NCBI GenBank assembly: GCA_949130485.1
Contig: OX422192.1
Span: forward strand, 6,549,085-6,613,084
DNA length: 64,000 bases
Direction of reading: 5' to 3'
Source of the DNA: Agelas oroides
Lineage: Eukaryota; Porifera; Demospongiae; Agelasida; Agelasidae
Part shown: in pieces, positions 1-64,000 of the stretch
Numbering within the stretch: position 1 is the first letter of the stretch
Layout: each line of letters opens with the position of its first letter
Made by a program: the position numbers and the translations under genes
Notes under the pieces: generated by a model
The model's database searches: none
The model's input: the letters and a program-made list of their open reading frames with translations, nothing else
What the model was told of the DNA's origin: nothing

Positions 1-712
1 TGTAAAATTCAAACACAAGCAAACACAGCAAACACAAGAAACCCGAGAAACACGAGAAACACGAGAAACACAAGAAACCCGAGAAACACAAGAAACACAA
101 GAAACCCGAGAAACACAAGAAACACAAGAAACCCGAGAAACACAAGAAACACGAGAAACACAAGAAACACAAGAAACCCGAGAAACACAAGAAACACAAG
201 AAACCCGAGAAACAAGAAACCCGAGAAACACAAGAAACACGAGAAACCCGAGAAACACGAGAAACACAAGAAACCCGAGAAACACGAGAAACACAAGAAA
301 CCCGAGAAACACAAGAAACACAAGAAACATGAAACACGAGAAACACAAGAAACACGAGAAACACGAGAAACACAAGAAACACAAGAAACCCGAGAAACCC
401 GAGAAACACAAGAAACACAAGAAACACAAGAAACCCGAGAAACACAAGAAACACAAGAAACCCGAGAAACACAAGAAACACAAGAAACCCGAGAAACACA
501 AGAAACACGAGAAACACAAGAAACCCGAGAAACACAAGAAACACGAGAAACACAAGAAACCCGAGAAACACAAGAAACACAAGAAACACGAGAAACACAA
601 GAAACCCGAGAAACACGAGAAACACAAGAAACACTAGAAACAGAAGAAACCCAAGAAACACGAGAAATACAAGAAACCCGAGAAACACAAGAAACACAAG
701 AAAAACACAAGC
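1..712. repeat. 9-bp minisatellite array (AAACACAAG-type)
   Basis: Almost the whole stretch is head-to-tail copies of a 9-base unit with three main variants, AAACACAAG, AAACCCGAG and AAACACGAG, often alternating as an 18-base pair. Because 9 is a multiple of 3, long open frames run on both strands (Lys/His/Glu-rich on plus, Cys/Val/Ser/Phe-rich on minus). These are low-complexity artefacts, not genes. The array runs off the left edge of the window. Confidence 0.95.
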
Positions 713-725
713 TGTAACTTAATCT

Positions 726-775
726 TGGCCCTAACCCTAACCCTAACCCTTACCCTTAGCCTAAACACTAAATCT
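726..775. repeat. Telomere-like CCCTAA tract
   Basis: Three to four CCCTAA units followed by degenerate forms (CCCTTA, CCTAAA). This is the TTAGGG class of metazoan telomere repeat on the minus strand. It lies between two inverted minisatellites, so it is interstitial here rather than a chromosome end. Confidence 0.8.
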
Positions 776-844
776 AAACCAACCAGCAGCCCCACCCTCC
801 TCCCATCTTGCTATTTTACTGTTGGGTCTGCTAATGGTGCTTCT

Positions 845-1275
845 CATGTTTCTCAAGTTTATGTTTGTTTGTTTTAATGCTTCTCAGGATTATACTCTGT
901 GTGTGTGTTTCTGGGGTTTCTTGTGTTTCTCGCGTTTCTCAGGCCTATACTATGTGTGGGTGTTGCTTGTGTTTCTCGTGTTTCTCGTGTTTCTCACATT
1001 TCTCGTGTTTCTCAGGCCTATACTGTGTGTGGGTGTTTCTTGTGTTTCTCGTGTTTCTCGCGTTTCTCATGTTTCTCAGGCCTATACTATGTGTGTGTGT
1101 TTCTTGTGTTTCTCGCATTTCTTGGGTTTCTTGTGTTTCTTGTGTTTCTCGCGTTTCTTGGGTTTCTTGTGTTTCTTGTGTTTCTCGCATTTCTTGGGTT
1201 TCTTGTGTTTCTCTGGTTTCTTGTGTTTCTTGTGTTTCTCGGGTTTCTTGTGTTTCTCGTGTTTCTGTGACTTTT
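845..1275. repeat. Inverted copy of the 9-bp minisatellite
   Basis: The same 9-base units as the left array but on the opposite strand (CTTGTGTTT, CTCGTGTTT, CTCGGGTTT). Between about 886 and 1100 a longer unit of about 50-75 bases is overlaid, each beginning CTCAGGCCTATACT followed by a TG-rich run, four times. With the left array this forms a very large imperfect palindrome around the telomere-like tract. Confidence 0.9.
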
Positions 1276-1380
1276 GTTGCTTGTATCTATGATTATTAAT
1301 GACATCATAATGACATCATCCCTTCTGACCAATCACATTAAGTCTTAGAAAACCCACTCCGGGACTGTAGACCTTACGCG

Positions 1381-1661
1381 ACCCATGTTGCAATCCTTAC
1401 GGCTGCGACCGGGGACACAATTCGTGTCCGCCTAAATTTGGCTGTGACCCCGTGACCACACCTCAAAATCGCGTGTCCTCGTGACCACAGCGTAAAAATC
1501 GACCGCGCATAACGTATGAAGCGGCATTTTTATTGACTCTGTGACCGTTTTGGGCCGTCTTGAAAACCTTCGTGACCCTGTGACCAACGAGAAAAAACCT
1601 CCGTGGTCTGGTGACTTTGTCGTGTCCCCGGTCGCAGCTGTAAGTATTGCACCTATGGGAG
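1381..1661. mobile_element. MITE-like inverted-repeat element
   Basis: The arm at 1391-1418 (containing GGCTGCGACCGGGGACAC) matches the reverse complement of 1622-1649 at 26 of 28 bases. The match extends outward to about 1381 and 1661 with one indel. The interior is GTGACC/CGTGTCC-rich and has no credible coding frame. No clear target duplication was found. Confidence 0.6.
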
Positions 1662-1663
1662 TG

Positions 1664-1916
1664 ACCACCCCTTGATCAAGCGATCGGAGCCCTTTTGGGG
1701 GCCGATCAAGGGATCAAGGTGACCTCCGAACTGCTAAAAATCAACAATCAAGAACGCGAGAGCAAGACCCTTTTTGACCCTTGACCCTTGGAAATCAAGC
1801 GATCAAGAGCCTCAGAAGGGAACGATCAAGCGATCAAGCACACTTTTTGCCGATCAAAAAACTTGATCGCGGTCGCAAACGCGACATATAAGTGACTACC
1901 CCTTGATCAGGCATCT
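1664..1916. repeat. GATCAAG-motif cluster
   Basis: About a dozen GATCAAG or GATCAAGCGATCAAG motifs are crowded into 250 bases. A near-identical segment (GTGACCACCCCTTGATCA / GTGACTACCCCTTGATCA) bounds each side as a direct repeat, suggesting a degenerate tandem or transposon-derived tract. Confidence 0.6.
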
Positions 1917-2135
1917 TACGTACACAACCGCCATTTGAGTTTTAACCCTGTCTTTACGAAATGTAACTTCACCGCATCAGCAGTAGCCTCGTGCCATGCC
2001 CCCCCCCCCTGTTTTTTTTTTGTTCTTTGGTTCGCGTTCGGTGTAATACATGGAAACGGAAGGGAGGCTGGGAACAAGGTTAAGTATGCAGCTACATGTA
2101 GTAAGCATAGTATTAGTACGGAATCCGGTGTCATA

Positions 2136-2262
2136 GAGATGAGTGACTCCCCCTTCCAGTGACCCCCAAGTCATTCTACCCTAGGGCTCAGTGACTCCCG
2201 GTCATTCTACCCTAGTGCTGGATGACTCCCCAGTCATTCTACCCTAGTGCTAGACTCCCCTC
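2136..2262. repeat. Short tandem repeat, about 40-bp unit
   Basis: Three units alternate a TGACTCCCC-type segment with AGTCATTCTACCCTAG. The last unit decays into CTCCGGGGTAAAATG. No coding sense. Confidence 0.75.
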
Positions 2263-2575
2263 CGGGGTAAAATGATTACAACAATGTAATGCACAACTTG
2301 TGGTGTTTGTGAAGAAAACCAATACCAAGTCTCTGGTACTTGTTTACGCAGCTTTACACACTTAAAGTGGAACCAATGGTTACAACGGTCACACTCAATC
2401 ATGTTGAAATCATGTTGAAATCGTATGAGAATGTTTTTAATTCAAGTCAGAAACAAAATTCACAGATGATCAATTCTTAGTAAACCTTTGAGAGAGTCAC
2501 TATCACAACTCCTTGTTGGAATTTAGCACAGATTACATGTATTTTTATCACAACTAGAAGTTTACAGTGAAGACA

Positions 2576-3251
2576 TAGAGTAAGTTAGCAATCATCGGAC
2601 GACAGGTATATTCGGACACTCAAACGCGGAGGGAAAACTGCGTAAACATTCGGCGATACCACAAGACTGTAGCTGAGGTACGTGGTACCTGTTGTACCAA
2701 AAATGACGCCCGCGCATTGTTTCCTGTTGGCGCTGAACTACTCAGCGCACAAACACTGGACAAATACCAGCATGTAGCCAAGAGCCTGTAGATTCTACTG
2801 ATGCTAATATGGTGGAGACTTCAACTTGTTTGGAGACAACACAGCAAGAAATGACAAATTTCACCGTCCGATATCGATCGAATCGGACTGGTCCATGTTC
2901 AGCTGCGCCCCTGAGTGTTCAGAGCAGCTACCGCTACCAAAATATATTGCGAATTGGGGAGGTCTTGGGGCATCGTATCGATGCTAAAATCTCTCCAAAA
3001 GCAGCTTCAGAGAAGGCACAAACAACAGTGTCTGAAAATACATACACTTTTCCGAATATTGATGTTTTTCGGACGGCCATTTTATCGCTTCTAGCGCCAA
3101 CAGGAAACAATGCGCGGGCATCATTTTTGGTACACCAGGTACCACGTACCTCAGCTACAGTCCTGTGGTATCGCCGAATGTTTACGCAGTTTTCCCTCCG
3201 CGTTTGAGTGTCCGAATATACCTGTCGTCCGATAATTGCTAACTTACTCTA
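2576..3251. mobile_element. 676-bp element with 159-bp terminal inverted repeats
   Basis: The arms at 2576-2734 and 3093-3251 are near-perfect reverse complements. The outer tips read TAGAGTAAGTTAGCAAT and the inner ends GTTTCCTGTTGGCGC. A flanking TA on each side suits a TA target site (Tc1/mariner-type non-autonomous element), though this is inferred from two bases only. The 358-bp core has an open frame continuing into the right arm but resembles no protein I know. Confidence 0.85.
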
Positions 3252-3412
3252 GCTATCCTGTGCTATTTCAATGTCAGTTAAACCGAACTGTATGTGTTAT
3301 CCATGTGTGCTCATTGAATGATAACGATTGAAGTATGCAGTGTACATCACGTTTTCAAACTGTATTACAGTGCCTACACTAATGCAGGCCAGCTTCCAAA
3401 CTCAGTGATAAT

Positions 3413-3600
3413 GTCACAACTCACTGGGATTCAGATAACTTCTCTGTGAGGGAGTCACTAAAATTGCATTGTCACAACTAACTGGGATTCTAAAAACATC
3501 TGTGTGAGAATCACTATAACTGCACTGTCACACCACTCACTGTGGTTCTAAGAACGTCTGTGAGGGAGCCACCATAACTGTATTGTTAGGGCTCACTGAG
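3413..3600. repeat. 57-bp tandem repeat, about 3.3 copies
   Basis: Units start near 3413, 3470, 3526 and 3584. Each has the form TGTCACAACTCACTGGGATT, then a spacer, then CTGTGAGGGAGTCACTA. Divergence between units is about 15-20%, suggesting an old array. The rest of 3600-4250 is AT-rich with nothing I can call. Confidence 0.8.
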
Positions 3601-4253
3601 GCTCAATTACTAAACCTTTGCAATGAAATTGCTACACAATATTATATAAGCATGCAACTAATGGTGCAAAACATATACAATTAATTAAGTACAGAAGTAG
3701 GAAACACAAAGCATGCAATTAATAGTACCACACAAGATAGTCAATGCACTAGTATAGAACTTGAACTAAGAAGTAGGAAACGCAAAGAACATCTATGTGA
3801 CCCTGGAGGCACCTCCCAATGTCTCGTTCTGGGGGCAATGTGACCGATTGTGCGCATGCACATGTACACTAGTAATTATAAGTGACCAAGGGATTAAAGT
3901 TAAGTAGTTACGTTACTGTTACTAACTGCTCTCGTCACATAAAACTCTCCTCTCCGCAAAGTCTCAATCCGCCTCAATGCAGAACAGCTGATAAGTAATG
4001 AAACCTTTCATTTTACAACAACAATATGTGTAGAACAAAACCCAATGCAGGTGCATGCATGATCAATACAAACTACTCCATATAGCAAAATAAAACTTTA
4101 CAAGAGCATAGTAAAACCGATTGCAGCTGCATGCATGACCATTATAAACTACTGTATACAACAACATAACCGCTAGATATACAACTACTCCATATACATG
4201 AGGGAGTCATAATTAAAGATCAACACCTATAAATGAGCATGATGCATTTTTGC

Positions 4254-5684
4254 TCACGCTTTCATTATGCTTGCGCAGATGGATGCCTGGATGGTGTTGT
4301 TGAAAAGATCAAAGAAATCTGTACTGATGATGTTTGCTTTCAGTGTCCAGTCAGAACACCCATAGAACCAATTGTCTATTGTAGGGCATAGATCTTCAGC
4401 ATTTGACCATGGAGTTCTGTTCCAAGAAGGTGTCATGAACACACATGTGCTCCACATGTTAGTTTTGGGTGGTGGTTTGGTGAAGTCCTTTGCAAGGTCA
4501 GACTTGAGCTTGTCCTTGCTGTCCGCATCAGAGTACCAGTGTTGATCCACTCCAGGCCACATGTAGCTAGTGTCTATAGTTTTTGAATTCCATGCTACAA
4601 CTATGCGTCGCTGTCCTGATGTCTTCCAAATCTCAATGAGAGTCTTCCCTTGTCCCTGACTTACAGGCAAGTAGTAGCCATTCAGTAAGCTTTTGACTTG
4701 TCCCTTCAGCCGGTCATAGTCAAAGCTTTGATCACCTATTTGGTTGAACCGGTGGAAATCTAATATAACGATTTCCTTGTCAGTTGCACTGATAAAATCT
4801 TTGACCTCTTGAAGAGCTTGGCTCAAAGAATACTTAGTACGCCAGTTGTCATGCGAAATGATGTAATCTCCTGGACTGTTTTGTCCTATACGCAGATCTA
4901 GGACACGGATTCCTCGATTCAGCTGATCAAGCAAACTTAAATTCTGTGTTTGTATCCAAACCCTTCCAATAACAGAAACAGGCTCATAAGTTCCTGAGTC
5001 ATGGGTACCCGGTAGGGTCATCTCAGTCAGCGTGAGTTTTCCAAGTACGTCACTGTAGTACTTCATCCATTGCGGTGCCAGCGGGGTAGTTGATGGTGAA
5101 TAGATTGATGCCATCTTCTGCTTCATTGCAGCTACAGCTTCACCAGAAATGTTTGCCGCGGGAATGGCTGTCAAAGAGGCTAAAACATCTCTTGCTTGAT
5201 CTTCCAAAGCATTTCTATTGTGATCTGTCATAACAGCAGGCTTTGTAGCAGTTTTTAATTCAGGTAGTTCAGCTGGCAGAGAAGGTAGCGTTGTCTTCTT
5301 CTCTTTGATCAGCATGCAGAGGCTGCCATCATGAATCCATCCCAGCTTCCCAATGGTGCTATTTGGTGAAGGTGGTGGAAACACAGTGAACTGGCTGGTG
5401 TTAGTGCTTTTCCAATTCACCTGAAGAAAGCGTCCTACATCCTGGAGCCAACGAACCTGCAGCTGAAAAGAGGTGTCTGTAGTTTCCACTTGAAAATTTG
5501 CTTCCCCAGCATCATCTGTATGAGTGTGGAATATGTTTTCATCAAATTCGATGTAGAAACGCTTTTTGGAGTTGGCATTAATGTCACCGAATTTCCAGGA
5601 ATTCATCTGATAACTATGTTCGCCAGTAAGTTTCAATGTCTTGTTAGTGGCATTAACAATCCACAGGTAGCCTCCTTGGCCCAT
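4254..5684 (-). CDS. PI-PLC X-domain-containing protein
   Basis: A 476-residue single-exon protein. Residues about 210-370 carry the hallmarks of the phosphatidylinositol-specific phospholipase C X domain of the bacterial/PLCXD type: THDSGT (His228-Asp229), RVLDLRIG (Arg265), SHDNW (His278) and VILDFHRF. The two histidines correspond to the general base and general acid of this family, so the active site looks intact. There is no Y, C2, EF-hand or PH domain, so it is not a eukaryotic signalling PLC of the delta type. Residues 1-130 (GYLWIVNATNKTLKL..., aromatic and Asn/Thr-rich) look like a separate beta-rich domain I do not recognise, joined by a Pro/Ala/Lys linker. No signal peptide or membrane segment is seen; the start is the first ATG of the frame. 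Likely cleaves a phosphoinositide or similar phosphodiester. It is intronless, unlike its neighbours, which could reflect retroposition. Confidence 0.85.
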   Translation of the reverse strand: MGQGGYLWIVNATNKTLKLTGEHSYQMNSWKFGDINANSKKRFYIEFDENIFHTHTDDAGEANFQVETTDTSFQLQVRWLQDVGRFLQVNWKSTNTSQFTVFPPPSPNSTIGKLGWIHDGSLCMLIKEKKTTLPSLPAELPELKTATKPAVMTDHNRNALEDQARDVLASLTAIPAANISGEAVAAMKQKMASIYSPSTTPLAPQWMKYYSDVLGKLTLTEMTLPGTHDSGTYEPVSVIGRVWIQTQNLSLLDQLNRGIRVLDLRIGQNSPGDYIISHDNWRTKYSLSQALQEVKDFISATDKEIVILDFHRFNQIGDQSFDYDRLKGQVKSLLNGYYLPVSQGQGKTLIEIWKTSGQRRIVVAWNSKTIDTSYMWPGVDQHWYSDADSKDKLKSDLAKDFTKPPPKTNMWSTCVFMTPSWNRTPWSNAEDLCPTIDNWFYGCSDWTLKANIISTDFFDLFNNTIQASICASIMKA

Positions 5685-5699
5685 GACTAGCTACTACTT

Positions 5700-7560
5700 G
5701 CCTTTGATGAAGTGGCGCTCGAGCTGATCAAAGTTTGGCTGCTGAGTTGGCTGGGTCTACGGGTCGACTGTAGTTGCGGCACGGTCGTATAGGTTCTGCG
5801 AAATTGTCGTCGAGTCGATAATGGCCGAGGGACGACGAATACTTGTGGAACGTCAACTAACACTGTGATTACAAGTGCGGAATGTATAGTTCCCCTAACA
5901 GGAAGTGTGTTTCTGAAACAAAGGGTAGGGTATAGGGTCGGGCGGGGATTTACTTCCGGTTTGTTTCAGAAACAGTGCGGGGGAGGCTATAGGTCGCGGT
6001 ACACTTATTTCTCCAACTTAGCTGCTAGAACGTTTATACTGCTGCAGATAAATTGTCGAAGGGGTGGTCGCTACAAGCTTGCGGGTAGGAAATCCTGAAC
6101 GGTTGCGACTGTAGGTACAGGTAGCGATTGGATTGTCGGGTCGACTGCGGGCCTGCGGCTGTGCGTATACGGATGCAGGACGACTGCAACTGCGGGTACC
6201 GGTGTAAGAGCGATATAGGGCTCCCCTAAGACACGGTAAAACATGAGCGCTCCGTCTTGACGTCCATTGATTTGAGGCATTGAGGTGACCGCGGGTACGC
6301 CACGGGTGTTGTAAAAGCAAAAGCACTAGGTAACAAGTACCCACAGTTGTCAGAATGGCGAAGGAAATCGGAAAGGACGTGAACGCCCAAGAAGATGCAG
6401 CGTAAGCAAAGTATACCTTCAGGGATATTTATGACGACGTCCCCCACAAGACGTATTCTGCACACGGAGATAAAACCTATATGCAGCAAGCACAGCAAAA
6501 TTTTCACAGCAGATGATGGGAGACTCAACGAAAGAGAATGTAGGTATATGCCATTTGGGTGATTGGGACAATCCCGACTAAGTACTCGGGGAAGATTCCA
6601 TCGGCAAATCTCCCTCCTTTCTATAGTTGCATTCTTGTGAACTAATGCATAATTATCTTGCTTGTTTATACTGTACAATATAATTTCTTTACTTGTTCTG
6701 TACTAATGCCTGTTTTGTGTTGTTATCTGATGCTTGGGTAACTACATGCCCCCAGCCCCATATCACTAGTGATGTGTGGGGACACCCGAGGCCCTAAATC
6801 AAAAGCAAATATATTTAGTGACCTACAAGAAGAATCCTGCACATGCGTGCAGACATCTACACAACAAGCGCAAGGAGAGAATAATAGGTAGCATCTGGGC
6901 ATGCGGAAACAAAAGATTGTCTGAAATTACTTCCAGAATCTGATACTACTGGTCTGAGAAGTACGTTGTTGTCTTGTACTTAGCTTTTCATTTGAATACA
7001 GAGGGGCCCCAAATCACCGAAAGGTCCCCATATCACTAGAGTCCTGGGGCCCCCAAGGCATATCACTGGTGTAATAGGGCCCGGGGGGCCCCATATCACG
7101 CGGACACCGGTACGAAACGGCTGATGTTGAGGTGCTGGACAACTGGGGCTGCGGATGTAGTTGGTGGATTGTAGCTAGGGGTGCGGATCTTCTGCGGGTG
7201 CTGTGACTTCGTGTGTAAAATCAGTGGGTCAATCCTGTTGCAGAGGGCCCTGATTTGCGAAGCGGCAGCTCTCGATGTTTATTACACTTTCAAAACCGTC
7301 GGCGGGTTGATTGGCAGCTGTGGGTGCGGTTGGATCTGCGGATCGATTGCAACTACTGGTGGAGAATGTCTGCCCCTTTTATATGGACGGCTGACCTTGC
7401 GGATCACGTGAGACAAGTACACCAACTCTTTTCGGCCCATTCCGGTTTGTGAGTTTCTGGCGCACTGTTTACAGGGCCGTAGCCGCCGCTCAGGGCAAAC
7501 TTATATTTTGGACGAGGTTTGAGAACGTATAGCCATCAACGCGACGGAAATAATGACAGG
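5700..7560. other. CpG-rich upstream region, no supported gene
   Basis: This lies upstream of the minus-strand PLC-like gene. A short hairpin is formed by GTTTCTGAAACAAA (about 5909) and TTTGTTTCAGAAAC (about 5957). Stretches at 6060-6290 and 7130-7400 are rich in TGCGGGT-type words and contain open frames that look fortuitous. A promoter for the PLC gene is expected near 5690-5900, but no TATA box or other decisive motif is visible. Confidence 0.4.
6745..7105. repeat. Cluster of GGCCCCATATCAC motifs
   Basis: Five variants of (GG)GGCCCCATATCAC occur near 6750, 7004, 7026, 7050 and 7086. A CpG-poor insert of about 200 bases separates the first from the rest. This may be the remains of a tandem array or of transposon ends. 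Confidence 0.5.
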
Positions 7561-7984
7561 GTTTTTGTCAATCCAGTTTTAATCTACCTGATAGCCCGAA
7601 GGCATGCGCAGATCTGAGGAAAGAACTCGCTGCAGTGCTGTGTCTGTGTGGTGTCCAGAATTTGCTCGTAAATTGGCACAGTGACTGAGTAGAAGGTAGC
7701 CTTGTTCCATCGCCTCCCCAGTTTTGTTGTTGTTGTTGTTGTTCTTCGGTTCGCGTTCAGTATAATAGCTACATGGAAACGGAAGAGAAGCCTGGGAACG
7801 AGGTTAAGTATGCAGCACATCAAGGGAAAAGCGCTACATGAGTAATCATGGTATCGGTATGGAATCTGGAAGTCAGACGACAATACTATACGCCGACTGC
7901 GCAAGCGGTCGCTACCTTGCTCTCCCCCTCCTTTGCGGGGAGAGCCTGGGAACGAGGCTAGGTAAAGTCTGATTTCACCCTGTT

Positions 7985-8284
7985 TGAAACGGGTTTCCGG
8001 TTACGTCACTTTAATAACCATTTATAATCCGTCGCGCACCTCTTAAATATTTACGATCCGTCGCGCTGCCTAATACGTACAGCACGATGGCCGTCTGAAG
8101 CGGCTCATTGGCTAAATGGTTAAGGGTTAGGTTTAGGGCTAGGGTTAGGGCTAGGGCAAGGGAATGCACTATTTCTTTTTTTTTTTTTTTTGCTCTGGTC
8201 TTACAAAATGTGATGGACATCTTTGCTTCGGTAGCCTCTTATGAATTTAATAAGATGACGTAACCGTTTCAAACCGGATGACTA
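7985..8284. mobile_element. MITE carrying an internal TTAGGG-like tract
   Basis: The ends are inverted: GTTTGAAACGG followed by GGTTACGTCA on the left, and TGACGTAACCGTTTCAAACC on the right. The core has two CCGTCGCGC motifs, then AAATGGTTAAGGGTTAGG followed by further TTAGGG-like units (about 8112-8160) and a T-run. A relative sharing AATGGTTAAGGG, GGGAATGCACTA and TCTGGTCTTACAA lies on the opposite strand at 47169-47503. Confidence 0.7.
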
Positions 8285-8430
8285 TCCCGATACGCATTAG
8301 TCGCGCGTGGAACGGGGTGTGGCCACGCGAGGACTAGTTACGCGTATGGTTCAAGAGTGGCTGGCTGACCCAGAGTCGCGGTTTGTTAAACCCTTATTAA
8401 TATACGAGTACGTCTGAGAACTAGGCAGAA

Positions 8431-11400
8431 ATGACTTCACGTCAAAAGTTGAAAACAGGTACCACGTACGTTATTTTGTAGCTAGCTATTGCTATGGCTT
8501 CAATATCTACATTTCGCCTTCCAGGCAGCAGTGGTTCTGTCAGTGAAAGGGTCCTTCAAACGTGCCACTTCAAGTTGCGAAGTGAGCTGAATGTCCCGAT
8601 TCTCCTACCATACCTCAACAAATACCATCTCTTAACAACCGATTTCCATGAGGAATTGACACTGCAAGCAACTCATGCAGCAAAGGTGGACAAATTGGTG
8701 GCAGAACTACATAGGAATGGGGCAGATTTTCTTGAGCGTTTCATCCAGTGTCTCCGAGAGTCTGTGGAAGATGAACTAGGAACCTCCCATGGACAAATCG
8801 CAGATGCTCTTGAAGAAGAATTGAAGCTTCAACTCACTCGTGGTAAATTAGCCGTTGATAGCCTTGTGCCTGGCACACCAAATACCAGGCTTAGTTGACG
8901 GATGATCCTATTATTGATGTAAAGGAATTTCCTACACTTGCATGTTTTGACAATATTGACCCCAGGAGGTTCCAGCCATCGATACTGAGAGGACAGTAGT
9001 TAGGTTCAGACCAGAAATTCTCCTAGGGTGCTGCACATCATACCAGCTCCTTGCTCTATGCACCCAAACTTCCCTATACCCACAATGGTTGTGTTCAATA
9101 CTGTGAAAAAGTCCCAATCCAGCCTACCAAACAGTCCTTTATGACAGACCTTATTTTAATGTCTCAAGGTCTAGGTGCAGGTGGTCCCACACATGCAGAA
9201 GAGGTAAGACATGGCGATGTGGTAGCAACAACTAGTATACACTAAATGACATTCCAAGCGAAAGAATCAAACTAAACAGAGTGCTCTATGCACAAAATCA
9301 CAATGGCTACCTAGGCTTCTTGACAACACTGAATCCATCTGGTTAAAATCACCAAGCATTGAACTGGTAAGTTGCAAATTCAGAAGATAAACCAAACGTC
9401 TTGAAACACTTGCAACAAATGTGACTATCAGCCTGCTATCTTCGATAGAAAAACCTGCAACTATATGCACAGCTAACAGTTGAAATGCACTGTTTGTCTT
9501 GAGGTGACCTTCTATGGTTGTGTATAGGAAGTGTTAGTTGGATGGATTGGGAAATAGAGAATCTATGACATAAATGATATCACAGGTAGATATGAAACAA
9601 GGATGTTAAATTATGCTGATAAAATTGGCCTACACAAACTAACTACTTGGTGATGTCATTCACATCACTACTATTTTTATAATCCGCTGCAGGCCGTGAG
9701 TACAGCAAAGGGATTACTTTGGTAAGACTTTGTGAAAATGCATCACCAAGTACACCACTGCTTGTAGGTACCGGCCAACCAGGCAAAGAAGATGAAGGTA
9801 CACAGGAGTATTGTTTGTTTTCTCTTCTCACAATGAATGAATGGACTTGTTTCATTACAAGATACAATGGACGTTTGTTTATCATCGTGGTACGAGTCTG
9901 AGCTCAGACCCACATCACAATGATAAACAAACCTCCTTTTTAAATTCTCTAAGTAGCTGGTTGCTAGTGACTTAGCTACTTAGAGGATTTTAGATTCTGT
10001 GTACTTATTCCCAGGCCACCCCCCAATATTGCTTCATGGCTGTGAGATAAAATCTGCGAGTGGCCTGGGAACAAGTTAAGAGGCCAGACTAGATGACGAG
10101 ACATGCAGACAGTGCGGTTACAGTTTTTCCGGCCAGGTGCCACTGTTGCTGTTGAAAGGAAACAAGCAATGCATTAATATTAACAACCTCATTCCCTATT
10201 TCATGATCATTGCAACATCCATTAAGCCTGTGTGGACTTGTGTGCCACTAGTAGTTATTAGTACTTGATGCAGTCTGCAAAGCTAGGTTTGGAAATGGCT
10301 GGGGAACAGTGTTACTGTCTAGCACTGTCCTACTTGGGTGAAGTCACATGAATGCTGGTATTGACCTACTACTGTCATGCAGGGTCAGCAAAGGGATTTT
10401 CCACTATCAAAATTCATTAGTTGACACAGCCACAATCCATACCTATGGACTACCACATCCTCTTACTATTGTGCAAGCTGGTCATGTGATACTACTCATG
10501 GGGAACTGGAGTGGTCTAAATAAGGGCTTATTATTTCACAGCATGCAATTCTGGATCTCATTCCAAGAACTATCTAGTAACATAGTGCCTACAAAAATCA
10601 GGTAGAAGTGCCTCTTAAGGACACATCCCACATCAAAAGGACATGCCCCTTTTTGATTCCATTAGCCGCCATGTGAGAATGTGAAGAAGTACCATCTTGT
10701 TCATGTGAACAGCATATACATACCTCATAGATCATCTGCTCATCATCCAAGTTATTTCATGACTGTCATTCTCGTCTTTCCTCCTCTTGTGTCGATCTCC
10801 AGTTCTCCATGCATCTCCATGACATCATGAAAGTTTTTTGGATATTGCTGAGTTTGAAATGTGCCTATCTGCAATTCATAGTCATACTACTTGTAACATA
10901 TGTTGTATTAGAAATGTCCAGTAACATTAGCTTCAGAAAATACTACTTAGGAATGCCCAGTAACATAGGTATTAGGTACCTGGTAATGTAGTACTGGCCC
11001 ATAACATAGGTACTTGGTAATTGTACTGCTTATGAAAATCCCACAACCAAATGGGTATCTCTTATTCAAGCAGATGGTTCATTATTAATGTTTTGTCAGT
11101 CTGAATCCTTCAACTAAATTAATGGGGCCATGCACCGATAAAAGATGCAATCCACCGATAAAAGATGCAATCCAGAAAAGAGACAAACACGGATGTAAGG
11201 GTGGATCCACGGGAGCTAGAGGGCTCATCCTCGTGAATTCTCTCCAATAGGATGGCCTATCTAGACAGTTCTAGCCGACAAAATAACAACAGCATCCCCC
11301 TGCAATATTAATTTATGGTATACCTCTTGATATGGTGGATTCCTACAAATACCTTGGGCTACTCATCTCCTCTGACCTTACATGGTCACATCATATTGAC

Positions 11401-12972
11401 TCAATATGTAGCAAAGCTAGAAAACTTTTAGGCTTACTCTACCGGAGATTCTCCCATGACACCGAGCCGCATGCCCTTCTGCAACTATATCTGTCACTGG
11501 TAAGGCCCCATCTTGAGTATGGGAGTCAGGTTTGGGATCCACATCTTCAAAAAGACATAAACTAACTTGAGAGGGTGCAAAAATTTGGATTGAGAATATG
11601 TGCTAAGCAATGGGACTTGAGCTACAATGAGCTTCTGTCAAACTTTGAAGTACCCACATTAAATGATCGTAGGGTGTATCCCAAACTTGCTACCATGTAT
11701 AAAACTGTACATGACCTCCTTGTTTTCCCTCCTGTTTTTGTACGTCATAGTACTAGGGCATATGTAAATAGTAATAGTTTTATTCAACCATATGCGCAAT
11801 ACCAACAGTTTCTTGTACTCATTTGTTCCACATTCAATTTCACTTTGGAACTCATTACCTAATAGTATTACTAATGCACATTCATTCACTTCCTTTAAGT
11901 CACAGTTAGATACTCATCTTTATTATAATAGTTAAATACTTGTAATATGGGTGCATCTTTTATTAGCTTACTGCTGCTGTTGTACCCTTTGCATATTGCA
12001 TAAATTTATTACAGAAAATAAAAAAAAACAAAATAACGACAGTAATTCATCAGTGATGTTGTTCAAACTATCACTGCAGGGAGGAACCCCACAAAGAAGA
12101 TGCACTATTGCAACAGACGGTGGTGCTGCTGCTACACAGTGGTCCTTGTGATCACAGCTTTGCTAGCCCTTGCAATCATCATTCTCTCCCAAGAGCCTCA
12201 TGTCAGCCCTTCAGTACGCCCCTACTATGTATTTCACAACAGTACTGCAGAGTTGCTTTTTGACTACATGCCTTTCCTTGATCGTATTGCACTAGCTATG
12301 GACAAGAATTGTGGTGCCAAACTCTACCAGATACAAGACCAGGATTGTCGTTCACTGCAAACACTGAACACAAGTTATGTTGATCCTAATGACAAAGTCG
12401 ACTTTATTTACATGCTGCCTCAATCAGTAATCCATTTCACTGTGAACTCCGACACAAGTGGTCAAATATGGATCCTTTCTGACTATGATTCTGCTAGCAC
12501 ATTTGGCGTTAAACCACCAGACTGCTTCCATCCTCCCCCAGGAGCATACTGCTTTCAGGCTGCAGAACACCCTGGAAATTATCTGCATACTATTATTCAG
12601 CCTGCTAATTACTTCATACGCTTCTATCCTACAAACACTGCTCGGGATGTTAAATGGTACTTCAACCGAACCATTTTTGATATTAAAGCAATTGATAAGC
12701 AACACAATGGTGTACCCCTGACGCAAGTTCCCACTACCTTTTTCTTTCCCTTTCCGTACAAGACAAGTTGCATCTTGCTGAATGTTCCTGAACAGTCACC
12801 GTGTTACAGTGGTAAATTACTAGCCACCAATGTTGTAAGACAAGATGACTATCTCATCTTTCCAGCCATACTTCTTTTCACTGGTGTTATAATACTGATT
12901 GTACTAGCAAGTGTGCATGTATGCTGTCAATGCAGAACATCTTCTTATGAAAAACTTAGATCCTATTATTAA
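8431..12972 (+). CDS. CARD / two-pass membrane protein with six-Cys ectodomain, copy 1
   Basis: Four exons are proposed: 8431-8458, 8525-8842, 9693-9797 and 12080-12972. All junctions are phase 1, borders are GT/AG, and the sum is 1344 bases, giving 447 residues. Residues about 12-110 form a CARD (VLQTCHFKLRSELNVPILLP..., AAKVDKLVAEL, FLERFIQCL). Residues 116-150 form a linker ending SPSTPLLVGTG. Next come a basic/Cys patch (CNRRWCCCY), TM1 (about 169-186), an ectodomain of about 220 residues with six cysteines shared with copy 2 and sites NST, NTS and NRT, TM2 (about 409-431) and a 16-residue tail. CARDs recruit other death-fold proteins, so the N-terminus should be cytosolic and the middle extracellular. 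The ectodomain matches nothing I recognise. No Death exon was found here. The alternative is two genes, CARD plus linker and TM plus ectodomain; the uniform phase and copy 2's missing internal ATG argue against that. Confidence 0.75.
10880..11180. repeat. Short degenerate tandem repeats in copy 1 intron
   Basis: Units containing CCAGTAACATAGGTA and TTAGGTACCTGGTAATGTA recur three times between 10910 and 11030. At 11131-11174 the words CACCGATAAAAGATGCAATC are duplicated in tandem. The remaining intron sequence from 9800 to 10880 shows only one hairpin (10008-10077, TTCCCAGGCC against GGCCTGGGAA) and nothing coding. Confidence 0.6.
11325..12035 (+). mobile_element. 5'-truncated non-LTR retrotransposon (LINE) 3' end
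   Basis: The translation starting near 11326 reads VDSYKYLGLLISSDLTWSHH, then ARKLLGLLYRRF, then SLVRPHLEYGSQVWDPH. This is the typical thumb/C-terminal part of LINE reverse transcriptases of the jockey/CR1-like groups. A stop codon at about 11562 and a frameshift near 11820 break the frame. A short LWNSLPNSI-type C-terminus follows in the shifted frame, ending at about 11935. An A-rich end lies at 12015-12035. It is a dead fragment in the intron just upstream of the membrane-domain exon of copy 1. Confidence 0.85.
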
Positions 12973-13179
12973 AATTGAGTGTGCTAGCTGTGCTATAATG
13001 CCTGCTCTCATTGTGTCTCATAGTAACTGTTGTGCTTGTGTGATGAAGCTTACTTGCATTCTTCACAATAGGTGTGTTTTTTGGTATATTTGTTACATGG
13101 CTATAGGACATGTAATACTTAATAGGTATACATATTTTTATACCCTTTCGGGAAAACCTACTTGTTGTACAACAGTTAT

Positions 13180-13370
13180 TGCATTGTCAACAACACCCTG
13201 GGGGCATGATTGCGTTGAAATATACGTGGCGGCGCGCGGTACATCGTGCATTCATAAAAAAAACTGTGCCGTGCGACGATTCAGACAACAATGGGCGTGG
13301 CATGAATTTGGTCTGCAGCTGGGAGTACTGCAAGGTGGCAACGGAGCTCTTGTGGCCTTAACTGCGGTAA
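13180..13370 (+). other. CpG-rich exon-like segment
   Basis: A local island with GGCGGCGCGCGG and further CpGs ends in GCG|GTAAGT, a strong donor at about 13366. It could be a 5' untranslated exon and promoter of the RRM gene starting at 15203. No matching ATG frame supports coding. A frame that runs across it from 12911 overlaps the 3' end of copy 1 and is not credible. Confidence 0.25.
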
Positions 13371-15202
13371 GTTACATGACGCGTGTATATGCGTATACCA
13401 TTCTATTGTGCATGAATCGTGAACCTCCATGGCTACCTGACACAATAATTATGAGAACAGCCAGCAGTAAGTAATATTATTTCAAAAACTAGTTATAATT
13501 ATGCGTTAAGCTGACAGAAACTAATAGACAAGATGACTGCACAGCTGTTGCTGATATTGTTTTAGAAAGTACTATCGCTTTTTCCATATGTCTACTCTTC
13601 TACTATACTCAGTGACTCCAAAGCTCTTTTATTATTATAAACAGCTAGTAACCAGGATGCCTGAAGGTGGCAGCTAGCTAGGACTGATAATATACAGAAT
13701 GGTATCATGATAAATGCAGAATGATGTATAATTATATTCCCTTGAATAGGGCAAGTACTGTTACCAAGTGCATGGTGAGATGGACAAGTCAGGGGGTGAA
13801 GATATCCCAGACAAAGGGGTTGTGGAGCACCTCAGAGGTGTATTCAAGGATAAGGTGAAGTTGTGATGTACAGAACAGGGGACATTAAGATAGGGAGGTT
13901 CTGGATCATTCAGAACACTTGAATGGTTCATATAAAAAGTGTTTTGGGATTGTTTTGGAGTGGCATGGCTGCATTGAACCTATTGTCCACATGGAAGTCC
14001 CCTGCCTTATCTTATGCATAATACTGTCACAGTAGTAGAGATATTGGATGTTGATCTTATATGGTAAGTCCAAGATCCATTGTTCCAGTACAATAGCAAA
14101 AGATATTATAGTATAGTCAAAAGTTTTAGTTTCATTATGTATTGTACTGTACTAGCTAAGCCACCACATTGTTTTTAAAAGCAGTGTGAATCTTTTGCAC
14201 CTACATGTTCACTTTAGCAGGACATATTACCATATTTATTTGAACGCTATACATGTTATACGGCTGGAATAGCCAAATATCAGTGAATTAACCTACAAAT
14301 ATTACAGTTACATATGTACAGCCATAGAGCAATATCAGGCCCAGTTCTGAGAACTGCATCTTTCAGGTAGCTGTTCTGCTGCTATAGGAAGTTAAGTTTC
14401 CATAGCAAGATAGAAAAGAGGACAGACATGCATACGAGAAAAAGAATCAAAGCCACAAATTTTCACCCAAACTTTATAATTATTTAGTGATAAATCTGTG
14501 CCCTTTGCAAAATACATGCACATGCACTGATGCAATATACATTGTGTTAAATTCAGTGCAACCCATTGCTCACTTACAAGCGATAATGCAATTTCAAAAC
14601 TTTGTAGGGAAACAGCATTTAGCAAAGCATTCACTACTGCAGTACTTTCATAGTACTATTGTCTTGCAATTTGATTGGAAATCTATCGGAGGCCAGGGTG
14701 GCAGTATTTTGTCCTTCTACTTTAGTGCCAATCCACTTGGTATACTGTAACCAAGATGTAGGGGGTCAGTTGATGTATATCATGCACTACTAGAATCACC
14801 TGTGCACAACGTTATACAGCAAGCATTTGAACTCATGTGCAGTTATCAGCCATGCTTTTAAGTGTTCCAACTATATATAATTTTTTTTTTTTTTTTTAAT
14901 TCACTGTAAAAAGGAAATTGTCATTTCAACAAGCCATTAAGCTATCTGAGTTTCAGGTAAGTAAACATATTATATGCATGGACAGTTAATTCTGTGAACA
15001 AATTGGTTAAGAATCGAAAATACATTACAACAATCACCTCTTCCTCGGAGCCTAACATTTACTCATTTGCATCACAAGCAAGTAGTCAAGAATGCTTACT
15101 CATCTGCATCACAAATGCCAGACTACTTGCTTGTGAAAATCACTATACCTCCTAATGTACATTGAGCTTGATTTTTACACTCAGCAACCAGAGTCTGTAG
15201 TA
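13371..15202. other. Intergenic or 5' intron, no feature seen
   Basis: AT-rich sequence with a T-run at about 14880 and no conserved-looking frames, elements or inverted repeats that I can identify. If 13180-13370 is a 5' exon, this would be the first intron of the RRM gene. Confidence 0.3.
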
Positions 15203-18200
15203 ATGGAGGGAACCAAGAGGAAGAGGAGTGACAATGAGGGCAGTACAACAGCCAAAAAATCTCGTCCGTCATCCACTCCTATCTTAGAGGTACATAACAG
15301 TATAATGAATGCATATGTACATCAGTTTGATATAGCTACTATGAGTTCTCTCACATTTGCATGGGTGAGTATTAATTGCTTGGATTTATTCTTTTCTGTC
15401 TTGGAAAGTGATCACGACTGCATAGCTGTAATGTCTTTCTGCAGGTGCAGGATCAGAGTTATGAGCTGATCATACATGGTCTGGAAAGTTCTACAAGCAC
15501 TGCAGATATGAAGGGGTATTTTGAACAGTATGGAGATGTGTCTGTAGCTGAGGTGAGTCTGTTAGTGTGTGTATGCATGTGTTTGCATGTGAGCATAAGC
15601 ATGTATTGCCTCGCTCCCACGCTAAGGTATGTACATGTGCTTGGCTGTAGAAAGCCCTTGGCCCGTGCTGGGTGAGCCGATTGTCTCAAATTTGCATGAA
15701 TGCACGAAACAAACAAACACACAAACAAACAAACAAACAAACTGTTGTGTGTTCATTGAGTCAAGCTAGTTTGTTAAATGAGCACAAAGTGCATCTAGCA
15801 CATAAAAATTTCGGCACTGCTTTGTGTACATTGGATGCTCATCACTTCCTCTTGCCGGGCAATGACTTTAACTACATTAATTTGCATCTTGTGTTATTAT
15901 GTGGACTTTTTTTCGCATCTTGGGGTTTAAAAAGGTAGGTATTGTCATTGATGTGATGATAGGATAGTTCGCCTGCATGCTGTTCACATCACACACTTCC
16001 AGCCCAGACAGCATGCACCGTTGGTATGCTCTGGAAAAACTCACGTTGTGTCAACAGCGGCTTTTGTTCCTACCACCGCCTCTCTCTAGCCTCATTCCCA
16101 GACTCTTGTGAGCATATGTTTATGTACATATCCTACATTCTGCCAGCTGAGAACCTCCTATACTGCAAGATAAAGGAAAAGATCATCTCTATCCCCTAGA
16201 AAGCGAATCTGTACTGAGTGTGTGACATTATATTGTCACAACACTGTGACTTGACCACACAAATAGCTTTATTCAGGTGAACATGTAAGCATAATACTGC
16301 ATGAATGGAATTATGTGTACTAAACGACTCAGTATAAGTGTGACAGGACAGAAAATAGTATTGTTTACCACTACTGCATGTGTTGTGTGGGAGGAGTGAG
16401 AGGATGGATCGAGAAAAGCCCACATTCTGTCACGCAAAAGAGCAGGCACAGAACAAGACTGGAAATATGTCTATATATTGAGGATTTGCAAGTGCAGTCA
16501 TTGTCCGTGTGTATGCTACTTTCTCTTCCCCAATTGAGTCTTGGGATGATCCAGCACTAAAAACGGATCTGCAGCTAAAATGTATATACCATTGACACAA
16601 ATTCTTTCCAACTGTATAAGGAAATGTTCTTTTGGACTTTTCACTTTTGCCCTGAACACGACTAGACCATATAGTTGCAATAGTTGTTTGTTTTGAGGCA
16701 ATGGAGGAGGAGGTGAAGCCGGGAATCGAAACCACGGCCCCTGGCTTGAGCTGCCAGTGCTCTGGCCACTGAGCTACAATCACTACTAAGCTACGACCAC
16801 CAGGCAACCACCAGCCCTCACAATCCTCTCCATATACTGTACAGGTGGTACTGAATGCTTCAGTCTCAACACCTGGTGCCACTCAGTATGTGCTATCAGA
16901 ATTTTGTTAGGGGTTGACCAGAAAATTTTCTCCATCATGAAAAATCCCATGCTGAGTGTTTCCTCAAAACAAGCAACCTGTCTTCATCTTCATCTTGAGG
17001 CAAGATCATATAGTTGCAATATCAACAAAAGTTGGTATCAGAGAACCAGCCCTGACAACCAGTTCTAAACCTTGAGACAGGCCGGGTTGTGCCTACTGAG
17101 AGCAGTACTACTCTACTGTCTATGCTACTAAGTGTACACAACATGCCGCATCAGCTATGTGGGTATGGTGAAGGCAGCCTTAAATAGTAGCTTCTCCTTT
17201 GGGTTCTGACACAGATTGAAAAACAGTGCTCAATGCTTTTCAAGTTCAGGCCTCACGGATTTACCACTTGTGCAAACAAAGTCAGTGACACCAGAGGTGG
17301 CCAATTATCGAGTAGAATTTTTACTGGTGTGACTAAAAATTAAGACATTCCAAAACATATCAAGAGCTGGAAAAACAAACAAACAAACAAACAAAAAAAA
17401 TCAGCACAAAATCAATTATTGGGGAACAGCATGCCCTAAGTAATTGTTGTGGAGCCTCCTTCACTAGTTAATAATTTGCTGCATTTACACACACATGCAT
17501 GTACACGGTCATAAACACACATACACCATGCATAGCCTCATTCCGCTTCCCCAGTTTTTACCTTCCGTTTGCGTTCACAATAATACACGGGAGCGAAGAC
17601 TGGTTTTAATTTTCCACTGATCTTCTGATTCGGTGTATTGTCATGAACGCAAACGGGAGGTAAAAACAGGGGAGGCCTGGGAATGAGGCTACACCATGCA
17701 TATACACATACCACACACACGACAACACAAACACATCACACACACACACCATCACTCACACCACGCAAACACAACACTCACATATCACACACACATACAC
17801 ATAGGTGAAGGATATCGATACAGGAACATTGCAAGGCTTTGTCAGAATTCACTACTTTGATGATGACATTCAGATGAAGGTGCAGGGTATGAAACATGTC
17901 ATCAAGGAGCACGAGGTGGAAGTCGAGTTTCTACAGGTGTGTGGAATACTCAACATCATTGTATGGTTTTACACTTTACATATTCTAGTATCCCGCTCAC
18001 GTACACATGTATGTATGTAGTCTTGTCCATCTGTAGGTCTGAAAGTCAGGAAATTACACAAACAGGCTGTTTAATTCCGTGAAGACTAGCTAGCCAGGTC
18101 AATTGGGCAACTACCTTAATCTCCCAAAAATAGGCCCACACTCGTAAGTAGACCATTCCTCCTACTTGAATGAAGTTATTGGTAAGCTTACTTTTCTCTT

Positions 18201-20265
18201 GAAAGTGCATCCACCTATTTATGCTGCGCATGTGGTTATGTTTAGTAAGAAGAACTGAGGAAGCAGTACTGTGCAAGACTAATAAATATTAAAGGCTGGC
18301 ACCGTTTGCTGTTATTGCACAAGCAGGCGCATGACAAGAGAGGCATTACAGAATTGGCGGTCATGCAGAGTCCTAACCTGAAACACCTTCTGGCTGACAG
18401 TGATCTAGAATGTACCATAATCTCCCAAAAATATGCTCATGGGCAATGAACTTAAGTGGCTCCTCAAAGACGGGGGCGGGCGTATTTTCTAGGTTTTGAG
18501 CCACCTCACATGCAGTTAGTCTAGCCCTATAGATGTACACATGTGGTGAGCCAGGCCAATTCTAACATTTAATGCGGCAGAGCAAGAAATCTAAGACCAG
18601 TGTATATGGCTCTGCATGTTGAATTTGACATGGAATAATTATTCATACCAGAATCTTTGTTGCTTTTTGGTTTACAATTGTTCTCTTCTCAGAATGCAAA
18701 CACCTCTTTGCTACCGATCCTGAAAATCACCATATCAACTACTGAAGATGTTATCGAGATGCTTCCACCTAATTGGGAAGCTATGGTGAAAAAAGTAAGT
18801 GCTCATCATCAATGTGGAGTCATGTCATAGTACAGTTAGCTTCATTCCCAGCCCACTATTCAGCTGCAAGATACAATCCGGAAGTAGCCCGAGAATGAAG
18901 TTTTTTTGTAATACACTATTTTAAGTCATCTTAATTTTATAAATTGGATTGACACTAACCAGGAGATTACCAAGCCTATAATAAGTGAGCATGCACCTCA
19001 TTGTTAATGGATTGTGACTGCATCATGGCCAAAATCAAGGGAATGCTATAAGGCAGTTCTGTGGGTAAGACAGTACAACAGCCAAACTATCTGTATGCTT
19101 TACCATTACATTTTATCAATGCTACACTCTGAGACTAAAATCTGTCTCTGCCCGCCAGCAGATTATTTAGTATGTGTTGCACTCCCATGCAACACTTCAA
19201 ACTAACCTATTAGCAATCTGCAAAATGTTCACCCGTACAAGTCACTTGTGATAAATACGGTATCCCCTTGATTCTTTCATCCTCTGACAGGCTGTGAAAA
19301 ATGCTGAACAACCTTTCATGCGAACCTGGAGAATTCTGACCAGCACTAATCGAGTGGATGTTGATATGGGTGAATTTGTGGCAGTGGTGAAAATATATTG
19401 CAACAGACCTTCTGTTGTTGGTAGTAATGCAGCAATGGCAGCATCCTGTGTTCTGAAAAACACCATCCTTCCAAGGTTGGTTGATACCTTTAGCACCTAC
19501 ATACTGAACAGTGTTATTATATATAAGGAAATGAGTGTCTGTGAATTGCAAGTTTAGTTTATTTCCATAATTTTTCAATACAGTTATTGGATTCAGACCA
19601 TATATGGCAACTGCTTTACATTATGAAAGTCTGTTAACAGGCTCAAACACATGTTCACTCTCAAGACTAGTACCTGTCATGCATGCTGCACAAAACAGAA
19701 CCTGTAGCTACATCATAGTTGGTTCATGAATAACTGAAGTGGGATCTTACTACTACTGAGCATTTACAGTGTGGAAGAGACCTTCATAGCAAATAATATG
19801 ACTTTGATGGTACAAGGCTTAACACCATTCTCTTCAGGGAGTTGGGGTAGTGAATTTCCAGAGGTAGCTCTAGTGTCTGCGTTTGCTAGTTTTTCAAATG
19901 CCAATATACTGATTACCAGACTGAACCAGCGATGTGTGGGCTACTGGGTCCAAAAAGTAATAAATAATATTGGAGTGAGCCTGAGTGAGCTCCACGCTAT
20001 GTGCTTATGTTTATCAGGCATACATTATTCTGTATGTTTGTTGCAACATAATTTATTACTACTTATTATGAACTGTGTATACCCTTTTCTCACATGCACA
20101 AACACACATGGTGCACAATGGATGATGCAGGGCCGGTGTTCCTTCTTCACATGTGTGTTTACATGTAACATACAGCGAACCGTAACTCACTTGTTTCTAG
20201 ATATTGTCGAAAGCCTATCTTTCAGAAGTTACTATATAAGATTGTGTGCTTATTTGATGATTTGA
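15203..20265 (+). CDS. RRM-containing, nuclear-type RNA-binding protein
   Basis: Exons: 15203-15289, 15445-15552, 17805-17936, 18693-18794, 19291-19475, and a last part from 19770. Phases run 0,0,0,0,2 and agree at every junction. The first exon gives MEGTKRKRSDNEG...AKKSRPSS, a likely bipartite nuclear signal. Exons 2-3 form one RRM: YELIIHGLESS is the RNP2 strand, MKGYFEQYGDVSVAE the first helix and strand, and GTLQGFVRIHYFDD the RNP1 strand, which has Val where many RRMs have an aromatic. The layout resembles hnRNP/TDP-43-type RRMs. Exons 4-5 (LLPILKITISTTED..., AVKNAEQPF..RTWRILT...CNRPS) form a module I do not recognise but which recurs in the minus-strand gene at 57-61 kb. The 3' end is uncertain: the frame from 19770 is open to a TGA at 20263, but donors near 19984 and an acceptor at about 20129 could shorten it. 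The role would be RNA binding; the target is unknown. Confidence 0.7.
16683..17006 (-). mobile_element. tRNA-derived SINE with 15-bp target duplication
   Basis: On the minus strand, a box A-like TAGCTCAGTGG (16766-16776) and a box B-like GGTTTCGATTCCC (16721-16733) are spaced as in a tRNA head. The insert is flanked by CATATAGTTGCAATA at 16668-16682 and 17007-17021. A related copy of about 200 bases lies at 25725-25925, sharing CAGGTGGTACTGAATGC and ACTCAGTATGTGC. It lies in intron 2 of the RRM gene. Confidence 0.7.
17533..17691. mobile_element. 159-bp hairpin element with 9-bp target duplication
   Basis: Starts TAGCCTCATTCC and ends GGAATGAGGCTA. The inner arms TTCCGTTTGCGTTCACAATA and TGAACGCAAACGGGAGG are inverted. 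CACCATGCA flanks both sides (17524-17532, 17692-17700). Relatives of its inner part occur at about 44270-44335 and 47500-47560, and diverged ones at 2010-2080 and 7690-7805. Confidence 0.85.
17705..17802. repeat. CA-rich simple repeat next to RRM exon 3
   Basis: An irregular (CA)n stretch ending exactly at the acceptor ATAG of exon 3 (17805). It gives this intron an unusual acceptor lacking a classical polypyrimidine tract. CAAA-type repeats also occur at 15705-15740 and 17370-17400. Confidence 0.7.
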
Positions 20266-21056
20266 AATGCACTAGTACAACAGTTTTATGCTAGTTTTGA
20301 CTTGTGTTTACTGTTTGTTTTATAACAAGCAAAGAGAATTGTATATTAGTTTATTTGATCACAATTATTGAGACCATCGGTACTCTTAACAATGTCCAGT
20401 TCACCTTAAATAGGTAGCTAGTTAGCTATAGCTAGAAAGATAGATGGATAGGCAGCACCCTAGTTACTTTATATAGATTAGGTCATTGCCTGATTGATCC
20501 AAGTCTGAGGATTGTTCCCAGACACCGCTATGGACTCATCAGTTCTACCTGCATAATTCTAAGCATAATGAGGAGTCACCATTAACATAATGCAGGCATA
20601 GTGGGTCATCTTTTGTAACACCATGCATGTGCAATGCAGCTGACAATAATGCTGAATCACACTAAGATACAGATATTCACAAGATGGTGAAGCTCCATGC
20701 AGTTTGGGAACCGACTCTGAGAAAATGAGTCTGTCTTCTGATGTCATATCCACAAAACATAGAGCTCAGTGCAGATCAAAGTGGCCATCTACATCATGAT
20801 CACTGGACTGGACTAATAGACTGGACTGGTGGACATGACACTACATTTCATTCTTACATTCCCTGATGTGACTCACTCACTTGTAGGGTTGCATGTTGCA
20901 ATATATGAACCCCAAAACACATCCTTTGCACTGACTGATTTTGATAATGAGCTAATTTTTTTTTTTTTTTTGATGACAATAGCAAACACGTAACCTGGGC
21001 TTCATCAACAAAGATTGTTGGGGGAGTGACAAAAGTTGCATGAACAATCAACGAAC
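20266..21056. other. Intergenic stretch, nothing supported
   Basis: AT-rich sequence following the RRM gene stop. GGTAGCTAGTTAGCTATAGC-type low complexity lies near 20410-20440. I see no coding frame, RNA gene or element with clear ends. Confidence 0.3.
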
Positions 21057-21138
21057 TAGCCTCGTTCCCAGGCCCCGCCCAGCTTTCCATCCGTACTGCA
21101 AGCGACGGAAAGCTGGGCGGGGCCTGGGAACGAGGCTA
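21057..21138. mobile_element. 82-bp perfect hairpin element, 9-bp target duplication
   Basis: TAGCCTCGTTCCCAGGC... reads into ...GCCTGGGAACGAGGCTA as an almost uninterrupted palindrome; the inner arms contain CCCCGCCCAGCTTTCC. TCAACGAAC flanks each side. A C-run follows at about 21363. Confidence 0.9.
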
Positions 21139-21484
21139 TCAACGAACCACATCTCCCTTTTAAAAAATAGGTGTTATGTAAAGTCTCCCACTGTGCAGGA
21201 CACGTTTCGGCATTTATCAGGCCTCATCAGCTGTGCTGGGGTGACTGGGAGATGGGGACTGCTTTCTCATGCACAAAATGCAGTCAGGTGGCATGTTAGA
21301 GGTTTGGTTTTTGGGCACAATAACACAGATACTGGCGTGTGCGAAATGTGATCGGGACCCACCCCCCCCCCCCCCCCACCCCCACTACTATATTACCAGA
21401 ATTTAGTCTGCGAACAAGAACACACACAAGAACACTCTCAAGACGAGCATAAATAGCACCAAGTTGGACAAGTCAGCTGACAAA

Positions 21485-21894
21485 TAGGCCTTGGTAGAGT
21501 CTGCTCACATTTCTACCCATTATTCTATTCTTTTATTCCCATAAACTTCACCTATTATTCTTTTCAATGCACCTATTATTCTCAATTATGCTAACTGGAT
21601 TTCACACATATACGCATATAAAAAATTTGAAAGTGTTTTTTTCTTCTTCTGATTCTCACCTTTCTCAGTGGCTGTGTTCTAGCATTACTGAAAGCTGTAT
21701 GTAGTCCTCTAAAGAAGATTCTTGCTGTATACATAAGAAACTTGTTACTGGGAATGAGGCTACAGTGCACTTGGTCGAAAGCAACGTTCTGTCCACCCGA
21801 TCAGGAAAGTGTACCTATTATGCCAGCATAATTCTTGATGCTCAGGAGCACCTATTATTCCCAAAATTATGCTAGCATAATCTACCAAGGCCTA
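21485..21894. mobile_element. 410-bp hAT-type MITE
   Basis: Terminal repeats TAGGCCTTGGTAGA and TCTACCAAGGCCTA are perfect over 14 bases. CTGACAAA is duplicated exactly at 21477-21484 and 21895-21902, the 8-bp length typical of hAT transposition. The interior repeats CACCTATTATTC several times. No coding capacity. Confidence 0.85.
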
Positions 21895-22922
21895 CTGACA
21901 AAATGATCCGGCCATAGCCAGACCAACCATACCAGTTCCACTATTTATCCCCCTCTATTATACACCTAGGGTATACAATTATCAGTTAGCACTTTGCTAT
22001 TATTGTATCCTTGCATCTTGCAGAACTGTTATAAAAAAATATATAATAGCACTACAAGTCGTAATAACCAATTTTGACTAGCCAGATGGGTTCAGCTTAG
22101 TCGAGAACCATATGCGCCCATTTGCTACTTAGTCCATAGTGCATTCTTTGTAGCTAGCATCCATGATTCTTTCCCTTGGAATGTCATCAGAGTGCACTAA
22201 CTGTTGCTATAACGTGACGTCATGTCCTCCCTCCTCTGAGTTTACTCCATGGGCATAATTCATTCACTGCGACAAAGACAAAGATGCAACATGTTTCCTA
22301 TTGCTGGCCAACACGTTTTCATCTGTCAATGTCACCAACCAAACTTTTATAATGAAACACAGGCCTAGCTGTCACGCCAGAATGGAGAATCTGAAGAACT
22401 TCAGTAGCTATGTGTACATTTACTAGAGTAGGCCATAATTTTTGCAACCCACATGGACTCCTGCTGAGTTATATGTCAACTTGTGAGTTCTGATGTATAA
22501 TTTGGTAGCACTTGTAAATCCTTACTGAATACCTTAGGAAGAGCTATGGTTTTATGAATATTTAATAAGAAGACATAATTATCCGTTTCAAACCGGGTGT
22601 GTCCCCCCACGTCAGCGGCTAGCGCAAGACAAAGTCACGCCCATAGCTCCTCCGTCCACCGGATGCGGCATTCGGCCTGTACCTATTAAACAGGAACCGT
22701 TTTGAAACAGGAGTGGTTTTTCGCTTAGCGAACGTTCGAAACTCCAGCGCTTGGGGCAGAAACTACAAGATAAGGCCTCAAGCTCGTTTTTTCGATCGGG
22801 GACCCTCCCCCCTCTGCCTACCTAGGAAGACAAAACGTCATTCACGTGATAAAATGGACCAGGCCTCCCCCCCTCCATTTTCGCATACTGCAAGCGACCA
22901 AAAACAAGACGGTGGGAAGGCC

Positions 22923-23110
22923 TAGCCTCGTTCCCAGGCCTTCCCCGGCTCCACTTTTTGATCGCTTGCAGTTTGCATACTGCAAGCGATCAAAAAGTGG
23001 AGCCGAAGAAGGCTTTTGCATACTGCAAGCGATCAAAAAGTGGAGTCGGGGAAGGCTTTTGCATACTGCAAGCGATCATAAAGTGGAGTCGGGGAAGGCC
23101 TGGGAACGAG
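22923..23110. mobile_element. Hairpin element with triplicated arm
   Basis: Begins TAGCCTCGTTCCCAGGCC and ends GGCCTGGGAACGAG. The inner arm ACTTTTTGATCGCTTGCAG is followed by three consecutive copies of its reverse complement, each with TTTGCATACTGCAAGCGATC and separated by GGAAGGCTTTTGCA-type spacers of about 57 bases. It sits just upstream of copy 2 of the CARD gene. The open frames across it are palindrome artefacts. Confidence 0.8.
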
Positions 23111-23438
23111 TAGCCGCGGCTACTATATTTGCGGTGTTCGTTTTCACGCGACTACTATTTCAGGGCGGCTACTAGGCCTATTCGAGAACAGCGTTTATTT
23201 CTTCGAAAAACCTGCGGATATCAACGGCGACTGTTGCTCAGAGCTTATGGTTAAACCATAAGGGCGGTGGCTGAATGCCTAGGCCCCGCCCACTTTTCGC
23301 GTGCAGGAAACTCGTAGCCTAGGGTGTGGCTTCCGTTCCTGACAGCAAAAATGCAGGAGAACGGGTCGCTATGGGATATTTTAGGCCACTAAGTCAGATT
23401 TTAGCTTGTAAGCTGTGCTGCCTATGAAATTTTTAAGT

Positions 23439-26400
23439 ATGTCAGTGACACCGTCACACCAAGTCCAAGAACTGCAGACAGGTAACGTTACCAGTAGATC
23501 TAGCTAGCTATACAGTTTAATATCCATAGAAAGTGTTTCATCTTTCAGCCAACCACGGTTCTGTCAGTGTAAGGGTCCTTCAAAAATGCCACTTCAAGTT
23601 GAGAAAGGAACTGAATGTCCCGATTCTCCTACCATATTTAAACAAATATCGCCTGATAACAGCTGACTTCCATGAAGAATTGACACTGCAAGCAACTCAT
23701 GCAGCAAAGGTGGACAAATTGGTGGCAGAACTACCTAGGAGTAGGGCAGATTTTCTTGAGCGTTTCATCCAGTGTCTCCGAGAGTCTGCGGAAGAAGAGC
23801 CTGGAACCTCACATCACCAAATTGCAGAAGCTATTGAAGAAGAATTCAAGCTTCAAATCGCTCATGGTAAATCACTATAGATGATGAGATTTTATGCAAA
23901 ACTTACAGTTTATTTTCAAGTTTTACATGTTCAGTGCAATTCCAGTGCACAGATACATCTGCATATCCCTGGATATGACTTATAAATGTAATACAATGAA
24001 TAGGCTGGTGGTAATACACTTAACACGCAGAGTTAATTACATGTACTGTGAATTTGCGGGGTAAATCCATTGCTGCTCAAGGTTGTGAGAGAACCAGTGG
24101 AGCTACATTTCATACTTGGTAGTTAAAAAGAGGCTATTTTTGTTGGAATAAAATACCTTTGAAATCATGTGGGTACACTGTTATTCATGTCGTTACTATC
24201 TTTATGCAATCCACTGCAGGCTTTGCGTGCAGCACACAGATTAACCTGGCAGGTATTCAGTATGAAGAAGCATCACCAAATACGCCACTGCTTGTTGGTA
24301 CTGGCCAACCAGACCAAGTGAATAAAGGTAAACGGGTCTATGGTTTGTCTAGGAATTGGCTTCTTCATGCAAGTATAGAGTAGCAAGCTGATCTGCCAGC
24401 CTATAAATTCATGAAGGCTTTATAGTAAAATCTCTTTGCCCATAAATAGGTTAGGGATTCTTTGTGCTTGTGTAAGCAGTTGTTAGCAGGGTCTCCTTAG
24501 AAGGACTTCAGGTTTGATAGGATATTGACATTCATTAAGCCTGACACACCATCCTCACTGAGCCAACATGGTGTGTACTGCAGGGCCGTAGCCATCAAAT
24601 TTGGAGTGGTCAGGTTAGTGGTGCGTGCGTAAGCACGCAAGAGCTAGGGGGGTCTGGGGGCATGGCCCCCCAGAAAATTTTGGGAATTTAGAGTCTATGA
24701 GGTTGCTTCTGAGACCATTTTTGGGCCAAAACGATGCTTATCGGAGGCCAGACAACAGAGTTTTACATGCATGAACATCTACCCTTTCTGCCTGTTGCAC
24801 CATATAGCACTGCATGGTTTTGGCTTTCCGATCGTTCGCTAATCTCACAAGCCACACCCTTCGCAGATCGTTCGGTTGGAAGAACAGAAAATTGTTGGAA
24901 GACTCGGTCTTTCTCACTGTTTGCAGCCATCTCGTATTATGTTGCAACATGTCACCACGCTGTGTGCATGCCATGGGCATTTGCCGAGCATTGGCCCTAT
25001 TTGGCGACACCAAGCAAGCCACGGTGAGGGGAAAATGGTCCGGTTGAAACCGGACTAACCGGACCGGTGGCTACGGCCCTGTACTGCCAGACTGCTCACT
25101 TCATATCCAGGTCTTTCCACCCCAGTGTTTGTTGCATGCAGTTCTAATACTGTGAAGTAAAACTTATCACATGCAGCATGTCAGATGTATGTACCTGGAC
25201 ATCATGTGAATATGTCTTGAGATGTGGTACATGCACTAGAAGCCATAACTGAACACCAAAGATGTCAGATGTCTAGATACATCACAAGTTTATCGGGCCT
25301 TCCTCAGCAACCCTGGAGTAAGAAGGCCTGTACTACATACACTGCATGCTACCATTAATGCTGATTTGGTTCTCTTTAAAGTTGTTGTCCATCTGGGTGG
25401 TCGGTCACCCTGCACAAATATCACATTCACAATGCATTTGTTACTGTGCTCTCCTACACACACGAATGTGGTCATTCCATTTATAGTCTGCAAGCCAGCA
25501 ATGGGAAATAATGAACTGCATGGGAATAGTTTTACTGTGACAGACACTCCATCTTAGGTGACTACATGTGACTGGCATCTACTATTCCATCCGATCCAAG
25601 TTTCATCAAGTATGGCTTTTCAAAATTTTTGTTAACTAAACTAACTAAAATTGCCCAGAGCATCTTGCCTCAAGCTGGAAATAAAGGAATTTAGATGTTA
25701 TGAGGTGAAAATAGAGGAAAGTGAAATCGAACCCAGGACACCTGGCTTGAGCCGCCAGTGCTCTGCCACTGAGTACAGCAACCGGACAACCACCAGCCCT
25801 CACAATCCTCTATATGTACTGCACAGGTGGTACTGAATGCCTCAGTCGCACACCCGGGAGCTAGCCACTCAGTATGTGCCGTCAGAACTTCGTTAGGGGT
25901 CGACAGGAAATTCTCTCCATCTCTCATAACATCTAAATTCCTTTCTTTCCAGCTTGAGGCAAGATGCTCTGAGCATATAGAGAGAGAAAACCACTCAGCA
26001 TGGGTTTTTTCCTGATGGAGAGAATTTTCCAAAACTATTTTTGAAATCTAAACACTGACTATAACTAAACTATAAGTGTAAACCCTATACTAAAACAACA
26101 CTAAAGGTGACCTTCCTTTCTATGGAAAGCCTATTGTACATTAGTAAGATGAAATAATAAGTACACTAGCATGTAAAAGGTGTTTGGTTAAAGTTATGAT
26201 TAACTAAAACAACACTACTGAAGTTATTAGGGCAAACCCAGCAAGCACAATATTAAGTAAGTATAACCACACTACTATCACATGCATGGTGCATAAATAA
26301 TTTATTCTAATTGTCTGCAGAATCTCTGTATTATTGAACTTCCAGTTGATTTTGCTCCTGGTACTGTGCATGGGGTTACAGTCAAAGGGGCGGGCTTCAT

Positions 26401-27308
26401 AAGTATAATGTTGTTCATTCATCACTTCAGGACCGAAACCCACAAAGAAGATACACTGCTGCAGCAGACGGTGGTGCTGTTACTACACAACAGTCCTTGT
26501 GATCATAGCTTTGCTAGCTCTTGCGCTCATCATTCTTTCTCAAGAGCCACATGTCAGCTCTTCAGTACATCCTCTCTATGTACGCTGGAACAGCACAGTG
26601 GGATTGCTGTTTGACTACAAGCCTTGGCTTGATCGTATTGCACTAGCTATGGACAAGAATTGTGGTGCCAAGCTCTACCAGATACAAGACCAGGATTGTC
26701 GTTCACTACCAACACTGAACACGAGCTATGTTGATCCTTCAGATCATTCAGACTTCATTTACATGCTGCCGGGATCAGTAATCCATTTTACTGTAAACCC
26801 TGATACACAAGGGGAAGTTTGGGTGTTTTCTGACTATGATACTGCTAACGAGTTTGTTAAGGATCAATCACGTTTTGACTGTCATTCTCCCCCATCTGGA
26901 GCATACTGTTTTGAGGCTGAAGATCACCCAGGAAAATACCCATACTATATTCAACAACCTGCTTATTACTTTATATATCCCCGCCTTCTTAATGGAGCCA
27001 TTGTTGATTGGTATTTCCACCGAACAATTTATGACAGAGATGCAATAATGAAATATACCAACATCGGAATCCTGACGAAAGTTCCCACAACCATCTACTT
27101 TCCTTTTCCGTACAAGAAGAGCTGTATCTTGGTGGACATTCCTGCAGGGATGTGTTACAGTGGTAAAATCCTGGCCATCAATGCTGTAAGACAAGATGAG
27201 TATCTCATCTTCCTCGCCATACCTCTTGTCATCTGTGTTATTTTAGTTGTGGGTGTGTATGTGTATTGCCACTTAAGAAAGAACCTTCCGTCTTCCTTTG
27301 TGAAGTAA
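23439..27308 (+). CDS. CARD / two-pass membrane protein with six-Cys ectodomain, copy 2
   Basis: Exons 23439-23481, 23549-23866, 24220-24327 and 26431-27308. All junctions are phase 1; the sum is 1347 bases, giving 448 residues. An in-frame ATG at 23424 could add five residues. The first exon is MSVTPSHQVQELQT. The CARD spans about 17-115 (VLQKCHFKLRKELNVP..., FLERFIQCLRES). The linker ends SPNTPLLVGTGQ. The codon that is ATG in copy 1 (MHYC) is ATA here, and the frame still begins at a phase-1 acceptor; this favours splicing from the linker exon rather than a separate start. TM1, a six-Cys ectodomain (KNCGAKLYQIQDQDC..., FDC, AYC, KSC, GMC) and TM2 follow; the tail is short (HLRKNLPSSFVK). 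No Death exon is seen between 23867 and 24219. A transposon (24581-25081) and a tRNA-like element lie in the last intron. The frame is fully open, so this is the best candidate for an active copy. Confidence 0.75.
24581..25081. mobile_element. 501-bp element with CAGGGCCGTAGCC ends, 5-bp duplication
   Basis: The left end CAGGGCCGTAGCCA and right end TGGCTACGGCCCTG (with one extra base) are inverted. TACTG flanks both sides (24576-24580, 25082-25086). The interior has open frames but no transposase motif. A lone end of the same type (CAGGGCCGTAGCC) occurs at about 7470. Confidence 0.8.
25655..25980. mobile_element. Foldback element carrying a SINE-like tRNA head
   Basis: The arms contain CAGAGCATCTTGCCTCAAGC and AATTTAGATGTTATGA, inverted over about 48 bases with one or two mismatches. 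Inside, on the minus strand, are a box A-like TACTCAGTGGCAGAG and box B-like GGGTTCGATTTC (25723-25775), followed by the segment shared with the SINE at 16.7 kb. Either a SINE landed in a foldback element or the family is a composite. Confidence 0.65.
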
Positions 27309-30260
27309 TGCTTATATCTTGTGCAATATGATGATTGAGCGTCCAGTTGCTGTCATAAGGATCACTGTGCAGTTTGTTGTTACAGTAACTGTTGTGTTTG
27401 TGAGATAAAATTTGTGTGGTCTTTATCATGTACATATATGGTGTGACAATTCTTATGTATAGACGTCTATACACATACTTTGCATAGGTTTATACACGCA
27501 GGATACCTGAGATGGTCCCATTTTATGTATAAATTTATGTAGTAAGGTTTGTTTTTTGAAACTCTACTGGGTCCAAAGACAAGAAGGCTATCTTATCTTT
27601 GTAGCCATACCTCTTGTCATCTGTGTTATACACTGATCAGTATATTTGTGGATGTACATATACACTTCCATTTTAGAGAATTACCTCAGAGAAACTCAAT
27701 TAGGTTCTATTATTTTGTACATTGAGTATGCCCAGCTGTATTATGCATGTGGCTAGGGCTGTTCTCTGTTGTGCTTGTGTGATTATGTGTTGTTAACTAG
27801 CAATAAGACCCGTTCTTACTTCTATTTTGCAGTGACGTAGCTAAGTAGATCTACAGCTATGCAATGCATGTGATTCGAGATCAAAGGTTGGTGCCTCCCT
27901 TCTTGCTTCCACATCACCGTGTCATGACTCGTGATCAGCGCCGATAATTCCATTGCGTATCTGCACTAACGGCCTCCAGTTGCTAGGGCACGTGCCCCAG
28001 TGTGCCCCAGCCTGGCTATGCCACTGCTCGGGCTTTGTGTGTGACGTTTGAAAGGTCATCATTTACGAATAGTCAGCTCGCTGTTCGTTCCGTTTCAGCA
28101 GTTTCAGCAACTGTGACAGTATGTCTGCGACCGGCCGGACTTCACATCACCAACAGCAGACAGGTACCATTAATGTTAATTTGTAACTAGCTATAGCAGC
28201 AAAATAACATCTATTTCACCTTTTAGACGGTGGCTCTGTCGGGGAAAGGGTCCTTCGAAAGTGCCACGTCAGATTGAGGAGAGAGCTGAATGTCCCAATG
28301 CTCCTACCGTATCTCAACCAATATCGCCTGATAACAGCTGATTTGTACGAGGAATTGACGCTGCAAGCAACTCATGCAACAAAGGTCAACAATTGGTTGC
28401 AGAACTACCTAGGAGTGGGGCAGATTTTCTTGAGCGTTTCATCCAGTGTCTGGGAGAGTCTGCAGAAGAAGAGCCAGGAACCTTCCATGGACAAATCGCA
28501 GATGCCCTTGAAAAATCTAAGCTTCTGGAGCTCGAGACTAGTGGTAAATCGGAAAAGAATTAGCTTATCCAAATTGATGAGTAGATAGGAAATGCCTCAT
28601 CAAGAGTGCCATACATTAGCTAGCTAAGAACATAGACATTTCTATTGCAACAACTTCCTGTAAACCACCGAAGCTGTGAGAAATTTCTTTGCATGACAAC
28701 ACAAAGTAGTCACGGGTACATACTCATTAACCTTGACAGAGCTATACAACTATATGCTTCTGGGAGAAGCTAATCAGCTACAAACCTTGTAATCAATTAT
28801 TCTACACTTGCATTTTCAGCCACTCTGAGTGTGCAGCTGCTTTCTTGTGAACTGCAGTCAGTGTCCAACTGGTACCAACTGGGGATCAAGTTGGGCCTGG
28901 AGCCTTACCAGCTGAAACAGATTGAAGAGAAGACTACAGATATTGAACGCCGCAAAATTGAGATGTTGGATTTATGGCTGCGAAGAACCCCTGGGGCCTC
29001 CTGGAGTCACATTGTCACTGCTCTCAGAGAAATGGAGGAAATAACAACTGCAGAGAGGATACAGCAGACGTATGGAGAAACAGGTATAGCCAACTGGAAT
29101 GTAGATAAGTTACATACCACTTTGAAACACAGTAGTTTGGCAGAGCATGTAGGATTGAGTTAAAGGGTCTACCATTAGATTTATTTGCATTACAGTTTGA
29201 AGCCCTGCAAAAACTAAAATTGATGCTAGATCATGTGCACATGTACAGACAGGGATAAACAATTGGTTCTGTCATCTGACAGTCACTCAACAAAATTTGG
29301 CAATTTAGAATGTGTGAAGTCTGCATATATTAGCATATGTGACGTGAACATTCGCTGTTATGGGTAGAAACACTTTTGAATTTTAATTCAATTAAAACAG
29401 TGTAGCAATGTGTTCAAATGTGAACAAAGACTCGTGAAGACAAGTGCCTCAGTGCTGTCCTCCTAAAGAGGTAGCTACGTAAATAGTGGCTCTAGCTCTT
29501 CTAACTAGTGTTTGTAAGAGTCTCTTCCATCGTGATCATATGCCTCAAGATGCCTTCAGATCAAGCCACGTTGAGTGACAAAGAGCAACAAGGAACAGTT
29601 CACTTCAATAACTGGCAATAACACCATGACCTGCTATTGGCCAAGTTTTCTGTATGCATGTTTTTCATGGTCAAGCTGTAAATACAACAACTGCACTGTT
29701 TTCAATGTCCTGAAGGGCATTCCATATGTAGTATCTGGTCATTCATGTCATTGTTCGTATAACACTTAATGCAATCCACTGCAGGCTTAGCGTGCAACAC
29801 TGAGACGACTGAGGTGGATTATTCTGAAGATGCAACAGCAATTACACCACTGCTTGTTGGTACTGAACGACCAGATCAAACAGGCGATGTGGAAGAAGGT
29901 ACACACCAATATTGTTTGTCTCTTGCACCCTACCAACAAGCCAGCTTATTACTCACATGTGGTTTGATGGCCTCTTTCCATATTTGGAAGTGAGGGTAAA
30001 CTGGGATGTTTTGAGGCTGCAGTCTTGTAACCTAATGTGGTTACGTCCTTAAAAGGAAGGTTCAACAGAATAGTGAGGCCTGCCACTTGCACTCCATGCT
30101 CTGAGCTAACCTTGTTCCCAGGCCTTTGCCTTGCTTTACAGTATGCTAAAATTGAGGGGGAACGCCTGAGAGATTTTGTCACCTGCATGGCAGTGTGACA
30201 CAGTGATAGGTAGACAGACGGGTGCCCAATGAAGAATTTTGAGGTCCTTTAGTGATATCT

Positions 30261-30750
30261 TAATCGCCACGGAATTCCGTGGCGACTGTGTTCGTACGTA
30301 TACGTACGTATACTGGTGACATCATAAACTCGCCTCGTTGATATGCCAGTTGGTGTTCTGTTCGAGGGAGTTTCATATCGCACAGTTCTAGGCCTTCTGG
30401 TAGCTAGGTACCTCGAGATAAAGCTCAAGAAAGAACAGATTGCCTCCAATGAGTGCGTTTACTGAGGAAGCGTACATTTATGCGGTTATCCACCATTTCC
30501 GGTAAGTCGATTCCTACCACTGCCTACCAGACTTTTCTCTTTGTATCCGACAGTATAAAACTAGGCAAAGCATGTAGCAGCGATGAGGTATTTTTTATGA
30601 CGGTTTATGCTATTCATGTGATAACCGGATCGTCATATTAGTACACGCCCCTAATTCTACCATGTGGTCTTGCCTATAATTACGCGCATGCGCAAACAGT
30701 ATGTACCAGGCGCTCTTTCTCCTCGCCCTCCGTGCCTAGGAACGAGGCTA
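30261..30750. mobile_element. 490-bp insertion defined by a paralogous empty site
   Basis: The right duplication unit reads straight through GTGATATCTGACTTCAG (about 53245). Here 490 bases lie between ATCT and a second ATCT. The insert has a perfect 20-base palindrome (CGCCACGGAATTCCGTGGCG), a CGTACGTATACGTACG tract and a right end AACGAGGCTA that matches the hairpin family. Its class is unclear. Confidence 0.7.
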
Positions 30751-32081
30751 ATCTGACTTCAGACCATACATTTGAAAGACAGTGTCAGTACAGCTCTTTG
30801 TGTTCAGTAGACTTGAGGCTGACTAACGTATCAACTGAGAAGCTATTGAATTACGTGCTGGTTTTTTGCACTAAGACTTACCACAATGCTTAGCTATTGT
30901 CACTTCAATCTTTTGTAAGGTGTGAGGCCTGCAAAGTTTGTGAGTTACAATGTTCGGACACCACCCTCCGTCTATCTACCCTCTGTCCACCCGACCTCAT
31001 CACACGTGCCTAAATTTTCCAAGCATTCCCTCTGTGTTTGCATGCTGCTAAAGTGGAGCCAGGGAAGGCCTGGGAACGAGGCAGCTCTGAGTCAACATGC
31101 TGTGTAGTATATACCACATTGCACACTCCCTCTAGGACCTACTTTTTGCCTAATATACCCCCTCACCTTATTTTGAGGGCAAGTTTCTGCTATGAATCTC
31201 ATTATGTACTTTCTTTAAATGAATATCTGGTGAGAACACTGTCCTTATAGTGTGACTGTGTTGTGTATGAAGGATACCTTATTACAGGCATAAGTTACCT
31301 CTACTCTTACCAGTACTTAAGCTTCAGTAGTGCGAAGGGTCTACCAAACCATGGCTGTGAATCCCCAACATGAGGCAAAGCCAATTAACATGCCAACATT
31401 GTGCAAAACACTTGAGTCACTTCTGCTGTCATCAGTGTGACTTTGTGGTTTACTGACAATTAACAATCCAAACATAGTAGTATGAGCAGGTGGTCCACAG
31501 AGATTGTGAATTTGATACACTGGGAAGCCCACATCAGCTGACAGTGTAGTATCATGTAACTTCACCTATAACTAGGAAAAAGTACCTGTCAGAAGGTGGC
31601 AGTAACATTACTTCATGCTATCAGTCTACGTAAGAATATTATGTTGTATTGATGAGAGGATCAAAGCTATCTGCTGGAAGGTAGAGAAAACATCTAATAA
31701 CCTACTCTGTAATGGCCGACGTTTGCAGTATCTAGTCGCTGGTATATGTGTCCCCAAATAGTATTCTTACCACTGCAGCTAGTGACTTACTCCTGTGTTC
31801 CTCAAACAACACTAGCTATCATCGAGTTTGCCATACCAGCAGGTTCACATAGCTACTGTGTATTCAGAAATGAAGTGCATCAGCAAACTGGAACCGATAC
31901 CAAGTGTCTAAATCAGTATGCTAGCTCTTTGTGACTCACTCAGCTACGGGGACTGCCTCTCCTGTAGTATCTTGATTAATGTGAGCTCACTCTCTCCATC
32001 TTGATACATGCCCAGGTTTTTTGTACAGTACGCATGTTATTTATTCTCATTCCAGAAGGTAGTATCAACTTAAGATTCATT

Positions 32082-32121
32082 GTACAAGAGCAAGCCATAT
32101 CAATGTGACTTGCTCTTGTAC
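32082..32121. repeat. Short perfect stem-loop
   Basis: GTACAAGAGCAAG and CTTGCTCTTGTAC pair perfectly over 13 bases with a 14-base loop, in the intron before the membrane exon of copy 3. It may be a tiny hairpin element; nothing supports an RNA gene. Confidence 0.6.
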
Positions 32122-33149
32122 TATGTAGAATGCTTTGTATCCACACAACTAGATTTTCATTTCAGATTTTGGGGAGGAAAAGCAGATCTTGAACCTTCGC
32201 CTAGTGGTAAAGTAGTGGGCTGTTGACATGTATCAGCAATGTTGTTCATTCATCACTGCAGTGCGGAGACCCACGAACAGGACATGCTGCTGCAGCAGAA
32301 GATGGCGGTGGTGGTGCTGCTGCTACACAGTGGTCCTTGTGATCATGGCTTTGCTGGCCCTTCCTCTCATCATTCTTTCTCAAGAGCCACACGTCAACCC
32401 TTCAGTACACCCCTACTATGTATTTCGCAACAGTACTACAGTTGCTTTTTGACTACATGCCTTTCCTTGATCGTATTGCACTAGCAATGGACAAGCATAA
32501 CTTTGAGGCCAGGCTCTACCAGATACAAGATCAGGATTGTCGTTCACTGCCAACACTGAACACAAGCTATGTGGATCCTAATGACCCAGCAGACAATATT
32601 TACATGCTACCTGGATCAGTGATCCATTTTACTGTGAACTCTGGCACAAGTGGTCAAATATGGGTTCTTTCTGACTATGATTCTGCTAACACATTTGGCG
32701 TTAAACCACCAGATTGCTTTCACCCCCAACCTGGAGCCTACTGCTTTCAGGCTGCAGAACACCCCGGAAACTATCTGCATTCTATCAAACAGCCTGCTAA
32801 TTACTTCATACGCTTCTATCCTATAAACACTGCTCGGGACGTTAAATGGTACTTCAACCGAACCATTTTTGATATTGAAGCAATTGATCAGCATTACAAT
32901 GGTGTACCCCTGACAAACGTTCCCACTCTCTTCTACTTTCCCTTTCCATACAAGACAAGTTGCATCTTGCTGGACGTTCCTGCACAGTCACCGTATTACA
33001 GTGGTAAAGTGCTAGCCACCAATGTTGTCCGACAAAATGGGTATCTCATCTTTCCAGCCATATTTCTTTTCACTGGTGTTATAATACTGATTGTACTAGC
33101 AAGTGTGCATGTATGCTGTCATTGCAGAAGATCATCATCTTCTTAATTT

Positions 33150-34320
33150 GGTACAATAGTGATTGTATATAGCAGTGTACTATCATCGTGGAGATGTACA
33201 GCTGTTTTCTGTTGTGCTGGTGAGATATATTTTATACAGAAGTTATGTGTGAAGTTGATGACCATTGCAGAGAGAGAAACAAATCTGCAGGAAATTTGCA
33301 ATCCAGCATGAACCTAGGACCTTCTGAATACTAGTTGGATGCTATTAGGTAAGTAAAATTACCAATGCATCATTATTCTACAACCTCTTTTACCATAAAA
33401 GATCGCAAGAAATATAATTACAGTTGTAATCAGGGTTCAAAAAAAAGAAAGTGAAAAAAAAAATTGTTCCAAGAAGGTGAAATAGGGTATAAAAAAGTCT
33501 TGACAATGTATGCTTGTAGAAAGAGGAAGATACAGCTCAGTCACTATATGTTTACAACCACATTCACATTTTCAGTAGGAACATCAGCCTTGTAGCATAA
33601 ATGGTATGTGATCCTGAGAAGAGGGTTAATTCATCACAAATATTACAATCATCTAATTGACAACTAAGATTTTTAGCCTTGTTCCCATGCAGGGCCAAGC
33701 TCATCCAGCTTTCTGTGACTTGCAGTTGACTACCATACTGGAAGCAATGGATAGCCGGTTGAGGGTCTGAGTACAAGACTATTCATTATTTGAGTACTGT
33801 GATGACTCAAGAATATGTTTTCAGCAAGGTCTACTTAGTAATGAGAGCATGGTTGCTTTATTGTCATGAAAGCATTCAGCAAAGACTACTACAATGAGGT
33901 TTTGTGTTCTATGTCCAGGCTTTTTCATCTTGCCTTTGGAAACTTATATATTATAGTAGTTACCCAAATGACAGCAGATGAATCAGTGGCCTTTCTGTTC
34001 TCCTCATGAGCTAACTCCATGAGATGTGTAGATGCATGTGTAGATGTATTGAGACTCAATTTGGTATTAGCAAGGCTACTCAAGGCACGGGTCACCCCAA
34101 AACAAGGTTCATAGTGCACCTTACACAACCGTTAGCTACAGTCATGCAATTGCACATGTGATATGCATTGTTGTTAGCCGCGTTCAATAGTCAGGGCTCT
34201 CCGACCAGAGAACGCTCCTCCAGACTGAAAGCTGCCTAAAAAGCTAGAAATGGAGTCCCTACAAGGTGAAAGGACCGTTTTCTACACTCGTTTGTACGAG
34301 AAAGCAGAAGAACGGGCCAT
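33150..34320. other. Intergenic, no gene seen
   Basis: 3' flank of copy 3. It contains A-rich tracts near 33440-33470 and the end of the segmental duplication (to about 33620). The rest shows no coding frame or element I can delimit. Confidence 0.35.
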
Positions 34321-34321
34321 C

Positions 34322-35398
34322 CAGTGCTGACGAGGCCCTTTCTATAGCCAGCTGCAACAGCCGCCATGCATTGTAATCCAGTGCTGACGAGGCCCTTTCT
34401 ATAGAGGGTGTGCATACACCTCATCACATCATAGCAACCGTTGCTATGCCGCCATCTTGATAGGCAACATTGCCGGTTTTTAATGGGACTTAAGTACTAG
34501 CGCGTCGACATATGAAGAAGTTTGAGATTATAAGCTACAGTTAACTCTGTTGTAGGTGCAATAACACCTACAAACATCCCAAAAAATTGTCTTATTTTCT
34601 GAATATCTAGTCTACTTTCCATAATGATCTATTAAAAATTGCAACTCAAAACCATCTTCTACTCATGAATATCTCTCTTCTGATATCAGTACTGACACCA
34701 CTGCTTGAGGTTTAGATGCGTCATTTTGGCCATGAACTTCGTATGGAATCCCCATTGTTTACATATGGTGGGAAAATGTACTTGTCATTTTAGGAAATTC
34801 AATAACTACTTTCAACTTTTGCAAGTCAGGAGGCAGAACTTGAAGCTTTCTAAATGCTGTAGACATAGATTTAACATGATTCACAGGCTGTTTAGTCACG
34901 GCATTTTGACCTAGAACAGTAAGCATCATACAGTGTGTAGCTATATGGAAGGTAAGTGAGGTGTAAATTGTGTAACTCACAAGTCTGTTTGATGTTGGAT
35001 TGTGTTAATGGTATTTTCAACAATTAGCACAATTAATGCAATGCTCAAAACTACTCAAAACTTCTTGATATGACTCCCCGCGCTAGCAACGATCTACAAG
35101 TAGCATCCCTTTCATGTACAGGTAATAACTGTCATGACTAGCTCTCTGCATACTATAAAGTTGAAGCTAAATGCATGCTCCGTACCTCGAAGCGAGCTCG
35201 TAGAATAGCCCTCGCCATACATTATTCCTATTCATTGCCTCTCAAAATGGCGGCGCGTATACGGTAGTATGCGGAAGTATGCAGAAATTGCCTACCGGGT
35301 GACTATAGCCAGCCAGCTGCAACAGCCGCCATGCATTGTAATCCAGTGCTGACGAGGCCCTTTCTATAGCCAGCTGCAACGGCCGCCATGCATTGTCA
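34322..35398. repeat. Separated direct repeats of a 58-bp unit
   Basis: The unit CAGTGCTGACGAGGCCCTTT / CTATAGCCAGCTGCAACAGC / CGCCATGCATTGTAATC occurs at 34322-34405 (two partial copies) and again at 35302-35398 (two partial copies), same orientation, about 900 bases apart. Single-copy-looking DNA between them includes the last exon of the minus-strand gene (34759-34910), so both repeats flank coding sequence. Confidence 0.75.
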
Positions 35399-37669
35399 GC
35401 CAGGGCGGTGGACCCACCCACCTCCCCCTGTCCCACCCTTTCTGCTAGCGCAGAACCCATCTTCAAAACGGATTGCGCGAACTGATAACATGCGGCCGAA
35501 TTTCGATGATGACTTTAGTCGTCATTCGTACTTAAAGGGTTAAGGTGGCGGGGCACTGTTCTAATTCTGTGCGTAAGGCGCGCGCGTAGCAATAAATTAA
35601 GATACCGTAATTCCTAATTGAACGTGTATATGCGCATGTGCTATATATTCACTTTGAACTTTGAACTCAGCCGTTACAGTGCTAGTTATCGAACTTTTTT
35701 GTAACCAAGAATAAAGTCGTGGAGACTGATTTACAACTAGCGAAGACAGTGCAACTACACAAAAATACCATGCGAAGGGCGACTCGAAGCAGTTTTTGCG
35801 ATATCGCCTTCGGTTGCAACGTCACGTCCCGTTGTTTCAAGGAAATTTGGTAAGACGGTAAGTTTTTCTCATTCAATTTCGAGTACCATTTCCGTAGCGG
35901 CAAAAACGTTTCGTGCCGCCCAAGAGTTTATTAATGCGCATCTCCAACAGCGAGATCAAGTCGCTAGCGAACTTCGTACTGTAGATTTTTGGTTAATAGT
36001 TTGCGGGGACACTCGTGTGCTTACTGTGGCTACAAAGTGAGCTATTTCTACGGTTTTTTCTGTACACATTCACTACCCTCCCTGCTTCATATTCAGTAGG
36101 TTTTTGTTGTACTAGGATGGATTCTGTATGAGAAATTTTATGTTGATATATTTCATAAACCACGCCCACCGGGACTATCCCGCCACCTTAAAACAACCAA
36201 TCTTTTTTTATTTTCTTGCAGTGTTTATAACTGTCGGGACTTGCTACATTATGTGGTGTTTACATGCATGTTTAGCTGCCCCTGTGTCAGACGCTACTCT
36301 AGTATGTGTAAATATCTATAGTGTCAATGGTACACAGTGTAATATATATACAGCTCAGCTCATTTGTTTCTATATCTTAGACTAATACTTAAACATTGAT
36401 AAAAAAAAACCAACTGCAGTCAGATGGAAAATACAGTCCATGAGGCAAGAAGCCTATTCATATATGCTATTGTTACCCAAGAGATGCCAAATTTATAGCC
36501 CTCAAGGATGCAGTTTCAGATATTATCTTTATAACTCGAGTCTGACATACTTTATGGAAGGTCCAATCATTTTCCACTAGCTACATTCCATTCCCCATTG
36601 GCATCATTCTCTTCATTCTATTTAGCTAATACCATGCTGATATACCTTCAGATGCTGCATGCTCTCCAAATGTAGGTCTGTACACATGCAGAAATTCTGT
36701 AACAGAGAGTTATTATAAGTTCCTGATTGGATTAAGAGTTGGGGGGAAGAAGAGAACCAAGCATATGAAGCAGAAAATGAAAATTAAGGTCCAAAATGCC
36801 ATGAAGTGGGTGCAAACTGAGTAGTAACTCATTAGCTTAGCTACACATGAATTCTATAAGCCCACAAGGTCACATGCATAACACTACACACTGTTCCTAT
36901 GCCTGCATATAGGTAATGCCCCTGGAGTGTAAACATACAGTTAGTCACATAGCCCTCACAATGCTTACAAAGTTTCTCTATAATGAACAAAATTTGATCA
37001 AGAATAAAATATAAGTTACCATGGCAACAATGCACAGACATTACCTCAATGGTGCTGTTAATGTTACGTGCACTTGCAGATGTCTCTAGCATGGGAACAG
37101 AACACAGCCCATGCAGGATAAGCTGAAGAGTCAATATATAGTTAAAGAGGTTTAGTTATTTGGCTAATTACATAAGAGAGGGAGGCAGCTGCAGCTGACT
37201 ATCATACATATACGATCTTGCAAATAGAAAGTGCTGAACATCTGTCCTGAGTAAGTTGTCTTTGCAGTGTAAATAAGGATACATATCTTACAATCACAAG
37301 CATAACAAAATCATCCAATGTACAGTTGTAGCTATCTGAACATCTGGCCTGATCACATCAGATGTTCAGCAGTTACTATATATATATATCTGCAAGATGA
37401 TGGTGTTCTGATGCCTGTTAAATATAGCTACCAACCCTGTCACATAGCTTGCAAAGATCATGCATTATGAAACTACAAAACAAGATAAGGCTGTTTTAAC
37501 ACCAGAGTGGTTACCCTGGTTACAGACAAGCTGAATAAACATGGTTTATGTTGCTTAATTGCATTAAAAAAACCGAGTATAATCTAGTCCAGACCATTAC
37601 ACAAGAAATTGAAGTGGAACGGAAATAGAGATGGCAATGTGATCTCTTAGCATCAGCAAGATTCATCAT
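34759..37669 (-). CDS. Unrecognised multi-exon gene
   Basis: Candidate exons on the minus strand: 37601-37669 (MMNLADAKRSHCHLYFRSTS), 37292-37331 (YNCTLDDFVMLVI), 37045-37122 (LILHGLCSVPMLETSASARN), 36646-36696, 36477-36541 (TRVIKIISETASLRAINLAS) and a last exon 34759-34910 (KSMSTAFRKLQVLPPDLQKL..., ending FSHHM and TAA). Each has good GT/AG borders, and the three from 37122 to 36477 join in frame. The first-to-second junction and the step into the last exon do not match in phase, so at least two exons are missing from this model. I recognise no family; no signal peptide or membrane segment is evident. It starts about 140 bases from the plus-strand small gene, suggesting a shared promoter. 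A TTAA-flanked element sits in the intron before the last exon. Confidence 0.45.
35540..36191. mobile_element. TTAA-flanked inverted-repeat element
   Basis: TTAAGGTGGCGGGGC on the left and CCCGCCACCTTAA on the right. TTAA on both sides is the target preferred by piggyBac and Kolobok transposons. The 650-base interior has no transposase motif. It lies within an intron of the minus-strand gene. Confidence 0.6.
37015..37028. promoter_or_regulatory. RFX X-box-like motif
   Basis: GTTACCATGGCAAC is a near-perfect palindrome matching the RFX-family X-box. It lies in the intron just downstream of a minus-strand exon (37045-37122). Function is unproven. Confidence 0.35.
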
Positions 37670-37807
37670 TTCAAGTGACCACGAAGTGACTATGAAGTGC
37701 ACCATGCTATGTACCAGGTGACATATGAAGAATTTGATGTGGTATTGTATGGTCATTGTCAAAAGAGGTCTAGGTTAAGTACCAATCGTCACCAACGTAG
37801 AAGAAAA
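37670..37807. promoter_or_regulatory. Putative bidirectional promoter
   Basis: About 138 bases separate the proposed start codons of a minus-strand gene (37669) and a plus-strand gene (37808). No TATA box or CpG island is evident. The call rests only on divergent gene starts, and an ATG further upstream on the minus strand (37762) would shorten the gap. Confidence 0.3.
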
Positions 37808-40800
37808 ATGTCGAAGTATAGTATTGTTGTTCATGAAATTGAACCTGCCATGGTGACCAGTGAGGGTAATTGAAGTACACAAATACGTGGTTTATTTTCT
37901 GAATCAGTGGAAGCCTTACCTGCACCATGGACATGACGAGGGCATCAAAGGGTTACATACTTGGAGGCGTGCGCTTGTTTGTTGGATGATAGTGGCATTC
38001 ATGAGGATAAACATTCCGCTTTTCAAGCACTAGCATGCAGTGTGGGCGAAGGCAGGTGTTGAGGAGAGACGCTTGGGAGGAGTAGCTAGAGCCCGAAAGT
38101 TTACTGTACAAGGGCTGGAAGTGGTGAAGAAAAACCTTGCTATAGCTACCTATAGAGGCGACAGAGACCCTTTGATTGAATAGCTGATGCTGTATTTGTC
38201 ACGCGTATCGATAGCCACTTTTTCTAAGCCTCTCCTATTTGTGTGAGAACTATGCACGACAAGCCGGCAGCGTGTTCATAGCCAAAAGAGGTTAGCAGGT
38301 GGCCAGATTTAATCCCTGCTAGCTTGCATGCTGACATGCATGACCTGCATGTTTACTGTAACCTGGTAATACAACTGTTCATGGATCGAAGCCAAACGAT
38401 GCTGCTCATGCGCTGCTTGCTCAGGCTGGCTACAAAATGTTCTGCATTCACAAGTGATTTTGTCACATTTGACGTTCCATACATCTGTCAGTGGCCTGAA
38501 ACAAACACAGCAAGTAGCATGTCTCACGCGTTTTCATACCACTCTCACTCATTCTGCACCAAGTTCTCACTCATTTTTGGTAAAAGAAGTTGAGATCTCT
38601 GAAAAAGTATGCATTACACACGTGTATACTTGCATGTGCAGTGGTGCAGGAAAATCCATGGTGTACACGTGGGTGCTATATACAACTTTCAGACAAGACA
38701 GACAAAAGTGGAACGTGTTGCGCTCTTCACTTTGCACCCGAGTCATAATAATATACAGCCTGTACTACCTCATAGTGAAGAATGCATGTTGTATGGCACA
38801 TTCTTGAAAACAATTAAGATCCCTGGAATGTTTGTGGTAGTGTTCCTGAAAATGCATTTATATGGCTACACATCAAGATTAGAAGGGATGATAATACAGC
38901 CATGCATGCAGGAAGAACAGCTGCTATATAAGGGAACTGTTAGAGAGTAGAAGCATACAACGGTGCAAGCTGTCCTACTTGTCTCTGAAGCACTATCCTT
39001 GATTACTCAACAACGGCTATGGCAGGAAACTACAGTTAGTCTGTAGAGCAGCATGATCATAGAAGCTGTGCATGCATGGTTAAATCATCAAGTATTTTAT
39101 TTTATATTTTTTGTTGTATTCCAGATTTTGATCTCCAGCTTGAAGATAACACTGCAGTTGATGGAGTAATCCAGCAATACAGTTGTGGATCGGGTGTTGT
39201 CTGGAAGGCTCAACCATCTGTGATTCCAAGCAATGGTGGTTCTTCAAAGCCACATGTAAGACAAGAATGTTGTTGAGCTAAAAATGGCCTTAGCAGGGCT
39301 GTCAAGTTCTTCATATTGCTAATGAGGAGATCACCTATTGAATGCTCAGCCTTTAAGGAGAACAGTTTTCAGCAGCTTTGTGTGTTTTGGTACATACATG
39401 TGTATTGATTTTGTGTAGTGGTTCAAATTTGTAGCATGGCTCTTCACTGTAGCCATTTGAGTAGTCCGCGTGCTGATCAGTGTGCCATCTAATGACAATA
39501 AACTTCTGAAGTCAGTTGAAAAGTTTGCTACTCGTCAGCAATAAAATTAGAAATGTTAGTACTAAAATTGTGAAAATACAGTTGCATGAGCGAAGCTCGA
39601 TAATACGCTGCGTTTACAAATCGACATGTAACCAGCAGAACCGACGCAATATGGCGCACGAGATACTAATAGCGCGCGTACCAATAATAGCTGCTACAGA
39701 AGCGGGGCCCTAAAATGGTACGAGCGGGAGTCAAGAAGTTGTTGTGCAACAAATAGTGGCGCGACGCACATGGCAACTCAATTCTACGATCTAATTTGTA
39801 AGAATACCGTCTATACGCATTTTTGTTCGCGCCAGAGGCCGGGGTAATCCAGTTGTGAGAAGAGTCAAATGCGTGTCACTCCACTCTGTATTTCAGAAAG
39901 TAGACAAACCTTGAATCCAAGCTGATAGATTTCTTCGCCTTTTTAACCTGTTAGCAAATAGTCGGTTTGCCTTTAACTGTCCGTATATAAATTGGGGATT
40001 TTCCCAGCGGCTTCCTATCGGGATTGGCATTCAATAATGCGTTTATTGGGACGAACGCTAGTGAGTTGAATTGTGACTTTTCATATATATTTGTATCACC
40101 AGAGGAGGTTGGAAGCTAGTAATCAGTGATATGCGCAATGTAGCAATTAGTGCTACGTGAGTGACGTATCCCACCGACTGCCGTAGCGGCCCATAATGAA
40201 AGGTCAATTCGATTTACACCAACAGCTTTCGTTTGTTTAGGACGAAATTCACTCAGTGGATACTGCTAGGTGAGCTCTAGATCGACCTCTACGGTATTTT
40301 ATGAACGCAGAATTTTCCGCGGGGATTCCCAAGTAAACACTCAAATGCTTAGCGCGTAAGGAAGAGCTATAGCGGTCGATCTAGGGCGCACTTGGCAGTA
40401 TCCACTGAGTCAATTTCGTCCCAAACAAACGAAAGCTGTTTGTGTAAATCGAGTTGACCTTTCACTATGGGCCGCTATTGCAGTCGGTACGATACGTCAT
40501 CACATAGCACTAATTGGTACCTCGCTCGTATCTCTAATTACTAACTTCCAAACTCCTCTGATGTATCACCAAACTGTATTGTTTCGAGTGCGCAGCACGA
40601 TTAACAATGCCTAAGGCAACAATTCCGGTATATCTCGGTACTATGGTTTTATCATACGAACCTTCGATTTCATTGTTTAGACGAAGCGCACGTGACTTGC
40701 AGTACCGGATTCTCGGGTGACTTAATAACGCAGCACATTTCAAAGCTCTTATCTGTTTGATTAAATTAGGGTTGGGTTAGGGTTAGGTTGACCAATAAAA

Positions 40801-43800
40801 GCTTTGAAAAGTGCTGCGGGATACAGCTTACTGATACAAAGTCTAACACTACAGTACCGAAGTGCATTTCAAAACTGTAATCTAGTTAGTTGTGTTGCGG
40901 GAGTTAGACCTACAATATGGATGCCGGACGTTCAAAAATTCTTTCATGAGGCGCTTGCTGTGATTATCACAAAATGCAATATCTGTATACCTGAAGAAAG
41001 CTTTCAGCGGGCTCTATCGACAGGAAGGAAAGAGTGTAATTGCAGCGGTCAAAGTACACATATAAATGATGTAAGAATAAAACGAGAAGATAAAGGTTAC
41101 AATGGTTGTGGTGAACAGGTAGTTCTAAGTGTCTGCATGTTCCCTATTGTGAGGACACGATTCTGCCCTCCGTTACAACTTTCCAGTTGCGCGTTCAATG
41201 TTTGCGGAAGTTACGCCCATTTAAATTTTTCCTATGCAAATTTCAATTAAACGAAAATGCGATGGCACCTGTTTGTACTGCACCGATTCGAAAGGTACAA
41301 ATATTTGCGTGAAGGTCATTCAGTGGGGCAAACTGTGGTATGACGTTCCAATACTTACTGTAAGCTATTACGGAGAGCAAGCTGTTTCTTTCAAAAAGGT
41401 CGATATTCCGGAATCGCTACGTACAATATATATATGTGGCAGTCCCGTGTACAAATCGAACATTATTCTGTTGCGAGTTTGTGCCAAAAACGATTATTTT
41501 AGTATGGAGGTGAGAATAAGTGAGAATAACGCCAAGTCTTTGAACTTATAACACCCAAGCCGCTACAACGTTATAGCGTGACCTGTGGTACACAGACGTC
41601 ATCTGGAGTCATGTTTGTAGTAAGTATAGCAAAAGAGCTTCGAGTTCTGAACATTTACTTAGCTCATCTGGCTACATAGGGGAAGAGTAACAATGCCTAA
41701 AGCAACAAATGAGTGATGTTTCTTCCGGTACAGTTTGGTATTATGTTGATAACGATTTTATCATACGAACCTTCGATTTCATTGTTTAGACGAAGCACGC
41801 GTGACTTGCAGTACGGTTCGTACTAGGTGCACCGGTGCAGGGTAAAAGTCAAATTACGTCATACTTACGTTGTGTTGCGCATGCGTAGTGTTGCGCATGC
41901 GTAGTGTGGTACGGCACATGCATGCAGTACATTTTAGACGGCAAAGTGTGCATGGTCGGTTGTCCGAAGTTGCTCGTGGTCAAATGGTTAGGGCTTTGTG
42001 TTGCAGTTAATGTTAGGGTTAGGGCTGGGAACAGGTGATGGACTTAGTTTCTTTCTTTTCTTTTTTTTCCATTTTAAAAAGTGAAAAACACCTCTTGCCC
42101 TCCTGGCCTGAGGCTTGGTCTGACGATGGCATAAAATAAAGTAACTACAACAGGAAAACTTGTAGAATTAAGGTGATGAAAATAAGAAAAGCAACACGTA
42201 CAGTAACAATGTGCAATAACGACTCAGAATGCGATAGATTTTCATAGCTATTTTCATGCATATCACTGCATCTGTCACACTGGAATATGTGCCTATCATA
42301 TGCTTCAGGTAGGAGGCACGGAGTAAATACATGTGATTCCGTGCCATTGGAAGGGAGTGAGCTTCTGGTTTGACAGCCACAAAAATTAAATCGCTACGCA
42401 TCTGGTCTTGATTGAACATTTAAAAACACAATTGTCTCCAGCAGCACCATGGTAAGCAAATGCAATACTAAACCGTCCACAGTCGAAACGGCTCTTCTAC
42501 AGTTGGATTAGCATCAGGCGGACTAGCAAATCTCCATTAGCTACCTTGTGACGGCGGCTGATGTACTACGGTACCACGATGATTGTTGATGCATGCACGC
42601 TGAGACTGCGATCCGGGGGTCACTGAGTCCTGCGGGGGTCACTGAGTCGTGCAGGGGTCAGTCAATCCTGGGACTGAATCCGGGGGGTCACTGAGTCGTG
42701 CAGGGGTCACTGAGTCGTGCAGGGGTCAGTCAATCCTGGGACTGAATCCGGGGGGTCACTGAGTCGTGCAGGGGTCACTGAGTCGTGCAGGGGTCAGTCA
42801 ATCCTGGGACTGAATCTGGGGGGTCACTGAATATGCTACATAGACTTATCCATGCACCTACGCTGCGCGTATGAGCCCCGCCCTTAACGCAGTTCTGCGC
42901 CACAGCGTTTCGAACGCGGTCGAAATACGCAACAGAGAAATGTTGTGTAAGTCCCAGTAACCCCTCATAAACTATTTCTGTCCTAGGGGTGTCAAGCCAA
43001 AATTTCTGACCCAGGGTAGGCAAATACCACTGTCACCCATTGGGTTGCCCTTGTTAAATGCATGGTATCACCCCATGACAAGGTAATGACAGTTTCCTCT
43101 ATAAGCACTTTTGCAGACCAAAACCTATGTTTAGCTACGTGCCATGGCCTGTGATCTCATACTTAACCATAGGTGTAGGAACCAGGGGGGCACTGGGGTC
43201 ACATGCCATTATGACGAACCCCCGATATGGTAATCGGTGTTTTGAAGATAATTGACATTTGTTATTTTTTCTTTTTGCAAAGGAGTTTAGTAGAGTGCTG
43301 TAGTGTCATTTAGCTGTGACCAGTGTGTAATGCCTGCTTGTGAATGCAAGTTTGTGTGTAGAGGCAGCAGAAAGGCCACAGTGGCCAAGACTGTATTCGT
43401 TGGGTAGGCCCAGGTCTTCTGGTCATATGCCAAGCCTAGTAGGTGACTGTGGCCTAGTGCTTCGAGTGCTGGGCTGGACTTTTAACTAGAATACTGCAGT
43501 TTATTGTTGGTGCTGAGACACACACAAGAAAGCTAATTGTGTGTAGAATAAAGCTGTGTTGTTTTAATACTGACATAAGGGGAAGAGGTGAGGCTAGCAA
43601 TGTATGCTTCCACTAGTGAATGAGCCCCTCCCATAGACAAGCTGTGGATTTTTTTGACATGCGCATCATTTTTGTGCAGTTAAAGTTGTCGAAACCTGAC
43701 CCTAGTCTGACTTTGAGAGTAGCTCTGAACAATCGCTGGCCTAGTCTCACAAGCCACACCCTTTGCAGAGAGGAAATGTGCAACAACTTGACGCAGCATG

Positions 43801-46800
43801 ATCAGACCCATTCTCTCTGCTGGCTTACAATACTATCACTGGCCTAGAATCATTTGAGACACACAGGTGATTAGAACCCTACCTACAGTGAGCCTGTAGA
43901 TGCGTCCATTGAGTGGCAATTTTGGGTTCATGAATACATTAATAAGATACATGTAATAACCCTAAAGCAAACTCTAACCCTGACCTAGAGGTAACCCTGG
44001 TCTTGACTGTAACGCGGGTTTATGTTTTGCCTGACCTCCACTGAGCCCTTGTATGCTGCTACCTTAACAAAAGCAATTTCTGAGTATCAAATGATATACA
44101 TTTTGCTGGGGGAGCATGCTCCAGACACCCCTAGCTGCGGTGTGCCCCTGTCCCAACACTTTGGCCACACCACATTTAAAGATGTAACTTGCCACAGCCC
44201 TGCTCTTGCATATAACCTAGCCTCAGTCCTAGTCTCGGGTGTGGCCACGCGAGACTACCTCAGTCCCAGGCCTCCCGTTTTACCTTCCGTTTGCTTTCAC
44301 AATAATACACGTGAGCAGAAGACCGGCGAAAAATGTTATGTTCGTGCACAGAACGAGTAGCCCTAGACAATAGTCAAAGGTTAAAGATCTGATCATATAC
44401 ACAGTGTACAACACTTATATACCACGTAAACACATGTACTGCATGTGAACACACAAGTAGCAAAATACATTCCATAAAACCATAATTGCTCTTACATAAC
44501 ATGCACCAAAATACAATATCAATACACTACAAAAAACGGGGAGCATTCATCACGTGAATGACGTCAGGTGGACGTAGGGGGGGATCCGGGAGGGGCCGAT
44601 GTTCACACGCTAAACTTGAAAGCGAGTTTCTTACCGGTCAAGACGAGTAGTTTCCATCACGCTAAGGTCTGGAGTCCGAAAACGCGGTAGAGCGCTCGAG
44701 CGAATGGTCCTGTGCGTTGTTTTGGCAGTTGGGCCCCTCCCCCCCTACGTCCATCTTGCGTCCACCTGACGTCATTCACGTGATGAATGCTCCCGGCCTT
44801 CCCCATTTCTCGCCGGGATACGCTAAATTCACCTGGTTTGAAACCTTATGAATAATTAATCAGTACGTTTAACCCCTTTGATACGAGTAAGCAAATGTCA
44901 TGAAGAAAGCTATATCAGCCACGGAATAAGATTCACTTGCCATGTGTTGGTCTTCTCCATCTGCTACAATACTGGCACTGAGATAGCAGGTAAGGCTGTT
45001 CAGGGAGGTGCTTTGAAATGGCCATTTTGAAGCCTCTGCCATTTCAAAGCCTCTGGGCATGGAATGGATCAGCTGGCTATACATATACTGTCTATACATA
45101 TTACTTTGCACGCCCTGCACTATGGGAATTTGTAAAAACGATGGTGCACACTACAGAAACACAACATAAGTACCAGGCAAAGTTCAATTTGAGCTTGTGA
45201 ATAGCAAATTCAAATTCATAGAGTAACTTCAAATATTCATAGAGTAACTGACCGACCTCATCAAGCCTGCATAGGAGCGTTCGGCACTAATAACACGCCA
45301 TATTTCACTCACCTGTCAAATGGTAGTCTCGTGCCCAGTCGTTCACGAGATCGAGACTAGGCATAGACTATGGACTAGGTGAATGCGTAGCCTCGTTCCC
45401 AGCCCCCCACACAGATTTTCGCAATCCTGGGAACGAGGAGGCTGGTGAACGCGAACACATGCTTGGAATCCGCATACTGTGCCCGGTCTCCACCGTATCC
45501 AAGTGGTTGACCATATCAAAATGGTGGACAATACCAATGTTAAATAGAAAATAGCTGGAAATGCAGAGGAGTGAACTGCTTTGGTCTCTATCAGGTACAC
45601 ATACATTATAGATTGCCATGTCATTGCCGTGTACAGCAATTGTTTAACCCAGTAAATGTGCTGATTTCAAAATTTTACACTGGACTGACAAACTGACAGA
45701 CGGACAAAACCAATTCCTTAACCCCTTTGCGCATGCGCGCGCGGGGTAATGAGCATGTGCAGAAGCAATGCTCACTGGAATTATAAAGGGACTTCTGTGC
45801 AGGTGTTTATCTTATATTTCCAGCCTACCTGCTTTAAAGCGTTCACCTATAGAGCATTTTCATCATGTGAACAAATTCCGTATACTAGAAATAAACCGCC
45901 ATCTTGGTGTACAACTTGTACAGTATGTTATTATCAGTATATGCAATATCGATTAGAAAACCCACAGGTAAGCGTTTATATAGCTGTTTTAACTTATGTA
46001 GCAATGGTATTTTGTCCGATTCAACACATATTAGAAGCATTATAAGTATATCACTCATTTCGTGAAGATCGCCATAGAAGCTCCTATCTCATTGTACACG
46101 AACATGGCGGCTGTTTTCTGTTTAGTGCCAGCAGCATCAATGGTTGACATATATATATACAGAAGTCAACATGCTTTTACAGTTTAATGACAGGCACATG
46201 CCTTCACTAAGAAAAGTCACTACTTTTATAGGCAAGAAGGGAGAGCCTGGGAACAAGGCAAGGGGTGTGAAGGCTGTTTAGTGGAAGAGGACTGTCTCTT
46301 TTGTGCTGACAAGCCAAAATTTTGCTGGACCCAAACAACAGAAACATTGTTGTGCAAAGAGCAAGTGTGAGCAAACAGTAATTGTCTGTGCACTGACACA
46401 TTCACATAATTTTATTGCTGTCCACAACAAAGTCTGGCAAGACTATGACAATGTCACAAGATCTCTCATTACAACTTGGGGCAGGCTTGCTATTCACAAG
46501 CTCAAATTGAACTTTGCCTGGTACTTATGTTGTGTTTCTGTAGCGTGCACCATCGTTTTTACAAATTCCCATAGTGCAGGGCGTGCAAAGTAATATGTAT
46601 AGACAGTATATGTATAGCCAGCTGATCCATTCCATGCCCAGAGCAGAGGGGGTCGGACATGGTTGAACTTTACTAATTAAAATGGCTGAGGTCACACTAA
46701 TTGATTTTTCATATCTCAACAGACTAGCTCTCTCGACTTTCACTGAGGTAGGCCCCAGTTTTCAAATCAGGAGTCAAGCTGGATCCAGTCGTAGAAAAAG

Positions 46801-48021
46801 CTAAAAAAAACTTTCTACCTTGCAATATCCAAGATCAATTAGTGTGACCTCAGTTGTTTCAATTAGCAAAGGTCAACCATGTCCGACCTCCTCTGTGCCC
46901 AGAGGCTTTGAAATGTCAGAGGCTTCAAAATGGCCATTTCAAAGCACCTCCCAGAACAGCCTTACCTGCTATCTCAGTGCCAGTATTGTAGCAGATGGAG
47001 AAGACCAACACATGGCAAGTGAATCTCGTTCTGTGACTTTGCTTACTCGTATCAAAGGGGTTAAACGTACTGATTAATTATTCATAATGTTTCAAACCGG
47101 GTGAATTTAGCGTATCCCGTTTCTCGCCGGTCTTCCGCTCCCATGTATTATTATTCCCTTTAATATTGGGAGAGGCTAAGTTCACCACGATCCATTGCGT
47201 CATCTATTGAATATTCATAAGTAATCCGTCACGAACGTACCGAACCACCGAAGACGAAGGTGTTCACCACACTTGTAAGACCAGAGGGAAAAAAATACAG
47301 CTAGTGCATTCCCCGGCCCAAACCCTAAAGCCCTTACCCTTAACCATTTAGCCAAAAAGTCACAACAGACGACAAGCACACTATTCGGTCTACATTGTAA
47401 TGTATTTAATCCACGGCTGCACAACCGCTATAAATATTTAACAATTGAATATTTAATAAGATGACGTAATCGCAACATGGATCGTGGTGAACTTAGCTTC
47501 TCCTGTGTATTGTGAACGCAAACGGATGGTAAAACGGGGGAGGCCTGGGACTGAGGCTACATATAACCATACGTTGTGCTATTGTGTTCAGTTATGTATG
47601 GTATGGTTGTGTGTGTGAAGAAAAGTATCCCCCGGCCTCCATGGTTGCACACATGCCAATGAACATGTGTCTAGAAGTACAATGCTGTTGAAACTCTCTG
47701 AGGTTACTGTGTGGCTTGGAAAGGTTGTGTTAAGCTATATACTACTGTATGCATGCTTAATTTGAATCAGTGCATTCAATTTTCTTGGTATCTTTTACCT
47801 TATAGGCCTATGCAACCTCGTATACCAATGTAAAGGGTTCATTTCAAGTTCTCTTTGTTGGAAAGGGGGAGACATTTACAGTGGAGTTTGGGCTGGATGG
47901 TCATGGTAAGGCTTTCTGTAACGTGATTCCAGGAGAAGGTTGCAAGACTCTATTCAAAAAAAGTGAATCGAACACTGGTGGTCAGACCCTGACAGCACAC
48001 ATCAACTTCTATGACCCTTAG
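37808..48021 (+). CDS. Small three-exon protein, 134 residues, family unknown
   Basis: Exons 37808-37865, 39125-39255 and 47806-48021. Phases are 1 then 0, borders are GT/AG, and the sum is 405 bases including TAG. The product starts MSKYSIVVHEIEPAMVTSED and has alternating hydrophobic strands (DLQLEDNTAVDGVIQQY, GSFQVLFVGKGETFTVEFG) ending TLTAHINFYDP. No signal peptide or membrane helix is seen. It looks like a single compact beta-sandwich and I do not recognise the family. Composition, three cysteines and lack of leader suggest a cytosolic protein. The last intron is 8.5 kb and holds a stack of nested transposons (40.1-47.5 kb), extreme for this window. The phase match across it is the main support for joining the last exon to the first two. 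Confidence 0.65.
40095..40567. mobile_element. Foldback element with arms of about 185 bp
   Basis: Left arm about 40095-40283 and right arm about 40379-40567 pair at roughly 85%. Landmarks in both arms are AGCTTTCGTTTGTTT, GCGGCCCATA and CAGTGGATACTGC. A loop of about 95 bases separates them. No coding frame. Confidence 0.75.
40580..41850. repeat. Direct repeats flanking a coding-looking core
   Basis: A segment around TTATCATACGAACCTTCGAT / TTCATTGTTTAGACGAAG occurs at 40648-40690 and again at 41758-41800 in the same orientation, with further similarity on both sides (ACAATGCCTAA, GTGACTTGCAGTAC). The core between has two overlapping frames (see next entry). A short TTAGGG-like tract lies at 40768-40786. 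Confidence 0.6.
41234..41551 (+). CDS. Hypothetical 105-residue frame in repeat-flanked core
   Basis: The frame starts at a true ATG and has mixed, protein-like composition (KRKCDGTCLYCTDSKGTNIC, VIQWGKLWYDVPILTVSYYG). An overlapping frame at 40804-41250 lacks an upstream ATG near its beginning but also looks protein-like (EESFQRALSTGRKECNCSG). It may be a captured or transposon-borne gene. I recognise no family, and chance cannot be excluded. Confidence 0.25.
   Translation: MQISIKRKCDGTCLYCTDSKGTNICVKVIQWGKLWYDVPILTVSYYGEQAVSFKKVDIPESLRTIYICGSPVYKSNIILLRVCAKNDYFSMEVRISENNAKSLNL
42610..42835. repeat. 68-bp tandem repeat, about 3 copies
   Basis: The unit contains GGGGTCACTGAGTCGTGCA twice and GTCAGTCAATCCTGGGACTG once; three near-identical units make the array recent. 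TGAGTCG/TGACTCA-like words recur every 24-34 bases. Confidence 0.9.
43195..44067. repeat. Dispersed repeat, copy A
   Basis: Matches 49985-50747 over long blocks, for example AGGAGTTTAGTAGAGTGCTG, AGCAGAAAGGCCACAGTGGC and CCAAGCCTAGTAGGTGAC. Both end in a CCTAAAGCAAACYCTAACCC tract and ACCTTAA. It is non-coding and part of the same transposon family as copy B. Confidence 0.75.
44539..44794. mobile_element. 256-bp MITE with about 40-bp inverted ends
   Basis: GGGAGCATTCATCACGTGAA then TGACGTCAGGTGGACG on the left, reverse complement on the right (44745-44794). The arms contain a perfect CRE-like TGACGTCA. It adjoins a larger inverted-repeat structure. Confidence 0.8.
45388..45444. mobile_element. 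57-bp hairpin element
   Basis: TAGCCTCGTTCCCAG on the left and CTGGGAACGAGGAGGCTG on the right. The flanks GTGAATGCG and GTGAACGCG agree at 8 of 9 bases, consistent with a 9-bp target duplication. Confidence 0.7.
46644..46896. mobile_element. 253-bp hAT-type MITE with 8-bp target duplication
   Basis: Inverted ends read CAGAGG then GGTCGGACATGGTTGA; the match continues through GAGGTCACACTAATTGAT. GCCCAGAG is repeated exactly at 46636-46643 and 46897-46904. The other arm of the enclosing inverted repeat (about 45050) shows the uninterrupted site, confirming the insertion. Confidence 0.9.
47169..47503. mobile_element. MITE carrying an internal TTAGGG-like tract, second copy
   Basis: Ends GGCTAAGTTCACCACGATCC / reverse complement on the right, with an internal CCCTAAAGCCCTTACCCTTA tract. 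It shares internal blocks with the 7985-8284 element on the opposite strand. It interrupts a sequence related to the 17.5-kb hairpin element. Confidence 0.75.
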
Positions 48022-48340
48022 AAGAACAGAACAAATGATACTATACCAGGCATCATGTAAAGATAGTTGCAGTGGCGGATTTAGGGGGGGTAAGGGGGGT
48101 GCAAATGCACCCCCCTTTGGCGGCTAGTAATGTATTTTGCGTACATAACTGCACGAGTCCATCAAATGATTATGCAGCAGTGGCATGCAGCAACAACAAC
48201 CAGGCACAGTTACACACTCACGTATCAGTTCCTTACTGATCTCCAGACGTTTGACTAGGCCTAGAGTTGCTTCGAGATATTCAGTTCGGCCCGAGGGGGT
48301 CCGCCACGGCGCGCCTCGGCGTACGAGATTTCGAAATCCA

Positions 48341-48420
48341 CTGGATTTCACGTGGATTTCGGATTTCAGAGTGGATTCTGGATTTCACAGTGGATTTCTG
48401 GATTTCAGTTTGGATTTCTG
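48341..48420. repeat. GGATTTC short tandem array
   Basis: Eight to nine copies of (T)GGATTTC with spacers of 2-5 bases, inside the 1075-bp element. Confidence 0.75.
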
Positions 48421-48522
48421 CCGACAGGTTTCTTCTTGTATGTTCTTGGATATTTTAGTTATAGTTCCCAGCTTAGCAAAAAATTTTAGTTAGTTGTAAT
48501 TTTGGTTAACTAAATTTTAAAA

Positions 48523-48909
48523 CGAAGTGGCTAGAGAGCCGGTAGTGGAAATTAACTTCTAGGGTCGATAACTTCTGATAGCAAACTCCAATTTTAATGA
48601 AACTAATATCAGTAGATAGAGCTTTAAAAGAGCTACAAAATGATACCCTTTTTGTTAGGCCGTGCCTTATATTGTCGTAAATACAAATACAAACGCTTAA
48701 AGAACCGGTACCGGTACTTTAAGATTATGCGAAGTGAATTTTACTAGGTACGGCGGCTGTACTAAACAGCTTGCTGGAAAAAAGGATATCCTTTTGTAGC
48801 TCTTTTAGAGCTCTATTTACTGATACTAGTTTCATTAAAATTGGAGTTTGCTATCAGAAGTTATCAACCCTAGAATTTAATTTCCACTACCGGCTCTCTA
48901 GCCACTTCA
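48523..48909. mobile_element. 387-bp inverted-repeat element, 9-bp duplication (copy A)
   Basis: Ends CGAAGTGGCTAGAGAGCCGG and its reverse complement, arms of more than 100 bases. ATTTTAAAA flanks both sides (48514-48522, 48910-48918). A second copy is at 54584-54978. A 9-bp target duplication with long arms suggests a Mutator-like transposase. Confidence 0.85.
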
Positions 48910-49811
48910 ATTTTAAAAAGGCCATACTAAAATGTATTTAGTTAAAGTTATAGTTAACTAAAACAACACTGTCGGACAGTGTACGGGATTTCTTTTGTGA
49001 CGGACCCCTCGGTTCGGCCTTCCAGCTATATTTTGTATGAATGCGTTCACGTGACCGAAAGTGGGCGTGGTAACCCAAAAATTTTCCGGCGCGCTCCGCG
49101 CGCCGGTGACTACCCCCCTTTCTAAATTTCTAGATCCGCCACTGAGTTGAGTTATAGTTTCTTGCTAGGTTTTATTGTTTAGGGAGAACACTTTCAACTG
49201 TATGATTGCCAATACAAGTATGTTGCTAGGTTTTGTTTTTGTTTGTTTGTTTGTTTAGGGAGAACACTGATTGATGCCAATGGTTTTGTACAATACAATA
49301 CAAAATTTTGCTATCAGCTGATAGTGCCAATACAAGTACACAGTCACAGGAATCGGCTAGCTACCCATCTGATTGCACACTCTTCACATCTTTAATCAGT
49401 TGGTTGCCATGATTATAGGTGATAGCAACCGAAGTAAAATCATCACTCAGACGTTCTGTAACATATATAGCAGTAATGTCACTTTTGAGAAATACAGAAA
49501 TGGGTCAGGTTTTTTAATGAGCAGGTGGGGAAATTGCATGGAACCATAGTATCCCTAATAGGAGAATGTAAGTGCATGCTCCCCTGGCAAAATCTAAGTT
49601 CTCTCAAAGGGTTGTTGTGCAGATATATAAAGGTCTCTATATATTGTATAGAAGCAATGTACGGTTCACACGTGGTGATGTATAGGTCAGTATGTGGTGC
49701 ATACATGTGCTTGTTTGCAGACTCTAACATCAGTGCATGAGTTGGTACCAGCTCTTTCTCTTTCATAAACAGCATAAAGGATCTCCACACTCCCCATGAC
49801 TGTTGACAAGG

Positions 49812-50747
49812 TTAAGGTGGCAGGGAACCATGTGTTTTCAAGGTCAACAAACCTGGAATCCAAACTGATAGCACACAATCAGTTTTGGGACTCTTCATCT
49901 GTTCACTGTCCGTAAAATTGGGGATTTTCCCCCATTTCCTGCCAGCATTGGCATCCAATAATCAGTTTATAATTAAGTTAGTTAAGATGTGGCCTGGCGG
50001 AACCCCTGATGTGGTGGTCGGAACTTTGAAGATAAGCTTAGATCGACTTAAAAAAAATAAATAAAAATAAAAAGCAAGAAGGAGTTTAGTAGAGTGCTGT
50101 AGTGTCAGTAGCTGTGAGTAGTGCGTAATGCCTGCTTGTGAAAGCAAGCTTGTGTCTAGAAGCAGCAGAAAGGCCACAGTGGCCAAGACTGTACTCATTG
50201 GGCAGGCCCAGGTCTTGCGATCGTATGCCAAGCCTAGTAGGTGACCGTGGCCCAGTGCTCCGAGTGCCGGGCTGGGCTTTAACTAGAATGCGCAATATGT
50301 CGTTGGTACAACACTGCCGTATACATAATGGAGAGAGGTGGGGCTAGTAATGCTTGCTTCCACTCGTGAATGAGCCCCTCCCGTAGACAAGCTGTGAAAT
50401 GTGCATTCATTTTGGTGCAGTCAAAGTTGTCCATTCCAAGAGTAGTGACAAACATGAGTCTAGCCTGACTTTGAGAGTAGCTCTGAGCAAAAGCTAACAC
50501 AGATTGGTTTGAGATACATTGGTGGTTAGGATGCTACCTACAGTGAGCATGTAGATGCGTCCATCGAGTGGCAATTTTGGGTTCATGAATATATTAATGA
50601 GCTAGTAAAACCCTTTTTAAAATTAGGCAAAGAAAGATTGCCCTAAAGCAAACCCTAACCCTGAAACTAGGAGTAACCCTGGTCCTGACTGTAACCGATG
50701 TTTATGTTTTCGTTAACCTCCGCCAAGTGACGGGCGTGCCACCTTAA
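49812..50747. mobile_element. TTAA-flanked element, dispersed repeat copy B
   Basis: TTAAGGTGGCAGGG on the left and GCCACCTTAA on the right; ends like the 35.5-kb element. The interior from 49985 matches 43195-44067, and 49840-49975 resembles 39890-40070 (AATTGGGGATTTTCCC, TTGGCAT). Non-coding. Also includes a CTAAAGCAAACCCTAACCC tract. Confidence 0.65.
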
Positions 50748-52080
50748 TACACCTGAGTATCAGCTGTGATGAAGATAGTTTGTCAACTGTATGATTGCCA
50801 ATACAAGTACGCAGTCACATAGGAATGGACTACCCATCTGATGCCACACTCTCCACATAATATAAACATCTCTATATATTGTGTGGAAACATTTTATGGT
50901 TCACCAAATTTAGGCGTGATGATATGTACTAGGTCAGTATATGATGGATACATGTGCTTGTTTGGAGACTCTGACATCACTTACCTTACTCATACATAAT
51001 GTTGACTGAGCTATACAACAACAATATGCTACTGGGAGAAGCTAAACAGCTACAAAACTTGAAGTCAACTATTCTACATTTACATTTTTTCAGCCACTCT
51101 GAGTGTGCAGCTCCTTTCTTGCGAACTGCATTCAGTGTCCAACAGGCACCAACTGGGGATCAAGTTGGGCCTAAAGCTGTATCAGCTTAGTCAGATTGAA
51201 GAGAAGACTACAGATATTGAACGCTGCAAAATTGAGATGTTGGATTTATGGCTGCGAAGAACCCCTGGGGCCTCCTGGAGCCACATTGTCACTGCTCTCA
51301 GAGATATAGAGGAAGTATTAACTGCAGAGAGGATACAACAGAAATATGGAGAAACAGGTATAGCTAGCTAGTTGCAATGCATGTAAGCACTTTGAAATCA
51401 AAGTAGTTTCAGTAATGAACTGGTAGCTAGATCGAATAGCAGACCTTTCAGTAACTCGATCCTACATTGATGTTAGCTCATGTGCACATGTACAGACAGG
51501 GTTGAACAATTGGTTCTGGCATCTGACAGCCACTCAACAAAATTGCTAAATTTGGTAATCTAGAATGTCCTAAGTCAGCACATGTGTACCTGAACATTTC
51601 TTGTTATAGCTACAAACACTTTGAAAAACAATGTAGCAATGTGTTCATATGTGAAGCAAAGTGTACAAAGACTTGTGAAAGACAAGTGCCTTGGTGCTGT
51701 CCTCCTAAGAGGTTTACGTAAGTCATGTCTCTGCATAAACATGACTCTAGCTCTTCTACCTTAGTGTAAATTCCTCTTCCTTTGTGATCAGATGCCTCAA
51801 AACACTTTCAGATCGAGCCATGTTGAGCTAGTGGCAAAGAGCAACAAGGAACAGTTCACTTCAATAACTGGCAATAACACCATGACCTGCTATTGGCCGA
51901 ATTTGCTGCATGCATGTTTGTCGTGGTCAAGCTGTGAATAAAACAACTGCACTGTTTTCAATGTCCTGAAGAAGTTACATAGTGTGTGGTCATTCTATCA
52001 TGTAGCACTTAATGCAATCTACTGCAGGATTAGTGTGCAACACTGAGACGACTGAGGCAGATTATTCTGAAAATGCATCA

Positions 52081-52799
52081 CAGGGCGGTAGGAAGCAAGA
52101 AAAAAGCTGTCCGGCCAAATTCCCATAAGGGATGAGAGATAGCATGCTTTGCACACCATAATCTAGGGCAAGCTCCCCCAGGAAAATTTTGAAAATTACT
52201 CCTTCTAAGACTGCTTCTGGTGGCTTCTAAGACTGCTTCTGGTGGCTTCTCAGACGCCAATTTCATTTAGGGAAATGCAAACCATTGTAGATGAAAGCAG
52301 AGACTTTCATATTGCCGGCGATCTTCGTCTTCCCCGTCTTGATGGCTGTCACGCACATATGGCAGAAGGCTAAGTCTGTAGTTGACTCATAGTGTAGCCA
52401 CTGCCACTTATTAAACCAAGATCCTTGAAAAGCGCAACTGACAACTTTGGACTTGCCGAACTGGCATCTTGGAAGATATCACGCTCATGTTGGTGGGGTA
52501 CTTCACCAACCTCATGAAGACTAGTCTCGCGTAGCCAGACTCTCGCCCTGCGAGAGTCTGGCTACGCGAGACTACGGGAAGACGACTAGACTCCGCCATT
52601 CACGATTCGACAGCGAGCACGTGTTCCGAGTTTTAACTTTGAACCTTGTATGGTTGTTCTAGCTCTTGTGCATGTGAGAGTCTAGCTTCACGAGACTAGC
52701 TTTCGTGAGTGGCGGCGTGCAAGATACAATTTTTTTTTTATGCTTACAAAAACTGGTACGGCCATGGCCATACCAGCCATAGTGGCTCCTACGGGCCTG
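52081..52799. mobile_element. 719-bp element with CAGGGC ends, splitting an exon
   Basis: CAGGGCGGTAGGA on the left and TCCTACGGGCCTG on the right. CATCA is repeated at both borders (52076-52080, 52800-52804); an 8-base reading, TGCATCAC, is also possible. The target is the linker exon of copy 4; copy 3 shows the uninterrupted exon. A 53-bp hairpin lies inside. Confidence 0.75.
52522..52574. mobile_element. 53-bp hairpin element, TAGTCTCG subfamily
   Basis: TAGTCTCGCGTAGCCAGACT pairs perfectly with its reverse complement across a short loop. The flanks CATGAAGAC and CGGGAAGAC agree at 7 of 9 bases. Similar tips occur at about 44230-44255, 45328-45360, 61250-61260 and 62600-62612. Confidence 0.75.
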
Positions 52800-54583
52800 C
52801 ATCACCAGTTACACCACTGCTTGTGCCCGGTACTGAATAACCAGATCAAACAGGCGATGTGGAAGAAGGTACACACCAATACTGTTTGTCTCACCCTACC
52901 AACTGACTTGTATTGCAGATCAGCAAGCCAGCTTATTACTCACATGTGGTTTGATGGTCTCCTTCCATATTTGGAAGTGAGGGTAAACTGGGATGTTTTG
53001 AGGCTGCAGTCTTGTAACCTAATGTGGTTATGTCCTTAGAAGGAAGGTTCAACTTGCACTCCATGCTCTGAGCTAACCTTGTTCCCATGCAGGCCTTCGC
53101 CCAGTTTTTGGTCGCTTTACAGTATAATAAAATGGAGGGGGGACGCCTGAGAGATTTTGTCACCTGCATGCCGATGTGACATAGTGACAGGTAGACAGTT
53201 GGGGGGTGGGCGGTGTCCAATGATGAATTTTGAGGTCTTTTTTGTGATATCTGACTTCAGACCGTACATTTGGAAGACAGTGTCAGTACAGCTCTTTGTG
53301 TTCAGTAGACTTGAGGCTGATTAACGCATGAACTGAGAAGCTATTGAATTTATGTGCTGGTTTTGCGCCAACTTAAAAGACTTACCACAATGCTTAGCTA
53401 TCACTTCAGTTACAAGCTCCTTTTGTAAGGTGTGAGGCCTGCAAAGTTTGTGAGTTACAATGTTCGGTCACCACCTTCCATCTATCTACCCTCTGTCCAC
53501 CTGACCTCATCACATGTGCCTAAATCTTCAAAGCATTCCCTCTCCATGTTTGCGTGCTGCTAAAGTGGAGCCAGGGAAGGCCTGGGAATTAATGAGGCTG
53601 GCTCTGAGTCAACATGCTGTGTAGTATACACCACATTGCACACTACTATTGTGAACCGAGCAGTGGTGCATATATAGGTCTTGCTATGTGCTCCTTTGAA
53701 GCAATGGATACGTTGCTGGTTTGTCTAGGAAGTTGGTCACTGAAAAATATGGTCTAGGCACGAGCAACATGCTTGTCTGTTGTTTGTTGCTATAAATTAT
53801 GGTAAAAGTCCCATCTTATAACCCTCTGTTCACAGAATAATTGTGGTGCCAAGCTCTACCAGATACAAGATCAGGATTGTCGTTCACTGCCAACACTGAA
53901 CACGAGCTATGTGGATCCTAATGACAAAGCAGACTTCATTTATATGCTGCCTGGATCAGTAATCCATTTTACTATAAACCCTGATACACAAGGGGAAGTT
54001 TGGGTGTTTTCTGACTATGATACTGCTAACGAGTTTCATAAGGATCCATCACGTTTTGACTGTCATTCTCCCCCATCTGGAGCATGCTGTTTTGAGGCTG
54101 AAGATCACCCAGGAGAATACCCATACTATACAACAACGTTAACCTGCTTATTACTTTATACGTCCTCACCTTTTTAAAGTTGGTATTTCCACCAAACAAT
54201 TTATGATAGAGATACAATAATGAAATATCCCAACATTGGAATCCTGACACAAGTTCCCACAACCATCCACTTTCCCTTTCCGTACAAGAAGAGCTGTATT
54301 TTGGTGGACATTCCTGCAGGGATGTGTTACAGTGGTAAAATGCTGGTCACTAATGCTGTAAGACAAGATGAGTATCTCATCTTCCTCGCCATACCTCTTG
54401 CCATCTGTGTTATAACACTGATTGTACTTGCCATAGGGAATGTATCATGCTGTTGTCGTTATTGCAGAAGATCATCTTCTTAATTAAGATTTTTGTTTGG
54501 TACAATAGTGATTGTGTGTAGCAGTGTACTATCATGGTGAAGATGTACAGCTGTTTTCTGTTGTGCTGGTGAGATATATTTTA

Positions 54584-54978
54584 CGAAGTGGCTAGAGAGC
54601 CGGTAGTGGAAATTCAATTGTAGGGTCGATAACTTCAGATAGCAAACCCCAATTTTAATGAAACTAGTATCAGCAGATAGAGCTTTAAAAGAGCTACAAA
54701 ATGATATCCTTTTTTCCAGCATGCTGTCTAGTACAGCCGCAGTACCTAGTAAAATTCACTTCGCATGATCTTAAAGTACCGGTACCGGTTCTTTAAGCGT
54801 TTGTAGTTGTATTTACGACAATATAAGGCACAGCCTAACGAAAAGGGTATCATTTTGTAGCTCTTTTAAAGCTCTATCTACTGATACTAGTTTCATTAAA
54901 ATTGGAGTTTGCTACCAGAAGTTATCGTTATCGACCCTATAGAATTTAATTTCCACTACCGGCTCTCTAGCCACTTCG
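54584..54978. mobile_element. 395-bp inverted-repeat element, 9-bp duplication (copy B)
   Basis: Same ends as 48523-48909. TATATTTTA is present exactly on both sides (54575-54583, 54979-54987). The paralogous site at about 33222 carries TATATTTTA once and no insert, giving a clean empty site. Confidence 0.95.
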
Positions 54979-56273
54979 TATATTTTATACAGAAGTTATA
55001 TGTGAAGTTGATATCTGCAGGAATCTGCAGGTGATCCAGCATGAACTTTGGACCTTCTGAATACTAGTTGGAAGCTATACCTGCATGTTACCACTAGCCA
55101 CTGTACTCGTGGCAGAAGAGGCAAGGCTGTGTTGGCATTGGCTGCATGACCCAAGCTGTCCTCTCTCTCTTACTTGCATCAGGCACTTTTAATGTATGAC
55201 TGGAGATGTCTGCATATGAGCTAGGTTAAGGGCCTGGGATGATTGACTCAGTATAAGTGCACTAACTGCCTAAGTACCTCAATTTCTGGTAAAAAAAAGT
55301 AAACCCTACTATACTAATCTTATCAGCCTGTGCTAGCTTGCAACTTGCAAGACTACAACTCCTACATTGCCTTGCATAGATCAAATTATATTTTGTAATG
55401 GGAACAGCTGTATGTACACACACACACTGCAGCTTGTCATACAGGTCTTGACTTAGAAACAAGAGTTATACCATCCAGTTCACCAATTTGCCGTGGTAGA
55501 TTACGCAGCAGAAATTGCAGCCTTTTTGCAATAGCCACAACTACATCTTGTGTCAATGGCATCTTTGGGATCAGACAGCAATGATGAAATACCTGATCAA
55601 GTCATTCCCAATTCAGAAAGGGGAAATAGTAGAAAGGAATGGCCTTGGCTTATCCAGAACCACTCCTGAAAGCACAGTTTACACAGAAGCACAGTTTGAT
55701 GATGACGTGTGTATCAATATATCCTACTTTAATAGGATGACTGTGAAAATGCAATTCTAAGATTGTGCCAAAGCAATACCGATCTGAACTGTAACTAGTG
55801 GTGGCAAGCTGGTTCAGTAAAAACTGATTGTAGTTATTATGGTAACAGGACCCTGGCATATGCTGGCACAGATGAAACATTAATCTTTCATATACACCTT
55901 AAGTATGTTAATTCCACTTCCACAAAAATCACAATACGGCTGATGATGAAGCATAAAAAGTTCAGTTATAGAAATATAAACTATGAATGTTATTTCACAA
56001 CCTAACATTAACCACAAGACAAGCAAGCTACAAAATTAAAAGTCAAATTGTCATTTTGTGGATACAAATGTTGATTAATAACAAGAACGTAACATGTTGA
56101 GTTAAAATGGGTTTTTCAATATGAAAATGTATGCTTGCTGAAACAAGATGGTAGAACTCAGTTGCTATATGTTACAACCACATTCACATTTTTAATATGA
56201 ACACCAGCCCTGCAGCATGAATGGAATGTATGTGATCATGAGAAGGAAGTAAGGTAGTTTGGTAAGCAAAATA

Positions 56274-56664
56274 CCGTATAGCCGGAAATATTGGCGGTCT
56301 TTATATTTGGTGGTTTGGCCCCAAACCGAGCGTAAAAAATATTGGCAGAATTTAATTTTGGCGGTGGCACCTCGCAGCGCATTACATCATCATAAACATT
56401 GCATGAGGGAGCTCACTTGAGGTACTTGAACTAAGCCGTGAGTTTGCAGATTTACAAAAAATATAACTGGCAGCGTGCTAGCGCCGAGCTAGCTATATGT
56501 ACAGCTCATGTAGAGGGGCACCGGGTGTTGCCAAGAGCGCTAGTGCATGCATTATGTCATTACGCGTTGCGGGCGATAATATTGGCGGATTTTAATTTGG
56601 CAGTTTCAACCCAGACCGCCAAACCGCCAACTTTAATTCCCCATCAATTTTTCCGGCTATACGG
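56274..56664. mobile_element. 391-bp MITE with CCGTATAGCCGGAAA ends
   Basis: CCGTATAGCCGGAAA on the left and its inverted copy at the right end; TA flanks both sides. The interior repeats ATTGGCGG/TTTGGCGG-type words that pair between the halves. No coding capacity. Confidence 0.8.
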
Positions 56665-57179
56665 TAGGTTGCTTAAGTTGCTAACTTATGCTGATTGGGG
56701 AGTGGTTAGAACAACAGCATATCCAAATCAGCATGCCAGTGTAACAGCCTAGTTTTGTTTGGGAGTTTTCCAAGCACATTGAGAGTTGCCTGGGCATACC
56801 TCACCTTGATTTGACATGTAATGTTCAAGAAATAACAACTTTAGTAACACGATTATAGCTCCTCTCTGCACAAGTTGAACCCTTCCAGGCAAACCATATG
56901 GTATAGGCTATAACTGCTGGACCATAGACTGAAAATTGGTGAAGGGGTGTGGCTTACAATACAGTAATTACATACTCTGCACATGTATATTCAAGTATTT
57001 GTTTTGGTGATCCCTATTCTGTCATTCCACTATTCCATTATCCTGCATTTCTCAGTATCGCTTTCAACAAGCAAGTGCTAGTTCCTACTTTGGCAAATTC
57101 TACCATGAAAAGTCCACCAGACACATCAAAACAAACAAATGTTCCCTTATTATGATATGACAATATTCAGTCAACCCAC

Positions 57180-60100
57180 CTTGGAAAGATGCGTGGATCA
57201 TCTGGACCCAACAGAGCTCTGTGTACTGCATCTACTGCATTCCCACCCAGACCAGAAGGTCTGTTGCAGAAAATATCAACTGTGGCTGTTTCTGGTGGAT
57301 CTCCGCCTGTATCTGCAGCAGTATGTATTTTCACTACAGTAGCACCAGTCAAAATGGTCCAGGTTCGCAAAGAAGATTCAGCACTTTTTACAGCCTGCCA
57401 GAGATGAAATGAACGAATTGTACTTCAACTCATATATAGTTTTTTTGAACAGAGAATACGCAAGTCATGAATCATTACATAATCACTTTGGGTGTTGCAG
57501 AAATTCCTGTAAGCATAATAATATAATACATGCAGCACAGAACCATACTCAAGTATAAAACAGTTGTGATGAGATGGTTTTTATAGCTTGTTTGTTGGAG
57601 ACTGGATCTCAATGTCTCTTCATAATACAGTCAATCAAGATGTGTCCACTGGGACTTATAGATTGAGGCACACCCAAAAGGTTATCAGAAACTTGAACTG
57701 TAGCCCTCCGACCACCAGTTCACAAGCTCTGCAGTATAGCAGGCAGCCATGCACAAGCAAAAGGTGCTTGGGGTCAAAGGTTAATCCCCATTAAGCCTAA
57801 TACTCAGGAAGTATAACAGCTGTACTACCAGAATAAATGCTGGCATAGCATTTAATAAAAAGCAATTCATTAACGTTATGAGCTTCATAGTTGTGAATCA
57901 CTATAAAAGCTAACACTAGATGAATGCATGTGGAGTGAGTGCATAGATTATACAGTTTGCGGTCGCACAGCTACTGCTTCATTATGACAAATGCCAGTAT
58001 ATGAGGCCACAAATTCACTTATTGTGGGGAAGCTTACGTATATGGACAGTGTTTCATCCACTTCCTTCAGCCATATTTAGAACCTATCAGAGCACCTTGG
58101 CTATCTGTAAGCAACTTGGCTTGTTGTGTCATGCATAGTCCTTGCTTGAAGGAGCTTAGAGAAAGATTCGCCATAACTGTGGGAAGTAACTGTTCAACTG
58201 GCCATAACTGTGAGACTATGACGTAGCAAAGGCTCGCCATATGTGTGAGACTATGACGTAGCAAAGGCTGGCCATATGTGTGAGACTATGACGTAGCAAA
58301 GGCTGGCTAGGTAGCTAGCTAATGGTTGCATTGACAGCAGCTCTTTCCTATTGACACAGTTATCACTCACAGTGCACATCTTTGACAAATAGGTAAGTTG
58401 ATGAAATGTCACACAGTTCGTGTAACTCCACATTGATGTGGGGTTCACTTTAGTCTCAGTCCCAGCCCCCAGAAACCATCCCCTGCACAGATCACTTTCA
58501 GTATACTTGAAGCAATGTGTGTGCCAGATGAGGTCTGGGGATGAGAGTAGGCTCACTTGGGCTTGCCACAATCATGAGCTGTGCAATTATAATATCAGTA
58601 GTAATACTTGTACCACTGATGACGACTTACTGTTGTCAGATCAGTTTCCCAGTCAGGAAGTCTCTTGAAAATTTCACTGGTAGTCGATATGGTTACTTTC
58701 AGGATGAACAGTGATGAGCTGGACAGTGTTGTTGTCATGCATATGCCTGCATTCTTGCAAAAAGTAATGGTTACAATGCATGTGGTTTTGCTGTGTAAAC
58801 TATTCTCTACTATGAAACTGGGTACTAGAAAAGAGATTCACGCCATGATGCAATGATCACACCACAAGGTGCAGATCAAAGATTAGATAGCAAGATCATA
58901 TGATTACTGTACAAAATAAGCTGGCCAAATTTAATACTAGCATAATCTGTTACCTAGGCAACATATAACAATGTTGATATCTCTTTTGTTGCATACTATA
59001 TTGCCTAGGTAACAGCTTATATATTCTTCCCTGGGAGGGAGGAGTGATCTTGTGAATTGGTGTGAATGCCAGAGTCTCGTTCTCAGACCCTCAGTGCATG
59101 CAGTACATGGTCTGGGAACGAGACTCAACACCAATCCGTAAAAGATGTATACCTGCACGTAAACATTACAAGGTGTGCAATTATAAATAGTTACATTTTT
59201 CTAAGGATATTATATAGACAATTTGCGAACTTTCGTTGCATACTATACAGGATTCACTCAATTGATCTACGTAGGAAGCATAGGCAAGACCCAAGTTTGT
59301 TTTAGTATTGTCCCCTGATTGTCCCTGGCTGTACAACCTGCCAGACCTGCGCCTTGTATACAACTGTACGTAAGCTGCTATCAGTTGGTCAGTGTCACAT
59401 AAAGTTGAGCAATGCATAGCTGCTTGTGAGAAGAATAGACTAGGGTACATGTGTATATTGGTAATGTGATGGACAGTGTATAGTAGGGCTCACTTAGGCT
59501 TGCCTGAGTGAAGTAAACATGTCATATCTAAAACTAAGTAGACAGAGCATTGACAGTGCAAAGTCTTTATCTCTTCCCCACACAAGTAGACACACATACT
59601 TACCACTGAGAGTTCTTTTATTGAGGACTCCACAGCAAGGTGAGAATTCAAGAGTACACTATTAAACCAGGTTGAAAAGGCCAACTGTATCTGCAGCTGG
59701 CTATCTGCTAGTGCATCGATGCTGCTTCCATTCCCATTCACTGGGATCACACTTGATCTTGGTCTCACAGCCCTCCTTGGCCTCTCACCATTTCTGATGG
59801 TTCACAAGAGAGGGGTGTGGAGAGGGGAATAAACCATGCTAGTGCATGTCAACATATTCCAGACCAGCTCTGTGAAACATCCTGCAGGATGGCCTGAATG
59901 CAGATCAAAGTCTGAACACATGTCTTAGACTAGCCTATGATCTCCTGGGATAATCCCAGGAAGAGCAAACAGTTTGGATCAATGAGCCCTTGACTGGTGC
60001 ATCCCTGGCCTTGTTGTAGGCTAGCCTCCTTCCTGTGTAAGGAGAGCCTGGTGACGAGGCTAGTTGCAGGTTGTAAGTCAGAACAAGGCTGTGGATGACC

Positions 60101-61197
60101 TGTCGAGTGTGAAACTAAGGTAAGACAAACCTGTACATGTTTGTCAAGTGTGGAGGCTTTGGAGGTGGGGTGGGCTTGGGTGGGTGGCTATAGCCATTAG
60201 CACAAGGTCTTCGCACAGATCTTCTGTTGGCATGGTTTGCTGTTGAATTCCTTTCACCAGGCTGAGAGGGAGTCACACTGTCTGTCTTGTCGGCCATGTG
60301 TGCGTCCACCTAATTTAGATGTATGTGCAATAAAGCCAGGAGAGGATTGAGTTACTATTTGAACACAGATAAACATGAATTAAAGATGAACTTTGACTGT
60401 GTACATGTAATTTAGAGCTGCAACTATATATCGATTTTGTTCAAGCGATACGTGTATAGATACAATTTTGGACATGTCAATACATCACGTGGGGAGTGAT
60501 GCACTCGTGTAAATGGAAGTGAAATAGTAAGTGTCTCAGACAGATAAAAGCAAAATGTGAGGTTAGCGTTATCTTGATGGAGTGATAGCAGCTGTCGGTG
60601 CCCAAACAACGAGGCATCATAAAGATGCATATTTATGATAGTACAAACCACAACAATGAATAATATATGGTTACACAATTTCTCTATACCTGTGTGCAGT
60701 GACAGAGAAATTGTGTTACTGATTGTTTGCAGTTTGTACTATCACAGAACGGGATTTTGCACACCCAGTGCAATCCACAATATTGGTTAGTAGCCTCGTT
60801 CCCAGGCCCTGTCTGAAAAATCGGAAAAGAGCCTGGGAACGAGGCTAATTGGTTAGTACAAGCTAGAGTGAATAAGAACGGGTGGCTTGAGTAGTCACAT
60901 GCCCAGCACGTGCACGTGCAAGAAAGAGGGTCTGGTGTTCTAAGCGACTTTTCTTGTCACATGGGGCAGGGTAGCTCCCCAATCTGAGAGCTCGAATCCG
61001 TTTCTAGAACCTACATGTGCATGATGTAAGCGATTGTATTTTGAACCCAAATGGAGGTAGAAAAAACTTACCTCGCAGTAAGAAGCTTCACGGCCTTTTG
61101 TAAACCATACCGTGCAGCAGTCTAAGTCGTCAGAAAACTTGAGTCCCAGATGTAAAATGTAATTATGACATTCTTTATGCTGTAGGCCCCGCCCCAT
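57180..61197 (-). CDS. Unrecognised multi-exon gene sharing a module with the RRM gene
   Basis: Candidate exons on the minus strand: 61072-61197 (MGRGLQHKECHNYILHLGLK...), 60131-60309 (DAHMADKTDSVTPSQPGERN..., proline-rich KPTPPPKPP), 59604-59793 (RPRRAVRPRSSVIPVNGNGS...), 58631-58753 and 57180-57394. Phases 0,2,0,0,2 agree throughout. The last two match exons 4 and 5 of the plus-strand RRM gene in order, phase and sequence: LFILKVTISTTSE against LPILKITISTTED, then AVKSAE..RTWTILT and CNRPSGLGGNA against AVKNAE..RTWRILT and CNRPSVVGSNA. No RRM is evident; a GLAYASY-like string at about 59270 may be a remnant. A final exon ending in TAA at 56706 is possible but its acceptor is weak. The function is unknown. 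The 5' end may extend further, since a good donor lies at about 61838. Confidence 0.55.
58201..58305. repeat. 35-bp tandem repeat, 3 copies
   Basis: Three adjacent units, 58201-58235, 58236-58270 and 58271-58305, each containing TGTGAGACTATGACGTAGCA. The last two differ from each other at no position that I can see. It lies in the intron between the two shared-module exons of the minus-strand gene. Confidence 0.9.
58949..59013. promoter_or_regulatory. Paired inverted RFX X-box-like motifs
   Basis: GTTACCTAGGCAAC at 58949-58962 and ATTGCCTAGGTAAC at 59000-59013 face each other as arms of an inverted repeat 37 bases apart. Each fits the X-box consensus. It may equally be a small palindromic element; it lies inside an intron of the minus-strand gene. 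Confidence 0.3.
60791..60847. mobile_element. 57-bp hairpin element with 9-bp target duplication
   Basis: TAGCCTCGTTCCCAGGC reads into GCCTGGGAACGAGGCTA around a loop of about 23 bases. ATTGGTTAG is duplicated exactly on both sides (60782-60790, 60848-60856). Confidence 0.9.
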
Positions 61198-64000
61198 GTG
61201 ACAAGAAATGTCGCTCAGAACCCTCTTTCCGCTTTTCGGGAGGGTCTGGGAACGAGACTACGGCTTGAGTAAGAGTGTGTAACTCCAATGGAAGCCCGTA
61301 ATCAGAATTATTGAACCGTACTAAAAATAGAACACCCAGTCCCATGCTTAGCAACAATGGCTTATGTCTACATGCAGTTGCGCAGTATGTGTTACTAATT
61401 TTAGTACTGGCGGTAAATTTCAACCAGTTTCAAAATTTGTGGAGTTACTGAAACCATGTTCTTGATACATGTAGCCAGCTAGTTCCCCCCAAAATCTTCT
61501 ACCTTAGTCCGTGAGAGACCTTCTTTGTATTTCAGGGAGAGATGGAGAACTACTGATTTAGAGAGACTTCAAGCATCTGCTTGCTCCAGCTTATTATGGC
61601 TCCCTGGAAGATCAACACAACACCTGAAGGAAACACCCTGTTGAAATAATTTATGAAACCTCAACTGGGAAGCAGTATTTACCAACATTGTTCAACATGA
61701 TTGTTGGTAGTTAAGTTACAGTAATTCACGTCATTTCCATCAGTATAGGCATCTTACTCAGTAAGTGCAAAAGCTGATGAAACTATGACAGTTGCACCGT
61801 GAATGCAGACGAAATGGCACAAGTCTCGCAAAGAACTGTTCACTCACCTAGCTTCAACCTTTCTTCCAGCAGAATAGCGGTACTGAATAGTCTTGCAACG
61901 TGCAGGGGTACTAAATTGTTCAGTTGCAAAATACAGAGGGAAAGTCCTGGGGAAAGTCCCAGGATGAACACGCCGACATTACGTGGTGATTGGTGGAGCG
62001 TGGAGTCGTCGTCCCGCTAGCCACCCCCTTTCCTCTATCATGTCAGATTCTGCCTTGACAGGCCACACTACCTTCTTTCCCAAGTCACCACCGTGTAGCT
62101 ATTCGTCGCAGGGTTGGGGTGGCCTAGTGACTAGTCTCGCAATTTTCGAATTTGAATCTTGCCTACGCGAGCCAACGTACATACGCATGTACATCATTAA
62201 CCACGATTAGCCTCGTTCCCACGCCCCGCCCAGCTTTCCGTCGCTTGCATGCAGTAGGCGCAAGGGCTAGGGGGCGCACTAAGTTCACAACTGGTCTTGT
62301 GCCCCGCCCGCGCGCGCCTCCAGGCCAGAAACGGTCTGGTGACGAATTTCCTGGGCTTATTACCCAAAAGTGGTAATCACCAGTGAGATTGCGAGGTCGG
62401 TAATTACTACGTAGCACCTCCCTTACAACAGCAAAATTTGTCATCTCCATTCGAGTATCCGTACCTTTTTTGAGCCACAAAATGTTTTGATCGTTGCTAG
62501 GTTACATTGTCGCACAAAAGCGTGCGCTAGCCCAAGAAATTCGACTTGGTTCACCACTGTCACCAGACCGTTTCTCCTCATGAGAGGGTGGGGTCTGGGA
62601 CGAGACTAGTTCACAACTTGAACATTAACATCAGGCGCCCATGATGTAATTTCTATTACATCACCACAGAGTGACCTTTGTTAGGGTTGTCAAAAAGTTG
62701 GACGAAAATATGTTGATTTCCATGGAAACTGGATGTGTTTGTACTACACCGCAACACCATGGTTTAGAGGAAATTGTCAGGAAATTGGTCTACTATACTT
62801 AGTAAAACAGTAGCTGGTGTCTGAGCTTTGAAATTACATTCCCAGCTACGTTAGTCCTTGGACAAACTCCAAAAGTCATTGGAAGACATTATCAAGCATT
62901 GTCAGGTTTGGATCTCTAAGAAGAGTCAGTCAAGTCGCACTGATTCAGGGCAATGTTTGGAAAGAAATATCAATGAACCTTGAATTCACATATTAAAAAA
63001 GTCAAGTAGTCCATGTACTTATGAACAGTTATTTCAGGGGCCTGTAAAAGCCTCTAACAGTTTATTGTCAAGTTGGTGTATTGATCCTCTCAGTCTGCAT
63101 GTGAACACAAGACAATAACAATGGCATGATAACAAAGGCAGACAGAAGCTAAGTAAACACCTTCATGTAGTGATACTAGTTTCAGTGGTAATGGTTTTAG
63201 TCCCACTACCTCTACCAAGCCAAAGGTGCATAAATCTACAGTGACAAAGTAGAGACAGCTAGGGTATGACTTCAGGTCATAATGCTTTTAATAGATGCTG
63301 TTGTATGGCCTCATATACATGTATGTGTATCTACAGTAACTAGCATATTGTAGTATGAAACTGTTCCAGTATCACTACATTGTAGCTACGAAACATGAAT
63401 ATACATCTTGGGAGTCTATACAGCTTCGAATGTGACAGAATCACATGCCAATTCATCCTTGAGATCTATACGGCCTTGAAGTTTTGACAAAACATGTCAT
63501 ACTGCATTATGGCTTCCTATAAATAACTATTTACTCTCAGAACAAGTGACTTTCTAAAAGCAGCCAAGGAAACAGCCACACATTCTCACTTCACTAAAGG
63601 CAAACTTCACGATTCTAAGTGCAGCGATCAATTTCATTATGCCTACTGGAGGCTGTGAGGCAACATCCTGCTTTTCTATGGAGCACAGTACAGGTATTCT
63701 GAACTAGTGACTTTCAACAAGCATTCTAAAAGGTGACCACATGCAATGGTAGGTACCAACAAGGCAACAATAAACCAAGGTGCAGTGTCTGAAACTCACT
63801 TGTAGATCTGGAAACAGAGCTTGAGCGAATCGGCAAAATAGCACTCTTTTCAGTTATCTACGCGAAAAGGTAAAGTCTTGCAACTGTTACAATCTGAGGC
63901 CGTTGCTGGTACGCTTCAAGAGCCAAAAAGAACATCGCACGCTTCTCTTGAAACTTTCGCACGTGAGCAAATTACGTAATCCCAAATATTTGACTCCCAA
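61198..64000. other. Region without a supported gene
   Basis: Contains hairpin-family ends at 61230-61262, 62209-62255 and 62565-62612. Two good minus-strand donors (AGCTAG|GTGAGT at about 61838 and CTACAA|GTGAGT at about 63802) hint at 5' exons of minus-strand genes, but no coding frame settles it. TTACGTAA and CACGTG motifs lie at 63950-63982, so the right edge could be a promoter. 62640-63780 shows nothing. Confidence 0.35.

Follow-up and report, generated by a model that had tools for sequence, protein, structure and literature searches.

The question raised by this locus of the sponge Agelas oroides is whether exons for a CARD, a linker and a membrane-spanning six-cysteine ectodomain belong to one gene and, if so, whether the encoded protein matches any receptor architecture already known. 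The stretch of DNA analysed, referred to as the window, comprises 64 kb (C10:6549085-6613084), and its features are collected in Table 1. The two exon models proposed in the first-pass annotation were reproduced in full. Thus, the exons of gene A (8431-12972; 28+318+105+893 = 1344 nt) encode 447 aa plus a stop and those of gene B (23439-27308; 43+318+108+878 = 1347 nt) 448 aa plus a stop, all six donors are GT, all six acceptors are AG, all six junctions are in phase 1 and neither spliced model contains an internal stop. The order of domains in both translations is CARD, linker, TM, six-Cys ectodomain and TM.

Table 1. Features of the four family copies in the window (positions in the window; TM, transmembrane segment)
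Feature	Position	Strand	Remarks
Gene A exon 1, start codon and short N-terminus	8431..8458	+	GT donor, phase 1
Gene A exon 2, CARD, 318 nt, phase 1-1	8525..8842	+	Pfam CARD E 3e-4, 21.2 bits, below 23.9 cut-off
Gene A exon 3, linker with TPLLVGT, common to A, B and C	9693..9797	+	
Gene A exon 4, basic/Cys-rich juxtamembrane stretch, TM1, six-Cys ectodomain, TM2, short basic tail	12080..12972	+	
Gene A exon 4, TM1	~12130-12192		
Gene A exon 4, ectodomain	~12193-12849		
Gene A exon 4, TM2	~12850-12918		
Gene B exon 1, 43 nt	23439..23481	+	
Gene B exon 2, CARD, 318 nt	23549..23866	+	Pfam CARD E 3.7e-4, 20.9 bits
Gene B exon 3, linker	24220..24327	+	
Gene B exon 4, TM1-ectodomain-TM2, without in-frame ATG ahead of TM1	26431..27308	+	
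Gene C exon 1, 43 nt, equal in length to gene B exon 1	28121..28163	+	
Gene C CARD exon, frame-shifted; end is one of two candidate donors	28227..28540	+	Pfam CARD 16.5 bits, first part
Gene C Death exon, 264 nt, phase 1-1, placed after the CARD and before the linker	28820..29083	+	Pfam Death E 1e-11
Gene C linker exon, open	29785..29898	+	
Gene C TM-ectodomain-TM exon, frame break near 32445	32262..33146	+	
Gene D Death exon, 264 nt	51094..51357	+	Pfam Death E 8e-8
Gene D linker, with an interruption of about 0.7 kb	52030..52868	+	
Gene D ectodomain remnant, frame broken, without TM1	53836..54483	+	

The assignment of exon 2 as a CARD held up on comparison with Pfam. CARD (PF00619) was the best family for this exon of both A and B, the scores of which lie under the 23.9-bit cut-off, and six of seven full-length paralogue exons reached the cut-off at 24.1-30.6 bits, including that of paralogue E, which is 79-83% identical to A and B; the second CARD of F (23.1 bits) and a 21-residue piece of J missed it. 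A search of PDB with the CARD profile A3 gave seven weak matches (E 0.024-0.051), five named caspase-9 and two "Caspase". Differences in constraint between exons were noted on comparison of A with B (Fisher tests with 24% synonymous sites assumed), for which protein identity and dN/dS were 80% and 0.40 for the CARD exon (p 0.03), 68% and 0.33 for the ectodomain exon (p 4e-9) and 50% and about 1.0 for the linker (p 1.0). Thus, the ectodomain exon is under purifying selection; TPLLVGTGQP is common to both linkers despite a dN/dS near 1.0.

The two-pass layout was borne out by hydropathy, each of the two proteins having two hydrophobic stretches (best 19-mers averaging 2.69-3.07 on the Kyte-Doolittle scale), and by basic residues seen by sight to flank both cytosolic sides. 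The tails past TM2 are about 8-20 residues long. An alignment of 21 proteins likewise agreed with a six-Cys ectodomain bearing sequons, in that five cysteines were invariant (21/21) and the sixth was present in 19, sequons at positions 47, 90 and 189 of the A ectodomain query (P0001) were present in 20, 15 and 15 proteins, respectively, and 39 positions were invariant throughout. The ectodomain is presumably glycosylated and may be located at the surface with a receptor function. The profile and structure-based searches recommended for it in the first-pass annotation had a divided outcome, there being no match to the ectodomain in Pfam or among PDB sequences, while AlphaFold2 confidently predicted a beta-rich fold (mean pLDDT 83.7 for gene A exon 4) with a long helix at either end. 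Protein searches returned 21, 29 and 44 proteins of 198-390 aa, none of which carried a name or a precomputed Pfam domain.

The window holds four family copies rather than two. Gene C (28121-33146) has CARD and Death head exons but is frame-broken in both its CARD and ectodomain exons, and the decayed gene D (51094-54483) has a Death exon only and lacks both CARD and TM1. Symmetry in phase (1-1) is common to the Death exon, with borders in C and D read by eye, and to the CARD exons of both A and B; exons of this kind can be inserted or removed by exon shuffling with the frame intact. A Death exon was looked for in A and B and was not found. In a genome-wide search with the Death query, for which 150 of 673 candidates were scored, C and D were the top two and the next, on C1, was 57% identical.

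Further copies were found by six-frame searches of the genome (259 Mb, 141 contigs) in which introns were ignored, so that counts are lower bounds. The ectodomain query from A gave 12 matches representing at least 11 loci on three contigs (A to H on C10, I on C11, J and K on C15), with C matched twice, and a second query (P0028) recovered the same 11. The J and K ectodomains share about 29% identity with the A ectodomain. The CARD query from A gave at least 23 matches, 13 of which precede an ectodomain exon by no more than 10 kb in the same orientation and belong to nine of the 11 loci (A, B, C, E, F, G, H, J and K), on two contigs and both strands; the other ten were on C12, C22, C17, C21, C5 and C3. 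Two matches each were noted at C, F, G and H, those of C being pieces of one broken exon and those of F, G and H indicating two CARD exons apiece. The CARD of J is split by an intron, only the second half of that of K was identified, and none was found at I, where the preceding exon appears death-like by eye and matches nothing. The order and relative orientation of CARD and ectodomain exons thus survive inversion, three of the loci (G, H and K) being encoded on the minus strand.

These results bear on whether the CARD exon and the ectodomain exon might belong to adjacent genes, one for a small CARD-only protein and the other for a separate TM-ectodomain-TM protein. Such an arrangement would be compatible with the in-frame ATG ahead of TM1 in A, E, G and J, with the 2.3-kb last intron of A and with the existence in the same genome of four TM-ectodomain-TM loci, described below, that have no recognised death-fold exon. 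In contrast, in B, F, H, I and K, five of the nine ectodomain exons, an in-frame ATG is missing from the stretch that separates TM1 from the preceding stop, which excludes an ATG start there, and the CARD, linker and ectodomain exons inspected have AG acceptors and phase 1 (computed for A and B, by eye for paralogues). CARD and ectodomain are paired at nine of 11 loci, including inverted ones, and their divergence is correlated, distances for the two parts giving r = 0.95 over seven loci (A, B, E, F, G, H and J), a value reached in 13 of 5040 permutations. For loci with two CARDs the one closest to the ectodomain was taken; C and D (broken), I (no CARD found) and K (similar to J, CARD incomplete) were left out. 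As tandem copies are related, this correlation reflects common descent of both halves and not independent events. From the old pairing, the correlated distances and the missing ATGs it follows that the exons from CARD through ectodomain almost surely form one gene, as first annotated, and a pair of adjacent genes is very improbable.

The earlier statement that the protein cannot be matched to a known architecture was not fully supported. A CARD ahead of a membrane segment recurs in this genome in the order CARD, hydrophobic segment and NB-ARC, and the TM-ectodomain-TM half may, from profile comparison of the ectodomain, be a divergent relative of APD1-4 (PF16040/PF16041), a family that takes its name from RING E3 ligases of plants. 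No APD match was listed for the ORFs of the window or, at E 10, among the families listed for 32 distinct family members (scans of 21 proteins, with 25 of 34 families listed, and of three and eight more). A genome search with PF16041 found two proteins at E 0.001 or better, on C13 (E 5e-12) and C22 (E 5e-5). These were compared with the family together with two C10 proteins, one just above the PF16041 cut-off (C10:3714056, 26.6 vs 25 bits) and one below it (C10:3633913, 20.5 bits); two weaker matches were unused. By sight, each of the four loci encodes TM, ectodomain and TM in one open frame. When the CARDs of the family and a single Death domain were used to search the 7.7-8.2 kb upstream of them, no convincing head exon came to light (best E 0.012).

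In hhalign comparisons, the ectodomain-only profile aligned with the four APD-like loci over 146 columns (E 0.0014, probability 17.5%), and as high a score was reached by none of 300 column shuffles and by one of 200 shuffles in ten-column blocks. The match was stronger with the C10 pair alone (E 1.3e-4, 53.9%, 0/400 shuffles), one of which is below the APD cut-off, whereas values for the two surest APD proteins alone, those on C13 and C22, were 14.1-16.2 and inside the null. These findings suggest that the ectodomain may be remotely akin to the APD1-4 family, with which it shares the order TM, beta-rich ectodomain and TM in one open frame, and a collinear profile alignment with four APD-like loci of the same genome. 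The window family differs in its N-terminal CARD or Death domain, in the absence of listed Pfam-level similarity and in the absence from the tails past TM2 of the C-terminal RING of plant APD1-4 E3 ligases.

Outside the family, the nearest CARDs (37-43% identity to the CARD of A) lie at five loci, two on C12 and three on C22. Four of these have a further exon of about 970-1010 codons with, in order, a hydrophobic segment (by eye), an NB-ARC domain (E 4.1e-8 to 3.4e-10) and weak TPR matches; for the fifth (L040) only the CARD lay within the stretch examined. Thus, the membrane parts that follow CARD exons in this genome are of at least two kinds. The genome also gave 32 Peptidase_C14 matches, so that caspases are possible effectors.

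The proposed distinction from TNF receptors, Toll-like receptors and NLRs agrees with what the Pfam matches contain. Neither an LRR ectodomain nor TIR was matched by the window ORFs scanned, which were those for CARD, Death and ectodomain, NACHT or NB-ARC with repeats was absent from these ORFs and present at the sister CARD-TM-NB-ARC loci, and TNFR Cys-rich repeats were neither matched by the window ORFs nor among the 25 of 34 families listed for family members. TNFR1, Fas, p75NTR and UNC5 are single-pass receptors with a C-terminal Death domain, and MAVS has an N-terminal CARD, is tail-anchored and has no ectodomain; all of these, like the present family, couple a membrane protein to a death-fold domain, MAVS with its CARD likewise N-terminal, but they differ in the single pass and C-terminal Death domain of the former and in the tail anchor and missing ectodomain of the latter.

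Among invertebrates, transmembrane domains are reported, in the available part of that account, in NLRs of Dysidea avara and Amphimedon (PMC12909245), which resemble the sister genes in that CARD exons here precede a hydrophobic segment and NB-ARC, and which differ from the window family as cytosolic NTPase sensors with a single membrane segment and no ectodomain. In the portion consulted of PMC6208332, Dysidea avara is reported to have a gene, induced by microbial cues, that combines Ig domains with a CARD; here too a CARD is joined in a sponge to domains that are usually extracellular, these being Ig domains. The TNFR-caspase transmembrane protein of amphioxus, as excerpted (PMC2575513), ties an extracellular domain to the caspase pathway in one polypeptide, with a TNFR ectodomain and a caspase domain and without a CARD head. 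Oyster proteins described in sections of PMC8195603 show a similar lineage-specific expansion of membrane and death-fold parts in a marine invertebrate, but in the order Cys-rich ectodomain, one TM, DED and TRADD-N. A CARD-TM-ectodomain-TM architecture is not described in the available parts of these four sources or of PMC6118397 and PMC8242945.

Taken as a whole, the product is probably a two-pass receptor with both ends in the cytosol, the assembly of its CARDs being controlled by clustering of an ectodomain of APD1-4-like origin. In the gene models the chain runs from one or two CARDs (followed by Death in gene C) through a flexible linker, TM1, ectodomain and TM2 to a basic tail. The ectodomain, disulphide-bonded and facing the cell surface or an organelle lumen, would sense a neighbouring membrane or a ligand and, by clustering, would gather the CARDs for homotypic recruitment of CARD-bearing partners. 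Candidates for these are caspases, caspase adaptors or the CARD-TM-NB-ARC proteins described above, with the CARDs nearest to those of the family. Such a gene probably arose when an APD1-4-like TM-ectodomain-TM protein gained symmetric phase-1 CARD exons through exon shuffling.

The strongest rival, though an unlikely one, is an endomembrane adaptor with its ectodomain in the lumen of ER, Golgi or lysosome and its CARD serving as a MAVS-like membrane-anchored platform. Hydropathy and basic flanks suit a luminal as well as a surface topology, and TPLL, common to the linkers of A, B and C and kept only loosely by other paralogues, recalls leucine-based sorting signals, the usual acidic residue being missing; the six conserved cysteines and up to three sequons, in turn, fit lumen and surface equally. 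Considerably less probable is a decoy or brake, in which the CARD would sequester CARD partners and the ectodomain would merely position it and sense nothing. Tandem expansion with decayed copies, as seen in C and D, also occurs in modulators, but the low ectodomain dN/dS and the 39 invariant positions in 21 proteins go beyond the apparent needs of a spacer. A two-TM ligand- or ion-gated channel of P2X/ASIC/PAC-like layout with an added CARD appears as improbable as the two-gene arrangement.

If the receptor reading is correct, the family may tentatively, and with rather less assurance than the reading itself, be regarded as a new class of animal death-fold receptor in which exon shuffling rewired an APD1-4-type two-pass ectodomain to heads of the CARD, tandem-CARD and Death kinds. 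CARD assembly would then be nucleated directly at the membrane, beside membrane-anchored CARD-NB-ARC partners, by a cue from outside the cell or from a lumen. The best-known CARD proteins are cytosolic sensors or tail-anchored adaptors on organelles. With a CARD combined with a two-pass ectodomain, an animal, probably an early-branching one, would have CARD assembly coupled within one polypeptide to a cue from outside or from a lumen. In plants, the APD1-4-type ectodomain is coupled to a ubiquitin-ligase RING, and an APD1-4 root, if true, would link death-fold signalling of animals to an ectodomain that owes its name to ubiquitin ligases of plants. The amphioxus TNFR-caspase protein, as far as the excerpted account goes, represents another way to the same one-polypeptide coupling (PMC2575513). 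The presence of CARD-TM-NB-ARC genes in the same genome would make membrane-tethered CARD signalling directly testable in such animals.

The gene A locus was flanked on its 5' side by an ORF with a PI-PLC X domain, which lay on the opposite strand, and reverse-transcriptase-like fragments were noted within intron 3, with the linker exon on one side and the ectodomain exon on the other. Elsewhere in the window, positions 1–720 were occupied by a short tandem repeat in which most frames were open on both strands, and ORF pieces at 15137–15500 resembled, on by-eye reading, an RRM protein (YELIIHGLESSTSTADMKGYFEQYGDVSVAEV).

Features at gene A and at related loci
Feature	Position	Strand	Basis
ORF with PI-PLC X domain	4257-5690	-	Pfam, E 1e-7
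ORF fragments, reverse-transcriptase-like	11287-11862		by-eye reading
Exon 5' of most divergent ectodomain (locus I, C11)	L036:6890-7300		by-eye reading
CARD exon, then single long exon (loci L039, L041-L043)	C12:7346000-7374000 and C22:2390000-2417000 (G000)		
APD1-4-type TM-ectodomain-TM protein	L044 (C13:1007574)		

In paralogues F, G and H (stretches L032, L033 and L034/L035), two CARD exons in tandem were found 5' of the TM-ectodomain-TM exon. At locus I, the exon 5' of the ectodomain was without a match in Pfam or PDB, although on by-eye reading it resembled a portion of a Death-fold domain.

Among the five loci with the nearest CARDs outside the family, the long exon of L039 and L041–L043 encoded a hydrophobic segment together with NB-ARC, and matched TPR weakly, while the stretch examined at the fifth, L040, took in the CARD alone. 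The domain order at the former loci is Apaf-1-like, with a membrane segment placed after the CARD and ahead of NB-ARC.

No RING was present in the open frame of the APD1-4-type protein; its C-terminal tail contained PPPAY, a motif that we take to be a possible docking site for a NEDD4-type ubiquitin ligase.
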